Of a stretch of DNA of 64,000 bases, positions 1 to 64,000 are shown one piece after another (the first letter of the stretch is position 1; each line of letters begins with the position of its first letter). The stretch comes from Methylophaga sp. (GTDB lineage Bacteria; Pseudomonadota; Gammaproteobacteria; Nitrosococcales; Methylophagaceae). The notes under the pieces are model-generated. The model did no database searches and had not been told where the DNA came from. It worked only from the letters and a program-made list of their open reading frames with translations. Location: assembly GCA_030148085.1 (NCBI GenBank), contig JASBUF010000059.1:1-64000 (forward strand). Direction: 5' to 3'. Made by a program: the position numbers and the translations under genes.

Positions 1-797
1 TCTCCGTACATAATATCGAATTCTGCTTTTTTGAAAGGTGGAGCAACTTTGTTTTTCACAATTTTTACTTTGGTTCTGTTTCCTGTAATTTCTTCACCAT
101 CTTTTATTTGGGTAGCTCTTCTAATGTCAATTCTTATAGAAGCATAAAATTTTAACGCATTACCACCTGAAGTAGTTTCGGGGTTGCCGAACATTACACC
201 AATTTTGTCTCTTAATTGGTTAATAAAAATAGTGCAGCAGTTGGCTTTTTGAATAGATGAAGTTAATTTTCTTAATGCTTTAGACATTAAACGGGCCTGA
301 AGTCCCATTTGAGAATCGCCCATTTCACCTTCAATTTCGGCTTTAGGTGTTAACGCAGCAACCGAGTCGACGACGACGATATCGACGGCGCCACTGCGGA
401 CCAGCATGTCAGTGATTTCAAGCGCTTGCTCACCGGTATCAGGTTGAGAAACTAGCAGGTCGTCGATATTGACGCCCAACTTTTCAGCATAAAGCGGGTC
501 GAGGGCATGTTCGGCATCCACAAACGCAGCAGTGCCACCTTGTTTTTGCATTTCAGCAATGGCGTGTAGGGTCAGTGTGGTTTTACCTGAGGATTCAGGA
601 CCGTAGATTTCAACGATACGACCACGTGGCAGACCGCCAATGCCAAGAGCAATGTCCAGACCTAATGAGCCAGTCGATACAGAAGCAATATCACGTGCCG
701 CGCCTGCATCACCAAGACGCATGACAGCACCTTTACCAAATTGTTTTTCAATTTGTCCTAACGCTGCTCCGAGCGCTTTCTTTCTGTTATCGTCCAT
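1..797 (-). CDS. recA: Recombinase RecA, partial (runs off the left edge); apparently chimeric
   Basis: Manual minus-strand translation: [30 protein letters not shown]...[19 protein letters not shown]...[59 protein letters not shown]...; open to the window edge. Confidence 0.95.
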
Positions 798-852
798 TGG
801 GCCACCCTTGAACTTGTTGCTGTAAATTCAAGGATTATCCCATAGATAGCAG

Positions 853-1353
853 TCAGTCTCTAGCGTTTTTGATGATTCCGCCCAAGGCTTCAAAAACGGC
901 CTGTTTACGGATACTTTCACGGTCACCGTTAAACTCAAAACAGATACTGTGAACCCCACCGTTTTTGATTCCCCAGCCTATCCAGACTGTGCCGACGGGT
1001 TTAAGCTCGGAGCCACCATCTGGCCCAGCGATCCCTGTCAGTGCCACACTGAGATCGGCCTGTGAACTCGCAAGTGCCCCAAGTGCCATTTCCTCAACGA
1101 CAGCCAGACTGACTGCGCCATGTCTAGCCAAAGTTTCTGAGTCGACCTGAAGTTGATCCTGCTTTGCCTCGTTACTATAGGTCACAAAGCCGCGATCAAA
1201 CCAAGCCGAACTGCCAGGCAAGTCGGTACAGCATTTAGCGACCCAACCGCCGGTACAGGACTCGGCTGTAACCAGCTTTTTATTCTGTTGCAGTAGCAAC
1301 TCCGCGACCTCGCTTACACGGGAGAGTAGGGAGGCGTCAGAAATGTTTTCCAT
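853..1353 (-). CDS. pncC: CinA C-terminal domain / nicotinamide-nucleotide amidase
   Basis: [37 protein letters not shown]...[24 protein letters not shown] motifs; ATG at 1353 preferred over the upstream GTG. Confidence 0.93.
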
Positions 1354-3922
1354 GATATACACTATGCCGATGACTCATTATCAAAATCATACACCGATGA
1401 TGCAGCAGTATTTGCGCATCAAATCAGAACACCCTGATTATTTACTGTTTTATCGCATGGGCGACTTTTACGAGTTGTTTTTTGATGACGCCCATAAAGC
1501 CGCTGAATTACTCGATATCACACTGACCGCACGAGGCAGTAGTAATGGTGCGCCGATTCCGATGGCCGGTGTGCCTTATCATGCGGCGGACAGTTATCTG
1601 TCACGGCTGATTAAACTGGGTGAGTCAGTAGCCATTTGTGAGCAGATTGGCGATCCAGCCAAAAGCAAGGGGCCGGTTGAGAGGCAAGTTGTGCGGGTTT
1701 TGACGCCGGGCACACTCACAGAAGAAGCCTTACTCGATAGCCGCAATGAAAACCTGCTGGTTGCAGTCAGTCACCACAAGGGACGCTATGGGCTGGCTTC
1801 TGCTGAGATCAGTAGTGGCCGTTTTGTTGTCACAGAGATGGAAACACAAACTGAGTTACAGGCGGAACTTGCAAGGTTGCAACCGGCTGAATTGCTGATT
1901 TGTGATACCGAAATCGAGGGCTATAAGGCCTACGAAAAACGCCTGAAGCTATTGCCTGAGTGGCATTTTGAGCAGAAAGCGGCGCGAACACGTTTGTGTG
2001 AGCACTTCAAAGTAGCCGATCTAAAAGGTTTTGGTGTTGATGATCTGGATTTGGCGGTCTGTGCTGCAGGCTGCTTGCTGAATTATGCACAGCAGACGCA
2101 TCGCACGGCTTTACCTCACTTGCGACAAATTCGCGTTGAATACACCCGTGACAGCATCCGGCTGGATCCGCAGTCCAGACGTAATCTGGAACTTGAACAA
2201 AACCTGTCCGGTGGGCGTGAGAACACCTTAATTTCCATTCTCGATAAAACGACCACACCGATGGGCGCACGGTTGTTACGCCGTTGGCTGATGCGCCCCA
2301 TCCGTGACACGCGCGTACTCAAACAGCGTCAGGAAAGTATTCAGCAATTTATCGACCAGCAAAATCACACAGACTGCCATGCTTTGATGCGTCCACTTGG
2401 TGATATTGAACGGATTTTGTCACGTCTTGCCCTGCGTAGTGCAAGGCCGCGAGACTTTATGCATCTGCGTCGGATGCTGGACATGCTGCCAACCATGCAT
2501 GTGCTGTTAAAGCCCATGTCGAGTTTACATCTCCGTCATTTGGATCGCTCTCTGGGCCAGTTTGAAGAACTGAAAACATTGCTACATGAGGCGATCCTCG
2601 ACGAGCCGCCAGTCTTAATTCGCGATGGTGGTGTTATCAAACCAGGTTATGACGCCGAGTTGGATCGACTGCGTGATATGCACGAAAACGCGAGTGGTTT
2701 TCTGGCAGAACTGGAACAACGAGAAAAGCAGCGTACTGGTGTCAGCACCTTGAAAGTCGGTTATAACAGGGTACACGGTTACTACATTGAGCTGAGTCGT
2801 GCGCATGATATTGAAGTGCCGACGGAATACGTGCGTCGGCAGACGCTGAAAAACGCCGAGCGTTACATTACCCCTGAACTGAAAGGGTTCGAGGAACAAG
2901 TGCTGAGTGCCAATGAGAAGGCGCTGGCGTTGGAAAAAGCGTTGTATGAGGCATTGTTCGATAAGATTTCACCGGAACTGCCTGCACTTGAACAATCAGC
3001 CGCAGCGCTGGCTGAACTTGATGTATTGGCTAATCTGGCCGAGCGCGCTGAAACCTTAAATTATGTAGCACCGACGTTTAGCGAAGAAACAGGTATCCAT
3101 ATTGAGGCTGGTCGTCACCCAGTGGTAGAGGCCAGCCAGCCAGCGCCGTTTTGTGCCAATGATCTGAGCTTGTCTGCTGAGCAACCAATGCTCATCGTGA
3201 CTGGCCCAAATATGGGCGGTAAATCGACCTATATGCGACAAACGGCATTAATTGTGTTGATGGCACATATGGGTAGTTTTGTACCGGCGACCAGAGCTGT
3301 AATTGGCCCTGTTGATCAGGTGTTTACCCGAATTGGGGCGTCTGATGATTTGGCTTCAGGTCGATCGACGTTTATGGTCGAAATGAATGAAGCGGCTAAT
3401 ATTCTGAATAATGCCACTCGTCACAGTTTGGTGTTGATGGATGAAATTGGGCGTGGCACCAGCACCTTTGATGGTCTGGCACTAGCCTGGTCCTGTGCTG
3501 AAAAGCTGGTCAGGGATATTGCCTCCTATACCTTGTTTGCGACCCATTATTTCGAAATGACGCAGTTACCTGAACTGTTTGAGCAAGCCCGCAATGTGCA
3601 TCTGGATGCCATTGAGCACGGCGATAAAATTGTGTTCATGCATCAGGTGAAAGAGGGGGCAGCGAACCAGAGTTACGGCCTTCAGGTGGCTCAATTGGCT
3701 GGTGTGCCAAGCGATGTCATTCAGGCTGCTAAACTCAAACTGCATCAGCTGGAACAGAGCCGTTACCAGTCAGATGAAGCACAACACCAGCCACAGCCGG
3801 ATTTATTTGTCAGTTCACAGCTTTCTGAATTGGAGCGGGCATTCAATAAGATTAATCCAGATGAGCTGTCACCCAAGCAGGCGCTTGAGTTACTTTATGA
3901 GCTGAAACAGACCCGCAATTAA
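1343..3922 (+). CDS. mutS: DNA mismatch repair protein MutS
   Basis: [29 protein letters not shown] (Walker A), [22 protein letters not shown] Shine-Dalgarno 8 nt before the ATG at 1343. Confidence 0.98.
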
Positions 3923-4200
3923 TGCAGGTGTTGTTTTTTTGCGTTCATGAACTCACCCAGCTTTTCTGCTCGTGGCGGCATCTGCACATGAAAGCCTTGA
4001 GTTTCCAGATTTTTCATCACGGTATTCACCTCTTCACGTGCCAAAGGGCGCTCTGGGCTTAAGTCCAGTTCCATCACAAAAATCGGCTCTTTGCCCATGG
4101 AGTTGTAGAGTTCCTGTGGGATCTCAGAAAAATCATCTTTTTTAGTGATGTACAGGTAGAGCTCTTCTTTCTTTGCGCTTTTGTAAATAAAGGTTTTCAT
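3919..4200 (-). CDS. YcgL domain-containing protein
   Basis: [31 protein letters not shown] resembles the YcgL family. Confidence 0.85.
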
Positions 4201-4210
4201 TTAAGGACAA

Positions 4211-4621
4211 TCAGGAAATAGGTGGGTGATAAATGATTTGTACAACGGTGCCCGCCGGGTCATAGCAGTAAAAACTGCGGGCGCCATCACGGTGAGTTCG
4301 TGGTGCTGTCCGCATTTTAACATTGTGGGCTTGTAGAAATTCAAACCAGTGATCGACTTCATCCATGGTCGGGATAATAAAGCCGATATGGTCGAGTTTT
4401 TGCTGTTCCTGTGGCGCAGGCGTGACCTCCGCACGGTGCAGGGCGAGGTTGTCATTACCTGAGGTCAGGTAAACGTTGTCATCATCCGGACGCCACTCGA
4501 CTTCCATGCCGAGTAATTCGACATAAAATTGTTCACAGGCGGCCAGATCGCCAACAAAAAGCGCAATATGCCGCATACCACCGGTTTTGCCTGGACGTGT
4601 AAGTGTTTGATTGTATTGCAT
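4211..4621 (-). CDS. VOC family (glyoxalase-like) protein
   Basis: GGMRHIALFVGDLAACEQFYVELLGMEVEWR...HIGFIIPTMDEVDHWFEFLQAH...YDPAGTVVQIIY; start set at MQYNQTL. Confidence 0.88.
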   Translation of the reverse strand: MQYNQTLTRPGKTGGMRHIALFVGDLAACEQFYVELLGMEVEWRPDDDNVYLTSGNDNLALHRAEVTPAPQEQQKLDHIGFIIPTMDEVDHWFEFLQAHNVKMRTAPRTHRDGARSFYCYDPAGTVVQIIYHPPIS

Positions 4622-4629
4622 AGTATTTC

Positions 4630-6270
4630 TTATTCGCCAAATACCTGTTGGCAGCATTGTTGCCAGATGTCACTACCAAACTGATGTTCAATCACCAGAG
4701 GTAGGGCTACCGAGCCACAGCTGAGTAATTTGTCGTGGAACGCTTTCAGTTGTTCCGTGCTGGCCGGGTTTACGATGCCACGCAGAGCATTAATCAATGC
4801 CCAGCCAACGGCATAACTCATAGGCACAGTTGGAGACTGGCTATACCAGCCACACTCCGCTGTGGCCTGAGCTTTACTAAAGCCAAGCTTATCCACCATT
4901 TCCTGAGCGGCTTGTTCCAACGTCCAGACACCCGTGTGGATATTCACATCGATTATAATCCGCAACGCCCGCCATAGGCGGTCACGTAACATCACCACTT
5001 TCTGACCACGATACCGTTCAAAGCCTTGTTCCAGCATCATTTGTTCGCAGTACAGCGCCCAGCCTTCATATAGCGTAGCGCACGGGAAAAGACGGCGAAC
5101 CAGTGCTGATCCCTTATTCGATTGGTTGGCCGTCACAAACTGCAAGTGATGACCGGGCCACGCTTCGTGAATACTGGTTTGAGCGATAGCGGCGAAATTA
5201 TGCTCTTTGAGTTCGCTGTCGTGGCTTACCGGTGTGACGTAATAAAACGCACTTTGGCTCAGGTCAGCAATGCTGGGGTCGAGATAAGCTGCAAAAGGGA
5301 TTTGATGACGCAAAAAGGCCGGTGTGTCGACGACATTTAAATGCTGTCTGCTGGGCAGACTCACCAACGCATGTTCTTTTAGAAAGTCTTTTGCTGCTTG
5401 CATTTCCTGCTGATAAGTCGATAGCAGTTGATTCGTGCTTGGGTGATGTTCACGGATTTGTTCAAGTGTCAGACCGGTTTCAGTTTCGGCCTCAGCAAGT
5501 GCCTTGAGTGTGTTTTCAAACAAACGTTCGCCAAACTGTTTCAGTTTTTGCGAACTGATGGGGAGAAAATGTCGATGATGAAGTAAACGCTCAAATTGTT
5601 CACGGCCACAGGCAAAGTCACCCTGAGCCTTGCCATTAAGACGACTTAGAACGTGGTGCAAATCTTCAATCGCTTTGCCTGCATCCTGTAAAGCCGTATC
5701 AATATTTTCATGTTGCGATAAGGCTTTTTGTACACGTGGGTGGGCGGATAACTCGTGACAGAACTGCAGACCGGCTTCGCATTCCTGCGTCGCCATCTGC
5801 AGCCAGACCGGTGGAATAATTTCGGGCCGACTGGTTAAAAAGGTCTTGGCTTCACGGACTCTGCCGGGGATATGCTGAAGGCGCGACAGTAACGCCTGAC
5901 TGAAGCTTTTAAGCGGACGAATAGTCAGCTGGTGCAAGGCATCAATGGGCAGAAAGCGAGTTGGATCGCGATAACGCCAGTCGTGGTCCATAAACTCATG
6001 ATGTTCGAGTACGGCCCAGCCATGCAGCACCTTAAAGTTCAGCAGACGGTCAGCATCGAGTTGGGTGGCATCGACTTCATCCAGCGCTGCCAGACATTTC
6101 TCATTCAGTACCAGTTGAATACCGAGACTGACATCGTCGCAAGGTGTTAGCTCACCAGCATAATCTTCAATGCCTGCATCCAGTGCTGATTCAGGGTTGA
6201 ACCGACACCAGCTGGTTAGGTAGCTGTGCTCAATACGGTCAAAAGTATGACTGTGATCACTCGACATCAA
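4630..6270 (-). CDS. DUF885 family protein (metallopeptidase-like)
   Basis: IHEAWPGHHLQFV (HExxxGHH) and YEGWALYCEQMMLEQGF motifs. Confidence 0.9.
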   Translation of the reverse strand: MMSSDHSHTFDRIEHSYLTSWCRFNPESALDAGIEDYAGELTPCDDVSLGIQLVLNEKCLAALDEVDATQLDADRLLNFKVLHGWAVLEHHEFMDHDWRYRDPTRFLPIDALHQLTIRPLKSFSQALLSRLQHIPGRVREAKTFLTSRPEIIPPVWLQMATQECEAGLQFCHELSAHPRVQKALSQHENIDTALQDAGKAIEDLHHVLSRLNGKAQGDFACGREQFERLLHHRHFLPISSQKLKQFGERLFENTLKALAEAETETGLTLEQIREHHPSTNQLLSTYQQEMQAAKDFLKEHALVSLPSRQHLNVVDTPAFLRHQIPFAAYLDPSIADLSQSAFYYVTPVSHDSELKEHNFAAIAQTSIHEAWPGHHLQFVTANQSNKGSALVRRLFPCATLYEGWALYCEQMMLEQGFERYRGQKVVMLRDRLWRALRIIIDVNIHTGVWTLEQAAQEMVDKLGFSKAQATAECGWYSQSPTVPMSYAVGWALINALRGIVNPASTEQLKAFHDKLLSCGSVALPLVIEHQFGSDIWQQCCQQVFGE

Positions 6271-6691
6271 TAATCTCGTAGTCGTGGGTAATGGTTGCCG
6301 TTTTAGCCAGCATCAGCGTGGCGGAGCAGTATTTTTCGGTCGACATCTTAATGGCGCGTTCGACAAAGCTGGGTTTGACGTCCTTGCCGGTCACTTTGTA
6401 GTGAATATGAATATTGGTATAGACCTTAGGAATTTCTTCGCTGCGTTCACCGTCAATTTCAATCACACAGTCACGCACATCCTGACGGGATTTTTTCAGG
6501 ATTTCGATAACATCATAAGCAGTACAACCACCCATGCCCAGTAACAGTAATTCCATAGGGCGCATACCTGTGCCATGACCACCGGCTTCTTCAGGGCCGT
6601 CCATCACTACAGTGTGACCGGTGCCTGACTCACCCAGGAACATGACATCCTCAACCCATTTCACTCGTGCTTTCATTAAAATGTTTCCCAA
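6257..6691 (-). CDS. OsmC family protein
   Basis: GPEEAGGHGTGMRPMELLLLGMGGCTAYDVIEIL. Confidence 0.9.
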   Translation of the reverse strand: MGNILMKARVKWVEDVMFLGESGTGHTVVMDGPEEAGGHGTGMRPMELLLLGMGGCTAYDVIEILKKSRQDVRDCVIEIDGERSEEIPKVYTNIHIHYKVTGKDVKPSFVERAIKMSTEKYCSATLMLAKTATITHDYEIIDVE

Positions 6692-6794
6692 AGTTGATAA
6701 ATAACTTTAATTTTGCCATATTTGTGAAGTTGAAAACGAATTATAACCGTTTGCAAAGGTATACTCCTTGCCGGTTTACTAGTTGAGATGATGG

Positions 6795-7478
6795 ATGGAA
6801 TATCACAAACATAAAGCATTAGAAGAGGGGCTTGCTGACTTCTTCCACAGCTGTCATAGCAAATTTTATCCTGCAAAAAACATCATTGTCCGGCCCGGTG
6901 ATCCAGCAGATACACTCTTTTACATACGTCAGGGTTCAGTCACTGTCTGCATGGAAAATGAGGAGGGTGAAGAGCTTATTGTTGCCTACCTGAATCAGGG
7001 CGACTTCATTGGTGAAATCGGTTATTTTTCCGAAGTTGGCGACAGAATGGTCACTATTCGCGCTAAAACTGATGTCAAAACCGAAGAAATTTCCTATCAG
7101 CAACTTCGCTCTCAAGCCGAAGGCCAATTGAAAAGTTGTTACCCAACCTTGCTCTATACCTTGGGTGAGCAAATGGCCAGACGGTTACTCTCGACCACAC
7201 GTAAGGCAACAGATCTGGCATTTCTTGATGTGTCCGGTAGGGTAGAGGCCGCTCTGAAAGAGCTGTCAGTTCAGCCTGATGCGATGCGTCATCCGCAAGG
7301 GACGCAAATCAAGGTCACACGTCAGGAAATTAGCCGTATCGTTGGTTGCTCGCGTGAAATGGTAGGCCGAGTTCTTAAAGAATTACAGGAAGTAGGCAAA
7401 GTATGGGCACACGGTAAAACCGTGATCGTCTACGATGAAGCCCATCTCAATAAAAACCCTGTGGTGAAAAAGCTCTAA
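6795..7478 (+). CDS. crp: CRP/Vfr-like cyclic-nucleotide transcriptional regulator
   Basis: [10 protein letters not shown] cNMP-binding domain plus ITRQEI-like/[32 protein letters not shown]; colinear with E. coli Crp. Confidence 0.9.
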
Positions 7479-7492
7479 AAGAAGAGCTTTTT
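7467..7492. terminator. Bidirectional terminator-like hairpin at the crp/trpC convergent overlap
   Basis: AAAAAGCTCT-aaaaga-AGAGCTTTTT, perfect 10-bp arms, A/T tracts on both sides. Confidence 0.8.
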
Positions 7493-8275
7493 TAGTTCCA
7501 AGCCAGGATCATCCGCACGCATAAAGGCTTCGCCAACTAAGAAGCTGTGAACATTGTTATCACGCATCAATTTCACATCATCCTGCGTGTGAATACCGCT
7601 TTCTGTCACCACAATGTGACCTTCTGGGATACGTTGCAGAAGGGATAGCGTGGTATTCAATGACGTATCAAAAGTACGCAGGTTACGGTTATTGATGCCG
7701 ATTAGCGGCAGGTTCATCACCAAAGCACGTTCCAGTTCAGCCTCATCGTGCACTTCCACTAGTACATCCATACCAAGTTGCATGGCCATTTGGCTCAGGT
7801 CTTCTAACTGGTTGTCATCCAGCGCCGAGACAATAAGCAAGATGCAGTCTGCATTGATAGCGCGGGCTTCAAAGACCTGGTAGGGATCGATAATGAAATC
7901 TTTGCGAATAACCGGCAGGTCACAGGCTTTACGAGCCTGCTGCAAATATTCTTCGTGTCCTTGGAAGAAATCCCGGTCAGTTAATACCGACAGGCAGGCT
8001 GCACCATTTTCAGCATAACTGGCAGCGATCTCAGCTGGTTTAAAGTTTTCACGAAGCAGACCTTTACTAGGCGACGCTTTCTTGATTTCAGCAATCACGC
8101 CAGGCTCACCATCAGAAATTTTGCGTGCTATCGCATCAACAAAGCCGCGAGGCTCATCGGCGACTTCAGCCAATTGCTGCATGATGCCGAGAGGAATCTT
8201 TTTACTGCGATCGGCAATTTCTTCTTTTTTGCGGTCAAGAATTTTGACCAGAATATCAGGCGTGTTTTCAGTCAT
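7475..8275 (-). CDS. trpC: Indole-3-glycerol phosphate synthase
   Basis: [50 protein letters not shown]. Confidence 0.97.
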
Positions 8276-9294
8276 AGTGATTTTGCTTGGCTGTTAACGA
8301 TCAATGCGTTTAATTTTTCGGTAGCGGCACCCGAATCAATCACGGAAGCTGCCAGTTCAATACCTTGTTGCAATGAGTCTGCAAGATCGGCGGCATAAAT
8401 AGCTGCACCGGCATTGAGTACCACGATATTGCGGGCAGGGCCTTGCTCGCCGGCAAAGATGGCTTTGATGATGGCAAGACTATCATGGGCGTTTTTGACA
8501 GCGAGCTCGCTGACATTGCTGCGGGTCATGCCAAAGTCTTCGGGCTTGATGGTATAGGTCGAAATCTGGCCATCTTTGAGTTCAGCAACATGGGTGTCTG
8601 CACCGATGCTGATTTCATCTAGGCCGTCTTCGGCATGAACCACCAGTACATGTTTACTACCCAGTGATTGCAGGACTTCGGCCATAGGAGTGACCCATTT
8701 CTGGTCAAACACACCTAAGACTTGGTGTGCAGCTTGTGCGGGATTGGTGAGTGGCCCAAGCAGATTGAAAATAGTACGCACCCCCATTTCACGACGAGGG
8801 CCAATCGCATGCTTCATGGCGCCGTGGTGTTTTTGCGCAAACAGGAAACCAACACCAACATTATCAATGCAATATTTGACTTGTTCTGGCGTCAATTCGA
8901 GGTTTACTCCAGCTGCTTCCAGCACATCGGCACTACCAGAACTGCTGCTGATAGAGCGATTGCCGTGTTTGGCGACTTTAGCGCCAGCCGCGGCGACCAC
9001 AAAGGCGCTCGCTGTGGAGACATTAAAGGTGCTTGCGCCATCACCACCGGTGCCGCAGGTGTCTACCACATGCTCACCGTCGATTTGAACCTGTGTGGCT
9101 AAAGAGCGCATCACTTCTGCAGCAGCGGCGATTTCCGTGGCGGTTTCACCTTTCATACTTAAACCAATCAGAAAACCACCAATCTGGGCTGGTGTCGCGT
9201 TGCCCGTCATGATCTGCTGCATGACTACACGCATTTGTTCAGCGCTTAGATCCTGATGTTGAGTGACCAGCCTCAGTGCTGCTTGAATATCCAT
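8272..9294 (-). CDS. trpD: Anthranilate phosphoribosyltransferase
   Basis: [49 protein letters not shown]. Confidence 0.97.
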
Positions 9295-9303
9295 AATCAG
9301 CCC

Positions 9304-9882
9304 TTAACGTTCAAGAAAGTTCTTTAACAGCTCGTGACCTTGTTCAGTCAGAATCGATTCGGGGTGGAACTGAACGCCTTCGATCGGCAGGGTTTTGTGC
9401 TCTACACCCATGATTTCATCGATTTCGCCGTCTTCGGTTTCTGTCCAGGCAGTAATGTTAAAGCAGTCTGGCAGGTTCTCTTTATTTATAACGAGAGAGT
9501 GATAGCGGGTGGCTTCCAGTGGATTTTTAAGACCGCGGAAGACACTGCTGTTATTGTGGTACACCATGGAGGTTTTGCCGTGCATGATTTCTTTAGCGTG
9601 GACGATTTCACCACCAAATACCTGGCCAATCGATTGATGACCCAGGCAGACGCCAAGTAACGGTTTCTTGCCAGCAAAGTGCTCAATAACAGTCATCGAA
9701 ATACCGGCTTCATTCGGGGTACATGGACCGGGAGAAAGCACAATCCTATCCGGGTTCAGCGCTTCGATTTCTTCAATGGTAATTTTGTCGTTGCGGTGAA
9801 CAACAACCTCTTCACCCAGTTCACCGAAGTATTGCACTAGGTTGTAGGTGAAAGAGTCGTAATTGTCGATCATTAACAGCAT
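9304..9882 (-). CDS. trpG: Anthranilate synthase component II (glutamine amidotransferase)
   Basis: [47 protein letters not shown]; internal start preferred. Confidence 0.96.
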
Positions 9883-9895
9883 AACGTTTCCCAGA

Positions 9896-11392
9896 TCAGC
9901 GCTCAGCGTGTGGGTCGGCTTCCAGACCCGCCTCAGCCATGGCAACAGCACGGAAAATAGCTCTTGCCTTATTCATTGTTTCTTTCCATTCCAGTTCTGG
10001 TACAGAGTCATAGACAATGCCTGCACCAGCCTGAATGTGCAGCGTATTATCCTTGATGACGGCGGTACGGATCGCAATCGCGGTATCCATATTACCTGAC
10101 CAGGACAGATAGCCTACCGCACCGGCATAAACACCGCGTTTTACTGGCTCAAATTCGTCAATGATTTCCATTGCCCGAACTTTCGGTGCACCACTTACGG
10201 TACCGGCCGGGAAGGTCGCACGTAAGGCATCAATCGCAGACATATTGTCGAGTACTTTACCCGTGACATTGGAGACGATGTGCATCACGTGTGAGTAGCG
10301 TTCGATGACCATCTTATCGGTCAGCGCGACAGTACCGGTCTGACTGACACGGCCAATATCGTTACGGCCTAAATCAATCAGCATCAGGTGTTCAGCCAAC
10401 TCTTTAGGATCAGCCAGCAGCTCTTTTTCGAAAGCAATATCTTCTTCTTCAGTCTTACCGCGACGGCGGGTACCGGCAATCGGTCTGACCGTGACTTCCT
10501 GATCTTCCATACGCACCAGAATTTCAGGTGAGGAACCGACCACGTCAAAATTGCCCAGGTTCAGGTAATACATATACGGCGACGGGTTCAGTGTTCGCAG
10601 GGCTCGGTACATATCCACCGGCTGTGCAGCAAACGGAATCGACAGACGTTGAGATAAAACCACCTGCATGATGTCGCCATCAGTAATGTATTGCTTAGCT
10701 TTTTCTACCGCATCAATAAAGCCGTCATGGGTAAAGCCGGAAATAAAGTCTTCTTCATTAACCTGACGACGTTCAGCTTTCTGCTGGAACTTCGGTGTGG
10801 TGTTACGCAGAGTTTCGACCAGTTCATCCAGACGTGCCTGACCCCGCTCGTAAGCATTTTCTTGCGTCGGATCTGCATGAACAATCAGGTAGAGACGTCC
10901 GCTTAAGTTATCGAACACGACCAGTTCATCTGAGACCATTAGCATGATGTCAGGGCAGTTCAGTGGATCCGGTGCTTTGCTTTCACCTAAACGAGTTTCG
11001 ACATAACGTACGGTGTCATAGCCGAAATAACCGACCAGACCGCCGTTAAATTTCGGCAGGCCATCAATTTCCGCGACGTTGTAACGCTGCTGGAAGCTTT
11101 CGACCCAACTCAGCGGATCTTCGCTGCGGTCGGTTTCGATGATGTTGCCCTGATGTTCGACAGTAATGTCATTGCCGAAGATGCGGACAATGGTTTCACA
11201 GGGAAGACCGATGATGGAGTATCGACCCCATTTCTCACCACCGTGAACGGACTCAAATAAATAAGAGTAGGGCGCATCGGCCAGCTTGAGGTAGGTACTG
11301 AGCGGCGTATCCAGATCAGCCAGTACTTCCCGTGCCAGCGGAATGCGATTAAAGCCGTCAGCGGCCAGTTGTTCGAATTGTGCCTGTTTCAT
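9896..11392 (-). CDS. trpE: Anthranilate synthase component I
   Basis: [48 protein letters not shown]. Confidence 0.97.
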
Positions 11393-11401
11393 CGCTTCTT
11401 T

Positions 11402-11698
11402 CTAAAATAAGCTTTCCAGCTCTGCAAAACTATCAATCACGGCGTCCGTTCCGGCTCGATATATATCGGTACCGTGGTTGTAGCCGTCGCTCATGCATAC
11501 TATGTTGAATTCGGCGGCGCGTGAAGTCTTAATATCACTGATCAAGCTACCGACCCTAGTTTCTGACCTTGGCGATTGTGTAGGACACTCTGCTAGGTTG
11601 TTCCAGCATTTGGTCAGCAACCAGACCAAACCCGGCATGCTGTGAACCAGCATGCCGGCCAGATCGCTAGGCACGATCTAGGATTTGGTTGGTCTCAT
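11402..11698 (-). pseudogene. gph: Decayed phosphoglycolate phosphatase (gph) remnant: N- and C-termini retained, centre deleted
   Basis: Minus-strand MRPTKS*IVPSDLAGMLVHSMPGLVW matches the Gph N-terminus (DLDGTLVDSVPDLVW-like), joined to VGSLISDIKTSRAAEFNIVCMSDGYNHGTDI (Gph C-terminus); starts 10 nt after the rpe stop. Confidence 0.85.
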
Positions 11699-11707
11699 CG
11701 ACGTGAA

Positions 11708-12400
11708 TTAAACGTTGGCTTTAGCCAGCTCTTCACGCAGTGCAGCGATGACGGTTTCGTACTTGTTAGGGTCGCTGTCGTTAGCGGCACCGAATACGGC
11801 AGAACCTGCTACGAAAGTACGTGCACCGGCTTCAGCGATTTCGCGGATGTTATTCACGTTCACGCCGCCATCGATTTCCAGATCGATGTCATAACCGCTT
11901 TCGTCGATCATTTTGCGAGCTTGGCGCAGTTTATCCAGTGTGTGTGGAATAAATTTCTGACCACCGAAACCTGGGTTTACTGACATCAGTAGGATGCGGT
12001 CAACTTTATCCAATACGTGCTCTGCCAAAGACAGTGGTGTAGCAGGGTTGAAAACCAGACCGGTTTTACAGCCTTCAGCTTTAACCAATTGCAGACTGCG
12101 ATCGATGTGTTCAGACGCTTCCGGGTGGAAAGTGATGAACGTCGCGCCAGCTTTAGCAAAATCAGGGATGATGCGGTCAACCGGTTTAACCATCAGATGC
12201 ACGTCAATTTCATGAGTCACACCATGTTTGCGCAGGGCATCACAGACTAGTGGACCGATAGTCAGGTTAGGCACATAGTGGTTGTCCATCACATCAAAGT
12301 GAACAATGTCGGCACCTGAGGCCAGCACGTTGTCGACTTCTTCACCCAGACGAGCAAAGTCAGCAGACAGGATAGATGGAGCAATTTTAAATTCAGCCAT
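11708..12400 (-). CDS. rpe: Ribulose-phosphate 3-epimerase
   Basis: [56 protein letters not shown]. Confidence 0.98.
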
Positions 12401-12529
12401 GTTTTGTCTCTCTTAAAACTTTGGTTTAGAAATTCTGCAGAAACCCGATACTTTACCGTATCAGGTGTCTTTTTTCAGCTTTTGAAAAGATTCCGCGATG
12501 ATTATACTGAGTAGTGAAATTGCAATGAG

Positions 12530-13393
12530 GTGGAGTGCGGTTTGCAAATCGTTCGTAAAACCGGTCTTTTAGGAATTCTAATCGCTCTGGCATGGCCTGT
12601 ATGGTCAACTGAAGATGACGAGAAGGAGAGCCCAGCAGCGCCTTTGGTTCACAGTGAACCCGGCCATGTTGTGGGCTATATCTCGTTGCCTGTCGGTGAG
12701 CAAGAACTGCCTGCTACCTTAATATCAGAACAACTGGGTGAACCGCTCGGCAAAGTTCTTATCCTGCATGATAGTGGTGGCGGTATTGCTGGAACTGGTC
12801 TCGTTGATACCCTGCGTTTAACCCTGCCGGAGTCTGGCTGGACGACCATGACCGTGGCGCTGGAGTATCCCTATTCGCCACAGTTATTCGTGGCGGAATC
12901 TGCTGATGACAGTGAGGCTGCCGATGCTTCTGACCTTACAGAGGCTGGTGAACAGATCGCTGAAGCAGAGACTGACACAGAGCAAACCCAGCTGGCAGAC
13001 AATAATGCACGCATCAGTGCGGCGCTGGCTTATTTAAATGCTCAACAACCCGGTCCTACAGTCATTGTTGCCTTTGGTGAAGCAGTACCGCTCGCAATAA
13101 GTGCTGCGAGTCAACAAGGTGATGACAAAGCACAAATTTGGATCGCTGCCGATATGACATTCAGCGAGTTGCCCGAGCTTGGGCCATTGCTGGATATTAT
13201 GCCTCAGGATGTGGGTAAGAAAAACACGGATGCTCTTAGCCGCGCCGTACTTATGCGTCAGGCTAACAATCAAAGCTATTCGCAACGTCGATTGGTCGGC
13301 GCCGGTCATGATTTTCAGGGCTTTGAAAATCAAGTTTTGACTACGGTGCGTGCTTGGCTGCAAAAACAGTTTAAATCTGAGGGGCAAGGCTGA
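12530..13393 (+). CDS. DUF3530-like protein (alpha/beta-hydrolase-like, secreted)
   Basis: Signal-like N-terminus; KVLILHDSGGGIAG...SGWTTMTVALEYP pattern. Confidence 0.7.
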   Translation: MECGLQIVRKTGLLGILIALAWPVWSTEDDEKESPAAPLVHSEPGHVVGYISLPVGEQELPATLISEQLGEPLGKVLILHDSGGGIAGTGLVDTLRLTLPESGWTTMTVALEYPYSPQLFVAESADDSEAADASDLTEAGEQIAEAETDTEQTQLADNNARISAALAYLNAQQPGPTVIVAFGEAVPLAISAASQQGDDKAQIWIAADMTFSELPELGPLLDIMPQDVGKKNTDALSRAVLMRQANNQSYSQRRLVGAGHDFQGFENQVLTTVRAWLQKQFKSEGQG

Positions 13394-14199
13394 TGCGCTT
13401 GTATGGGGATGGCAGCCTGGTGCATCAGGCTCAGTCGGATGAAGGCATTATCGAGGTTGTCGATACGGGAGATAGTCGCTCGTTGCATTTCGGCACGTAC
13501 CCACGTCAGAGTTCCATGCGTCTCAGTGATCCTGCGTTTTTGGATTTAAGTTATACCCAAGCGATGATGGGCTGTTTGTTACTCAACCCGAATCCACGTC
13601 GCGTGTTAGTGATTGGATTGGGCGGCGGATCGTTGGTGAAGTTTCTGTTACGTCATTTCCCTGACTGTCAGGTTGATGTGGTCGAATATCGCCGCGATGT
13701 TATTGACGTGGCACAACGGTATTTTGGTGTGCCGGCTAACGAACCCAGGCTGAACATTACCCAAGGTGATGGCTACTTGCATGTGAATCACTGCTTTTAC
13801 GAAACGGATCTCAGTTACGACCTGTTACTAGTCGATGCTTATGACCATAACGGCATGGCAGCCAGTGTTGGGGTACAGGCTTTTTTTGATGCCTGTGCGG
13901 GCATCTTGAGCCCTGATGGGGTGATGAGCATCAATCTCTGGGGCAGTGACCGTAACGGTTTTCATCGGACCATGGAGCGTATCAATAACAGCTTTGCAGA
14001 TCGCTCAATGATCTTGCCAGTGGAGAATAAAGGTAATGTGATTGCCTTAGCAACGCAGTTTGAAGTCGGCCACCGGGAATTGAAAGCGTTGAGAACGCAA
14101 GTGGATGAGTGGGAGATGCGTTACCGCATCAATTTGCCTAAAGCCTTACAGAACCTGATCCGGCAAAACCGTAATTTCATCAGTCGCCTGTTTGCCTGA
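13393..14199 (+). CDS. Spermidine synthase-like methyltransferase-fold protein
   Basis: RRVLVIGLGGGSLVKFLLRHFPDCQVDVVEYRRDVIDVAQRYF. Confidence 0.85.
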   Translation: MRLYGDGSLVHQAQSDEGIIEVVDTGDSRSLHFGTYPRQSSMRLSDPAFLDLSYTQAMMGCLLLNPNPRRVLVIGLGGGSLVKFLLRHFPDCQVDVVEYRRDVIDVAQRYFGVPANEPRLNITQGDGYLHVNHCFYETDLSYDLLLVDAYDHNGMAASVGVQAFFDACAGILSPDGVMSINLWGSDRNGFHRTMERINNSFADRSMILPVENKGNVIALATQFEVGHRELKALRTQVDEWEMRYRINLPKALQNLIRQNRNFISRLFA

Positions 14200-15386
14200 T
14201 GCTTAACAGCCTGTTTCTTAATCTCGGACTGCTTATGGCGACAGGGCTGCTATTCAGTCTGATAGCCGCACACTTCAATCTGCCACGTATTGCGCTCTAT
14301 GCGTTAGCTGGCCTCGTCTGGTCCCAAGATTTGCTGGGCGGTGTATTTGGTTTGCAGTTAGGAGCGTGGTCAGAGTCGCTTACAGCCGCTGCGTTAGCAT
14401 TGATTGCCTATCTTATTGGTGGTTCAGTCACAGCTAAGCAATTAAAAAAGCTGGGCAGTACGATTCTTTTTTGCACGTTTGGTGAAGTTCTTGGTGCGGC
14501 TATCTTGGTGTTTGTGGCGGTGGCTATTTTTCTGAACGGGCAGGCGGATGCCATGTTATTGGCATCTGCACTCGCGGTACTCGCTGCAAGCACGGCACCT
14601 GCAGCAACCGTTGCGGTGATTCATGAGTACCGCAGCCATGGGCCTTTGACTACATCACTACTGGGGGTAGTGGCACTGGATGATGCGATCGGCATAATGC
14701 TGTTTTCCCTCTTTTTGGTCTGGTCAACCGGCATAGCGATGACCGAGGTGTTTGCGAGTGCGGGGCTGGAAATTGGTGGAGCCATACTGCTTGGTGAAGT
14801 AATGGGCTGGTGTCTGGCCTTTTTTGGGCACCGGGTCCGAAATCCACATTTCTTTTTACCGATGGTGCTCAGCGCGATATTGCTCAGTCAGGGACTGGCC
14901 AGTATCTGGCATTGTTCGCCTCTGTTAACAGCTATGTCGCTAGGTTTTTTTGCACGGGCTACCTTCAAGTCAGGCGGTGAGCGATTATTGGCCCCGGTAG
15001 AATATCTGGAAGAACTGGTGTTTTTAGTGTTTTTTACACTTGCAGGGGCACATTTTGATCTGGACATCTTGCTATCTGGCTTCGAGTTGGTTCTGCTCTA
15101 TGTCGTTGCCAGAGTCATAGGCAAAATGCTCGGAACCAATGTGGCTGCCAGGCTGGTGTCTGCCCCCAAAACAGTCCAGAAATATATTGGATTTGGTGTG
15201 ATTCCACAGGCGGGTATCGCCATTGGTCTGGCATTGTCACTACTGAGTCACCCGGTATTTGCGGAGAGTGGTCTGTTAATCGTCAATGTGATTTTGGCCA
15301 GCACCCTGATTTATGAAGTGCTGGGTCCGTTTGCTACTCGTTATGCCTTGCAGCAGGCCGGTGAAATTAGAGAGTCTCGACAATGA
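14199..15386 (+). CDS. Cation:proton antiporter (CPA family)
   Basis: Multi-TM protein; ALAVLAASTAPAATVAVIHEYRSHGPLTTSLLGVVALDDAIGI. Confidence 0.88.
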   Translation: MLNSLFLNLGLLMATGLLFSLIAAHFNLPRIALYALAGLVWSQDLLGGVFGLQLGAWSESLTAAALALIAYLIGGSVTAKQLKKLGSTILFCTFGEVLGAAILVFVAVAIFLNGQADAMLLASALAVLAASTAPAATVAVIHEYRSHGPLTTSLLGVVALDDAIGIMLFSLFLVWSTGIAMTEVFASAGLEIGGAILLGEVMGWCLAFFGHRVRNPHFFLPMVLSAILLSQGLASIWHCSPLLTAMSLGFFARATFKSGGERLLAPVEYLEELVFLVFFTLAGAHFDLDILLSGFELVLLYVVARVIGKMLGTNVAARLVSAPKTVQKYIGFGVIPQAGIAIGLALSLLSHPVFAESGLLIVNVILASTLIYEVLGPFATRYALQQAGEIRESRQ

Positions 15387-15817
15387 CTGAGCGACTGATT
15401 GAGCAATCTGTAGCGGAATGGTTAGCGCAGCATCCATCCCAAATGGTTGTGGTGACGCAGGATACGCCTTTAGTGACTGTCGTTAAATTGATGCTGGAGC
15501 ATGATTCGCGTGATGCCTATGTGGTAGAGGGTAATCGTGTTCGTGGACATCTGGGGTTCAACAAGCTGCTTAATTATCTGTTTACACAGGAGCGACCAGT
15601 ACACTCGCATCGTCAATTATTCAGCAGAATTGCCGATATTTCTGTAGTAGACATCATGGATCCACACTATGCCTATTGCAGGCCCAATGAGCAGATCAAT
15701 GCTGTATTGCATAGACAGTTGCAGCATGATGTGACTGATTTGATAGTATTAGCGACGGATGACTCACCAGTGGGTGTTGTTAAGTTAACGGAAGTGGTAC
15801 GGGAAAGCCTCCAATGA
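15383..15817 (+). CDS. CBS domain-containing protein
   Basis: Two CBS-like repeats (VVTQDTPLVTVVKLMLEHDSRDAYVVEGNRVRG...DPHYAYCRPNEQINAVLHRQLQHDVTDLIVL). Confidence 0.75.
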   Translation: MTERLIEQSVAEWLAQHPSQMVVVTQDTPLVTVVKLMLEHDSRDAYVVEGNRVRGHLGFNKLLNYLFTQERPVHSHRQLFSRIADISVVDIMDPHYAYCRPNEQINAVLHRQLQHDVTDLIVLATDDSPVGVVKLTEVVRESLQ

Positions 15818-16377
15818 ACAAAATGTCAGCCTTTATTCTGACCTCATTAACACTGCTTTTCTGGCAAATGCCAGCGCAGGCAATTGAAGAATATGAGTTG
15901 CTGATAAAACGCTCGGAAAAAAAACTTATCGTACAAAAAGACGGTAAGCCGATTCGCAGCTTCCATGTAGCACTTGGAAGTGGAGGTAGTAAGCCTAAAT
16001 TGGAGTCGGGCGATCGCCGGACGCCGATGGGCAAATATCACATCACCCAGGTGCGTGACAGTAACCGTTTCCACCTGTTTATGCAGCTTGATTACCCCAG
16101 TGTTCGAGATGCCATCAATGCCCTGAAAGAAGAGCGCATCAGTAAGGCTGAATATCGCCGCATCCTTGATGCCCATATTTTCGGTAAGTTGCCACCGCAG
16201 AATACGTCTCTTGGTGGTGCCATAGGTATTCATGGCATTGGTGAGGAAACCAAGGATAAAGTTGAGATTCACCAGTTAGCTAACTGGACGCAGGGTTGTA
16301 TTGCACTGCGCAATAATGAAATTGAGCAACTCACCTATTACGTCAGCAAAGGCACTTCAGTTACGATTACAGACTGA
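15814..16377 (+). CDS. L,D-transpeptidase family protein (YkuD)
   Basis: GDRRTPMGKYHI ... IGIHGIG ... NWTQGCIALRNNEIE active-site motif. Confidence 0.92.
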   Translation: MNKMSAFILTSLTLLFWQMPAQAIEEYELLIKRSEKKLIVQKDGKPIRSFHVALGSGGSKPKLESGDRRTPMGKYHITQVRDSNRFHLFMQLDYPSVRDAINALKEERISKAEYRRILDAHIFGKLPPQNTSLGGAIGIHGIGEETKDKVEIHQLANWTQGCIALRNNEIEQLTYYVSKGTSVTITD

Positions 16378-16456
16378 CAGGGCTTAAAAACCTGCTACAG
16401 GTCACTGAATTTGGTAGAATATTCCCACTTTTCTGCCTGACCCTCCTGAGGAACTG

Positions 16457-18631
16457 ATGCAAGCCGCCCCCGATCTCTTTTCCTATCGTAAATTCTGGGC
16501 ACACCGCTTTGGTGTTGCGCCTGAATTACCTATGTCCCGAGAGGAAATGGACAAGCTCGGTTGGGATTCTTGCGACATCATCATTGTCACCGGTGATGCT
16601 TATGTCGATCACCCCAGTTTCGGTATGGCGCTAATTGGGCGCTTACTCGAATCTCACGGCTTTCGTGTCGGCATTATTTCCCAACCTGATTGGACCAGTG
16701 CAGAAGACTTTCAAAAGCTTGGTAAACCCAATCTGTTTTGGGGGGTGACCGGCGGCAATATGGATTCGATGGTCAACCGTTACACATCAGATCGTAAAAT
16801 CCGTAGTAATGATGCCTACACCGCCGGTGGCGAGGGGGGCAAACGCCCCGATCACAGCGTTGTTGTCTATAGCCAGCGTTGCCGCGAAGCATTCAAAGGT
16901 GTGCCAGTCGTCATTGGTGGTATTGAAGCCAGTCTGCGCCGCATTGCCCACTATGACTATTGGTCAGAAAAAGTCCGTCGCAGCGTGCTCATGGACAGTA
17001 AGGCTGATCTACTGGTTTACGGCAATGGTGAACGCCAGGTTGTAGAAATCGCTCATCGTCTTGCCGCTGGGGAGTCCGTCAAAGAACTCACAGACATTCG
17101 TGGTACGGCCTATGCCACCAAACACCAACGCCGTGATGGGTGGTGGGAGAAAGATTCAACCTCGGTAGATACACCGGGCAAATTAAATCCACCGATCGAC
17201 CCGTATCAAATGCAGACTGAAGCCAGCTGCGTCGAAGAAAAAGCACGCACAGAAGAAGAAAAGGCTGCACAGCCTGCTGGCAACGTCATCAAAATTCATC
17301 GAGTGTCACCACGTAATGCCGGTAAAACGGTGATTCGACTGCCGGCTTTCAATCAGGTCAAAGATGATCCGGTTACCTATGCTCATACTTCACGTATTCT
17401 TCATCTTGAAACTAACCCGGGTAACGCACTGGCACTGGTACAACAGCATGGTGATCAGGATGTCTGGCTCAATCCACCGCCGATTCCGTTAACCACGAAA
17501 GAGATGGATGCGGTATTTGACCTGCCGTACAGCCGGGTTCCACACACGAAATACGGTAAGATGAATATTCCTGCCTACGAGATGATTCGTTTCTCGGTCA
17601 ATATCATGCGTGGCTGTTTTGGTGGGTGTACTTTCTGCTCGATCACAGAACATGAAGGCCGGATTATTCAGAGCCGCAGTGAAGACTCAATTATTCGGGA
17701 AGTGGAAGCGATTCGCGACACCACCCCCGGCTTTACCGGCGTTATTTCGGATTTGGGCGGGCCAACAGCAAATATGTATCGCCTTGCTTGTAATGATCCG
17801 GAAATTGAAGCCAGTTGCCGTCGTTTGTCCTGTGTGTTTCCGGGCGTGTGTAAGAATCTGAATACTGACCACACACCACTTATTAATTTATACAAACGTG
17901 CCCGTCAGCTGCCGGGTATCAAGAAAATTCTGATTGCCTCAGGCCTGCGTTATGACCTTGCCGTATTGTCACCGGAGTACGTCAAAGAACTGGTGACCCA
18001 CCACGTCGGTGGTTACCTGAAAATTGCACCCGAACATACCGAGGAAGGCCCGCTGTCGCAGATGATGAAACCGGGCATCGGTACGTATGACAAGTTCAAG
18101 CAGATGTTCGACAAGTACTCGAAAGAGGCGGGCAAAGAACAGTATCTGATTCCTTACTTTATCGCTGCACATCCGGGTACCACCGATGAAGATATGATGA
18201 ATCTGGCTATCTGGCTTAAGCGTAATGGTTTCCGCGCCGATCAGGTTCAGGCGTATCTGCCGTCACCGATGTCGGCCGCTGCCGCGATGTATCACTCTGG
18301 GAAAAACACCTTGAGTAAAGTGCGTCGTAAGGGGGGCGATATTTTTGTACCTAAGGGGCTCAAAGTGCGTCGTCTGCATAAAGCCTTTTTGCGTTATCAC
18401 GACCCAGAAAACTGGCCGATGCTGCGTGAAGCGCTGAAGAGCATGGGCCGTGCTGATTTGATCGGTAATGGCAAAAAACACCTAATACCGAGTTTCCAAC
18501 CTGCGGGTACCGGTGGCCAGGGAGAAGGGCAACGAGTCAGCCGTAAAGCCAATAAGCCAAGTGGAAAAGGGCAGACCTTCCGCACCCAACATACCCGTCC
18601 GGGCAAGGTCAAGTCGCGCCGTCGTAGCTAA
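16457..18631 (+). CDS. YgiQ family radical SAM protein
   Basis: [46 protein letters not shown] radical SAM CxxxCxxC. Confidence 0.96.
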
Positions 18632-18711
18632 TACTTATTTTTCGCATTTAAGAAACATTCGTTGACCTAAGCGGTCAATGATGACGGTTTCATTATTGGA
18701 AAAAGCGAAGG

Positions 18712-19275
18712 ATGGCAGAGCAACACTCTCCACAGCGTTATGATGCGTTTTCAGTATTGCTTCACTGGACGATAGCAATTTCCACCATTGCGCTGTTTGC
18801 ATCCGGCGTGTGGATGGTCGATCTCGGCTATTACGATAACTGGTATTACGAAGCGCCGTGGTGGCATAAGGGCATCGGTGTATTGACCATCATGCTGGTC
18901 GCTACACGTTGGCTCTGGCAACGGGTCAGAACAAGCCCACCCCGCATACTTAGCATCCCCAGTTGGCAGCATTACACTGCGTTGCTGGTGCATGGTCTGA
19001 CGAACCTCTCCATACTCATTTTATTTCTCAGCGGCTATTTAATTGTCACCGCCAAAGGTGACCCTTTGGCGGTGTTTGACTGGTTTTCAATTCCGGCGCT
19101 GCTGCTTGATCAGCAAGGCTGGTCTGAATGGATGGGCGCAGTGCATCGCTGGGCAGGTTGGCTAGTCATTCTTTTGGCCGGCGCGCATGCACTGGCCGCG
19201 CTGAAACATCATTTTATCGATAGGGATGGGACGCTTAAGCGTATGTTAGCTATTAAATCAGGAGACGATGTATGA
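18712..19275 (+). CDS. Cytochrome b561-like protein
   Basis: 4-TM, RYDAFSVLLHWTIA and HRWAGWLVILLAGAHALAALKHHFIDRDG. Confidence 0.9.
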   Translation: MAEQHSPQRYDAFSVLLHWTIAISTIALFASGVWMVDLGYYDNWYYEAPWWHKGIGVLTIMLVATRWLWQRVRTSPPRILSIPSWQHYTALLVHGLTNLSILILFLSGYLIVTAKGDPLAVFDWFSIPALLLDQQGWSEWMGAVHRWAGWLVILLAGAHALAALKHHFIDRDGTLKRMLAIKSGDDV

Positions 19276-19844
19276 AAAAAACCATGGTTGCGATGTCACT
19301 GCTGGGTTTGTCAGCGGTAATGCCTGCCTATGCAGCGGATTATGTGATTGATACTGAAAAGGCTCATGCCTTTATCGACTTTCGCATTCAGCATCTGGGC
19401 TTTAGCTGGATGAGTGGCCGCTTTAATGAGTTTGGTGGTACGTTCAGCTACGATGCAGAAAAACCAGAAGCATCAAAGATTGATGTGACTATTGATGTGG
19501 GCAGTGTCGATACCAACTTTGCAGAACGTGATAAACATCTACGTGAGAAATTCCTGCATTCAGACAAATATCCGGAAGCACGCTTCACATCAAAATCAGT
19601 TGAACAACAGGCTGACGGCAGTCTGGTCGTGACTGGTGACTTTACGCTACATGGTGTGACTAATGAGCTTGTTATCCCGGTAAGTAAAGTTGGAGAAGGT
19701 GATGACCCATGGGGCGGCTACCGCACTGGTTTTGTCGGGGAAACCAAGTTCACCATTGCTGACTACGGTATTGATGTCAGTAATTTAGGGCCTTCTGCGC
19801 AGGAAGTGTATTTAACTCTGTCGATTGAAGGTATTCGTCAGTAA
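19272..19844 (+). CDS. YceI family periplasmic protein
   Basis: DTEKAHAFIDFRIQHLGFSWMSGRFNEFGGTF; coupled to the cytochrome b gene. Confidence 0.94.
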   Translation: MKKTMVAMSLLGLSAVMPAYAADYVIDTEKAHAFIDFRIQHLGFSWMSGRFNEFGGTFSYDAEKPEASKIDVTIDVGSVDTNFAERDKHLREKFLHSDKYPEARFTSKSVEQQADGSLVVTGDFTLHGVTNELVIPVSKVGEGDDPWGGYRTGFVGETKFTIADYGIDVSNLGPSAQEVYLTLSIEGIRQ

Positions 19845-20084
19845 TCAGAGCTGTTTGGCCAACTCATAGAGGCGGTCAAACTCCTCAGGCAGGCTGTTTA
19901 CTGGTATTGATTCGCCAGCCCGGCGATACCAGTAGGCGGCATTGCCGTTATCTCCCTCCACACGGTGCAGATAGCCATGCACCATACACGCTAGACTGTC
20001 TTCGTAGATTTGAATAATGCGATGAGCGCCGTCCCAGTCACCCTGAGCCGCCAGCTCCAAAGACTGCAAGTGTTGTGTTGCCAT
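19845..20084 (-). CDS. Small hypothetical protein (79 aa)
   Basis: Intact ORF MATQHLQSLELAAQGDWDGAHRIIQ... with AGGAGGAATCG upstream on the minus strand. Confidence 0.75.
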   Translation of the reverse strand: MATQHLQSLELAAQGDWDGAHRIIQIYEDSLACMVHGYLHRVEGDNGNAAYWYRRAGESIPVNSLPEEFDRLYELAKQL

Positions 20085-20172
20085 CTCGATTCCTCCTAGA
20101 AAAGATTTGACAACACTAGGCTATAACAGATTGAAATAAATAAAAGTATTTATTCGGTAGATGTCTGGCGAT

Positions 20173-20292
20173 TTAATGCTGACTGCCCAGCATCATCAGA
20201 CTGCCGACAATGGCAAACGGCGAGGTGACGACCACGTAGATCAACTTGGTCAATTCCCTTAAGACATAAATAATATCAATGAGCAGTGCCAT
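20173..20292 (-). CDS. Putative 39-aa membrane microprotein
   Basis: Manual translation MALLIDIIYVLRELTKLIYVVVTSPFAIVGSLMMLGSQH*; AAGGAGctaatcATG Shine-Dalgarno. Confidence 0.6.
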   Translation of the reverse strand: MALLIDIIYVLRELTKLIYVVVTSPFAIVGSLMMLGSQH

Positions 20293-20368
20293 GATTAGCT
20301 CCTTCACATCAGACCTGATGCATTATAATGCGCCCTTGTGACAGCCAAATGACGACTAAAACGCCACT

Positions 20369-21052
20369 ATGACGATTCTTGCTTTAGATACCTGTACCGA
20401 AATGTGTTCAGTCGCAGTTTTGACCAATGACACACTATACGAACATGCCCAACTAACTCAACGCGGCCATTCTGATCTGGTTCTTGGGATGCTTGAAGAT
20501 GTGCTGGCAGAAGCAAACACTGAGCTCTCAGCGGTTGATTATTTAGCCTTTGGTCGTGGTCCTGGCTCATTTACCGGCGTTCGTGTTGGTGTCGGGGTTG
20601 CGCAGGGCATTGCATTTGCCCGCCAGTTGCCGGTAATTCCAGTATCTACCCTTGCCGCAGTGGCACAGCGGGCTATTGATGAGCATGGCGCTAAGCAAAT
20701 TGCCGTAGCACTGGATGCGCGGATGGGTGAAGTCTACTCGGCACATTTCCGTGAAGAAAATGGCCTGGCAGTGCTCTGTGACAGTGAACAAGTCTGTGCG
20801 CCGGAAAGCTTTAAGTCACTGGATAAAACAGCTTGGTTTGCGGCTGGTACTGGCTGGCGTGAACATCAGACAGTGCTTGAAGCGAATTTTGAGGGGCAGC
20901 TGTCAGGTGTCGATGCGAGTTTATTGCCGACAGCTGCGGCAATGGCGAAACTGGCCAAATTTGAGCAAGAACAGGGGCGTAGTATTCCGGCTGAACAGGC
21001 GGTGCCAGTTTATCTGCGTGACAATGTCGCCAAGAAAAAAGGTGAACAGTAA
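20369..21052 (+). CDS. tsaB: tRNA threonylcarbamoyladenosine biosynthesis protein TsaB
   Basis: ILALDTCTEMCSVAVL, FGRGPGSFTGVRVGVGVAQGIAFA. Confidence 0.95.
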   Translation: MTILALDTCTEMCSVAVLTNDTLYEHAQLTQRGHSDLVLGMLEDVLAEANTELSAVDYLAFGRGPGSFTGVRVGVGVAQGIAFARQLPVIPVSTLAAVAQRAIDEHGAKQIAVALDARMGEVYSAHFREENGLAVLCDSEQVCAPESFKSLDKTAWFAAGTGWREHQTVLEANFEGQLSGVDASLLPTAAAMAKLAKFEQEQGRSIPAEQAVPVYLRDNVAKKKGEQ

Positions 21053-21783
21053 TGGTCGGCGATAAAGACACGATCTACGCTGCACCATTAGACAAGATGG
21101 TTGATTTCCGCTTTGACGAGCGGGTGGTCAGTGTATTTCCCGATATGATCCAGCGTTCCGTGCCGGGCTATGCCACGATGATCAGCAATATCGGCGTTTT
21201 GGCGGCACGTCACGTTAAGCCAAATAGCCGTTGTTACGATTTGGGTTGCTCATTGGGCGCGGTGAGCTTATCGCTTCGTCACAACCTTGCAGGTAAAGAC
21301 TGTCAGATTATTGCCGTCGATAATTCTGCAGCGATGCTCGATAAAGCTCGGGAAGTGTTTGCCAATGATAAAGGCGATGTGCCGGTTGAATTGGTGCGTG
21401 CGGATATCAATGACATCGACATCAGTCAAGCTTCGGTAGTGGTGATGAATTTCACGCTGCAGTTTATTGCGCCGGAATTACGACAAGCGTTAATTCAGCG
21501 GATTTATGATGGCTTAATGCCGGGCGGCATTCTTATCCTGTCTGAAAAACTGGCGTTTGAAGACGAGTCGACGAATCAGTTTCATATTGATTCACACCAT
21601 GATTTCAAGCGTGCCAATGGCTACAGTGACATGGAAATCAGTCAGAAGCGCAGTGCGTTGGAAAAAGTGCTGATCCCGGAAACACTGACCGTACATCAGA
21701 CGCGGCTTAAGCAAGCAGGCTTTGTTTTTGTAGAAAAGTGGTACCAATGCTTTAACTTTGTATCGATGGTGGCGGTAAAGTGA
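21052..21783 (+). CDS. cmoA: Carboxy-S-adenosyl-L-methionine synthase CmoA
   Basis: DKDTIYAAPLDKMVDFRFDERVVSVFPDMIQRSVPGYATMI. Confidence 0.97.
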   Translation: MVGDKDTIYAAPLDKMVDFRFDERVVSVFPDMIQRSVPGYATMISNIGVLAARHVKPNSRCYDLGCSLGAVSLSLRHNLAGKDCQIIAVDNSAAMLDKAREVFANDKGDVPVELVRADINDIDISQASVVVMNFTLQFIAPELRQALIQRIYDGLMPGGILILSEKLAFEDESTNQFHIDSHHDFKRANGYSDMEISQKRSALEKVLIPETLTVHQTRLKQAGFVFVEKWYQCFNFVSMVAVK

Positions 21784-22754
21784 GACTGTATCAAACGCTG
21801 TTCGATATCCTGGATAAGGCAAAACTCGGCGACTGGCGCCAACAACTGGAAAACCAGATTGCTGAGCGTCTGGCATCTGAGCGTCACGGTAAAATGCCCA
21901 TGTGGCAGCAAGCACTCAATGCACTGCCTCAAATTATCCCTAGCCAGATAGAACTCAGAGAGAGCGTCACCATCGGTAGTGATGCCGATCTGGCCGATTG
22001 GGATAGGGAAGCATTCAAGGATCTGATTAAAACCTTCCATCCCTGGCGTAAAGGGCCGTATCAGCTGTTTGGTATTCATCTGGATACGGAATGGCGTTCT
22101 GATTGGAAGTGGGAACGTGTCGTACCCCACATAAGCCCCTTACGCGGCCGAAAAGTCCTTGATGTTGGTGGTGGCAATGGTTATCACGGCTGGCGCATGC
22201 TGGGCGAGGGCGCAGAACTGGTCTTGGGCATTGACCCAACCCTGGTATTCACCATGCAGTATCAACTGATGCAGCATTTTATCGATACCGATAAACACTT
22301 TGTTGTGCCTATTGGTATCGAGCATATGCCAGACAACCTGGGTTGGTTTGATACTGTCTTTTCAATGGGCGTGTTGTATCACCGTAAGTCGCCATTAGCG
22401 CACCTATTGGAGCTGCGTTCTTGTCTGAAACCCGGTGGTGAACTGGTGCTTGAAACCCTGATCATTGATGGTGAACTGGGTATGACACTGATGCCGGAAG
22501 AACGCTACGCCAAGATGCGAAATGTATGGTTTATTCCTAGTGTCGACACCATGTTGTTATGGCTGCAGCGCTGCGGGTTTAAAAACGCACGCTGCGTCGA
22601 TGTCGATGTCACCAGTTTGCAGGAGCAGCGTCAAACTGAATGGATGACGTTTGAGTCTCTGGCAGATTTTCTCGATCCAGAGGACAGTTCAAAGACGATA
22701 GAGGGTTATCCTGCGCCCAAGCGGGCGGTGTTTATTGCTGATGCGCCAAAATAA
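21780..22754 (+). CDS. cmoB: tRNA U34 carboxymethyltransferase CmoB
   Basis: FHPWRKGPYQLFGIHLDTEWRSDWKWERVVPHISPLRGRKVLDVGGGNGYHGWRMLG. Confidence 0.97.
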   Translation: MRLYQTLFDILDKAKLGDWRQQLENQIAERLASERHGKMPMWQQALNALPQIIPSQIELRESVTIGSDADLADWDREAFKDLIKTFHPWRKGPYQLFGIHLDTEWRSDWKWERVVPHISPLRGRKVLDVGGGNGYHGWRMLGEGAELVLGIDPTLVFTMQYQLMQHFIDTDKHFVVPIGIEHMPDNLGWFDTVFSMGVLYHRKSPLAHLLELRSCLKPGGELVLETLIIDGELGMTLMPEERYAKMRNVWFIPSVDTMLLWLQRCGFKNARCVDVDVTSLQEQRQTEWMTFESLADFLDPEDSSKTIEGYPAPKRAVFIADAPK

Positions 22755-23141
22755 TTACAGGGCAGTTGCGGCAGGGGTGATAGAAATCCACTGACCACTG
22801 CTGTTTTTGCAGGCATCCAGAGACTTCTTTTCTGTAAGGTTGGCTTTGGTTATCGACAACTCATAAGCGAGGCAGGGATAGTGCCCGTAAGAATAATGAT
22901 GGTCGATCAGTATCTCGTAAGCCGTACCGGTATCTTCATTGCGCCAATGGTGGCGTGAACCAATGACCTCTGTTGAGAGCGCCTTCTGGGTTTGTTCCAA
23001 ATCCGTGGCGGTCATTGAGGTGTCCGTTTCAATACCGGCTTCGACGCCGGCAAGCAGATCCAATGAAGCTTCGGTGCTTGTGATGATCCCAAATGTCGCT
23101 ATCGAGGCAAGGCTCAATCTGAGTAGCTTGTTAAACAACAT
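22755..23141 (-). CDS. Hypothetical secreted protein (128 aa)
   Basis: Intact ORF with a signal-peptide-like N-terminus. Confidence 0.6.
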   Translation of the reverse strand: MLFNKLLRLSLASIATFGIITSTEASLDLLAGVEAGIETDTSMTATDLEQTQKALSTEVIGSRHHWRNEDTGTAYEILIDHHYSYGHYPCLAYELSITKANLTEKKSLDACKNSSGQWISITPAATAL

Positions 23142-23380
23142 AGACTTCCATGACAGGAGTACAGGCTAGCTATTTAAATACGCCAGTAAAATTCGTGGAT
23201 GAGCAAAACGTCCCATAAAAACGGGAGTTTTTTCCCAAATCGGCCAAGTATATCCCTGAACTAGCAGCATTCCTATACATTACCATGACTGATATATAGG
23301 GCTTTCTGGGCATTTTCAGTCCAGTTCACCTTATGTTCAGAGACAAAAATATCTCAGTAAGGTTCAGTGAAAAATGGTTG

Positions 23381-24253
23381 TCAGACCTGCTCGTTTATCT
23401 GACTAAATTTAAAAACGAGAAACTCTTTGACGCCACATAACACCCTGTTGGCGTCGATATGAGCCGATAGCGTGATGCCTTGCGCAGATAAAAGCCAAGC
23501 AGGTCCAGCCCACTGTTCACTTCGACTCAGCTTGTAGGCAATACCGTTAAGGTTGAAAAAACTGCGATTACTTTTGAGGCAGGAGACAGGTTGGCCAGAT
23601 AAAACAGAGAATGAGTAGGCAGACATCTTTTCAAATGCAGGGTTGAAATAGAAAATTTGATGTTGGCTATCGAGAATCAGACAGGGTTCTGTAGAGGTAT
23701 TGATAATTTCATGCGAGAGAGTGAGGTGACTTTCAAGGTCTACTTCACGCGTAATATCAGTAAATGCCAGCATTCGGCAGGATTGTTTATCGAAGAGGCT
23801 GAATTCATTTTTCACTACTTGGAGATGGCGAGTGAGGCATTGAATGTTGATGCTTAAATCAATTTCGTTATCACCCATCAAGTGAGCGCCCAACCAGTGA
23901 TTCAAAATCAGCCTGGAATCACCGATAAAAGCGTGAACCAGCGGTTTATTGAGTACTTGCTCTGCATCCAGTCCAAGCATGGTTAGAAAGGCTTTATTCG
24001 CTTTAAGTATGTTGTCATGCTTGTCAATAATGACATAGCCAACAGGTGCTTCGTGGAAGAGGTTGTAGAAGTTGATATTACTTTGCAGCAAGTCTTCCTG
24101 CGCTTGTTTTAGCGACTGGTTCTGCATTTCCAGTTCTATCTGGTATACCGATAACTCCTGAATCAGTTGCGTCACAGCCTGCGACTCAGCATCAGGCAAA
24201 TGTTCATATTTACTCAATATGGTTTCCGTGTTCAGTTTGAGTTGCTGATTCAT
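23381..24253 (-). CDS. PAS domain-containing protein without a recognisable output domain
   Basis: NFYNLFHEAPVGYVIIDKHDNILKANKAFLTMLG and second PAS-like EPCLILDSQHQIFYFNPAFEKMSAYS. Confidence 0.8.
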   Translation of the reverse strand: MNQQLKLNTETILSKYEHLPDAESQAVTQLIQELSVYQIELEMQNQSLKQAQEDLLQSNINFYNLFHEAPVGYVIIDKHDNILKANKAFLTMLGLDAEQVLNKPLVHAFIGDSRLILNHWLGAHLMGDNEIDLSINIQCLTRHLQVVKNEFSLFDKQSCRMLAFTDITREVDLESHLTLSHEIINTSTEPCLILDSQHQIFYFNPAFEKMSAYSFSVLSGQPVSCLKSNRSFFNLNGIAYKLSRSEQWAGPAWLLSAQGITLSAHIDANRVLCGVKEFLVFKFSQINEQV

Positions 24254-24566
24254 AAGGCTACCTGTGGCTTCTTTTCAAGTTAGCGGGCACAGCTTCTGAT
24301 GGTACCGACGTTGGTCAGTCAGAAACAATTAAGGTGGTGAGAACAACAAAATGCTCAGCGAGAAGCGCTGTAAAAGCAGGTGTCGGAGGTGAAAATCCAG
24401 CGCCAGTGCTGGAATAAAACAGGCTTGAAACGTGCTGCGGAGGCGCGAGATAAGTTTCGACTCATGCAGTCGTTCTATTTTTATCTCACAATTACAAGTG
24501 TGTCAAAAAATCTCATCACAACAAAGGTTTAGTAATGATGTGAGGTCGATTCCTTGGTGGTGGGAG

Positions 24567-25010
24567 CTAGTCAGCTGTGTTGGCTTCTATGTAGTCATTA
24601 AGGAATTCATCAAACAGAAATTCGATGTCCTCATGTAATTGTTCAACATCAGCGATGTCTTTAGCGTAACGCCCCCAGACAAAGCCCTCTTTGCTGTAGC
24701 AGTGGCCATTAGCGTGGTAATGCACCATTCTGCTGAAGTCGAGATATAAAAGGTAGCGATTCGCGTGTTCTTCAACACGGAGGTGAAGCTGTCCATCTTG
24801 TCTGTGACCTAGCTGAACACCGGAACTAGCGAGCAAGTCACTAATGATCGCCTCAATAGCAGACTGGTTGATATCTTCAGGCTCGATGGCATAGATCAGC
24901 TCTAATGTTTCTGGGGCATTTATTTCCAGTCCGGAGCTTTGGGCAGCGAAAAGCGTGGATGAGCCGAGACTTAGACTGAAAGATAAAAGTAAATGAAGAA
25001 AGCGTTTCAT
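24567..25010 (-). CDS. Hypothetical secreted protein (147 aa)
   Basis: MKRFLHLLLSFSLSLGSSTLFAAQ signal peptide; intact ORF. Confidence 0.6.
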   Translation of the reverse strand: MKRFLHLLLSFSLSLGSSTLFAAQSSGLEINAPETLELIYAIEPEDINQSAIEAIISDLLASSGVQLGHRQDGQLHLRVEEHANRYLLYLDFSRMVHYHANGHCYSKEGFVWGRYAKDIADVEQLHEDIEFLFDEFLNDYIEANTAD

Positions 25011-25123
25011 TAATCAATGCACATTGCTGAATACTCAGTGCAATGTAGCAGAAAGCCAGTGAGCGAGGAACAGTTGAGATTACCTGAGATGGGAAGAGAC
25101 GAAACACAAGAAAGGTAGAAACA

Positions 25124-25152
25124 AAAAAGCCCGCTAAAGAAGCGGGCTTTTT
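25124..25152. terminator. Rho-independent terminator-like hairpin
   Basis: AAAAAGCCCGCT-aaaga-AGCGGGCTTTTT. Confidence 0.85.
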
Positions 25153-25157
25153 ATGTA

Positions 25158-25172
25158 ATGGCGGAGGGACAG
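25158..25172 (+). repeat. Candidate attL: displaced copy of the tRNA-Ser 3' end
   Basis: ATGGCGGAGGGACAG identical to 28187-28201. Confidence 0.8.
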
Positions 25173-25312
25173 TCCGCCATACTGATGTTTTTCATTGTTT
25201 TCTAAAATTCGCAGCCATTCTCATGAGGCCTTGGTATAGCTAAGTTTGCGCGGCGTTTCTGTTTGCGAAAATATTTTTTTGTTCGTCATCATTCTCGTAA
25301 ATCCGCTCTCAA

Positions 25313-25337
25313 GTGGTACACGTAATGGTACACGTAA
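25313..25337 (+). repeat. Left tandem repeat (candidate recombinase arm-type sites)
   Basis: GTGGTACACGTAATGGTACACGTAA, two adjacent identical 12-mers TGGTACACGTAA. Confidence 0.6.
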
Positions 25338-25599
25338 TCAGATATTAGAAATAAATCTGCCAATGAGCATCGTAGGTGGGCTAATACATGCTTTAGAGCT
25401 ATTGATGGGGAGCGTGAATTTCATTTTTGCCAAACGGGCAAAGACACATCATTAACTGAGTGTCTGAAAATTTGTGAAATATACTTCTCAGGAAAAAGAG
25501 ATGTACGTAACCAACCAGCTGATTGAATTTCTTCAAACTTGATCAGCCATACCTCTGATTGTTAATTTAGGCCAAACACTCATCATGGAAGTGAGCCTA

Positions 25600-28019
25600 A
25601 TGTCCTTTAAACGAATCAGTATTAATAACTTCGGCAGTTTCTCAAATTTTATTTGGAATCAATCAGTTCTAAACAAAAAAAATGAGACTGAAGAATTTGC
25701 CCGAATGAACGTGCTCTATGGGCGAAATTACTCTGGAAAGACTACTCTCTCTAGAATATTTAGATCACTAGAAACTGGAGTGATCTCTGAGAAATTTGAA
25801 CATCATGATTTCTTTCTATCTGCGGACTCAGGTCAGATAACTCACCAAGGAATCCCATCCCAGAACTATGAAGTCAGAGTTTACAACACTGATTTTGTTG
25901 ATGAAAACCTCAGCTTCTTGAAACATGAACAAGGCAATATTTCTGCATTTGCTGTCATTGGTAAAGAAAATAAAAAGCTAGAGCAACAAATCCAGAATAA
26001 GCTATTGGAAATTGGCAGTAATGATGAGTCTGACTCACTGACGGGAAAAATTTTTAGCGAGAGAAAAGCTAAAACTGAGGCCATACTAAATTACCAAAGA
26101 GCTGATCGGAGATTAAATGATTTGCTCACAAGGAAAGCAACGAATCCTGATATAGGTATCAAGCACAACGCCACATATAAAGACCCTAATTACAACACTC
26201 CTAAGCTAGTTAGAGATATTGAATCAATATCAGCCATGTCACATCCGATATTGACGCAAGAAGAGATCCAAGAAAAAAAATCATATCTTCAACAGACTTC
26301 ACTGCCTGATATAAACAAACCTCCGCTTCCAACTCTGATGATGGAGTCGTTAATAGAGCAAAGCATTGATTTACTCAGCCGTAAGATAAGGCCAACTGAG
26401 GCAATTCAAGAATTGCTCGACGATGCTCTGTTACAAAGTTGGGTTAAGTCAGGTATCGCGTTACACCAACCGGATAGAAAGTCATGTGGATTTTGTGGCA
26501 ATCCTATACCAAACAACTTATGGGATAAATTGAGTAATCATTTCAGTGAAGAGTCTGAAAAGCTCGAACAGGAAATTAATACACTAATAGGACAGATAAA
26601 AACTGAGGCGCAGAAAGTTGAGAACATTGAGATTCCTCAACAACAAAAATTTTACCCATCATTTTACAAAGATGCTGAGCACTTAAAAATCAACTTGCTG
26701 AACAAAAGACGTTTTACATATCACAATTAGAAAAAATCAAAAACGACCTAGAGAACAGACTCAAAGCTATTTTCAACACGCTAGAAATCTCGAAAATAGA
26801 AGACAATTCAGAGGCTTTAAAAGCAATTATTGAACAGTCCTATCCACTCATTGATGAAAACAATGAAGACACTAAGAGTCTCTCGCAGAAACAGTCTGAA
26901 ATAAGGACAGAGCTGAGACTCAATGAAGTCAGAGAATACTTGTTAAATATCGACTATTTCGAAGAGCTTAAAAAAGTAGAAATTCTGGAATCTAAAACAA
27001 AAAAATTTGATACAAAAATTGATGAATTATCAAAGAGTATTGAAAATTTAAATGCTGATATTGAAATACTCAGAACTAAGATAAGCGATGAGAGACAAGG
27101 TGCTGAACTGGTGAATAAGTACCTAGCTCATTATTTTGGTCATGATAGTCTCAAGCTAGAGGCATTCAAATCAGATGAAGATCAAAAGTTTAAATTCAAG
27201 ATAACTAGAAATGGCCAACCTGCCTATAACATGAGTGAGGGGGAGTGCAGTCTGGTCTCATTTTGCTACTTTATAGCTAAACTCCAAGACACAGATACAA
27301 AAGGCAAAACGCCGGTAATCTACATAGACGACCCAATTTCCAGTTTAGATAGTAACCACATATTCTTCATATTCAGTCTGATTGAGAGCGAGATCGCTGC
27401 TCCATTGCTAAATAGTGATGGGGAACCTTTACTGGACAATGCGGGCAAGAAAACCTATTCCTACGAACAGTTGTTTATTTCTACACACAATCTCGAATTT
27501 CTTAAGTTACTTCAAAAGCTATCTAGGCCAAAAAATAGTTATAGAAGTTTTTTGGTGGTTAAGGATAGTGATGGTAGTCAGATTCGATTGATGCCGTCTT
27601 ACCTTAGTAACTACATCACCGAATTTAATTACTTGTTTGAGCAAATCTACATCTGTGTTGATAACAACAATATCAACGATAATTTTCATGCTTTTTACAG
27701 CTTTGGTAATAACCTCAGAAAATTTCTTGAGGCTTTCCTTTTTTATAAATACCCATTTTCTGAATCTTCTCAACAAGACTACAACACCAGAGTAAGGATG
27801 TTTTTTAACACCGATGAAACTGAGTCACCGCTTGTTCAGAGAATTACTAATGAGTTTTCTCATCTAGGTTCTTACGTTGATAGAGGCGAAAGACCGGTTG
27901 ATAGCGCAGAAATTTCGACTCTTGCTCGATTTGTTATGGAAAAAATCAAAGCTAGTGACCCAGAACAATTCAAATGTCTACTGAAAAGTATTGATAAGAA
28001 TGACCCTATTCCAGCATAG
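25600..28019 (+). pseudogene. RloC/PrrC-like AAA_13 ATPase, candidate anticodon nuclease, interrupted by one frameshift
   Basis: ORF 25585-26730 has Walker A GRNYSGKT and CGFCG; ORF 26940-28019 has ABC signature NMSEGE, Walker B VIYIDDPISSLDSNH, STHNLEF, NNLRKFLEAF and NEFSH. The intervening frame (EQKTFYISQLEKIKNDLENRLKAIFNTLEISK...LRLNEVREY) is open and joins them. Confidence 0.8.
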
Positions 28020-28100
28020 AAATCATAAAGACCTTTGGCGTGCTATCTCATTGGATTAGGTATGGCAGAAGACTCAATAAAAGCCCTTATGCGCATCACA

Positions 28101-28122
28101 GTGGTACACGTACTGGTACACG
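28101..28122 (+). repeat. Right tandem repeat (candidate recombinase arm-type sites)
   Basis: GTGGTACACGTACTGGTACACG, 21/22 identical to 25313-25334, same orientation. Confidence 0.6.
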
Positions 28123-28146
28123 CTACAGGATTTTTAGTGGGGTAGA

Positions 28147-28182
28147 AATAAAAAAGCCCCAAGTATTAGATACTTAGGGCTT
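28147..28182 (-). terminator. Terminator-like hairpin just downstream of tRNA-Ser (minus strand)
   Basis: AAGCCCCAAGTA-ttaga-TACTTAGGGCTT stem with a T-run on the minus strand. Confidence 0.75.
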
Positions 28183-28187
28183 AGATA

Positions 28188-28277
28188 TGGCGGAGGGACA
28201 GGGATTTGAACCCTGGAAGGTCGTTAAACCTTGCCGGTTTTCAAGACCGGTGCTTTCAGCCGCTCAGCCATCCCTCC
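28188..28277 (-). tRNA. tRNA-Ser (anticodon TGA)
   Basis: Minus strand GGAGGGATGGCTGAGCGGCTGAAAGCACCGGTCTTGAAAACCGGCAAGG...CCAGGGTTCAAATCCCTGTCCCTCCGCCA; acceptor stem GGAGGGA/TCCCTCC, long variable arm, encoded CCA. Confidence 0.97.
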
Positions 28278-28435
28278 GAAGATGCGAAATAATACAGACT
28301 CTACCCCCCGAACACAACCTCCAAAACAAAATTATTTCTCTGGTCTTCTGAGCTATTGCCATTTAGAACTTATAGGGTAGGATGTTGTCATTCGATTGAG
28401 ACCTTTCATCAACATCACGATACGGAGACATTCTG

Positions 28436-29107
28436 ATGAATTACGATGCACAAACGACCGTTGCCCGTTCGCAACAGTCAGTCTTGCAAACAAACAAGCT
28501 GCTGCGTAACACCTACAGCTTGCTGGCACTGACATTGGTGTTCAGTGCTATGACTGCTGGCCTGTCGATGGCATTTAACTGGGGGCACCCGGGTCTGCTG
28601 ATCACACTGGTTGGTTACTTCGGTTTGCTGTTCCTGACCCACAAACTGCAAAACAGTGTTTGGGGTATTGCTTCTGTATTCGCTCTGACAGGCTTTATGG
28701 GGCTGACTCTGGGCCCAATCGTCAGTATGTACCTTGGCCTGCCTAATGGCGGCGAAATTGTAATGCAGGCGCTGGGCGGTACCGGCATTATCTTCTTTGC
28801 TTTGTCGGCTTACGCAGTAAAAAGTCAGAAAGATTTCAGCTTTATGGGCGGCTTCCTGTTCGTGGGTATTTTGGTTGCATTTATTGCTGGCCTTGCCGCA
28901 GTTTTCTTTGAAATGCCTGGCCTTTCATTGGCGGTATCAGCTATGTTTGTCTTGCTGATGGCAGGTTTGATTCTGTTTGAAACCAGCCAAATCGTAAACG
29001 GTGGTGAAACTAACTACATCATGGCCACTGTGACGCTGTACGTCAGTATCTACAACCTGTTTACCAGCCTGCTGCACTTGCTGGGTGCTTTTGCTGGCGA
29101 CGACTGA
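28436..29107 (+). CDS. Bax inhibitor-1/YccA family membrane protein
   Basis: NTYSLLALTLVFSAMTAGLSMAF ... FETSQIVNGGETNYIMATVTLYVSIYNLFTSLLHLLG. Confidence 0.95.
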   Translation: MNYDAQTTVARSQQSVLQTNKLLRNTYSLLALTLVFSAMTAGLSMAFNWGHPGLLITLVGYFGLLFLTHKLQNSVWGIASVFALTGFMGLTLGPIVSMYLGLPNGGEIVMQALGGTGIIFFALSAYAVKSQKDFSFMGGFLFVGILVAFIAGLAAVFFEMPGLSLAVSAMFVLLMAGLILFETSQIVNGGETNYIMATVTLYVSIYNLFTSLLHLLGAFAGDD

Positions 29108-29130
29108 TTAAGTCTGAATACAGAAAAATA

Positions 29131-29157
29131 AATAAACCCCGCTTTGCGGGGTTTATT
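29131..29157. terminator. Rho-independent terminator
   Basis: AATAAACCCCGC-ttt-GCGGGGTTTATTTTT. Confidence 0.9.
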
Positions 29158-29285
29158 TTTATCTGGCGACTGAGTTTAAGTATTTAACACACGACTTTTA
29201 CGTAATAGCGCTGGCAAAGCTATAATAGCGAAGTAATGCCTCTATATAGGTTTGGGACAAGCGTTGAAACAGTAACAGGCACTTC

Positions 29286-30293
29286 ATGAGTGATTTACCG
29301 ACACAATTAGTTGACCGCTATGGCAGAAAAGTCACATACGTACGTATGTCGATTACGGATCGTTGCGACTTCCGTTGTGTCTATTGCATGGATGAAGAAA
29401 TGACATTCATGCCACGTGAGAAGCTGCTGACGCTGGAAGAAATCGTATTTCTGCTGCGCGCATTCTGTGAACTTGGCGTTGAGAAAGTCCGGATAACCGG
29501 AGGTGAGCCGTTGGTCCGACGCAATGTTGACTGGCTGTTCAAGCAACTTGGTGAACTCAAAGCGACAACAGCGTTAAAAGAACTGACTTTGACAACCAAC
29601 GGTTCTCAATTGCCGCGCTATGCCGAGGCGTTGGCAGAAGCGGGCGTTGACCGCATTAATATTAGTCTCGATTCGCTGGATGCTGACAAATTCAAAGCGT
29701 TGACCCGCACGGGTGAGCTGCAACAAGTCCTTGACGGCATTGAAGCGGCCAAACAAGCAGGATTTAAACGTATCAAATTGAATGCGGTGATTATGAAAGG
29801 CCGCAACGAAAATGAAATCGTTGATCTGGCCGAGTTTGCGATTAACAACGGCATGGATATTTCTTATATCGAAGAAATGCCCTTAGGCCACGTTGATCAT
29901 GATCGTGGCGAGAGCTATTGCTCCAGTGATGAAGTGCTGGAGGCATTGCAAGGTCATTTCAGCCTGCAGCCGAGTATTGCTACCACTGGTGGTCCTTCAC
30001 GTTATTATCAGGTGGCTGATAGTCAAAACCGAATCGGCTTTATTTCCCCACACAGCCATAATTTCTGCAGCAGTTGTAATCGTGTCCGTGTGACCACGGA
30101 AGGCCGTTTGTTACTTTGCTTGGGGCAAGAGCACTCCATGGATCTGCGTGACGTTATTCGTCGCTATCCGGGCGATATGGATAAGCTGAAACAGGCTATC
30201 GTTAAGTCGATGGATATTAAACCTGAAGGCCATGACTTCAATATCGAGGCAAAACCGGTAATTTTCCGCCATATGAGCGTCACCGGTGGCTAA
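29286..30293 (+). CDS. moaA: GTP 3',8-cyclase MoaA
   Basis: SITDRCDFRCVYCMDEEM, RITGGEPLVRR, FCSSCNRVRVTTEGRLLLCL. Confidence 0.97.
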   Translation: MSDLPTQLVDRYGRKVTYVRMSITDRCDFRCVYCMDEEMTFMPREKLLTLEEIVFLLRAFCELGVEKVRITGGEPLVRRNVDWLFKQLGELKATTALKELTLTTNGSQLPRYAEALAEAGVDRINISLDSLDADKFKALTRTGELQQVLDGIEAAKQAGFKRIKLNAVIMKGRNENEIVDLAEFAINNGMDISYIEEMPLGHVDHDRGESYCSSDEVLEALQGHFSLQPSIATTGGPSRYYQVADSQNRIGFISPHSHNFCSSCNRVRVTTEGRLLLCLGQEHSMDLRDVIRRYPGDMDKLKQAIVKSMDIKPEGHDFNIEAKPVIFRHMSVTGG

Positions 30294-31107
30294 CTACCGC
30301 CCCCAAATGACCGATGCCGGCATACACCGGCTACATACCACCACGGTGCTGGATGAAAACGGTGACAGCCGTGAGGTCTCACTCACCGGCGAACGGCCAC
30401 TCACTATCTATCTCAATTCCATCGAAATTGTCACGCTAATGACATTGGGCGCACAGCCGGAACTGTTAACGCTGGGCTATCTGCGTAATCAGGGATTGGT
30501 TGATAAGATGGAGGATATCGAATCTATTCAGGTCGACTGGGATGTGGAAGCGGCCGCAGTCACAACTCGTTGTAAGGACAAGAACATCGAAAAGCTCACA
30601 GCGCGCCGTACGGTGACCAGTGGCTGTGGTCAGGGCACGATGTTTGGTCATGTGATGGATTCGTTGTCACAATTGAAGCTGCGGTGTCCCAACTTTACGG
30701 CAGAGTCTCTGTATGCTGTTTTAAATGCGCTGACCGAGTATAACGAAATGTACAAGCAGGCCGGCGCTGTGCATGGCTGCGCATTGTGTGATGGCACCAA
30801 TATCCTGCGTTTCGTGGAGGATGTCGGGCGTCATAATGCGGTTGATGCGATTTCCGGCTGGATGTGGCTGAATGATGTTAAGGGCCACGATAAGGTGTTT
30901 TACACCACCGGCAGGCTGACCTCGGAAATGGTGATCAAAGTCGCGCAAATGCAAGTGCCACTGCTGTTATCCCGTTCCGGGGTGACAGAGATGGGACTGA
31001 AGCTCGCACAGCAGATTGGCATTGGTATGGTGGCACGTGCAAAAGGACGCCACTTTCTGGTCTACAACGGGCTTGAGGCGTTTCTGGCAGAAACCGCGAT
31101 CAGATAG
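30286..31107 (+). CDS. fdhD: Formate dehydrogenase accessory sulfurtransferase FdhD
   Basis: EDVGRHNAVDAISG, TGRLTSEMVIKVAQMQVPLLLSRSGVTEMGLKLAQQ. Confidence 0.92.
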   Translation: MANYRPQMTDAGIHRLHTTTVLDENGDSREVSLTGERPLTIYLNSIEIVTLMTLGAQPELLTLGYLRNQGLVDKMEDIESIQVDWDVEAAAVTTRCKDKNIEKLTARRTVTSGCGQGTMFGHVMDSLSQLKLRCPNFTAESLYAVLNALTEYNEMYKQAGAVHGCALCDGTNILRFVEDVGRHNAVDAISGWMWLNDVKGHDKVFYTTGRLTSEMVIKVAQMQVPLLLSRSGVTEMGLKLAQQIGIGMVARAKGRHFLVYNGLEAFLAETAIR

Positions 31108-31531
31108 TCTCGTTACCGTCCAGTGTCTCTAGCAGCTTGGCTTCGTCCCAAAAGCTGTCGAGTTCTTTTAGAGAAAAATCCGAGAAATTTTTTTCTGCTG
31201 CCACTACCCGCGTTTCAACGTAGTTAAAGCGACGATAGAACTTCTGGTTCGTGCCCGAGAGGGCCTCAGTGGGTATGACATTAAGATGACGCGCCAGATT
31301 GCAGCAGGCAAAGAGCAGATCGCCTAACTCATCTTGCAGGCGTTCCTGATCGTTACCGTGGGTTATCTCATGCTTCAACTCATCAAGCTCTTCATGAATT
31401 TTGGCAATAACACCTTTGATATCCGGCCAGTCGAAACCAACTGAAGATGCGGCTTTCTGCATAGCAAAAGCGTAGGAGAGGGGATCCTGTTTAGGATTCA
31501 GCTGATTTAACAGAAAATCGTATTTGCTCAT
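31100..31531 (-). CDS. MazG nucleotide pyrophosphohydrolase domain protein (single domain)
   Basis: AFAMQKAASSVGFDWPDIKGVIAKIHEELDELKHE...DELGDLLFACCNLARHL. Confidence 0.9.
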   Translation of the reverse strand: MSKYDFLLNQLNPKQDPLSYAFAMQKAASSVGFDWPDIKGVIAKIHEELDELKHEITHGNDQERLQDELGDLLFACCNLARHLNVIPTEALSGTNQKFYRRFNYVETRVVAAEKNFSDFSLKELDSFWDEAKLLETLDGNETI

Positions 31532-31929
31532 TATTGACGGGTGAATTTGATGATATTGCGGCGATCGCGTTTGCTTGGGCGACCCTGATGCAGTCGGGAA
31601 CCGAGCGGCTCATTTTTGATCTGTTCACGCAGAATTTCGCGCTTTTTGATGCTGTCTTCGGTTTCCTGATACAGCGCCTGTGCTTCTTCGGCAGGACGAC
31701 GTTGCAGATTCAACCCTTGGACAACAATTTCATGCTCATAGGGGGGCTTGGAGATAGTTAGCGTGTCGTTAACGCGAACGGTACGGCTCGGTTTGACCCG
31801 CTGGCCGTTAAGGTGAACCTTACCGCCGCTAATGGCCTCAACGGCGAGGCTGCGGGTTTTATAAAACCGCGCAGCCCATAACCATTTATCTAAACGTTGT
31901 GATTCAGAACTATCGTCCTGTTGTGTCAT
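31531..31929 (-). CDS. hslR: S4-domain RNA-binding heat shock protein Hsp15
   Basis: [40 protein letters not shown]. Confidence 0.93.
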
Positions 31930-33890
31930 GCCTTACCTTGGAGTTGCAGTAATATCGATTCGTTTTCGAGTGTCGATGTATCCTGCGTGATTTCTTCCCC
32001 TTTGGCAATGGCGCGGAGCAGACGGCGCATGATCTTACCGGAGCGTGTTTTCGGTAAGTTATCTGAATAACGGATGTCATCCGGCTTCGCAATCGGGCCA
32101 ATTTCATTACCCACCCAGTTACGCAGTTCTGCAGTGAGTTCTTCGTCAATACCGCCTTCAGGGCGATCACCTTTAAGAACCACATAGGCAAAGACGGCTT
32201 CACCTTTGACATCATGCGGACGGCCAACTACAGCAGCTTCTGCTACACGCGGGTGAGAAACCAAAGCCGATTCGATTTCCATGGTGCCGAGGCGGTGACC
32301 TGACACGTTCAGTACATCGTCAATACGACCCATAATCCAGAAGAAGCCATCATTATCACGACGGGCACTGTCACCAGCCAGATAATACTTACCACCGAAA
32401 TACGGCCAATACGTATCTTTATAACGCTGATCATCACCCCAGATGGTCTGAATCATTGATGGCCACGGTTTACGAATGACGAGGTAGCCACCTTGGTTCG
32501 GTTTGGTGATTTCTTCACCTTCGTCATTCACGATAGCCGCATCAATGCCTGGAAGAGGACGGGTACATGAACCGGGTTTGGCATGTGTCACACCCGGCAC
32601 AGGGGCGATCATATGGGCGCCTGTTTCTGTCTGCCACCAGGTATCTACAATCGGGCAATGACCTTTACCAATCACCTCGTGATACCACATCCAGGCTTCA
32701 GGGTTAATCGGTTCACCAACAGTACCAAGCAGTCGTAAGGTAGAGAGGTCATAACTATTAGGAATATCATCACCGACTTTCATCAGCGCACGAATTGCCG
32801 TCGGAGCGGTGTAGAAAATAGTCACGCCATGACGTGAACAGACGTCCCAGAAACGACCAGCATCCGGCACTGTAGGAACACCTTCGTAGATGACTTGTGT
32901 CGCACCCGTAGCCAGAGGACCGTAGGCGACATATGTATGACCGGTGATCCAGCCCACATCAGCCGTACACCAGAACACATCTGCATCCTGAATATCAAAT
33001 ACCCAGCGCATGGTCATAATGGCATCCAGTAAATAGCCACCCGTGCTGTGCTGAATACCTTTAGGTTTACCCGTTGAACCTGAGGTGTACAGTAGGAACA
33101 GTGGATCAGCCGCATTCATCCATTCTGGTTCACACACTTCAGACTGGCCAGCAGTGGCATCATGCCACCAGATATCACGGCCATCCTGCATGTTTACGCC
33201 CTGCCCACAACGTTGATAGACAATGACGGTTTCAACACTGTCACAGCCGTTACCCAGCGCTTGATCGGTCGTGTCTTTCAGCGGGACGACTTTACCACCA
33301 CGGTGACCGCCATCTGCCGTCACCACGACTTTAGCGCCGGTATCTTCAATACGGTCTTTCAAAGACGAGGCAGAGAAACCGCCGAATACCACCGAGTGAA
33401 TCGCACCGATACGGGCACAGGCCTGCATGGCAACAACAGCCTCGGTAATCATCGGCATATAAATAATGACCCGATCACCTTTGTTAACACCCTGTGCTTT
33501 CAGCGCGTTAGCAAAGACGCATACTCTCTGGTGAAGTTCACGGTAGCTGATGTGTTCAACATCACCTTTTTCACCTTCGAAGATGATGGCCGTTTTATCT
33601 GCATTTTTTTCCAGTTGGCGATCCAGACAATTATAGGACACGTTCAGTTTGCCATCCGGGAACCAGCGGAAGTGAGGGGCATTGCTGCTGTCCAGAGTCT
33701 GGGTAAAAGGCGTTTGCCAGTCAATTTGCTGATGTGCCAGTTCTGCCCAGAAGCCTTCGTGGTCCTGCGCCGCTTTCGCATACAGCTCGTCTAATTGACG
33801 GGCGTTGACAGTAGCGGTGGAGACGAATGCCTGACTAGGTGGAAATTGACGGTTTTCATGCAAGGTTGATTCGATATTTTCTTGAGCCAT
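31926..33890 (-). CDS. acs: Acetyl-CoA synthetase
   Basis: [58 protein letters not shown]. Confidence 0.98.
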
Positions 33891-33972
33891 ATAGCGACAC
33901 CTTTATCGTTATTCTCTACGCTGAGATTGATACTTTACCTCTGTAGAGACGGAGTGTTAAGCAGACACAAAA

Positions 33973-34006
33973 AACTCTCCCAAAAGCGTGGGCTTGAGGG
34001 AGAGTG
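33973..34006 (-). terminator. Rho-independent terminator after the aldehyde dehydrogenase gene
   Basis: ACTCTCCC ... GGGAGAGT stem, with a T-run on the minus strand. Confidence 0.75.
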
Positions 34007-34022
34007 TTTGCTTGGACGAGGT

Positions 34023-35543
34023 TTAGAAGAAGCCGAGTGGACTTGTGCTGTAGCTGACCAGCAGGTTTTTGGTTTGTTGGTAGTGTTCCAGTACCATTTT
34101 GTGCGTTTCACGACCAACACCGGATTTCTTATAACCACCAAAAGCCGCATGTGCTGGGTAGGCATGGTAGCAGTTGGTCCAAACACGACCAGCCTGAATA
34201 CCGCGACCCATGCGATAAGCCAGATTCATATCACGGGTCCAGACACCAGCACCAAGACCAAACTCAGTATCATTAGCGATGGCAAGTGCTTCTGCTTCAT
34301 CTTTGAAGGTTGTCACAGAGACAACTGGGCCAAAGATTTCTTCCTGGAAGATGCGCATCTTGTTGTGGCCTTTCATCAGCGTAGGCTGAATGTAGTAGCC
34401 GCTGTCGAATTCAGCACCCAGTTGTTCAACGGCACCACCCATAAGCAGTTCCGCGCCTTCCTGTTTACCAATTTCAACGTAACCCAGGATTTTCTCAAAT
34501 TGCATTTGAGATGCCTGAGCACCAACTTGAACGTCAGTATCCAGGGGGTTACCACGTTTGATTTTCTGAGCACGATCCATGACGATTTTGATGAAATCTT
34601 CATAGATGCTTTCTTGAATCAGCGCGCGTGAAGGGCAAGTACAGACTTCACCTTGGTTGAAGAAGGCCAGAACCATGCCCTCAGCTGCCTTGTTAATGAA
34701 GTCTTCTTCCTGTTGCATGATGTCTTCGAAGAAGATGTTTGGCGACTTACCACCCAGTTCGGTGGTAGACGGAATGATGTTTTCTGCCGCACGTTTCATG
34801 ATGTGCGAGCCGACTGGGGTCGAACCGGTAAAGGCGATTTTAGCGATACGTGTGCTGGAAGCCAGTGCTTCACCAGCAACACGACCCATACCATTGACGA
34901 CGTTCAATACACCGCCAGGCAGCAGGTCACCGATGACTTCCATCAATTTAAGAATAGAAACTGGTGTTGATTCGGCAGGCTTCATCACGATGCAGTTACC
35001 TGCAGCCAAAGCTGGTGCCAGTTTCCAGGCAGCCATCAGCAGTGGGAAGTTCCACGGAATGATTTGGCCAACCACACCCAATGGTTCATGGAAGTGGTAA
35101 GCGACGGTGTTTTCGTCGATTTCACCCATGGTGCCTTCTTGTGCACGCAAGCAACCTGCAAAGTAACGGAAGTGATCGGCAGCCAGTGGAATATCAGCAT
35201 TGAGAGTTTCACGAACGGCTTTACCATTATCCCAGGTTTCTGCCACAGCGAGCATTTCCAGGTTTTGCTCAATGCGGTCGGCAATTTTCAGCAGGATATT
35301 AGAGCGTTGGGCAACCGAAGTACGACCCCAGGCATCTTTGGCGGCATGGGCTGCATCCAGAGCCAATTCGATGTCTTCTGCGGTTGATTCCGGAATCTCA
35401 CAGATGACTTCACCTGTAACCGGCGTAATATTATTAAAGTATTGACCTTTAACCGGGGCAACCCATTTACCACCGATAAAGTTCTCGTAGCGGGCGTCAA
35501 AGTTGACGACGGAACCCTCTGTTCCTGGTTTAGCATAAATCAT
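34023..35543 (-). CDS. NAD-dependent aldehyde dehydrogenase
   Basis: [63 protein letters not shown]. Confidence 0.97.
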
Positions 35544-35715
35544 GGTCTTGTCTCTCTCTGTGCTAATAATTTAATAGTTTTAGGTACTGCCAATCTAATG
35601 ATTTATATAAGACTGATGATGCAGGATAAATCCCCGGTATAGCAAGCCGCTTGACTGTTATTCCCAATTACTTGACTTATAGTCCAGAACAGTTTCACAA
35701 TTTTGGTACAACACC

Positions 35716-36648
35716 ATGAAAGATGCGACGATGCAGATTGAGAAACTCTCGCTGTCCAAACGGCGTGAAAAACGACAATTACTGGTCGAAAACAAACTGA
35801 AATTTGCCGGTCCTGAGTCTGAACTCAGTATCTACGATACCTACCGTTCAGCGACTGGGGTAGGGCTTGCTGCCGATCAATTGCTGTTCTGTGGCATGGT
35901 CAGTGGTCGTAAAGTCATGCACCACTTGCCCGAAAAAAGCAGTGAGCTGTTTTTACCTCATGAATCGTTTGTTATGCCTCCCGGTGACTATGTTGAGATT
36001 GACTTCCCTGATGCCAAGGAAGAGTCGCCTACCACCTGTTTGACAATAGAAATCTCAAAAGATCGCATTAATCGTATTTCAGAGCGGATGCGTGATTTGA
36101 TAGCTCTTGATGCAAGCGCGCATAACTGGGAATACCAGCCTCGGATAATTCATCAGCATCACACCACGGATACCCAGCAGTTGTTGGAAAAAATGGTGTC
36201 TCTGTATACGCAAAATAATCCTGATAAAGAGATTATGTTGGATTTGAGCGTCACAGAATTGGTGATCCGCCTGCTACGCGAGCAGGGGCGTGAAGTATTA
36301 CTGAGTTACAGCCAGAAAGATCCAGAAGCCAGCGGTGTTATAGCGGCTATCCATTATCTTGAACAGAATTTGACGGTAGCCCTGGATATTGATCAATTGT
36401 GTAGAACTGCCTGCATGAGCCGCAGCCGTCTGTATGTTGAGTTCAAAAAACAACTCGGCTGCACGCCGGGCGAGTTTCATCAGCAACTCAGATTGAAGTC
36501 TGCGGCTGAAGCCATCAGTGCTGGTAACAGTGTGACCGATGCCTGTTATAGCTTTGGCTTCAATGATTTAAGTCACTTCAGCCGACGTTTCACCCGTTTC
36601 TTTGGTTGCTCACCAAGCAGCTACCGCCAGAAATTCGGCAACAATTAA
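35716..36648 (+). CDS. AraC family transcriptional regulator
   Basis: C-terminal HTH: LCRTACMSRSRLYVEFKKQLGCTPGEFHQQLRLKSAAEAIS...GFNDLSHFSRRFTRFFGCSPSSYRQKF. Confidence 0.93.
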   Translation: MKDATMQIEKLSLSKRREKRQLLVENKLKFAGPESELSIYDTYRSATGVGLAADQLLFCGMVSGRKVMHHLPEKSSELFLPHESFVMPPGDYVEIDFPDAKEESPTTCLTIEISKDRINRISERMRDLIALDASAHNWEYQPRIIHQHHTTDTQQLLEKMVSLYTQNNPDKEIMLDLSVTELVIRLLREQGREVLLSYSQKDPEASGVIAAIHYLEQNLTVALDIDQLCRTACMSRSRLYVEFKKQLGCTPGEFHQQLRLKSAAEAISAGNSVTDACYSFGFNDLSHFSRRFTRFFGCSPSSYRQKFGNN

Positions 36649-36736
36649 TCACCATTAACAGTCCTAAACGTATCGGCAAGCCGCATTGTGGCTGTCATAA
36701 TGGACGTGCTTTTACCACGTTAACGGGACTGTTTTC

Positions 36737-38476
36737 TTGATAAAAACTGTAGCTATTCGCTTCTTTTTCCTATTTTTGTTACTGCTCAGTTGCTCACTCA
36801 GAGCAGAAGACAGCAAGATTGCTGTATCTGTAGAAGGTGTAGAGAAAGAGATGGCAGAGACCTTATTAGTGGGCCTCACCATCGAGCGTCATAAAGACAG
36901 CGAACGCTTAAGCCAGCGCTATGTGGAAAAACTACACCAAAGCAGTTTTGATGAATTACGCAATATGCTGACTGTTTATGGCTTCTACTCTGCCATTATC
37001 ACAGGCGAATTGACGAGAGACGACGGCTGGCAGGCAAAATACCAGATAGAAACCGGTGAGCCGGTTCTCATTGAACAGGTGGATTTACAGCTCAAAGGTG
37101 ACGCAGAAAACGACGAAGAGTTTGAGTCTTTACTTAAGTCTTTTCCATTAGCAGCAGGGCAGCAACTCAACCATAACGAGTACGAAGACGCGAAGAAATC
37201 CATACTGCGTCTGGCTGCTAGTCGTGGCTACTTTGATGGTGAAATGACCCGTTCAGAAGTTCAGGTATATCCCGATAAAAAATCTGCAACTGTCTATTTA
37301 TATTACGAATCTGGAATACGGTACCGCTTCGATACCATAACTTATCCAGACACGGTGGTGGGTGAACGCCTACTAAAAAAGCTTCAACCGATTAATGCTG
37401 GTGATGCCTACAGTGACAGTGATGTATTAAGTCTCAGAAACAACATCAGTAACAGCGGTTACTTCGATGTTGTTTCAGTCAGGACCTTACGTGAACAACG
37501 TGCTGAAGGTCGTGTTCCCCTGCAAATCACGCTGGTAGAAAAGCCAAAACACCTCTACACCGCAGGTCTGGGTTATGGCACAGATACCGGGGTGAGGCTT
37601 GGGCTGGGCTGGGAGAATCGCTACATCAATGATCGCGGCCACCGTCTGCATGCTGATGCCCGCTTGTCTCAGGTTGAAAACAGTCTATCAGCGGATTATG
37701 TGATGCCGTTCTGGAGCGAGACAATCAACAGTATCGGCTTTAATACTGAATTTAAACAACAGGACACGGATACCAGCGAGAGTCAGTCTTACGCGATCGG
37801 CTCTTATTATCAGCGGCAGCGCTTTGGTTGGGATGAAACCGGTTCGATCAAATTATTGCAGGAAGATTTTGATGTGTCAGATGACAGTGAGTCGGCGTTG
37901 TTACTGATACCTGGCATTTCATGGAGCCGGACCTGGGCTGACAACACGCTTTACACCCGGCACGGAGGTCGGCTGTCTTTGTCATTATCGGGTGCGTCAG
38001 AAAGTTTGCTGTCGGACATCACCTTTGGTCAGGTGACATTACGGGGAAAATACATTCGTAGTGTCGGGGAGAAGAGTCGCGTTATTACTCGCGCCGCGAT
38101 TGGTGCGACGGAAGTGAGTGATTTTGAGCAGTTTCCAAGCTCCTTACGCTTCTTTGCCGGCGGTGATAGCAGCATCCGTGGTTATGACTACCAGTCACTC
38201 GGCCCTGAAGGGGATGATGGCGAGGTCGAGGGCGGGCGTTATCTGGCCGTGGGCAGTATCGAGTACGAAAACATGTTTCTGGGTGACTGGGGCGGGGCGG
38301 TATTCACTGACTTTGGTAATGCCTACAACAGCTTTAGTGATCCCATTGAATACAGCGTGGGTGTTGGTGTGCGTTGGCGTTCCCCAGTGGGCTTAATTCG
38401 TGTGGACTTGGCCAAAGGCTTATCTGACACCGGCGAGGGTATTGCCCTGCATATCGTCATAGGACCTGATTTGTAA
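36737..38476 (+). CDS. tamA: TamA: autotransporter assembly outer-membrane protein (Omp85 family)
   Basis: POTRA-like N-terminus and C-terminal barrel SSLRFFAGGDSSIRGYDYQSLGPEGDDGEVEGGRYLAVGSIEYE. Confidence 0.93.
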   Translation: MIKTVAIRFFFLFLLLLSCSLRAEDSKIAVSVEGVEKEMAETLLVGLTIERHKDSERLSQRYVEKLHQSSFDELRNMLTVYGFYSAIITGELTRDDGWQAKYQIETGEPVLIEQVDLQLKGDAENDEEFESLLKSFPLAAGQQLNHNEYEDAKKSILRLAASRGYFDGEMTRSEVQVYPDKKSATVYLYYESGIRYRFDTITYPDTVVGERLLKKLQPINAGDAYSDSDVLSLRNNISNSGYFDVVSVRTLREQRAEGRVPLQITLVEKPKHLYTAGLGYGTDTGVRLGLGWENRYINDRGHRLHADARLSQVENSLSADYVMPFWSETINSIGFNTEFKQQDTDTSESQSYAIGSYYQRQRFGWDETGSIKLLQEDFDVSDDSESALLLIPGISWSRTWADNTLYTRHGGRLSLSLSGASESLLSDITFGQVTLRGKYIRSVGEKSRVITRAAIGATEVSDFEQFPSSLRFFAGGDSSIRGYDYQSLGPEGDDGEVEGGRYLAVGSIEYENMFLGDWGGAVFTDFGNAYNSFSDPIEYSVGVGVRWRSPVGLIRVDLAKGLSDTGEGIALHIVIGPDL

Positions 38477-41400
38477 TGCGTAAAGGACTACTCTTTGTTG
38501 CCATTAGTTTAGTAATGGTACTGGTTGGCCTGGCTTGGCTAGTGACAACATCATCAGGACTACGGACAGGTGTTTCTCTGGCTCAACGGTTTGTGCCAGC
38601 GCTGACTATTGAGCAGGTTGAGGGACGCGTAATAGGCCCTTTATCGCTGAAAAACCTTCAATACAAGACTGAACCAGAACTGAGCGTTGCCATTGAACAG
38701 ATACAACTGGATTGGTCGCCATCAGCCTTACTGACCGCAAAACTGCAGATTGCACAGTTGCACATTGATGGTGTGACGATTGCCAGCCACACCGAACAAG
38801 AATCGGCAGTGACAGAAACAACACTACCGGAGATTAGCCTGCCTGTTGCAGTTGAACTCGCTGACTTCCAGCTAAACAATGTCCAGTTGATTGATAGCGA
38901 AGGGCAGAACTCCATTGTGATTGATAGCCTCTCTACTGCATTAAAAGCCGATCGTAATCAATTGATTATTCAATCCATTGTGCTTGAGCGACCAGATGTG
39001 ACAGCTTCGCTGTCGGGCGATATCACCATGAAAGGTGCCTATCCGGTTGCTTTAGACTATGAGCTCAGTCTGAAACAGATCTTGGCTGAACCACTTCAGC
39101 TGCAAGGTGCTGTCAGTGGTGATATGGATAAGCTGCACATTCGTCAGCAAACAATGGCAACGGTGGCATCAACTCAGCAGTTAGACGTACAAGATGTGCT
39201 GAAAGAATTACGCTGGTCACTGAACGTCGAGGCAGAACAAGTGGATCTGGCTGCTATTGTGCCTGAGCAAGCGACACGTTTTGAAGCGATTCAGCTCAAA
39301 GCAAACGGGAGCCTGAATGCACTTTCCGCACATTTGAGCACTAATGTGCAGCAGCCCGATTTGCCATTGATGGCGATTACCGCAGATATCGATAGTAGCG
39401 ATCTGAAAAACTGGCGTGTTGATGCTAAGGCGACACATGATCAGGCCGTTTTGTCGCTGGCAGGGGTAGTTGGTACGGCAAACCCTGAGCCACAGTTCGA
39501 TCTGCAGGCAAGTTGGCAAAACCTCAGTTGGCCACTTGATGTGGAAAGTCCCGAGTTTGGCAGTCCGGAAGGCACATTAGTGTTGATAGGCACGGCAACT
39601 GACTACAAAGCGCATCTGGCAACTACATTGAACTGGATGCATGAGTCATTGCAACTTCAAACAAGCACGCATGGCACCAGTTCCACGCTTAGTGTTGACG
39701 CATTAACGCTGAACGGTTTTGGCGGTGTTGTGAATGCTGACGGTAAGCTCGACTGGGCGGCGAGGCCTCTGCAATATCAGGTTAATGCTAATTGGCAGGA
39801 TATTGTCTTGCCTCCGTCATTGTCTGGCAAGGCTATCGCGCTGCAAGAAGGGCAGATTGAGTTGGATGGCAATCCGGATCAGCTCAGCCTGACAACAAAA
39901 ACAGCGTTGACCATAGATGGTGTTAATTCCACGCTTGAGGTTAATGGCCATGGAGAAACAAGCACTGGCTTTGAACAGGCTGACGTCATGATTGGCCTTG
40001 CGGATGGTACGGTCAGCTATAACGGTCCTATACGTTGGGCCGGTGATAGCTTGCTGGAAGGCAAGTTGCTCGTGAAAGAGCTCAATCCAGGTGCTTTATT
40101 ACAGGGCTGGCCCGGTAATTTATCCGGCCAGAGCGCTATCAACGTCAGCAAGGTTGACTCAGCAATACAGGTCACTGCTAATGACATTGCCATTCGCGGT
40201 CAACTACGACAGCGCCCCTTAAGTTTGGCTGGCTCGGTCAGTTATAGGGATGCTTTGATTGATATCAACCAGCTGGAATTGAAATCTGGCCAATCCAGAC
40301 TAACGGCTGATGGGGAGTTACAGGACGATAAGCTGGCGTTTATCTGGTCATTAAATTCACCGGATTTACAGGATTTTTATCCTGATATCAGTGGCTCTAT
40401 GATGGCGAGCGGTGATCTTGCCGGCACGCTGAAGCAGCCTTTGATCAATGCAGATGTGCAGGCAGAGTCACTGAACTATCAGGAGTTCAAAGTTGCAAAA
40501 TTAGCCACACAGGCAAAATTCCATCTACAAGACAATGCGCAAATATCGGCCAATGTTCAGCTTGAGAAAATTCAGTCACCACAGCTCACGGCGGATAGCT
40601 TGGACCTGACAGTAGAAGGGAGTCAGCAAGCACATGATATAGCGTTGGTGCTGAATTCTGCGCCTATCCAGCTAGCACTCAAAGCCGATGGTCGATTGAG
40701 CGAAGACTACAGCTGGCAAGGTAAATTTCAGCAGTTTGATTTTGAAAATGCCAAGGCCGGTAGTTGGACGCTGACGGAAAAAGGCGTTATCAGTCTGAGT
40801 CAGAGTCAGCAAACACTGCCGCGCCACTGTTGGTCTTCCAGCAACGGTCAGATATGTCTGGAAGCAGAACAGGCTGAAGGGGAGTGGCAGACCAATGGTG
40901 AGTTTGCCCAGTTACCGTTAAGCCTGTTTGAAGGCTTTGTGGTCGAACTGGAGCAGTTAACGGGGTCATTACGCGGTAAGTTTAACCTGGCTTCAACTAA
41001 GGATTCAGTTATCCGAGGTAACGGTGATGTTTATCTGGACGATGCCAGTCTGCAGCTCAATCAGTCTGCGTTAAACCAGAAACAGCCACTACAACTCAAT
41101 AATGTTTCCCTCAGCTACCTGTTGGATGAAACGAAAACAACGGCGATGTTTCACCTTGAACCTGCTCTGGATGGCGTCTCTGCTATTGATGCCAGTATTG
41201 ATACCGTTGCATTGCAGCAGTTGATTAGTAATCCGGAACAGGCATCGCTGAAAGGTCAAATCACTACGGCAGTCAAAGATTTGTCTGTACTGGAATTGTC
41301 CCACCCGGCTTTTGATGATGTGAAAGGCCAGCTTGATATTAATCTGGGCCTCAGTGGTACGGTAGCGCAGCCGGAAATTGATGGGCTTGCCACGCTTCAA

Positions 41401-42513
41401 CAAGGTCAGGTAGCCGTGGTAGATGCCGGCATTATTCTGAAAGAGATTCAGGCCAAGGTCACAGGTAATCTCGATCAGGTTGATTTTGATCTGCAGGCAC
41501 GTTCCGGCGAGGGCGTTTTGACCGGGGAAGGTCAGTTTCGTCTGACCGAACAAAGCTGGGAACTGGCGACCAGCATTAAGGGCCGTCAGCTTGAGGTGAT
41601 GAACACGCCGGAAGCCTTGGTTATCGCTGAACCGGATCTCAACATCAGCATCACACCAACATTAACCTTGGTAAAAGGCAAGGTGCATATCCCGCAAGCC
41701 GAGCTGGAACCTGCCGAATTCAACACTGCTGTCAGCCCCAGTCGTGATGTTGTGGTGGTGACTGATACACCGGAGAGTCAGCCTGATGCTGTCACTAAAG
41801 TCGATGTTACGGTCAGTCTCGGGGATAAGGTCAAACTTCAGGCAATGGGCTTTCAGGGACGGCTGACTGGCGATTTACGTGTGTTTGGTAAAACCAGCGA
41901 TATTTTGCTGGCCAATGGTGAGATTAAGATTAAAGACGGTACTTATCTGGCGTATGGTCAATTGCTGCATGTGGACGATGGCAGCATCCGTTTTGCCGGC
42001 GGTGCGATTGATAATCCGGAATTGGATATCAAGGCGGTGCGTAAAGGCAAAGACTATCAGGCAGGTCTCCATATTCAGGGCCTTGCCTCAGCGCCACAGG
42101 CGAATCTGTTTTCCTCCCCCGACATGAGCCAAGACGATGTGTTGTCCTATATTTTGCTAGGCAAACCATTGGCGCAGGCTAGTGCGACGGATGCGGCGAT
42201 TTTAGCCTCTGCCGCAACAGGCATGGGCTTACAGAATGGGGCGATGCTTGGCGACCAGATTGCCAGTACCTTTGGTCTGGATGAGTTCAGTATTGGTGGT
42301 GACAGCGCTGAAAATGCCGCGCTACAGGTGGGTAAATACCTGTCACCAAAGCTATACCTGAGCTACGGCATCGGGGTATTTGAATCAGTTAGTACTGTTG
42401 AACTGCGCTATGAATTGAGCAAGATTTGGGCATTAAAGGCCGAGTCGGGTACAGAGAGTGGGGTTGATCTGCTCTATACCTACGAACGCGGCAAGCCGGA
42501 AGACAGACAATAA
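38476..42513 (+). CDS. tamB: Translocation/assembly module TamB
   Basis: 1345 aa, N-terminal TM anchor, C-terminal DUF490 region (SYILLGKPLAQASATDAAILASAATGMGLQNG...LYLSYGIGVFESVSTVELRYELS). Confidence 0.94.
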   Translation: MRKGLLFVAISLVMVLVGLAWLVTTSSGLRTGVSLAQRFVPALTIEQVEGRVIGPLSLKNLQYKTEPELSVAIEQIQLDWSPSALLTAKLQIAQLHIDGVTIASHTEQESAVTETTLPEISLPVAVELADFQLNNVQLIDSEGQNSIVIDSLSTALKADRNQLIIQSIVLERPDVTASLSGDITMKGAYPVALDYELSLKQILAEPLQLQGAVSGDMDKLHIRQQTMATVASTQQLDVQDVLKELRWSLNVEAEQVDLAAIVPEQATRFEAIQLKANGSLNALSAHLSTNVQQPDLPLMAITADIDSSDLKNWRVDAKATHDQAVLSLAGVVGTANPEPQFDLQASWQNLSWPLDVESPEFGSPEGTLVLIGTATDYKAHLATTLNWMHESLQLQTSTHGTSSTLSVDALTLNGFGGVVNADGKLDWAARPLQYQVNANWQDIVLPPSLSGKAIALQEGQIELDGNPDQLSLTTKTALTIDGVNSTLEVNGHGETSTGFEQADVMIGLADGTVSYNGPIRWAGDSLLEGKLLVKELNPGALLQGWPGNLSGQSAINVSKVDSAIQVTANDIAIRGQLRQRPLSLAGSVSYRDALIDINQLELKSGQSRLTADGELQDDKLAFIWSLNSPDLQDFYPDISGSMMASGDLAGTLKQPLINADVQAESLNYQEFKVAKLATQAKFHLQDNAQISANVQLEKIQSPQLTADSLDLTVEGSQQAHDIALVLNSAPIQLALKADGRLSEDYSWQGKFQQFDFENAKAGSWTLTEKGVISLSQSQQTLPRHCWSSSNGQICLEAEQAEGEWQTNGEFAQLPLSLFEGFVVELEQLTGSLRGKFNLASTKDSVIRGNGDVYLDDASLQLNQSALNQKQPLQLNNVSLSYLLDETKTTAMFHLEPALDGVSAIDASIDTVALQQLISNPEQASLKGQITTAVKDLSVLELSHPAFDDVKGQLDINLGLSGTVAQPEIDGLATLQQGQVAVVDAGIILKEIQAKVTGNLDQVDFDLQARSGEGVLTGEGQFRLTEQSWELATSIKGRQLEVMNTPEALVIAEPDLNISITPTLTLVKGKVHIPQAELEPAEFNTAVSPSRDVVVVTDTPESQPDAVTKVDVTVSLGDKVKLQAMGFQGRLTGDLRVFGKTSDILLANGEIKIKDGTYLAYGQLLHVDDGSIRFAGGAIDNPELDIKAVRKGKDYQAGLHIQGLASAPQANLFSSPDMSQDDVLSYILLGKPLAQASATDAAILASAATGMGLQNGAMLGDQIASTFGLDEFSIGGDSAENAALQVGKYLSPKLYLSYGIGVFESVSTVELRYELSKIWALKAESGTESGVDLLYTYERGKPEDRQ

Positions 42514-42541
42514 AAAAGCCCTGCGTTGGCAGGGCTTTTTT
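42514..42541. terminator. Rho-independent terminator
   Basis: AAAAAGCCCTGC-gttg-GCAGGGCTTTTT immediately after the tamB stop. Confidence 0.92.
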
Positions 42542-42606
42542 ATGATGCGTATGAGGTTCTAAAGCAGCCAAGAGCTTACTTCTAAACGTCTGCCTCAGTT
42601 GGGCAT

Positions 42607-43029
42607 TTAAACGCGGTTTTTCTCTCTGATCTCATCCAACGTTTTGCAGTCAATGCAAAGTGTTGCAGTTGGACGGGCTTCGAGACGGCGGATGCCAATT
42701 TCAGTACCGCATGATTCACAGAAACCGTAATCGCCTTTTTCCAGATCGACCAAAGACTCATCGATTTTCTTGATCAGCTTACGTTCACGATCGCGGGTAC
42801 GTAATTCCAGCGTAAATTCTTCTTCCTGGGTAGCGCGATCATTCGGATCGGGGAAGTTAGCCGCTTCGTCCTGCATGTGGTGAACAGTACGGTCAACTTC
42901 TTCACGTAATTGCGCTCTCCATGTCATAAGAATATGACGGAAGTGCTCAATCTGAGCATCGTTCATATATTCTTCGCCATCTTTCTCCTGATACGGAGTG
43001 AATCTAGCGTCGACTTGAGTGTTCTCCAT
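42607..43029 (-). CDS. dksA: RNA polymerase-binding transcription factor DksA
   Basis: [35 protein letters not shown]...[29 protein letters not shown]. Confidence 0.96.
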
Positions 43030-43435
43030 GTTGAAACCTCATACTTTCCAAAACCAAGGGCGAATCTATACCAGAACGCCCCTACATGTGCAAAACTAAA
43101 ATTACATTCTAGCCCATTTTAAACAGTAAAAACGCCAAATGAAGCAATTAAATGCGGTTATTTACGATGTTGGAATTCAGTCTGCTGATTCGGCGGCAGC
43201 TGAGGATAGTTTCTCATCAATCGCGCATTCAAAATAGACAGTGATGACAGCAAGAGCGCCTAGTCGATAGCCTGTGTCAGCAATGAATCAATCCGGCTTT
43301 TGACAGTGCTGATAATTACGCTAAATTTATGGCAGATAAATGCGGCAGAATGGCATGCTGTTGAAGACTCACAGGGTGTGCTTTGCACTGTTACTGTTCT
43401 GTCTCGTACGTGGGTTCAGACTTTGAAGGAGATTC

Positions 43436-44614
43436 ATGAGTAAGCAGATTACTCGTCGTGCAAATGCGATTTCACCATTTCATGTTATGGATATTCTGGC
43501 GCAGGCCAAAGCGCTGCAGGCGCAGGGTCGAGATATTATTCATATGGAAGTGGGTGAACCGGACTTTGATACCGCTGCACCTATCATCGACGCTGGCATT
43601 CAGGCATTAAAACAAGCCAAAACACATTACACTCCGGCGCTGGGTCTGCCTGAACTGCGTCAGGCTATAGCGGACTGGTATCAGACTTATTACAAGGTCA
43701 ATGTCTCGGCTAAGCGAGTCGTTGTGACGCCGGGCGCTTCAGGTGCTCTATTACTGGTCATGGGGGCCTTGCTGGAAAAGGAGCAGAAAGTCATGCTCGC
43801 TGATCCCGGCTACCCTTGTAACCGCCACTTCGCTCGCTTTGTAGAAGGGCAGGTCAATGCCGTTCCTGTGGGTGCTGAACAGAACTATCAGTTAAGCCCA
43901 GATGATATAGCCAGCTATTGGGATGATGAAACCCGCATCGCTTTGCTGGCTTCACCATCGAACCCAACTGGCACTGTACTCAATGAAGCTGAGCTCAGGG
44001 CTTTGTCGACGGCAGTAAAACAACGTCAGGGTACCTTGGTTGTTGATGAAATCTATCACGGTCTGACCTACGACAATTTTCACGCTCCGACAGCACTGGC
44101 AGTGGATAACGAAGCCTTTGTTATAAATAGTTTTTCCAAGTTCTTTGGTATGACCGGCTGGCGACTTGGCTGGTTGATTGTGCCGGAAGCATACATTGAT
44201 GTGATGGATAAACTGGCACAGAACCTCTACCTGGCTGCACCGACAATGTCGCAATATGCCGCGCTTGCCGCATTTGAACCGCAGACCTTGGCGATTCTCG
44301 AACAACGCAGACAGATATTGGAACAGCGCCGTAATGCTTTATTACCTGCATTGCAGGACTTGGGCTTTCACATACCGGTCACGCCGCGAGGGGCATTTTA
44401 TCTTTATGCCGACTGCTCAGCGTTTCTGAGTGATGCACTGCCTGACAGTATGGCCTTGTCCCGTTATCTGTTGAATGAAGCCGGTGTGGCGATTACGCCA
44501 GGGCTCGATTTCGGTGAGTTTGAAGCGAAAAAACACTGTCGTTTCGCCTACACGACCGATGAAGAACGGTTATTAGAAGCCGTTAATAGAATTTCTAAGG
44601 CATTGAAGATATAA
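43436..44614 (+). CDS. PLP-dependent aminotransferase class I/II
   Basis: IHMEVGEPDFDTAAPI, LLASPSNPTGTVLNEAEL, INSFSKFFGMTGWRLGWLI. Confidence 0.94.
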   Translation: MSKQITRRANAISPFHVMDILAQAKALQAQGRDIIHMEVGEPDFDTAAPIIDAGIQALKQAKTHYTPALGLPELRQAIADWYQTYYKVNVSAKRVVVTPGASGALLLVMGALLEKEQKVMLADPGYPCNRHFARFVEGQVNAVPVGAEQNYQLSPDDIASYWDDETRIALLASPSNPTGTVLNEAELRALSTAVKQRQGTLVVDEIYHGLTYDNFHAPTALAVDNEAFVINSFSKFFGMTGWRLGWLIVPEAYIDVMDKLAQNLYLAAPTMSQYAALAAFEPQTLAILEQRRQILEQRRNALLPALQDLGFHIPVTPRGAFYLYADCSAFLSDALPDSMALSRYLLNEAGVAITPGLDFGEFEAKKHCRFAYTTDEERLLEAVNRISKALKI

Positions 44615-44657
44615 ATCTAGCGCGTAGAAAAATTGAATAACTAGTCACGGGATAAGA

Positions 44658-44921
44658 ATGAACACCAAACAGAAACTATCACTGATCTTCGTCATTGTCG
44701 GTGCTGCTGCATATGCTTATGGTTGGTTAAATACTCCGCCAACTTTGTCATTTTTCGAACTATTGAACATGGAAGAAGCACTTCAGCAGGCATATTACGA
44801 CAAGGTTAATGTAGCGACCTTGCTGAAATTTTGTGGACTTTTCTTGGTCGGGCTTGGCTTGGTGTCATTTATCGTCATTCGCTCCATAAAAATTCATAAG
44901 AGCATTAAATTCAGACTGTGA
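44658..44921 (+). CDS. Small hypothetical membrane protein
   Basis: 87-aa intact ORF with two hydrophobic segments. Confidence 0.55.
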   Translation: MNTKQKLSLIFVIVGAAAYAYGWLNTPPTLSFFELLNMEEALQQAYYDKVNVATLLKFCGLFLVGLGLVSFIVIRSIKIHKSIKFRL

Positions 44922-45014
44922 GTTTGATGGATGTGTTCAGACAATTGGTAAAGGTTGCTGTGATGACTCAAGCATCATTATTGCGAATCGTATGCTTAAA
45001 CAGGGCGAGTTAGC

Positions 45015-45812
45015 ATGGCACTGTTACCCAAAGCACTCTTTATATCTCACGGCGGTGGGCCATTGCCGTTGCTGGGTGACCCTGGGCATACACAGATGCT
45101 GACTTGTCTGCAGCAGATTGCAGCAGCGATTCCAAAGCCAAAAGCCGTAGTCATCATCAGCGCGCATTGGGAATCTGAATTGCCTACCATTACGGCCTCA
45201 GCTAACCCCGGCCTTATTTACGACTATTACGGTTTTCCGCCTGAGTCTTACGACATTCAGTACCCCTGTTCAGGTGACCCCTTGCTTGCCCAAAAGCTTG
45301 CTGAGCTGCTCGACGCGGCGGGTATTGAAGCGAGGCTGGATTACGATAGGGGGCTGGATCATGGTGTATTTGTGCCGATGAAAATAATGTACCCGGACGC
45401 AGATATTCCCTGCGTACAGCTGTCGCTGATGTCGACCTTGGATGAACGTCAGCATATTGCGATAGGCGAGGCACTGATGGGTTTAGAGCAAGAGCAGGTG
45501 TTGATCATCGGTTCTGGCTTTTCTTTCCATAACCTCAGGGCATTCTTTAGTGCTGACACTGATCAAGCGCGACAAAATAATCACGACTTTGAAGACTGGC
45601 TCGTTGATATCTGCACAAATAAGTCACTTTCTGAAGCTGCCCGTCGGGAGCAACTCGCAAATTGGAATCAAGCACTGGGTGCCCGTTTTTGTCATCCACG
45701 CCATGAGCACCTGTTACCACTACACGTTTGCTACGGGGCTGCACAGTCGGTAGCTAAACAGGCTTTTGTTGTCGAGATTCTGAACAAAACCTCGAGTATG
45801 TATCTCTGGTAA
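45015..45812 (+). CDS. DODA-type extradiol dioxygenase family protein (LigB-like)
   Basis: ALFISHGGGPLPLLGD, VVIISAHWESELPT, GLDHGVFVPMKIMYPDADIPCVQLSL. Confidence 0.92.
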   Translation: MALLPKALFISHGGGPLPLLGDPGHTQMLTCLQQIAAAIPKPKAVVIISAHWESELPTITASANPGLIYDYYGFPPESYDIQYPCSGDPLLAQKLAELLDAAGIEARLDYDRGLDHGVFVPMKIMYPDADIPCVQLSLMSTLDERQHIAIGEALMGLEQEQVLIIGSGFSFHNLRAFFSADTDQARQNNHDFEDWLVDICTNKSLSEAARREQLANWNQALGARFCHPRHEHLLPLHVCYGAAQSVAKQAFVVEILNKTSSMYLW

Positions 45813-46032
45813 GTCGAAATTTATCGTCTTGTCTACGGATATTCCTGAACGTTGATGGTTTACTGAACCATTTAAAACCACTCCTGTCACAAGCTTTTGA
45901 TAAAGCTTGTCAGGCTATGTTAGCTTTATCGGCTGTGTTGAATACCACTGCCAGAGGTGAGGGGCCTGTCGTCAGACGCAGCTTTCAACCTAGAGAAATA
46001 AACATTAATAACAACGAGAGGACAGGTGCTTT

Positions 46033-46584
46033 ATGGTGTCTGAAGGATTGAATAATAACAGCCCGTCATGGGCCAGCATTCTGGGTGTGGTCGCGATCAT
46101 GCTTGGGGTGTTTCTGACTGCTGTTCATAGCAATGAAGCGATGAAACAGATGGTCATCGTTGAACATATGCCAGTCAGTGGCATTATGCCTGAGGCTGAT
46201 TGTCCAGAGGATGAACTGGAAGAAGAAGGGATCAGCGTGGCTGAGTGTGAATACCTGATTGACCATGTCAAAGGTATCGCCATGTCTGCCCCTGATTGGT
46301 TCCCAAGTGCACAGGCGACATTGTCATTAGTCGGCGCTGCACTGGCCTTTGTCTCCATCATTATTGGTGGGGCACTGGTGAACTATACGCCGTGGGCTTC
46401 AAAAGCGGCAGTGGCCGTGTTTACGGGCCTGGCAGCGATTGATTTATTGCAGTTTGCGGCGGTCGTTAACACCGGGCCGACGTTACGTGAAGTTTATCTG
46501 GGCGGTATTCTGCTGTGGTTTGTCCTGCACCTGATGTTACTGGTCGGTGCGGTTGCGGGCAGACACACTGAAGCCAGCGCCTGA
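46033..46584 (+). CDS. Hypothetical multi-pass membrane protein
   Basis: 183-aa intact ORF, about four hydrophobic segments, GGTGC spacing upstream and adjacency to the cytochrome b gene. Confidence 0.65.
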   Translation: MVSEGLNNNSPSWASILGVVAIMLGVFLTAVHSNEAMKQMVIVEHMPVSGIMPEADCPEDELEEEGISVAECEYLIDHVKGIAMSAPDWFPSAQATLSLVGAALAFVSIIIGGALVNYTPWASKAAVAVFTGLAAIDLLQFAAVVNTGPTLREVYLGGILLWFVLHLMLLVGAVAGRHTEASA

Positions 46585-46626
46585 AGACTTTTTTCATTGT
46601 GACGAATACTAAAAACGGAAGCTGTT

Positions 46627-47169
46627 ATGCAAAGACAAGGTTTTAATAGAACAGCCGTCATCCTGCACTGGTTATTGGCGGTATCAATCTTCTTCTTATT
46701 TATTTCAAGTTGGTGGATGATGGGCTTGCCATTACCTTCACCGGAACTGCAATTTCGCGCGTTCCCATTCCAGTTGCATAAAAACATCGGCATCACACTG
46801 GTGATTATTATCTTTATGCTGTTGTACGTGCGCCTCAGGCATCGCCCGGCACCGGTTGATTCCACTCTGATGACACCGTCAATGAATGCATTGTCCATTC
46901 TGGTTCATGTGTTGATTTATGGACTGGTACTCGCAGTGTGTGTGACCGGTTACATGTCATCTGCACATACCCGTTGGGATACGGTTTGGTGGTGGAGTAT
47001 CGAGTTCCCACGCATTGCGGCACCCGATGAGGAAATGAACGAATTTTGGGGTGAGCTGCATACTTATGTAGCCTGGGCGCTTCTCGGTATTGTTGCCGTG
47101 CATGTCAGCGGTGCGATTTATCATGCATTCCGCAATGACGGCATAGTTCGTCGTATGATGCGTTGGTAA
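46627..47169 (+). CDS. Cytochrome b561/b6-like protein
   Basis: FNRTAVILHWLLAVSIFFLFISSWWMMGLPL ... LHTYVAWALLGIVAVHVSGAIYHAFRNDGIVRRMM. Confidence 0.9.
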   Translation: MQRQGFNRTAVILHWLLAVSIFFLFISSWWMMGLPLPSPELQFRAFPFQLHKNIGITLVIIIFMLLYVRLRHRPAPVDSTLMTPSMNALSILVHVLIYGLVLAVCVTGYMSSAHTRWDTVWWWSIEFPRIAAPDEEMNEFWGELHTYVAWALLGIVAVHVSGAIYHAFRNDGIVRRMMRW

Positions 47170-47194
47170 AGCTAAGCAATATCTGCTGGTAAAG

Positions 47195-47221
47195 AAATGG
47201 GCCCATCGAGGCCCATTTCTT
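47195..47221. terminator. Terminator-like hairpin
   Basis: AAATGGGCC-catcgag-GCCCATTT stem after the cytochrome b gene. Confidence 0.6.
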
Positions 47222-47291
47222 TATGTGTGGCTTGTTGTCTTTATGGCTGTGAAGGCATACTGCCAGCCTGAATTTAATCCAAGGAGTGCTT

Positions 47292-47441
47292 ATGACTATT
47301 TCATTGACCCCGTTGTTATCACTGATTGCCGGTATTCTGGTGTTGTTGGTACCGCGACTGCTGAATTATATCGTTGCGTTGTATTTGATTCTTATTGGCG
47401 TGGTTGGTTTGTTTGGCGCAAACATCAATATCACACCTTAA
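47292..47441 (+). CDS. DUF3096-like small membrane protein (49 aa)
   Basis: Manual translation MTISLTPLLSLIAGILVLLVPRLLNYIVALYLILIGVVGLFGANINITP*; AAGGAG 6 nt upstream. Confidence 0.8.
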   Translation: MTISLTPLLSLIAGILVLLVPRLLNYIVALYLILIGVVGLFGANINITP

Positions 47442-47558
47442 GTACACAACATCGGCTTGGTGACTCCTTGCGAGTCACCAGAGTCGTTCAGCTTCGCTTA
47501 TCCCTTTCACGATGAATTGAGCGATATAATGTAGGCTGATGAATTTTTTCAGACCGTT

Positions 47559-47753
47559 ATGAGTAATCAAGAAGACCTCGACGAAGTGATTTGTGACTGC
47601 AGTGGCACCACTCGCGGCAAAATCCTCAGCCTTATCGAACAAGGCATCGTCGATACTGATACAATCTCACGCAAAACCGGCGCTATTTCTGGCTGCGGCT
47701 CCTGCGATTGGGATATCGAACAGATTCTGGATGAGGCTATCGCCAAGCTTTAG
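47559..47753 (+). CDS. BFD-like (2Fe-2S)-binding domain protein
   Basis: VICDCSGTTRGKI ... SGCGSCDWDI Cys pattern. Confidence 0.8.
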   Translation: MSNQEDLDEVICDCSGTTRGKILSLIEQGIVDTDTISRKTGAISGCGSCDWDIEQILDEAIAKL

Positions 47754-47759
47754 TTTGGC

Positions 47760-48494
47760 TCAAGCTTGTTTCAAGTTTTCCAGATAGAGCACGGTTGCGC
47801 CTGCAACTGCCGCAGGTATCACCAGAAAGTTCAAAATGGGAATCATCGTTGCCAGCATGGTGGCGCCTCCGAACCCTAGTGCCAGTCCACGATGCTGCCG
47901 TAACGTATCTCGCTGTTGTCTAAAGTCGAGCTGATGATTACCCATCGGGTAGTCGTGGTAGTCGAGTGCCAATGTCCAACTGGTAAATAACAGCCACAAG
48001 GCAGGGGCGAGCAAGTTTAAGCCCGGTATCCATGATAATAGTAGCAGTGGAATTGCCCAGCGCAACAGATAGCCAAGCTTACGCAGCTCATTCACAATCA
48101 TTCGGGGACTATCTTTAACCAGCTGTGACCAGGGCATTTCAGCCGGGGGCGAGCCTGATAGTTTATTTTCAACCATCTCAGCAAGAATGCCATTAAACGG
48201 GGCGGCCAGGATATTCGCGACAACAGAGAACGTGAAAAACACGATGATCGCCAAAAGCAGAAAGAATAAAGGCCAGACAAGCCACATCAGAATACTTTCC
48301 AGCCACACCGGTAACCAATTGGGCATCAGCGCATCAAGCCAGGCACCAAAATTTGTCACACCGAACCAGATGGCCACACTAAATAACAGCGTGTTGATGA
48401 ACATCGGTAAATAAGCAAAGCGACGCACACCGCGCTGATGAATCAGGCTGAAGCCCTGAATTAGATAACGCGCCCCTTTGATCATGTTTTGCAT
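47760..48494 (-). CDS. cysZ: CysZ/EI24-like membrane protein
   Basis: GARYLIQGFSLIHQRGVRRFAYLPMFINTLLFS ... LALDYHDYPMGNHQLDFRQQRDTLRQHRGLALGFGG. Confidence 0.92.
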   Translation of the reverse strand: MQNMIKGARYLIQGFSLIHQRGVRRFAYLPMFINTLLFSVAIWFGVTNFGAWLDALMPNWLPVWLESILMWLVWPLFFLLLAIIVFFTFSVVANILAAPFNGILAEMVENKLSGSPPAEMPWSQLVKDSPRMIVNELRKLGYLLRWAIPLLLLSWIPGLNLLAPALWLLFTSWTLALDYHDYPMGNHQLDFRQQRDTLRQHRGLALGFGGATMLATMIPILNFLVIPAAVAGATVLYLENLKQA

Positions 48495-48732
48495 GTTTGC
48501 CTCAGTGTTGTTGTGTTATCTCAGCCATAAAAGTTAGCTGATGGCGTCGATGGCTATGATCACTGATAGGTCTGGCTTCGTCAAAGTGGCCTGGTTAAAG
48601 AGATAAACAATCACGATGCGTGATCGGGTGTGGGGAAAAGTGTGTGCAAAGAGACAAGGAGCGGGGATAAGGTGGTACTGAAAGTCTCACTGCCCAGCAC
48701 CCGAGAGTGCCGGGATCAGTGATTGTTTATTG

Positions 48733-49128
48733 TTAAGGTAGGTGTACTGGTGTTGGCGGTACCCAGCCTTCTTTACGATGTTCGGCAACGACTGTGGTAT
48801 AAACACCGCCGCGAACATTAAAAATACCGGTTACGCGCATAAAGCGTGGGTCGCAGGCCGCGACGAGATCGTTCAGAATGGTGTTGGTGACTTTTTCATG
48901 GAAAGCACCTTCATCACGATAAGACCAGATATACAGTTTGAAGGACTTCAGTTCGACGCATTTCTGATCGGGTACATATTCCAGCTTAATCGTGGCAAAA
49001 TCAGGCTGGCCTGTTTTTGGGCACAGGCAAGTGAATTCAGGAGTCTCAATCTGAATGGTATAATCACGCTCTGGCGTGGCATTATCAAAGGTTTCCAACT
49101 GTTTGCTTGGTTGAGTGGACATGGACAA
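48733..49128 (-). CDS. queF: NADPH-dependent 7-cyano-7-deazaguanine reductase QueF (short form)
   Basis: [47 protein letters not shown]. Confidence 0.96.
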
Positions 49129-49180
49129 TCTCAGTTTGACGTAAAACCGCTATTATCTCTTAACTAGAAGATTAAATTAA

Positions 49181-51962
<2,782 letters not shown>

Positions 51963-51965
51963 GCT

Positions 51966-53012
51966 ATGACAGCTGTTGCTGACGCAATCAAAAAAGTTGC
52001 CACCGGCCCGCACCTCAGTAAAGATCTGAGCGAAGACGAAGCCTATGCGGCGACGATGGAAATTTTATCCGGCGAAGCCGATCCGGTCAGAGCCGCGATT
52101 TTCTTTATTGCAATGCGCATGAAGCGCGAAACCAATGAAGAAAACCTGGGCATTCTTAAAGCCTTGCAGGCTGTTACCGAACAACAAGCCGTGCCTGTCG
52201 ATGAACTGTTGATATTTGCTGATCCATACAATGGCTTTAACCGCCATTGTCCGGTCGCCGTATTTTTACCTGCGGTGCTCGCGGCGTCTGGTCTGCCAGC
52301 GTTATCTCAGGGCGTGTTTGAAATGGGACCGAAATTCGGTGTGACCCATGCACAGGTGCTGAAACTGGCTGGTTATAACAATGAGCTCTCCGTCACTCAG
52401 GCTGCCACCGCGGTATCCAACCCCAACATTGGCTGGGCTTACCTCGATCAGTCGCAGGCCAGCCCGCAGGTCTATGCGCTGGAGACATTACGCACTCAAA
52501 TGATCAAGCGTCCCAGTGTGGCGACGCTGGAGAAGATGCTGATGCCGCTGAAGGCAAGGTCGAAAACGCATCTTGCTATCGGCTTTGTACATAAAGAATA
52601 CCCGGCGATACTAGGCTGGCTGGCGCATGCTTTTGGTTACGACTCGGCATTTATTGCTAGGGGGCTGGAAGGTGGCATTGTGCCGACTTTACGTGAAGCA
52701 TCGAATAATCATCAGATGCTTAATGGCGAACTGCATGCCTGCAATCTGGAGCCGGCAGAGTTTGGCATAGAGCAGGATACCCGCGGCGTCAAAGTTGACG
52801 ATGAAGTGACTGCTGAACAGACATTAGATGAAGGCTTACAGGCGCTGGCTGGCAAAACAGGCCCTGCCTACGACAGTCTGGTCTATGGCGCGGCTATCGC
52901 CTTATGGCATTGTGGCCAGTTTTCATCACAGAGACAGGCCGCCGATCATGTTCGCGCTGTCATTAATCAGGGCAAAGCCAAAGCACTGTTCGAAGCTGGA
53001 ATTCAGGCATGA
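51966..53012 (+). CDS. TrpD2/YbiB-like glycosyl(phosphoribosyl)transferase family protein
   Basis: LSEDEAYAATMEILSGEADPVRAAIFFIAMRMKRETNEENLGILKAL. Confidence 0.85.
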   Translation: MTAVADAIKKVATGPHLSKDLSEDEAYAATMEILSGEADPVRAAIFFIAMRMKRETNEENLGILKALQAVTEQQAVPVDELLIFADPYNGFNRHCPVAVFLPAVLAASGLPALSQGVFEMGPKFGVTHAQVLKLAGYNNELSVTQAATAVSNPNIGWAYLDQSQASPQVYALETLRTQMIKRPSVATLEKMLMPLKARSKTHLAIGFVHKEYPAILGWLAHAFGYDSAFIARGLEGGIVPTLREASNNHQMLNGELHACNLEPAEFGIEQDTRGVKVDDEVTAEQTLDEGLQALAGKTGPAYDSLVYGAAIALWHCGQFSSQRQAADHVRAVINQGKAKALFEAGIQA

Positions 53013-53425
53013 TTTATCAACAGACTTTGACTTATAACAATGCAGGTCGTGGTACCAGCAATATCACTCAGGATGTACAGCAACTGGTTGCACAGTCAGG
53101 CATTAACATTGGTACTTGCCATGTGTTTGTACAGCACACCAGTGCTTCATTAATGCTGTGTGAAAATGCTGACCCGGATGTCAGGCGCGATCTGGAAACC
53201 TTTATGCAGCATATTGTGCCGGACGGTGATCCGATGTTCCGTCATCAGGATGAAGGACCGGACGATATGAGTGCACATGTGCGTACCGTGCTGACTAATC
53301 CTGATCTCACCGTGCCTGTTAGCGGCGGTCAGTGTGATTTAGGTATCTGGCAGGGTATATATCTTTGGGAACACCGCACGCATCCTCAGCGTCGCCGTGT
53401 GATTGTAACGGTACAGGGCGAATAA
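53009..53425 (+). CDS. YjbQ family protein
   Basis: CHVFVQHTSASLMLCENADPDVRRDLE ... GQCDLGIWQGIYLWEHRTHPQRRRVIVTVQGE. Confidence 0.93.
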   Translation: MIYQQTLTYNNAGRGTSNITQDVQQLVAQSGINIGTCHVFVQHTSASLMLCENADPDVRRDLETFMQHIVPDGDPMFRHQDEGPDDMSAHVRTVLTNPDLTVPVSGGQCDLGIWQGIYLWEHRTHPQRRRVIVTVQGE

Positions 53426-53426
53426 G

Positions 53427-53960
53427 ATGAGTGAATTTGATTACGAACACCAGGACGACGAAAACTGGCCGGAAGACTGGGAAAATGAAAAGAGTAAAAG
53501 CCAGGTCAAACGCGAACTTCTGGCTTTAAGAGATTTAGGCAAACAACTGATTTCATTACCTAAACGCGATCTGGATAAATTGGATTTACCTGAAGATATT
53601 TATGATGCGGTATTGAAGGCGCAGTCGATGTCAAAAGGGGCATTGAAACGTCAGACCGGTTTTATTGGCGGTCTGATGGCTGAATATGACCATGAAGAGA
53701 TTGCCCGCAAACTGGCATTGCTCAAACAACCCCATCAAGGGCAGGTTAAACAGTTTCATCAACTGGAAGAATGGCGTGACCGACTGTTGGAAGACGATGA
53801 CAGTATCTATGGTGAGCTGATTAATGAATTTGATGAGTTTGATGTTCAGCATACGCGTCAATTGGTCAGAAACGCCCAGCGCGAAGCGAAGCAGAATAAA
53901 CCACCGAAGTCGGCGCGATTAGTGTTTCAGTATTTGCAGCAGTTACAGCAAAATCAGTGA
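53427..53960 (+). CDS. Ribosome-associated protein YjgA/DarP (DUF615)
   Basis: KSKSQVKRELLALRDLGKQLISLPKRDLDKLDLPEDIYDAV. Confidence 0.92.
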   Translation: MSEFDYEHQDDENWPEDWENEKSKSQVKRELLALRDLGKQLISLPKRDLDKLDLPEDIYDAVLKAQSMSKGALKRQTGFIGGLMAEYDHEEIARKLALLKQPHQGQVKQFHQLEEWRDRLLEDDDSIYGELINEFDEFDVQHTRQLVRNAQREAKQNKPPKSARLVFQYLQQLQQNQ

Positions 53961-55306
53961 CGCGGTAGTTCAATCACAAAGCTGGCACCACCCAAGTGGC
54001 CACGCTCCAGATTGATATTGCCTTCATAGGCCATGATGATATCGCTGACAATCGCCAGCCCCAAGCCTTGACCTTCGGCTTGGGTATCGATGCGATGCCC
54101 GCGTTTAATCACAAAGCCTTCGGCGCGGGCAGGGATGCCACTGCCATCATCTTCAACACGAATGCGTACCGTGTCATGGCTGGTTGTGACTATGACGTGT
54201 ACTTGATGCTTGCCGTACTTATAGGCATTTTCCAGCAGATTGCCGAGTAACTCGTACATATCACCTTCATCAGCGTGGATATAGGCATCACGTTCGATTT
54301 CACACTGGCAATGTATGGCCTTGCTCTGATAGACCTTATTGAGACTGCCCACAATCTTGTGGATGATTTCCCCGAGTGACACAGGGGCGAGCAAACTGCT
54401 TTTGCCCTCTGTAGACGCACGTTGTAACTGGTAATCGACCAAGGTGCTGATGCGATCCAGTTGTTCATAGCCCGTATCACGTAATTGCTGAAGCCCCGAG
54501 CTGTTTTCCAGTTCACCACGAAAGACCGACAGCGGTGTTTTCAGACTGTGAGCCAAATCGGCCAGTGAGTTTTTATAGCGCAGTCGGCGTGACTCTTCAT
54601 GATCCAGCAGGGCATTGATTCGATAAGTGAGCTGCTTGAGTTCTCGCGGATACTCCTCATTCAAGCGGCGATGTTCGCCGGTCTCAATGGCATGCAGGTC
54701 AATCGCAACATCATGTAAGGGACGTAAACTCCAGCGCAGGATAATCCACTGCGCGATCAACAGCATGATGCCGGTGCCGCCCAGCCAGTACCAGAGACTG
54801 CGCTGAAAGCCAGCAGTCTGTTCTCGCAGACTTTGCATATCCTCAGCAACATTGATGGTGTAATGAATTTCCTCACCATCCTCTGTTTCCCAGACAATAC
54901 CAAATGCGAGGTTGAGCAAAGTCAGCCCTGTTTCCATTTCAACCACATGATATTCCTCATGCGAAGGCGCAGGGCTAAAAGGGAGTGCAAGAAAATGACC
55001 GATGGCGGAGGGCGATTGCCAGACGATTTTACCGCTACTCGTGATCTGAGCGTAAAGACCTGAATTGGGAATAGAAAATTTGGGTTCAGCGAGATCACTC
55101 GAAACGACGAGTTCACCCTGCACGTTCAGATCAGCCGCGGTAAGCAGGGTATAAATATAGTTTTTTAAGCGTTTCTGCTGCTCGGACTCGGCGCTGGCTT
55201 CATAAGCATTGTTCAGACTGACCGCAGATAACCCCAAAAACGCCGTCAGAACGAGGCTGACTGCAATTAGCAGTCGGTTGGAAAGGGAGAGTTTAATGAC
55301 TTTCAC
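53954..55306 (-). CDS. Two-component sensor histidine kinase (PhoQ-like)
   Basis: H-box LADLAHSLKTPLSVFRGEL, N-box LGNLLENAYKYGK, G-box VEDDGSGIPARAEGFVIKRGHRIDTQAEGQGLGLAIV. Confidence 0.95.
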   Translation of the reverse strand: MKVIKLSLSNRLLIAVSLVLTAFLGLSAVSLNNAYEASAESEQQKRLKNYIYTLLTAADLNVQGELVVSSDLAEPKFSIPNSGLYAQITSSGKIVWQSPSAIGHFLALPFSPAPSHEEYHVVEMETGLTLLNLAFGIVWETEDGEEIHYTINVAEDMQSLREQTAGFQRSLWYWLGGTGIMLLIAQWIILRWSLRPLHDVAIDLHAIETGEHRRLNEEYPRELKQLTYRINALLDHEESRRLRYKNSLADLAHSLKTPLSVFRGELENSSGLQQLRDTGYEQLDRISTLVDYQLQRASTEGKSSLLAPVSLGEIIHKIVGSLNKVYQSKAIHCQCEIERDAYIHADEGDMYELLGNLLENAYKYGKHQVHVIVTTSHDTVRIRVEDDGSGIPARAEGFVIKRGHRIDTQAEGQGLGLAIVSDIIMAYEGNINLERGHLGGASFVIELPRH

Positions 55307-55976
55307 GGGGCAGGTTCAAACGATAACCACGACCACGCAGGGTCTCGATGGGGTTTAACTCTTTATCCGGGTCGAGCTTGCTACGCAGGCGTTTAACAAA
55401 TACTTCGATGACGTTACTGTCGCGATCTTGATCCTGCTCATAAATATGGTCAGTCAGCTCGGTTTTAGAAATTACCTCGCCGGCATGTAACAGCAGGTAA
55501 TGCAATAAACGGTATTCATAGGCGGTCAGGTCGATAGCCAAGCCATTTTTGGTGACTTGCTGAGTGCTTGGATTCAGACTGATCGGGCCACAGCATAAGG
55601 TTGGATTCGCCCAGCCGGAAGCCCGCCGTGCCAATGCATTCAGTCGTGCCAGCAATTCTTCAAAATGGAAAGGTTTGACCAGATAATCATCGGCACCGGA
55701 TTCCAGCCCTTCGACTTTGTCCTGCCAGCGGCCGCGAGCGGTTAGGATCAAAACTGGATAGTCAAAACCCTGCTCTCGTAGTTGTTGAATCACCTCAATG
55801 CCGGAGAGTTTTGGCAGTCCTAGGTCAATGATGGCTACATCGTAGGGGTATTCCGTCGCCATGTAGAGGCCTTCTTCACCATCAGCGACGGCATCAACGG
55901 TCAGGTTGTTGTCTTTAAGCTGGCGCGTGATCTGCTCGCGCAGGTGAACTTCGTCTTCAATCAGTAAAACGCGCAT
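55293..55976 (-). CDS. OmpR-family response regulator (PhoP-like)
   Basis: MRVLLIEDEVHLREQI ... VAIIDLGLPKLSGIEVI ... YEYRLLHYLLLHAGEVISKTELTDHIYEQD...NVIEVFVKRLRSKL. Confidence 0.95.
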   Translation of the reverse strand: MRVLLIEDEVHLREQITRQLKDNNLTVDAVADGEEGLYMATEYPYDVAIIDLGLPKLSGIEVIQQLREQGFDYPVLILTARGRWQDKVEGLESGADDYLVKPFHFEELLARLNALARRASGWANPTLCCGPISLNPSTQQVTKNGLAIDLTAYEYRLLHYLLLHAGEVISKTELTDHIYEQDQDRDSNVIEVFVKRLRSKLDPDKELNPIETLRGRGYRLNLPRESH

Positions 55977-55982
55977 GGTTCC

Positions 55983-56276
55983 TCAGGGCAGAGCGTGACC
56001 GGTATCGCGATCAAAGAGGTGCACTTTGACCTTTCCATTATCGTGCAACACCTTAACGCGGAAAATGATTTGAGCACCGCGACGTTGTTCGTCAACAGAC
56101 AATATTTTGCCATTGGTTTCGACTTTAGCCAGTTCAGCGGCTGTGTGTTTGGTTAAGGGCAGAACGATTTCGTTAATACTGTTTCCCGGCTGTTGTTCAT
56201 AAGGAATATGCTCATCCGCCAATAGAGAGAGGGGAGCAAGCAAGAGCAACAGCAGTAAAAAACGAAACTTAAACAT
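55983..56276 (-). CDS. Small secreted PepSY-like protein
   Basis: Signal peptide; KILSVDEQRRGAQIIFRVKVLHDNGKVKVHLFDRDTG. Confidence 0.65.
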   Translation of the reverse strand: MFKFRFLLLLLLLAPLSLLADEHIPYEQQPGNSINEIVLPLTKHTAAELAKVETNGKILSVDEQRRGAQIIFRVKVLHDNGKVKVHLFDRDTGHALP

Positions 56277-56375
56277 GGAATAACCTTATTTGTGACAGCC
56301 GTATTGTTATCATCCTCGGCCACTAAAGCAAGTCCTGAGTCCCGTAAGGGACATCAGGACTGCATCGGATTAATT

Positions 56376-56768
56376 TTATTTTTCCGGTTTGACAGCATCC
56401 AGAACACCATCTGCCCGTGCCTTGAGGTAGCTATAGATGTTGTCACGTCCCTGCATGACGGTGGGATTTGCCTTCCAGGCTGGCATCATGCCCAGTTGAC
56501 CAGCCTTGCCTTCAGCAACGGTGTTCATAAACTCTTCATAGGTGATTTTATTGAGACTCACTGTCAGGTCCGGTCCGGCCAGCCCCTGACCGAAGGTACC
56601 GTGACAACGGGCGCACCAGTTACGGTACAAAGCAAAGCCTTTGTATGTATCGGCATCGACTTTATTGCCGTTATGCACCGTGTAGGGTTTGGGCTCGGCT
56701 TGAGCTGGTAAAGAGGCAAAGTAGGCAAAGCCCAAACCGAGCGCAGCTGCAACCAAGACTTTATTCAT
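56376..56768 (-). CDS. Periplasmic c-type cytochrome
   Basis: Signal peptide MNKVLVAAALGLGFAYFASLPAQA and NWCARCHGTFGQG (CxxCH). Confidence 0.92.
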   Translation of the reverse strand: MNKVLVAAALGLGFAYFASLPAQAEPKPYTVHNGNKVDADTYKGFALYRNWCARCHGTFGQGLAGPDLTVSLNKITYEEFMNTVAEGKAGQLGMMPAWKANPTVMQGRDNIYSYLKARADGVLDAVKPEK

Positions 56769-56778
56769 TTTATTGGCC

Positions 56779-57336
56779 TCAATAATAACGACGTTGACGT
56801 GGTTCGACGTGAACATCTACCGGAATGAATTTACCTGGATGATGATCCATCACAGTGCTATAGATTTTACCGTGATAACGATATGTGACTTCATAGCCAT
56901 TAATACGTTGTTCTCGATGTTGACGCTCGACGACACGGCAATGCTCTTCATAGCCATACTCCACATCATGGTTGTGGTGGTTGGCACCCACATCACGGCC
57001 AACCGAGCCACCTAACAAGGTACCGGCAATCGTCATGGCTGTTTTACCACTACCACCGCCGAACTGGTTACCTATCACACCGCCGATAATACCGCCGGCG
57101 ATGGTGCTGGTGTAGGATTGATGGCCGCGTTGATAACGACGGGGCTCTTCCCAGCATTCGCGCTCGGGTGTCGTAACAGTGACTGTGCGGTAAAGTGGCT
57201 CAACGTGAGTTACGCGGGCTTTATCACCGTTATCATAATACCGGTTGTCGTCGTGGTAACGGTCTCCCGCCATGGCCGTCGCAGAAACTAGGGTCATTGC
57301 AGTAGCAAGACAGATAGGTTTTAGAATGTGTTTCAT
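56779..57336 (-). CDS. Glycine zipper 2TM domain-containing protein
   Basis: AGGIIGGVIGNQFGGGSGKTAMTIAGTLLGGSVGRDVG. Confidence 0.92.
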   Translation of the reverse strand: MKHILKPICLATAMTLVSATAMAGDRYHDDNRYYDNGDKARVTHVEPLYRTVTVTTPERECWEEPRRYQRGHQSYTSTIAGGIIGGVIGNQFGGGSGKTAMTIAGTLLGGSVGRDVGANHHNHDVEYGYEEHCRVVERQHREQRINGYEVTYRYHGKIYSTVMDHHPGKFIPVDVHVEPRQRRYY

Positions 57337-57540
57337 GACAGCTCTCCTCTGTTGTCAGCTGTTGCCTGCAGATTAGCAAAGCTAAACTGAACCCGAACTG
57401 AATGATTTTCACAATTTTTTATAGGTTTTTTGATGATGCTGTGACGCGCCTCACAGGCATAAAATACGCACATGTGATTAACTGTGAAACTTTGTGATAC
57501 GCATCACATTGCAGCTTAATGCAACGCGCTTCAAACGGGA

Positions 57541-59883
57541 GTGAGATTGAAGACTTTGAATAGCTTGAATAGGGATGTCCAAGTCGTTGATGAAGAATCA
57601 ATCGATAATGCACGGCTTCGTCTTCTTATAAGACAGGGCAAAACAGCTATTCTGACGAATTTGCTGATTAGCGCTATTACGGCTGTCTTACTGTACCCCG
57701 TGGTGAGTCAGGCGTTTGTTACAGCCTGGTTTAGCCTAGCCATGTTAGTGAATGCAAGCCGTCTCATACTGTGGTGGCAGTTTAAGCAGATTCTGGAAAA
57801 TCAGACTACGGCTAACCGCAGTGCCTATGAAAATGCCTATGCCATAGCCTTATTTGTCAGTGGTGCAACCTGGGGAGCACTGGCCTGGTGTTTTAGTATT
57901 GAGCTGCCATTGCCACAACAAATGGCAATTCCATTGATTGTCTGTGGCATGGCTGCAGGCGCACTTTATTCATACCCCAGCAGTTTGCGTAGTTTTTACG
58001 CCTTTGTTGTACCCATGATTTTGCCTGTGAGTCTCAGCATTATTGCAGCAGGACTCGTTGCGGTCGGCTTAACCACACTGGTCTTTCTAGTGGCTATCAG
58101 TATTCTGCTGCTGAATCTGCATCAACAGTTGCTGGAAAGCCTTCGCTTACGGGATCAGAACCAAGGGCTTGTCCGCCATCTCTCTGATGTGAATCGCGCA
58201 CAAACCGAATTATTGGGACAACTTCAGGCCAAGGAAACCTTTTTACGTCACACCTTTGAAGATGCTGGTGTGGCGATGTTATTAATAGACAAGCTGGGCA
58301 CTATTCTGGATGTCAATAAAGCGGCCTGTGTTTTATTTGGCTATGACAAAAGGGTGATGAAAGGGCGGCGAGCCAATGCTTTGCTTCACCCTGAAGAGAG
58401 CGGCGAATTCAGTCCGCAGTTTGATAAACTACTCACCAGCAGCAATCCACAGTGCAGTTTTACACGCCGCTGTATCAATCGTCAGGGTAAGACCTTATGG
58501 CTCAGTGCCACTATGTCGGCAGTCAGAAATGAGGCAGCAGAATTAGACTACATCGTGGTGCAAGCTCAGGACATCAGCGAGCAGTACGCCTTAAGTGAGG
58601 TATTGCATCACCAGACCCTGCATGATGCCTTGACCGGCCTACCGAATCGGCGGGCGCTGGAGCAGCAGATTCAGTATGTGCTGGATGAACAGCCATCGCA
58701 GTCGCATGTGTTGTGTTATCTGGATTTGGATCAGTTCAAACTCGTCAATGACACATGTGGTCACCTCGTCGGCGACGACCTGCTGAAAAAAGTCAGCCAG
58801 CTTATTCAGCAAGGGCTGCAGAAAGGGGACTTTCTGGCACGCTTCAGTGGCGATGAATTTGCCATTCTGCTGAAGGATTCTTCGCTCGCAGACACCTATC
58901 AACGCCTTGAGGCGTTACTTGATGCCATCCGTCGGATGTCGTATGAGCATGAAGGGGTACTTTTCAAACTGTCAGTTTCCATCGGTGTGGCGGTCTTGTC
59001 TGCCGATAGCACACTGGTTGACGTGTTGAAGCAGGCGGACAGTGCCTGTTACGCCGCCAAGGAAATGGGCAGGGACAGACTGCACGTGTTCAGTGAGACG
59101 GACATACAATTAGCCCAGCGTACAGGTGAAATGCGGTGGGTTGGTCGTATTCAGCAGGCATTGGATGAAAGCAGGCTGATTTTATATAGTCAAAATATTG
59201 TGCCTACTCGGCCAAAAAAACAGCAGCTACCGCATCGTGAACTGCTGATAAGAATGCTCGACGAAGCTGGCAATATTCTGTCGCCCGCTGAATTTCTGCC
59301 CGCTGCGGAACGCTATAATCTGGCTGCCTCGATTGATCTATGGACAGTCAGACATGTGCTGGCCGCACTAGATGCCGCACGTGAGCAGGGACGTGATATC
59401 AGTGGGGTTTATGCGATCAATTTATCGGGGCAATCGCTTGGTGATGAGCGTTTCTACGCACAAATAGTTCAGCAGATTATTGATGCCCGGCTGGCGTTAT
59501 CCAATGCTGTGCTGTGTTTTGAGATTACCGAAACTGCAGCTATCACCAATATGCACGCAGCTTTACTGTTTATCAACCAGCTGCGTCAGGTGGGTTGCCA
59601 ATTTGCGCTTGATGACTTCGGCAGTGGTCTGTCTTCGTTTGCCTACCTGAAACAACTGCCGGTCGATTACATCAAAATTGACGGCATGTTTGTGAAAGAT
59701 TGCGTGGTTAATTCCGTCAATCTGGAAATTGTGAATTCCATCAATGGTATCGGTCAGGTACTGGGGTTAAAAACAGTGGCAGAGTTCGTAGAAGATGAGG
59801 CCACACTTATTTCAATGCGGCATCTTGGTGTTGATTATGTTCAGGGGTATAAGATCGGTGCACCGATACCCTGGTACATTTGA
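57541..59883 (+). CDS. MASE-like TM / PAS / GGDEF / EAL protein
   Basis: PAS FLRHTFEDAGVAMLLIDKLG; FLARFSGDEFAILLKD; DDFGSGLSSFAYLKQLPVDYIKIDGMFVKD. Confidence 0.95.
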   Translation: MRLKTLNSLNRDVQVVDEESIDNARLRLLIRQGKTAILTNLLISAITAVLLYPVVSQAFVTAWFSLAMLVNASRLILWWQFKQILENQTTANRSAYENAYAIALFVSGATWGALAWCFSIELPLPQQMAIPLIVCGMAAGALYSYPSSLRSFYAFVVPMILPVSLSIIAAGLVAVGLTTLVFLVAISILLLNLHQQLLESLRLRDQNQGLVRHLSDVNRAQTELLGQLQAKETFLRHTFEDAGVAMLLIDKLGTILDVNKAACVLFGYDKRVMKGRRANALLHPEESGEFSPQFDKLLTSSNPQCSFTRRCINRQGKTLWLSATMSAVRNEAAELDYIVVQAQDISEQYALSEVLHHQTLHDALTGLPNRRALEQQIQYVLDEQPSQSHVLCYLDLDQFKLVNDTCGHLVGDDLLKKVSQLIQQGLQKGDFLARFSGDEFAILLKDSSLADTYQRLEALLDAIRRMSYEHEGVLFKLSVSIGVAVLSADSTLVDVLKQADSACYAAKEMGRDRLHVFSETDIQLAQRTGEMRWVGRIQQALDESRLILYSQNIVPTRPKKQQLPHRELLIRMLDEAGNILSPAEFLPAAERYNLAASIDLWTVRHVLAALDAAREQGRDISGVYAINLSGQSLGDERFYAQIVQQIIDARLALSNAVLCFEITETAAITNMHAALLFINQLRQVGCQFALDDFGSGLSSFAYLKQLPVDYIKIDGMFVKDCVVNSVNLEIVNSINGIGQVLGLKTVAEFVEDEATLISMRHLGVDYVQGYKIGAPIPWYI

Positions 59884-59884
59884 G

Positions 59885-62800
59885 TTAACACTGCTGCCAC
59901 TGTTTTTCCAGGCGTTTGGCGCTGATCGGATAGGCGGTTTTTAATTCCTGAGCAAAGACGGAGATGCGGTATTCCTCAAGCATCCAGCGGTATTCGTAAA
60001 ATGCTTCAGTTTCAATTTTATTTACCTTGCCAATAAACTTTTGCCAGTGCGGTTTGACTTCGGCCATACGCTGCCGATCCTTGGCCGGATCGGTCAACAG
60101 CTTGTCGAGTCGGGAGCCGGCAGCCTGACAATAAACAGGCAGACGTTTCAACGCGCTGTCTGGTGTGTCATGAACAAAGCCCTGATACACTAGATAGCCG
60201 AGTTGTTCCCTGATATCGTTGACCGCATTAATGGCCGCCAGTGGAATGTTGCTGCCCAGCCGTTTAGCAATCGCATGATACTCAGCCAACGGTGCGGCAA
60301 TGCTTTGTGCCAACGCAGCAGCGATGCGGATTAAGTCACCTTTGCGCGTATTCAGCCGTGCTTCAAAGGCATCACGACTACGGATTTCATCCTGATTAAG
60401 AATAAAACAGCGATCAAAAGCCACATGAATGAGATCGGTTTTAAGCTGCTCACATGGCGTCATTTTGCTATCTGCCTTTTGGCCATATGGCGAGGCAGGA
60501 ACATTGGCATAATGTAGGCACATCTCTTTGATGCCTGGCAGGTTTTTATTCAGGTATTTCACTGCATCTGCCTGCGCCAGCATAAATAGACGGCGTAGCC
60601 CTAAATGACTTAATTGACGTGCCTGAGCGGCCGTATCCATCAGGGTCAGGTCAACACTGTCTTCTTTATCGACTAATGCCGGATAGGCCGTCATTTCCAG
60701 ACCGTTCTGGTTCAGCATGACTTGTTCCGGTAGCGCGTCGAAGCTCCAGCCGGTCAGCCCTGATTTTTCATAATCGCTATCCGGAATCTGGCGGAAACTG
60801 GCCGCCGCTTCACGCGCCCAATTCTCTTTTAACAGGTTAAGATCGCGGCTTTCCTCAAGCAGTTTGCCGTCGTCATCGACCAGTTTGAAGTTCATCTGCA
60901 GGTAGAGCGGTAACTCTTCTGTGCGCCAGTCTGCTTCAGTGATTTCGACACCGGTCAACAGCCTCAGACGTTCTGCCAGAGCGGGCAACAATGAACCGGA
61001 TTCTGGTGACAAGTCTTTGAGGCAGTTATCGGCATACTGCGGAACTGGAATAAAGTGGCGGCGCAGCGATTTGGGCAGAGCCTTGAGCAGGAAAATCACC
61101 TTGTCGCGTAACAGACCTGGCACCAGCCATTCATAGCGCTCGGCACTGGTTTGATTCAGTAACGACAAAGGAATGGTTTGAGTAATACCATCGTGCTGCT
61201 TACCGGGTTCAAAATGGTATTCCAGTTTGAGTGGAACCCGGTTGACCAGCATCTGATCAGGGTAATAGTCGGCAGTGACATGATCAGCATCATGTTGCAT
61301 CAACTGTTCTTTGTTCAAAAACAGCAGCTTACTGTCCTTTTTCTCAGCAGTTTTTCGCCATTTTTCAAAACCCGCTCCGTTGATGATGTCATGCGGGATC
61401 CGCTCACGGTAGAAGTCGAAAAGCATTTCTTCATCGACCAGCACATCGCGGCGTCGTGATTTTTGTTCCAGTAACTCTATTTCACTGATAAGACGCTGGT
61501 TATGACGGAAGAAGGGGGCAGCGCAATTCCAGTCGGCGTTGACCAGTGCTTCACGAATAAAAATTTGATTCGACAGATCACGATCCAACGGGCCGTAATG
61601 GATCCGACGCCGTGCCACTATGGGCAGACCATAAAGTGAAACCGATTCAAAGGCGACCACTTGAGCGGGTTTCTTTTCCCAGTGCGGGTCGTGGTACTGA
61701 CGCTTCACCAAGGTGCCGGCCAAAGGCTCAATCCATTCAGGCTCAATTTTGGCGACGATGCGGCCGTAGAGCTTGCCGGTTTCGACCAGTTCGGCTGCCA
61801 TCAACCATTTCGGACCTTTTTTATGCAGGCCGGAGCCGGGGAAAATGCCGAGTTTGATATTACGAGCACCAGTGTATTCGAACTTATCAGTTTTAGCCGC
61901 GATATGACTTAACAGGCCGCTGAGCAGGGCTTGATGCACCGCCTCATAAGACGCTTCCTGTGAGTTGAATTTCAGCTTTAATTCGACCAGTTGAACATTG
62001 AGTTGCTGATGAATATCCTGCCATTCACGAAGACGCAGAAATGACAGGAAGTTATCACGACAGTATTTACGTAGCTTGTTCTGGCTCAGGTGCTTTTTCT
62101 TGTCGTGATACAAGTCCCACAGTTTGAGAAAGCCAATAAAGTCGGAACGCTCATCCTTGTATTTAGAATGGGCTTCGTCGGCGGCCTGTTGTTTGTCCAT
62201 CGGCCGCTCGCGCGGATCCTGAATACTCAGTGCACTGGCAATAATTAGTACTTCTTTAAGGCTGCCCAGTTCACCGGCCATGAGCAGCATACGGGCGATA
62301 CGTGGATCAATCGGTAACTTTGCCAGTTGGCGGCCGGTTTCCGTAATCTGATGGTGTCGATCCACCGCGCCCAGCTCATCCAACAGGCGATAGCCATCAT
62401 TGATCATCTTCTGCGGTGGCGGGTTGATGAACGGGAATTTAGCCGGGTCACCCAGTTTGAGCGCCGACATCTGCAAAATGACCGAAGCCAAGTTGGTTCG
62501 CAACACTTCCGGGTCGGTAAACGCCGGACGTGCCTTGAAATCATCTTCGTCATAGAGACGAATACAGATACCGGCAGCAACACGACCACAGCGACCCGCA
62601 CGTTGATTGGCACTGGACTGTGAAATTTTCTCAATTGGCAGTCGTTGAACCTTATTGCGTACACTATAGCGACTGATACGGGCATTGCCCGGATCGACCA
62701 CGTAGCGGATGCCGGGCACTGTTAACGAGGTTTCCGCAACGTTAGTGGCCAGCACAATACGGCGCTGACCGCCGGTTTTAAATACGCGGTTTTGTTCAGC

Positions 62801-63769
62801 CGCGGACTGTTTGGCGAACAGCGGTAAGATTTCGGTTTGGGGTGGATGATGTTTTCGCAAAGCTTCGGAAACATCACGAATGTCGCGTTCACCGGCAAGG
62901 AAAATAAGTACGTCACCGGGACCTTCTCGGCATAGTTCATCAACGGCAGCAACAATGCCGGATACCATATCGTAGTCGGGTGATTCCTCATCCGGCGTTT
63001 GCAGTGGCCGGTAACGCATTTCTACCGGGTAGGTACGTCCACTGACTTCAATAATCGGAGCATTATCAAAGTGTTTGGAAAAGCGTTCTGTATCAATGGT
63101 CGCTGACGTAATAATGACTTTCAGATCTGGACGTTTGGGCAGAAGCTGTTTGATATAACCGAGCAGAAAGTCGATATTGAGGCTGCGTTCGTGGGCTTCG
63201 TCGATGATCAGTGTGTCGTATTGATTCAGAAAACGGTCATTCTGGGTTTCGGCCAGCAAAATACCGTCAGTCATCAATTTTACATAGCTGCGTTCTGCAT
63301 TGACTTGGTCATGGAAACGCACTTTGTAACCCACGGTCTGGCCAATTTCAGAATGCAGTTCTTCTGCGATGCGGGTGGCTACGGTGCGGGCCGCAATACG
63401 GCGCGGTTGGGTATGGCCAATCAGGCCGGTTACACCGCGGCCGAGTTCCAGACAGATTTTGGGTAATTGTGTGGTCTTACCCGAACCGGTTTCACCACAG
63501 AGAATAATGACCTGATTATCCGCGATGGCTTTTTTGATTTCTTCGCGACGTTCGATAACCGGCAAATCGGCATCAAACTCTGGTTTAGGTATGGCCTGAC
63601 GGCGCTGTTCAGCCCGGTTCACAGAGGCAATGATCTGCTGACTGAGCGTCGCCAGCTTGGCTTCATCCTTATCGTTCTTCAAGGATTGCCAGCGGCGGCT
63701 CAGGCGGTGACGATCCACCAGCATGGTGGATTGCAGCAGGGTATCGATATCGGGCTTGGTTTGGCTCAC
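59885..63769 (-). CDS. hrpA: ATP-dependent RNA helicase HrpA
   Basis: VIILCGETGSGKTTQLPKICLELGRG, DTLIIDEAHERSLNIDFLLGY, QRAGRCGRVAAGICIRLY; 1294 aa. Confidence 0.97.
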   Translation of the reverse strand: MSQTKPDIDTLLQSTMLVDRHRLSRRWQSLKNDKDEAKLATLSQQIIASVNRAEQRRQAIPKPEFDADLPVIERREEIKKAIADNQVIILCGETGSGKTTQLPKICLELGRGVTGLIGHTQPRRIAARTVATRIAEELHSEIGQTVGYKVRFHDQVNAERSYVKLMTDGILLAETQNDRFLNQYDTLIIDEAHERSLNIDFLLGYIKQLLPKRPDLKVIITSATIDTERFSKHFDNAPIIEVSGRTYPVEMRYRPLQTPDEESPDYDMVSGIVAAVDELCREGPGDVLIFLAGERDIRDVSEALRKHHPPQTEILPLFAKQSAAEQNRVFKTGGQRRIVLATNVAETSLTVPGIRYVVDPGNARISRYSVRNKVQRLPIEKISQSSANQRAGRCGRVAAGICIRLYDEDDFKARPAFTDPEVLRTNLASVILQMSALKLGDPAKFPFINPPPQKMINDGYRLLDELGAVDRHHQITETGRQLAKLPIDPRIARMLLMAGELGSLKEVLIIASALSIQDPRERPMDKQQAADEAHSKYKDERSDFIGFLKLWDLYHDKKKHLSQNKLRKYCRDNFLSFLRLREWQDIHQQLNVQLVELKLKFNSQEASYEAVHQALLSGLLSHIAAKTDKFEYTGARNIKLGIFPGSGLHKKGPKWLMAAELVETGKLYGRIVAKIEPEWIEPLAGTLVKRQYHDPHWEKKPAQVVAFESVSLYGLPIVARRRIHYGPLDRDLSNQIFIREALVNADWNCAAPFFRHNQRLISEIELLEQKSRRRDVLVDEEMLFDFYRERIPHDIINGAGFEKWRKTAEKKDSKLLFLNKEQLMQHDADHVTADYYPDQMLVNRVPLKLEYHFEPGKQHDGITQTIPLSLLNQTSAERYEWLVPGLLRDKVIFLLKALPKSLRRHFIPVPQYADNCLKDLSPESGSLLPALAERLRLLTGVEITEADWRTEELPLYLQMNFKLVDDDGKLLEESRDLNLLKENWAREAAASFRQIPDSDYEKSGLTGWSFDALPEQVMLNQNGLEMTAYPALVDKEDSVDLTLMDTAAQARQLSHLGLRRLFMLAQADAVKYLNKNLPGIKEMCLHYANVPASPYGQKADSKMTPCEQLKTDLIHVAFDRCFILNQDEIRSRDAFEARLNTRKGDLIRIAAALAQSIAAPLAEYHAIAKRLGSNIPLAAINAVNDIREQLGYLVYQGFVHDTPDSALKRLPVYCQAAGSRLDKLLTDPAKDRQRMAEVKPHWQKFIGKVNKIETEAFYEYRWMLEEYRISVFAQELKTAYPISAKRLEKQWQQC

Positions 63770-63793
63770 AACAAAAACGCAAAAGCGGCTATT

Positions 63794-64000
63794 TTACAGC
63801 TTCCACGCCAGAGACACAGTATATTTAAAGTCATTCTTGCTGATGCCTTCTTCTGTTGCTGAGTCATATTCATTAAGCAGACCCAGTTTGAGCGCGACGC
63901 CTACGTAGCTGTTCAGATCCAGCACCCAGTCGAATGCGGTCAGGTTACGGTATTCACCCATATCACGCAGGCTGGGGTAGAGGTTGTTAGAAAATTCAAT
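63794..64000 (-). CDS. DUF481-like outer membrane protein, C-terminal fragment
   Basis: Manual translation IEFSNNLYPSLRDMGEYRNLTAFDWVLDLNSYVGVALKLGLLNEYDSATEEGISKNDFKYTVSLAWKL*; truncated by the window edge. Confidence 0.75.
   Translation of the reverse strand: MEFSNNLYPSLRDMGEYRNLTAFDWVLDLNSYVGVALKLGLLNEYDSATEEGISKNDFKYTVSLAWKL

What the first reader, a model, noticed from the sequence alone, without database searches (positions are those of the whole stretch)
25158..28201. Minimal ~3 kb tRNA-Ser-integrated element without a visible integrase
ATGGCGGAGGGACAG occurs at 25158-25172 and again as the tRNA-Ser(UGA) 3' end plus one flanking base (28187-28201). This is the classic attL/attR layout of tyrosine-recombinase integration that regenerates the tRNA. 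The ~3.0 kb between is visibly AT-richer than its surroundings and carries one substantial gene (RloC-like). No recombinase ORF is present, so it may be a satellite-like defence cassette mobilised in trans, or a decayed island.
Basis: partly seen in the sequence, partly recalled or inferred. Interest (0 to 1): 0.75.

Follow-up and report, generated by a model that had tools for sequence, protein, structure and literature searches.

The report
Integrase-less tRNA-Ser island carrying RloC
A 3-kb piece of foreign DNA sits in a serine-tRNA gene with all the landing sites of a phage-type integrase at both ends but without the integrase itself, carrying one (apparently broken) tRNA-cutting defence gene; it is a clear and tidy example of a known kind of non-autonomous island.

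Summary
ATGGCGGAGGGACAG occurs exactly twice in the window: at 25158-25172, and at 28187-28201, where it is the 3' end of tRNA-Ser(UGA). The DNA between is 36.9% GC against 49.0% outside, and contains no recombinase.

New here: both ends carry a complete tyrosine-integrase attachment apparatus. The left core is a perfect inverted repeat (ATGGCGGA-7 bp-TCCGCCAT). Paired 12-bp-period repeats (TGGTACACGTAA) lie 133 bp inside the left core and 65 bp inside the right one. They occur nowhere else in the genome. The same layout, with an integrase directly after the left repeats, is found in tRNA-Ser elements of many bacteria and phages. In the same genus it is found in a 12-kb island (G013) and a ~40-kb prophage (G021) in this very site; the prophage's arms are TGGTACAAAAAG. 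G003 and G002 have the site without the element.

The cargo is one RloC/PrrC-like anticodon nuclease gene with all RloC motifs, but a frameshift near 26,680-26,712 splits it.

Verdict: an integrase-deleted, att-complete islet (CIME-like), a new member of a known kind. Whether it still moves in trans or is a remnant is open.

The parts
25124..25152 (-). Chromosomal terminator of tRNA-Ser, displaced to the left end of the element
   Evidence: 12-bp perfect hairpin plus T tract on the tRNA strand. In G021 the native terminator is likewise displaced to the left end, and it equals the terminator of empty-site relatives.
25158..25180 (+). Left core site (attL): ATGGCGGA-GGGACAG-TCCGCCAT; the first 15 bp are the tRNA 3'-end repeat
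   Evidence: Sequence; 8-bp perfect inverted repeat with 7-bp spacer. The same core, GGCGGAGRGWCAGTCCGCC, occurs in 52 GTDB loci, 20 of them with an IntS/P4-like integrase directly inside.
25314..25337 (+). Left pair of arm-type-like repeats, TGGTACACGTAA x2 (12-bp period)
   Evidence: Only 4 copies of TGGTACACG in the 64-kb window, all in the two ends; the pair pattern is absent elsewhere in the genome; 133 bp from the core inverted-repeat end.
25338..25584 (+). Position where the integrase gene starts in related elements; no integrase or recognisable remnant here
   Evidence: Pfam, PHROGs and plasmid tblastn negative. In related elements the integrase starts about 30-50 bp after the arms.
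25585..26730 (+). 5' part of the RloC-like gene (381 aa ORF): Walker A GRNYSGKT 25720-25743, zinc hook CGFC 26485-26496
   Evidence: Pfam AAA_13 3e-59; PADLOC PDC-S06 1e-114
26940..28019 (+). 3' part of the RloC-like gene (359 aa ORF; the frame is open from about 26715): ABC signature MSEGE, Walker B/D-loop, ACNase triad R-X3-E-X43-H
   Evidence: Pfam AAA_13 1e-68; PADLOC PDC-S06 7e-142; tblastn shows a frame change near 26680-26712
28102..28122 (+). Right pair of arm-type-like repeats, TGGTACACGTAC TGGTACACG
   Evidence: 65 bp from the right core. G021 prophage arms GTGGTACAAAAAACGGTACAAA lie at the matching position.
28154..28182 (-). Terminator carried by the element, placed next to the tRNA after integration
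   Evidence: Hairpin plus T tract on the tRNA strand; the G021 prophage carries one at the same place
28187..28201 (+). Right core (attR), 3' end of tRNA-Ser plus one base
28188..28277 (-). tRNA-Ser(UGA), the integration target, intact

Best explanation
This is a site-specifically integrated element of about 3.03 kb in the 3' end of tRNA-Ser(UGA). It kept the full DNA side of an IntS/P4-like tyrosine-integrase system: inverted-repeat core, paired 12-bp-period arm sites at both ends, and a replacement tRNA terminator. It has lost (or never had) the integrase gene, which in its relatives starts directly after the left arm pair. That place is followed by an RloC-type anticodon nuclease gene as sole cargo. 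Inferred mechanism: an integrase with G021-like arm specificity, supplied by a related phage or island, would bind the TGGTACAC pairs and recombine the two ATGGCGGAGGGACAG cores. That would excise a circle of about 3.03 kb and restore tRNA plus native terminator; integration runs the other way. At present no cognate integrase is seen in this genome, so the element is probably immobile here (CIME-like). The cargo would be an abortive-type tRNA-cleaving defence, but the frameshift means it is probably inactive unless the base is an assembly error. Shown: ends, absence of the integrase, empty and otherwise-occupied sites, gene family, frameshift. Inferred: binding, excision, defence activity.
For: Exact 15-bp repeat ending at the tRNA 3' end. 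Perfect core inverted repeat and the arm pairs, unique to this element in the genome; 0 of 2000 mononucleotide shuffles of the element give a far-apart pair of 12-bp-period repeats. Of 20 loci with this core and a nearby G013-type integrase, most carry a 12-bp-period pair 98-125 bp from the core just before the integrase, and period 12 is far above periods 8-16. 27 of 40 related viral integrases have such a pair at 8/9 or better in the 130 bp upstream. In the same genus, G013 has a 12-kb element with integrase in the same site, and G021 has a ~40-kb prophage there with arms TGGTACAAAAAG x2 left and TGGTACAAAAAACGGTACAAA right, and its integrase right after the left arms. G003 and G002 lack the element while keeping the left-flank genes and the tRNA. 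The element's left end is absent from the other 56 genomes of the family searched. No tyrosine recombinase on this contig; none of the three IntS/P4-like integrases elsewhere in the MAG has TGGTACAC arms or sits beside a tRNA-Ser.
Against: Arm sites are inferred from position and repetition only, and the window's left arms lie 8-35 bp further from the core than in the 20 comparison loci. Both flanks are one MAG contig and no reads were available, so a strain-mixture join cannot be excluded. The MAG is ~90% complete, so a helper could be in the missing part. The right (element-borne) terminator resembles the native terminator of G002, which would also fit homologous recombination near the tRNA, although the prophage in G021 shows the same arrangement.
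Confidence: 0.83

Rival explanations
1. Satellite-like or hitcher cassette: the element is adapted to live without an integrase and is regularly excised and mobilised in trans by tRNA-Ser(UGA) prophages of the genus such as the one in G021.
For: Four arm-like repeats, nearly identical at both ends, and an intact core although no integrase is present; compact layout of ends plus one cargo gene; a resident prophage family in the same genus with near-matching arms and the same core.
Against: No second copy with the same ends found: none among 57 family genomes, none for the stricter arm pattern in GTDB or IMG/VR. No packaging or regulatory gene. Cargo frameshifted. Helper arms differ in the second half of the repeat.
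Confidence: 0.2
2. Dead remnant: an integrase-bearing island lost its integrase recently and is now decaying; intact ends only reflect recency.
For: Frameshift in the only cargo gene. A comparable natural case, L256 (Tabrizicola): same core and arm pair, an integrase cut down to a short N-terminal stretch and running into a helicase-like reading frame; no second core found in that 8-kb locus.
Against: No integrase remnant at all is left here, yet core and arms are intact, which is cleaner than ordinary decay; the frameshift could be an assembly error.
Confidence: 0.55
3. Not an integrated element: chance repeat plus a horizontally acquired AT-rich gene inserted by homologous recombination beside a tRNA.
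For: Short repeat (15 bp); tRNA flanks are common recombination points.
Against: The repeat ends exactly at the tRNA 3' end; the core is a perfect inverted repeat; arm pairs occur at both ends with the geometry of known integrase elements; the same site holds a prophage and an island in sister species.
Confidence: 0.03
4. Assembly artefact: a misjoined contig end of a larger island whose integrase-bearing part was lost in binning.
For: MAG in 95 contigs, 90% complete; other contigs hold tRNA-Ser(GGA) att ends.
Against: The contig is continuous across both junctions, the ends are in the expected order and spacing, and there is no contig end within 25 kb.
Confidence: 0.06

Closest known systems
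CIME (cis-mobilizable element), as defined for ICE/IME derivatives (PMC5704250)
   Same: Flanked by attL and attR, has no integration or transfer genes, sits at a tRNA site used by complete relatives
   Different: No tandem complete element next to it, so accretion is not seen; its relatives at the site are a prophage and an island, not demonstrated ICEs; only one gene
ssrA genomic islands without integration module in Dehalococcoides (PMC3146451)
   Same: Islands with direct-repeat borders at an RNA gene, some lacking the integration module that others at the same site carry
   Different: Those use a serine recombinase (DsiB) and lie in tandem; here a tyrosine-integrase architecture with arm pairs and a single islet
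tRNA-Ser(UGA) prophage in G021 and 12-kb island in G013 (same genus, this work)
   Same: Same core, same tRNA, paired 12-bp-period arms at both ends; the G021 arms are the nearest sequence match and it also carries its own terminator next to the tRNA
   Different: Both encode an integrase directly after the left arms; 40 and 12 kb instead of 3 kb
RloC anticodon nuclease (PMC2610378)
   Same: AAA/ABC motifs, CX2C zinc hook, R-X3-E-X(36-52)-H triad with Ser before His
   Different: Window gene has a frameshift; activity untested
MITEs / CALINs / hitcher genetic elements (PMC11389934)
   Same: Non-autonomous DNA that keeps the recombination sites and depends on a helper enzyme
   Different: Those belong to transposons and integrons; here the sites are of a tRNA-targeting phage-type integrase

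Membership tests
tRNA-integrated genomic island (tyrosine integrase) | tRNA 3'-end direct repeat bounding the island with the tRNA kept intact | tested here: met
tRNA-integrated genomic island (tyrosine integrase) | Relatives without the island lack the second repeat | tested here: met
   G003, G002
tRNA-integrated genomic island (tyrosine integrase) | Own integrase gene | tested here: not met
CIME | attL and attR retained, integration and transfer genes absent | tested here: met
   Sequence; the only gene-sized ORFs are the two RloC parts
CIME | Derived by decay of an ICE or IME | tested here: inconclusive
   Nearest relatives at the site are a prophage and an island; no trace of the ancestor's genes
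CIME | Mobilisable by accretion with an element integrating in its att site | not testable with these tools
   Needs an excision or transfer assay
Phage satellite (PICI, P4, PLE, PICMI) | Own integrase and/or regulatory, replication or packaging-interference genes | tested here: not met
   Only the RloC-like gene is present
RloC | ABC-ATPase motifs (Walker A, signature, Walker B/D-loop) | tested here: met
RloC | CX2C zinc hook in a coiled-coil insert | tested here: met
   CGFC at 26485-26496; coiled coil not computed
RloC | R-X3-E-X36-52-H triad | tested here: met
   R-X3-E-X43-H, Ser before His (definition PMC2610378)
RloC | One continuous reading frame | tested here: not met
   Frame change near 26680-26712 against four intact homologues
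RloC | tRNA anticodon cleavage, phage defence | not testable with these tools
   -

The most novel reading that the evidence does not exclude
Phages and islands that target tRNA-Ser in this genus have integrase-free satellites made only of core plus arm sites and one defence gene, which ride on the phage integrase. As a further step, the defence gene has taken the position of the integrase gene behind attL, so its expression could be controlled by whichever integrase binds the arms; autoregulation of this kind is known for IntS of KplE1 (PMC2951348).
Probability: 0.15. Interest if true: 0.65.

Novelty: new member of a known kind. Interest (0 to 1): 0.4.

Why it matters
It is one of the smallest cases in which all DNA sites of a tRNA-targeting integrase can be read off while the enzyme is missing, with an integrase-bearing prophage of nearly the same arm specificity in a sister species. 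That makes the old question of how integrase-less islands keep moving testable with one plasmid and one integrase. It also gives a simple rule (12-bp-period arm pairs about 100-135 bp inside a TGGCGGA-n7-TCCGCC core) for finding other ownerless islands at tRNA-Ser genes.

Tried and rejected
TGGTACAC pairs as a general integrase mark: the loose pattern is common in viral contigs and mostly not next to integrases (9 of 120 by tblastn), so the claim was narrowed to the pair plus core geometry. Stricter arm pattern in GTDB and IMG/VR: no hit. Integrase remnant at 25338-25540: an open frame of 58 codons there gives no Pfam, PHROG or plasmid match. RloC in viral contigs or phages as evidence of phage transfer: none close. 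RloC as recurrent cargo: only 3 of 350 genomes of the class have a close relative, own genome included. Helper in the own genome: the C80 integrase sits beside tRNA-Cys with arms GGTGGTAA; C13 and C40 have 11-bp-period repeats (TGTCTACATAG; AGTTACACTGG); none fits. DUF6538 integrase with TGGTACACAAAC arms in G027 (rnpB site): first thought to be the helper type, but its spacing to the site differs, and the G021 type fits better. G005 seemed to have a 17-kb insertion at the site, but it is an ordinary gene cluster without att repeats.

Full report
Observation. The repeat ATGGCGGAGGGACAG is present at 25158-25172 and 28187-28201 and nowhere else in the window within two mismatches. The right copy is the 3' end of tRNA-Ser(UGA), 28188-28277 on the minus strand, plus one flanking base. 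The enclosed DNA is 36.9% GC against 49.0% outside, lower than any other 3-kb stretch of the window. The window is contig C49 of a 2.46-Mb MAG in 95 contigs, about 90% complete.

Ends. At the left the repeat extends into a perfect inverted repeat, ATGGCGGA-GGGACAG-TCCGCCAT (25158-25180), the form of a tyrosine-integrase core with a 7-bp overlap. A pair of direct repeats with 12-bp period, TGGTACACGTAA TGGTACACGTAA, starts 133 bp inside this core, and a second pair, TGGTACACGTAC TGGTACACG, ends 65 bp before the right core. The four TGGTACACG copies are the only ones in 64 kb (expected 0.41), and the pair pattern is absent elsewhere in the genome. The mononucleotide shuffle test gave 0 of 2000. 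Both ends also have a tRNA terminator hairpin (25124-25152 and 28154-28182).

Other users of the same core. The left-core pattern was found in 52 GTDB loci and 7 viral loci; some are plainly chance. Twenty have an integrase of the G013 type starting 100-450 bp inside. Most of these carry a 12-bp-period repeat pair 98-125 bp from the core, just before the integrase; periods 8-11 and 13-16 show no such signal. Of 40 related viral integrases with upstream DNA, 27 have such a pair at 8/9 or better, often with a TGGCGGA-n7-TCCGCC core. The window therefore has the DNA half of this system, with RloC in place of the integrase.

Same site in the genus. The tRNA-Ser/YccA-like locus was recovered in every same-genus genome searched (23, own included). 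G003 and G002 lack the island but have the left-flank genes (tsaB, cmoA, cmoB and others), a terminator and the tRNA. G013 has a 12-kb element with integrase and arm pairs in the same place. G021 has a ~40-kb prophage there: left core 21631, left arms GTGGTACAAAAAGTGGTACAAA, integrase right after them, right arms GTGGTACAAAAAACGGTACAAA, then a terminator and the tRNA core at 62021. Its displaced native terminator equals that of empty-site relatives, which shows that these elements bring a replacement terminator. The G021 arms are the nearest known match to the window's arms.

Cargo. One gene of the AAA_13/RloC/PrrC group (PADLOC PDC-S06), 40-50% identical to intact plasmid proteins. It has Walker A, signature, Walker B, a CX2C zinc hook and the R-X3-E-X43-(S)H triad, matching the published RloC definition (PMC2610378). 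A single frame change near 26,680-26,712 splits it, with both halves otherwise open. Real mutation and assembly error cannot be told apart without reads.

No integrase. No recombinase domain on this contig, no remnant in the left end, no RDF-like gene. Of the seven PF00589 matches in the genome, the three IntS/P4-like integrases examined (C80, C13, C40) do not have TGGTACAC arms and none sits beside a tRNA-Ser. The helper, if there is one, is outside the assembled genome.

Interpretation. The parsimonious reading is an integrase-deleted element that kept both att regions, i.e. a CIME-like islet (definition in PMC5704250; a precedent of RNA-gene islands without integration module in PMC3146451). 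L256 (Tabrizicola) looks like a similar route caught earlier: same core and arms, integrase cut to a short N-terminal stretch and running into a helicase-like frame, though its far end was not found in the 8 kb held. Whether the islet still moves in trans is not decided by sequence. The intact sites speak for the possibility; the frameshift, the lack of a helper and the lack of other copies speak for a remnant. The two confidences given for 'satellite' and 'remnant' are sub-cases of the best explanation.

Limits. No reads, no binding data; arm sites are inferred from position and repetition. The RloC function is by homology. Genus names are not given by the tools.

Noticed in passing
L002/L023 (G000:C62, L002 1151-1560): tRNA-Ser(GGA) followed by ~250 bp with two pairs of TTGTTCCCTCA repeats (12-bp period) and a tRNA-Ser(UGA)-type core plus terminator: looks like a cargo-less att remnant.
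   Followed up: partly
L106 (G000:C78, 660-860): Triple GTTCCCTCAATT repeat and core GGCGGA-CTCCTTC-TCCGCCAT (tRNA-Ser(GGA) type) at a contig end with no integrase visible in the ~660 bp before it: a second integrase-less end in the same genome.
   Followed up: partly
L016 (G027:C87): ~7.5-kb element in the 3' end of rnpB (duplicated rnpB end, ~130 bp) with TGGTACACAAAC pairs at both ends; the pair overlaps the start codon of a DUF6538 integrase (MVHKLVH...).
   Followed up: partly
L053 (G013:C2, oriented 6524-18507): 12-kb integrase-bearing island in the same tRNA-Ser(UGA) site; cargo not examined.
   Followed up: no
L256 (Tabrizicola, 3425-5500 oriented): tRNA-Ser core and arm pair followed by an integrase truncated to a short N-terminal stretch and a ~640-aa helicase-like reading frame: a natural integrase deletion.
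   Followed up: partly
L002 2130-2215: Partial tRNA-Leu 3' portion without its 5' half downstream of the tRNA-Ser(GGA) locus, probably a scar of another island.
   Followed up: no
L019 (G000:C80, 68-1509): tRNA-Cys with an IntS-like integrase whose start overlaps GGTGGTAA repeats (12-bp period), followed by satellite/phage-like genes.
   Followed up: no
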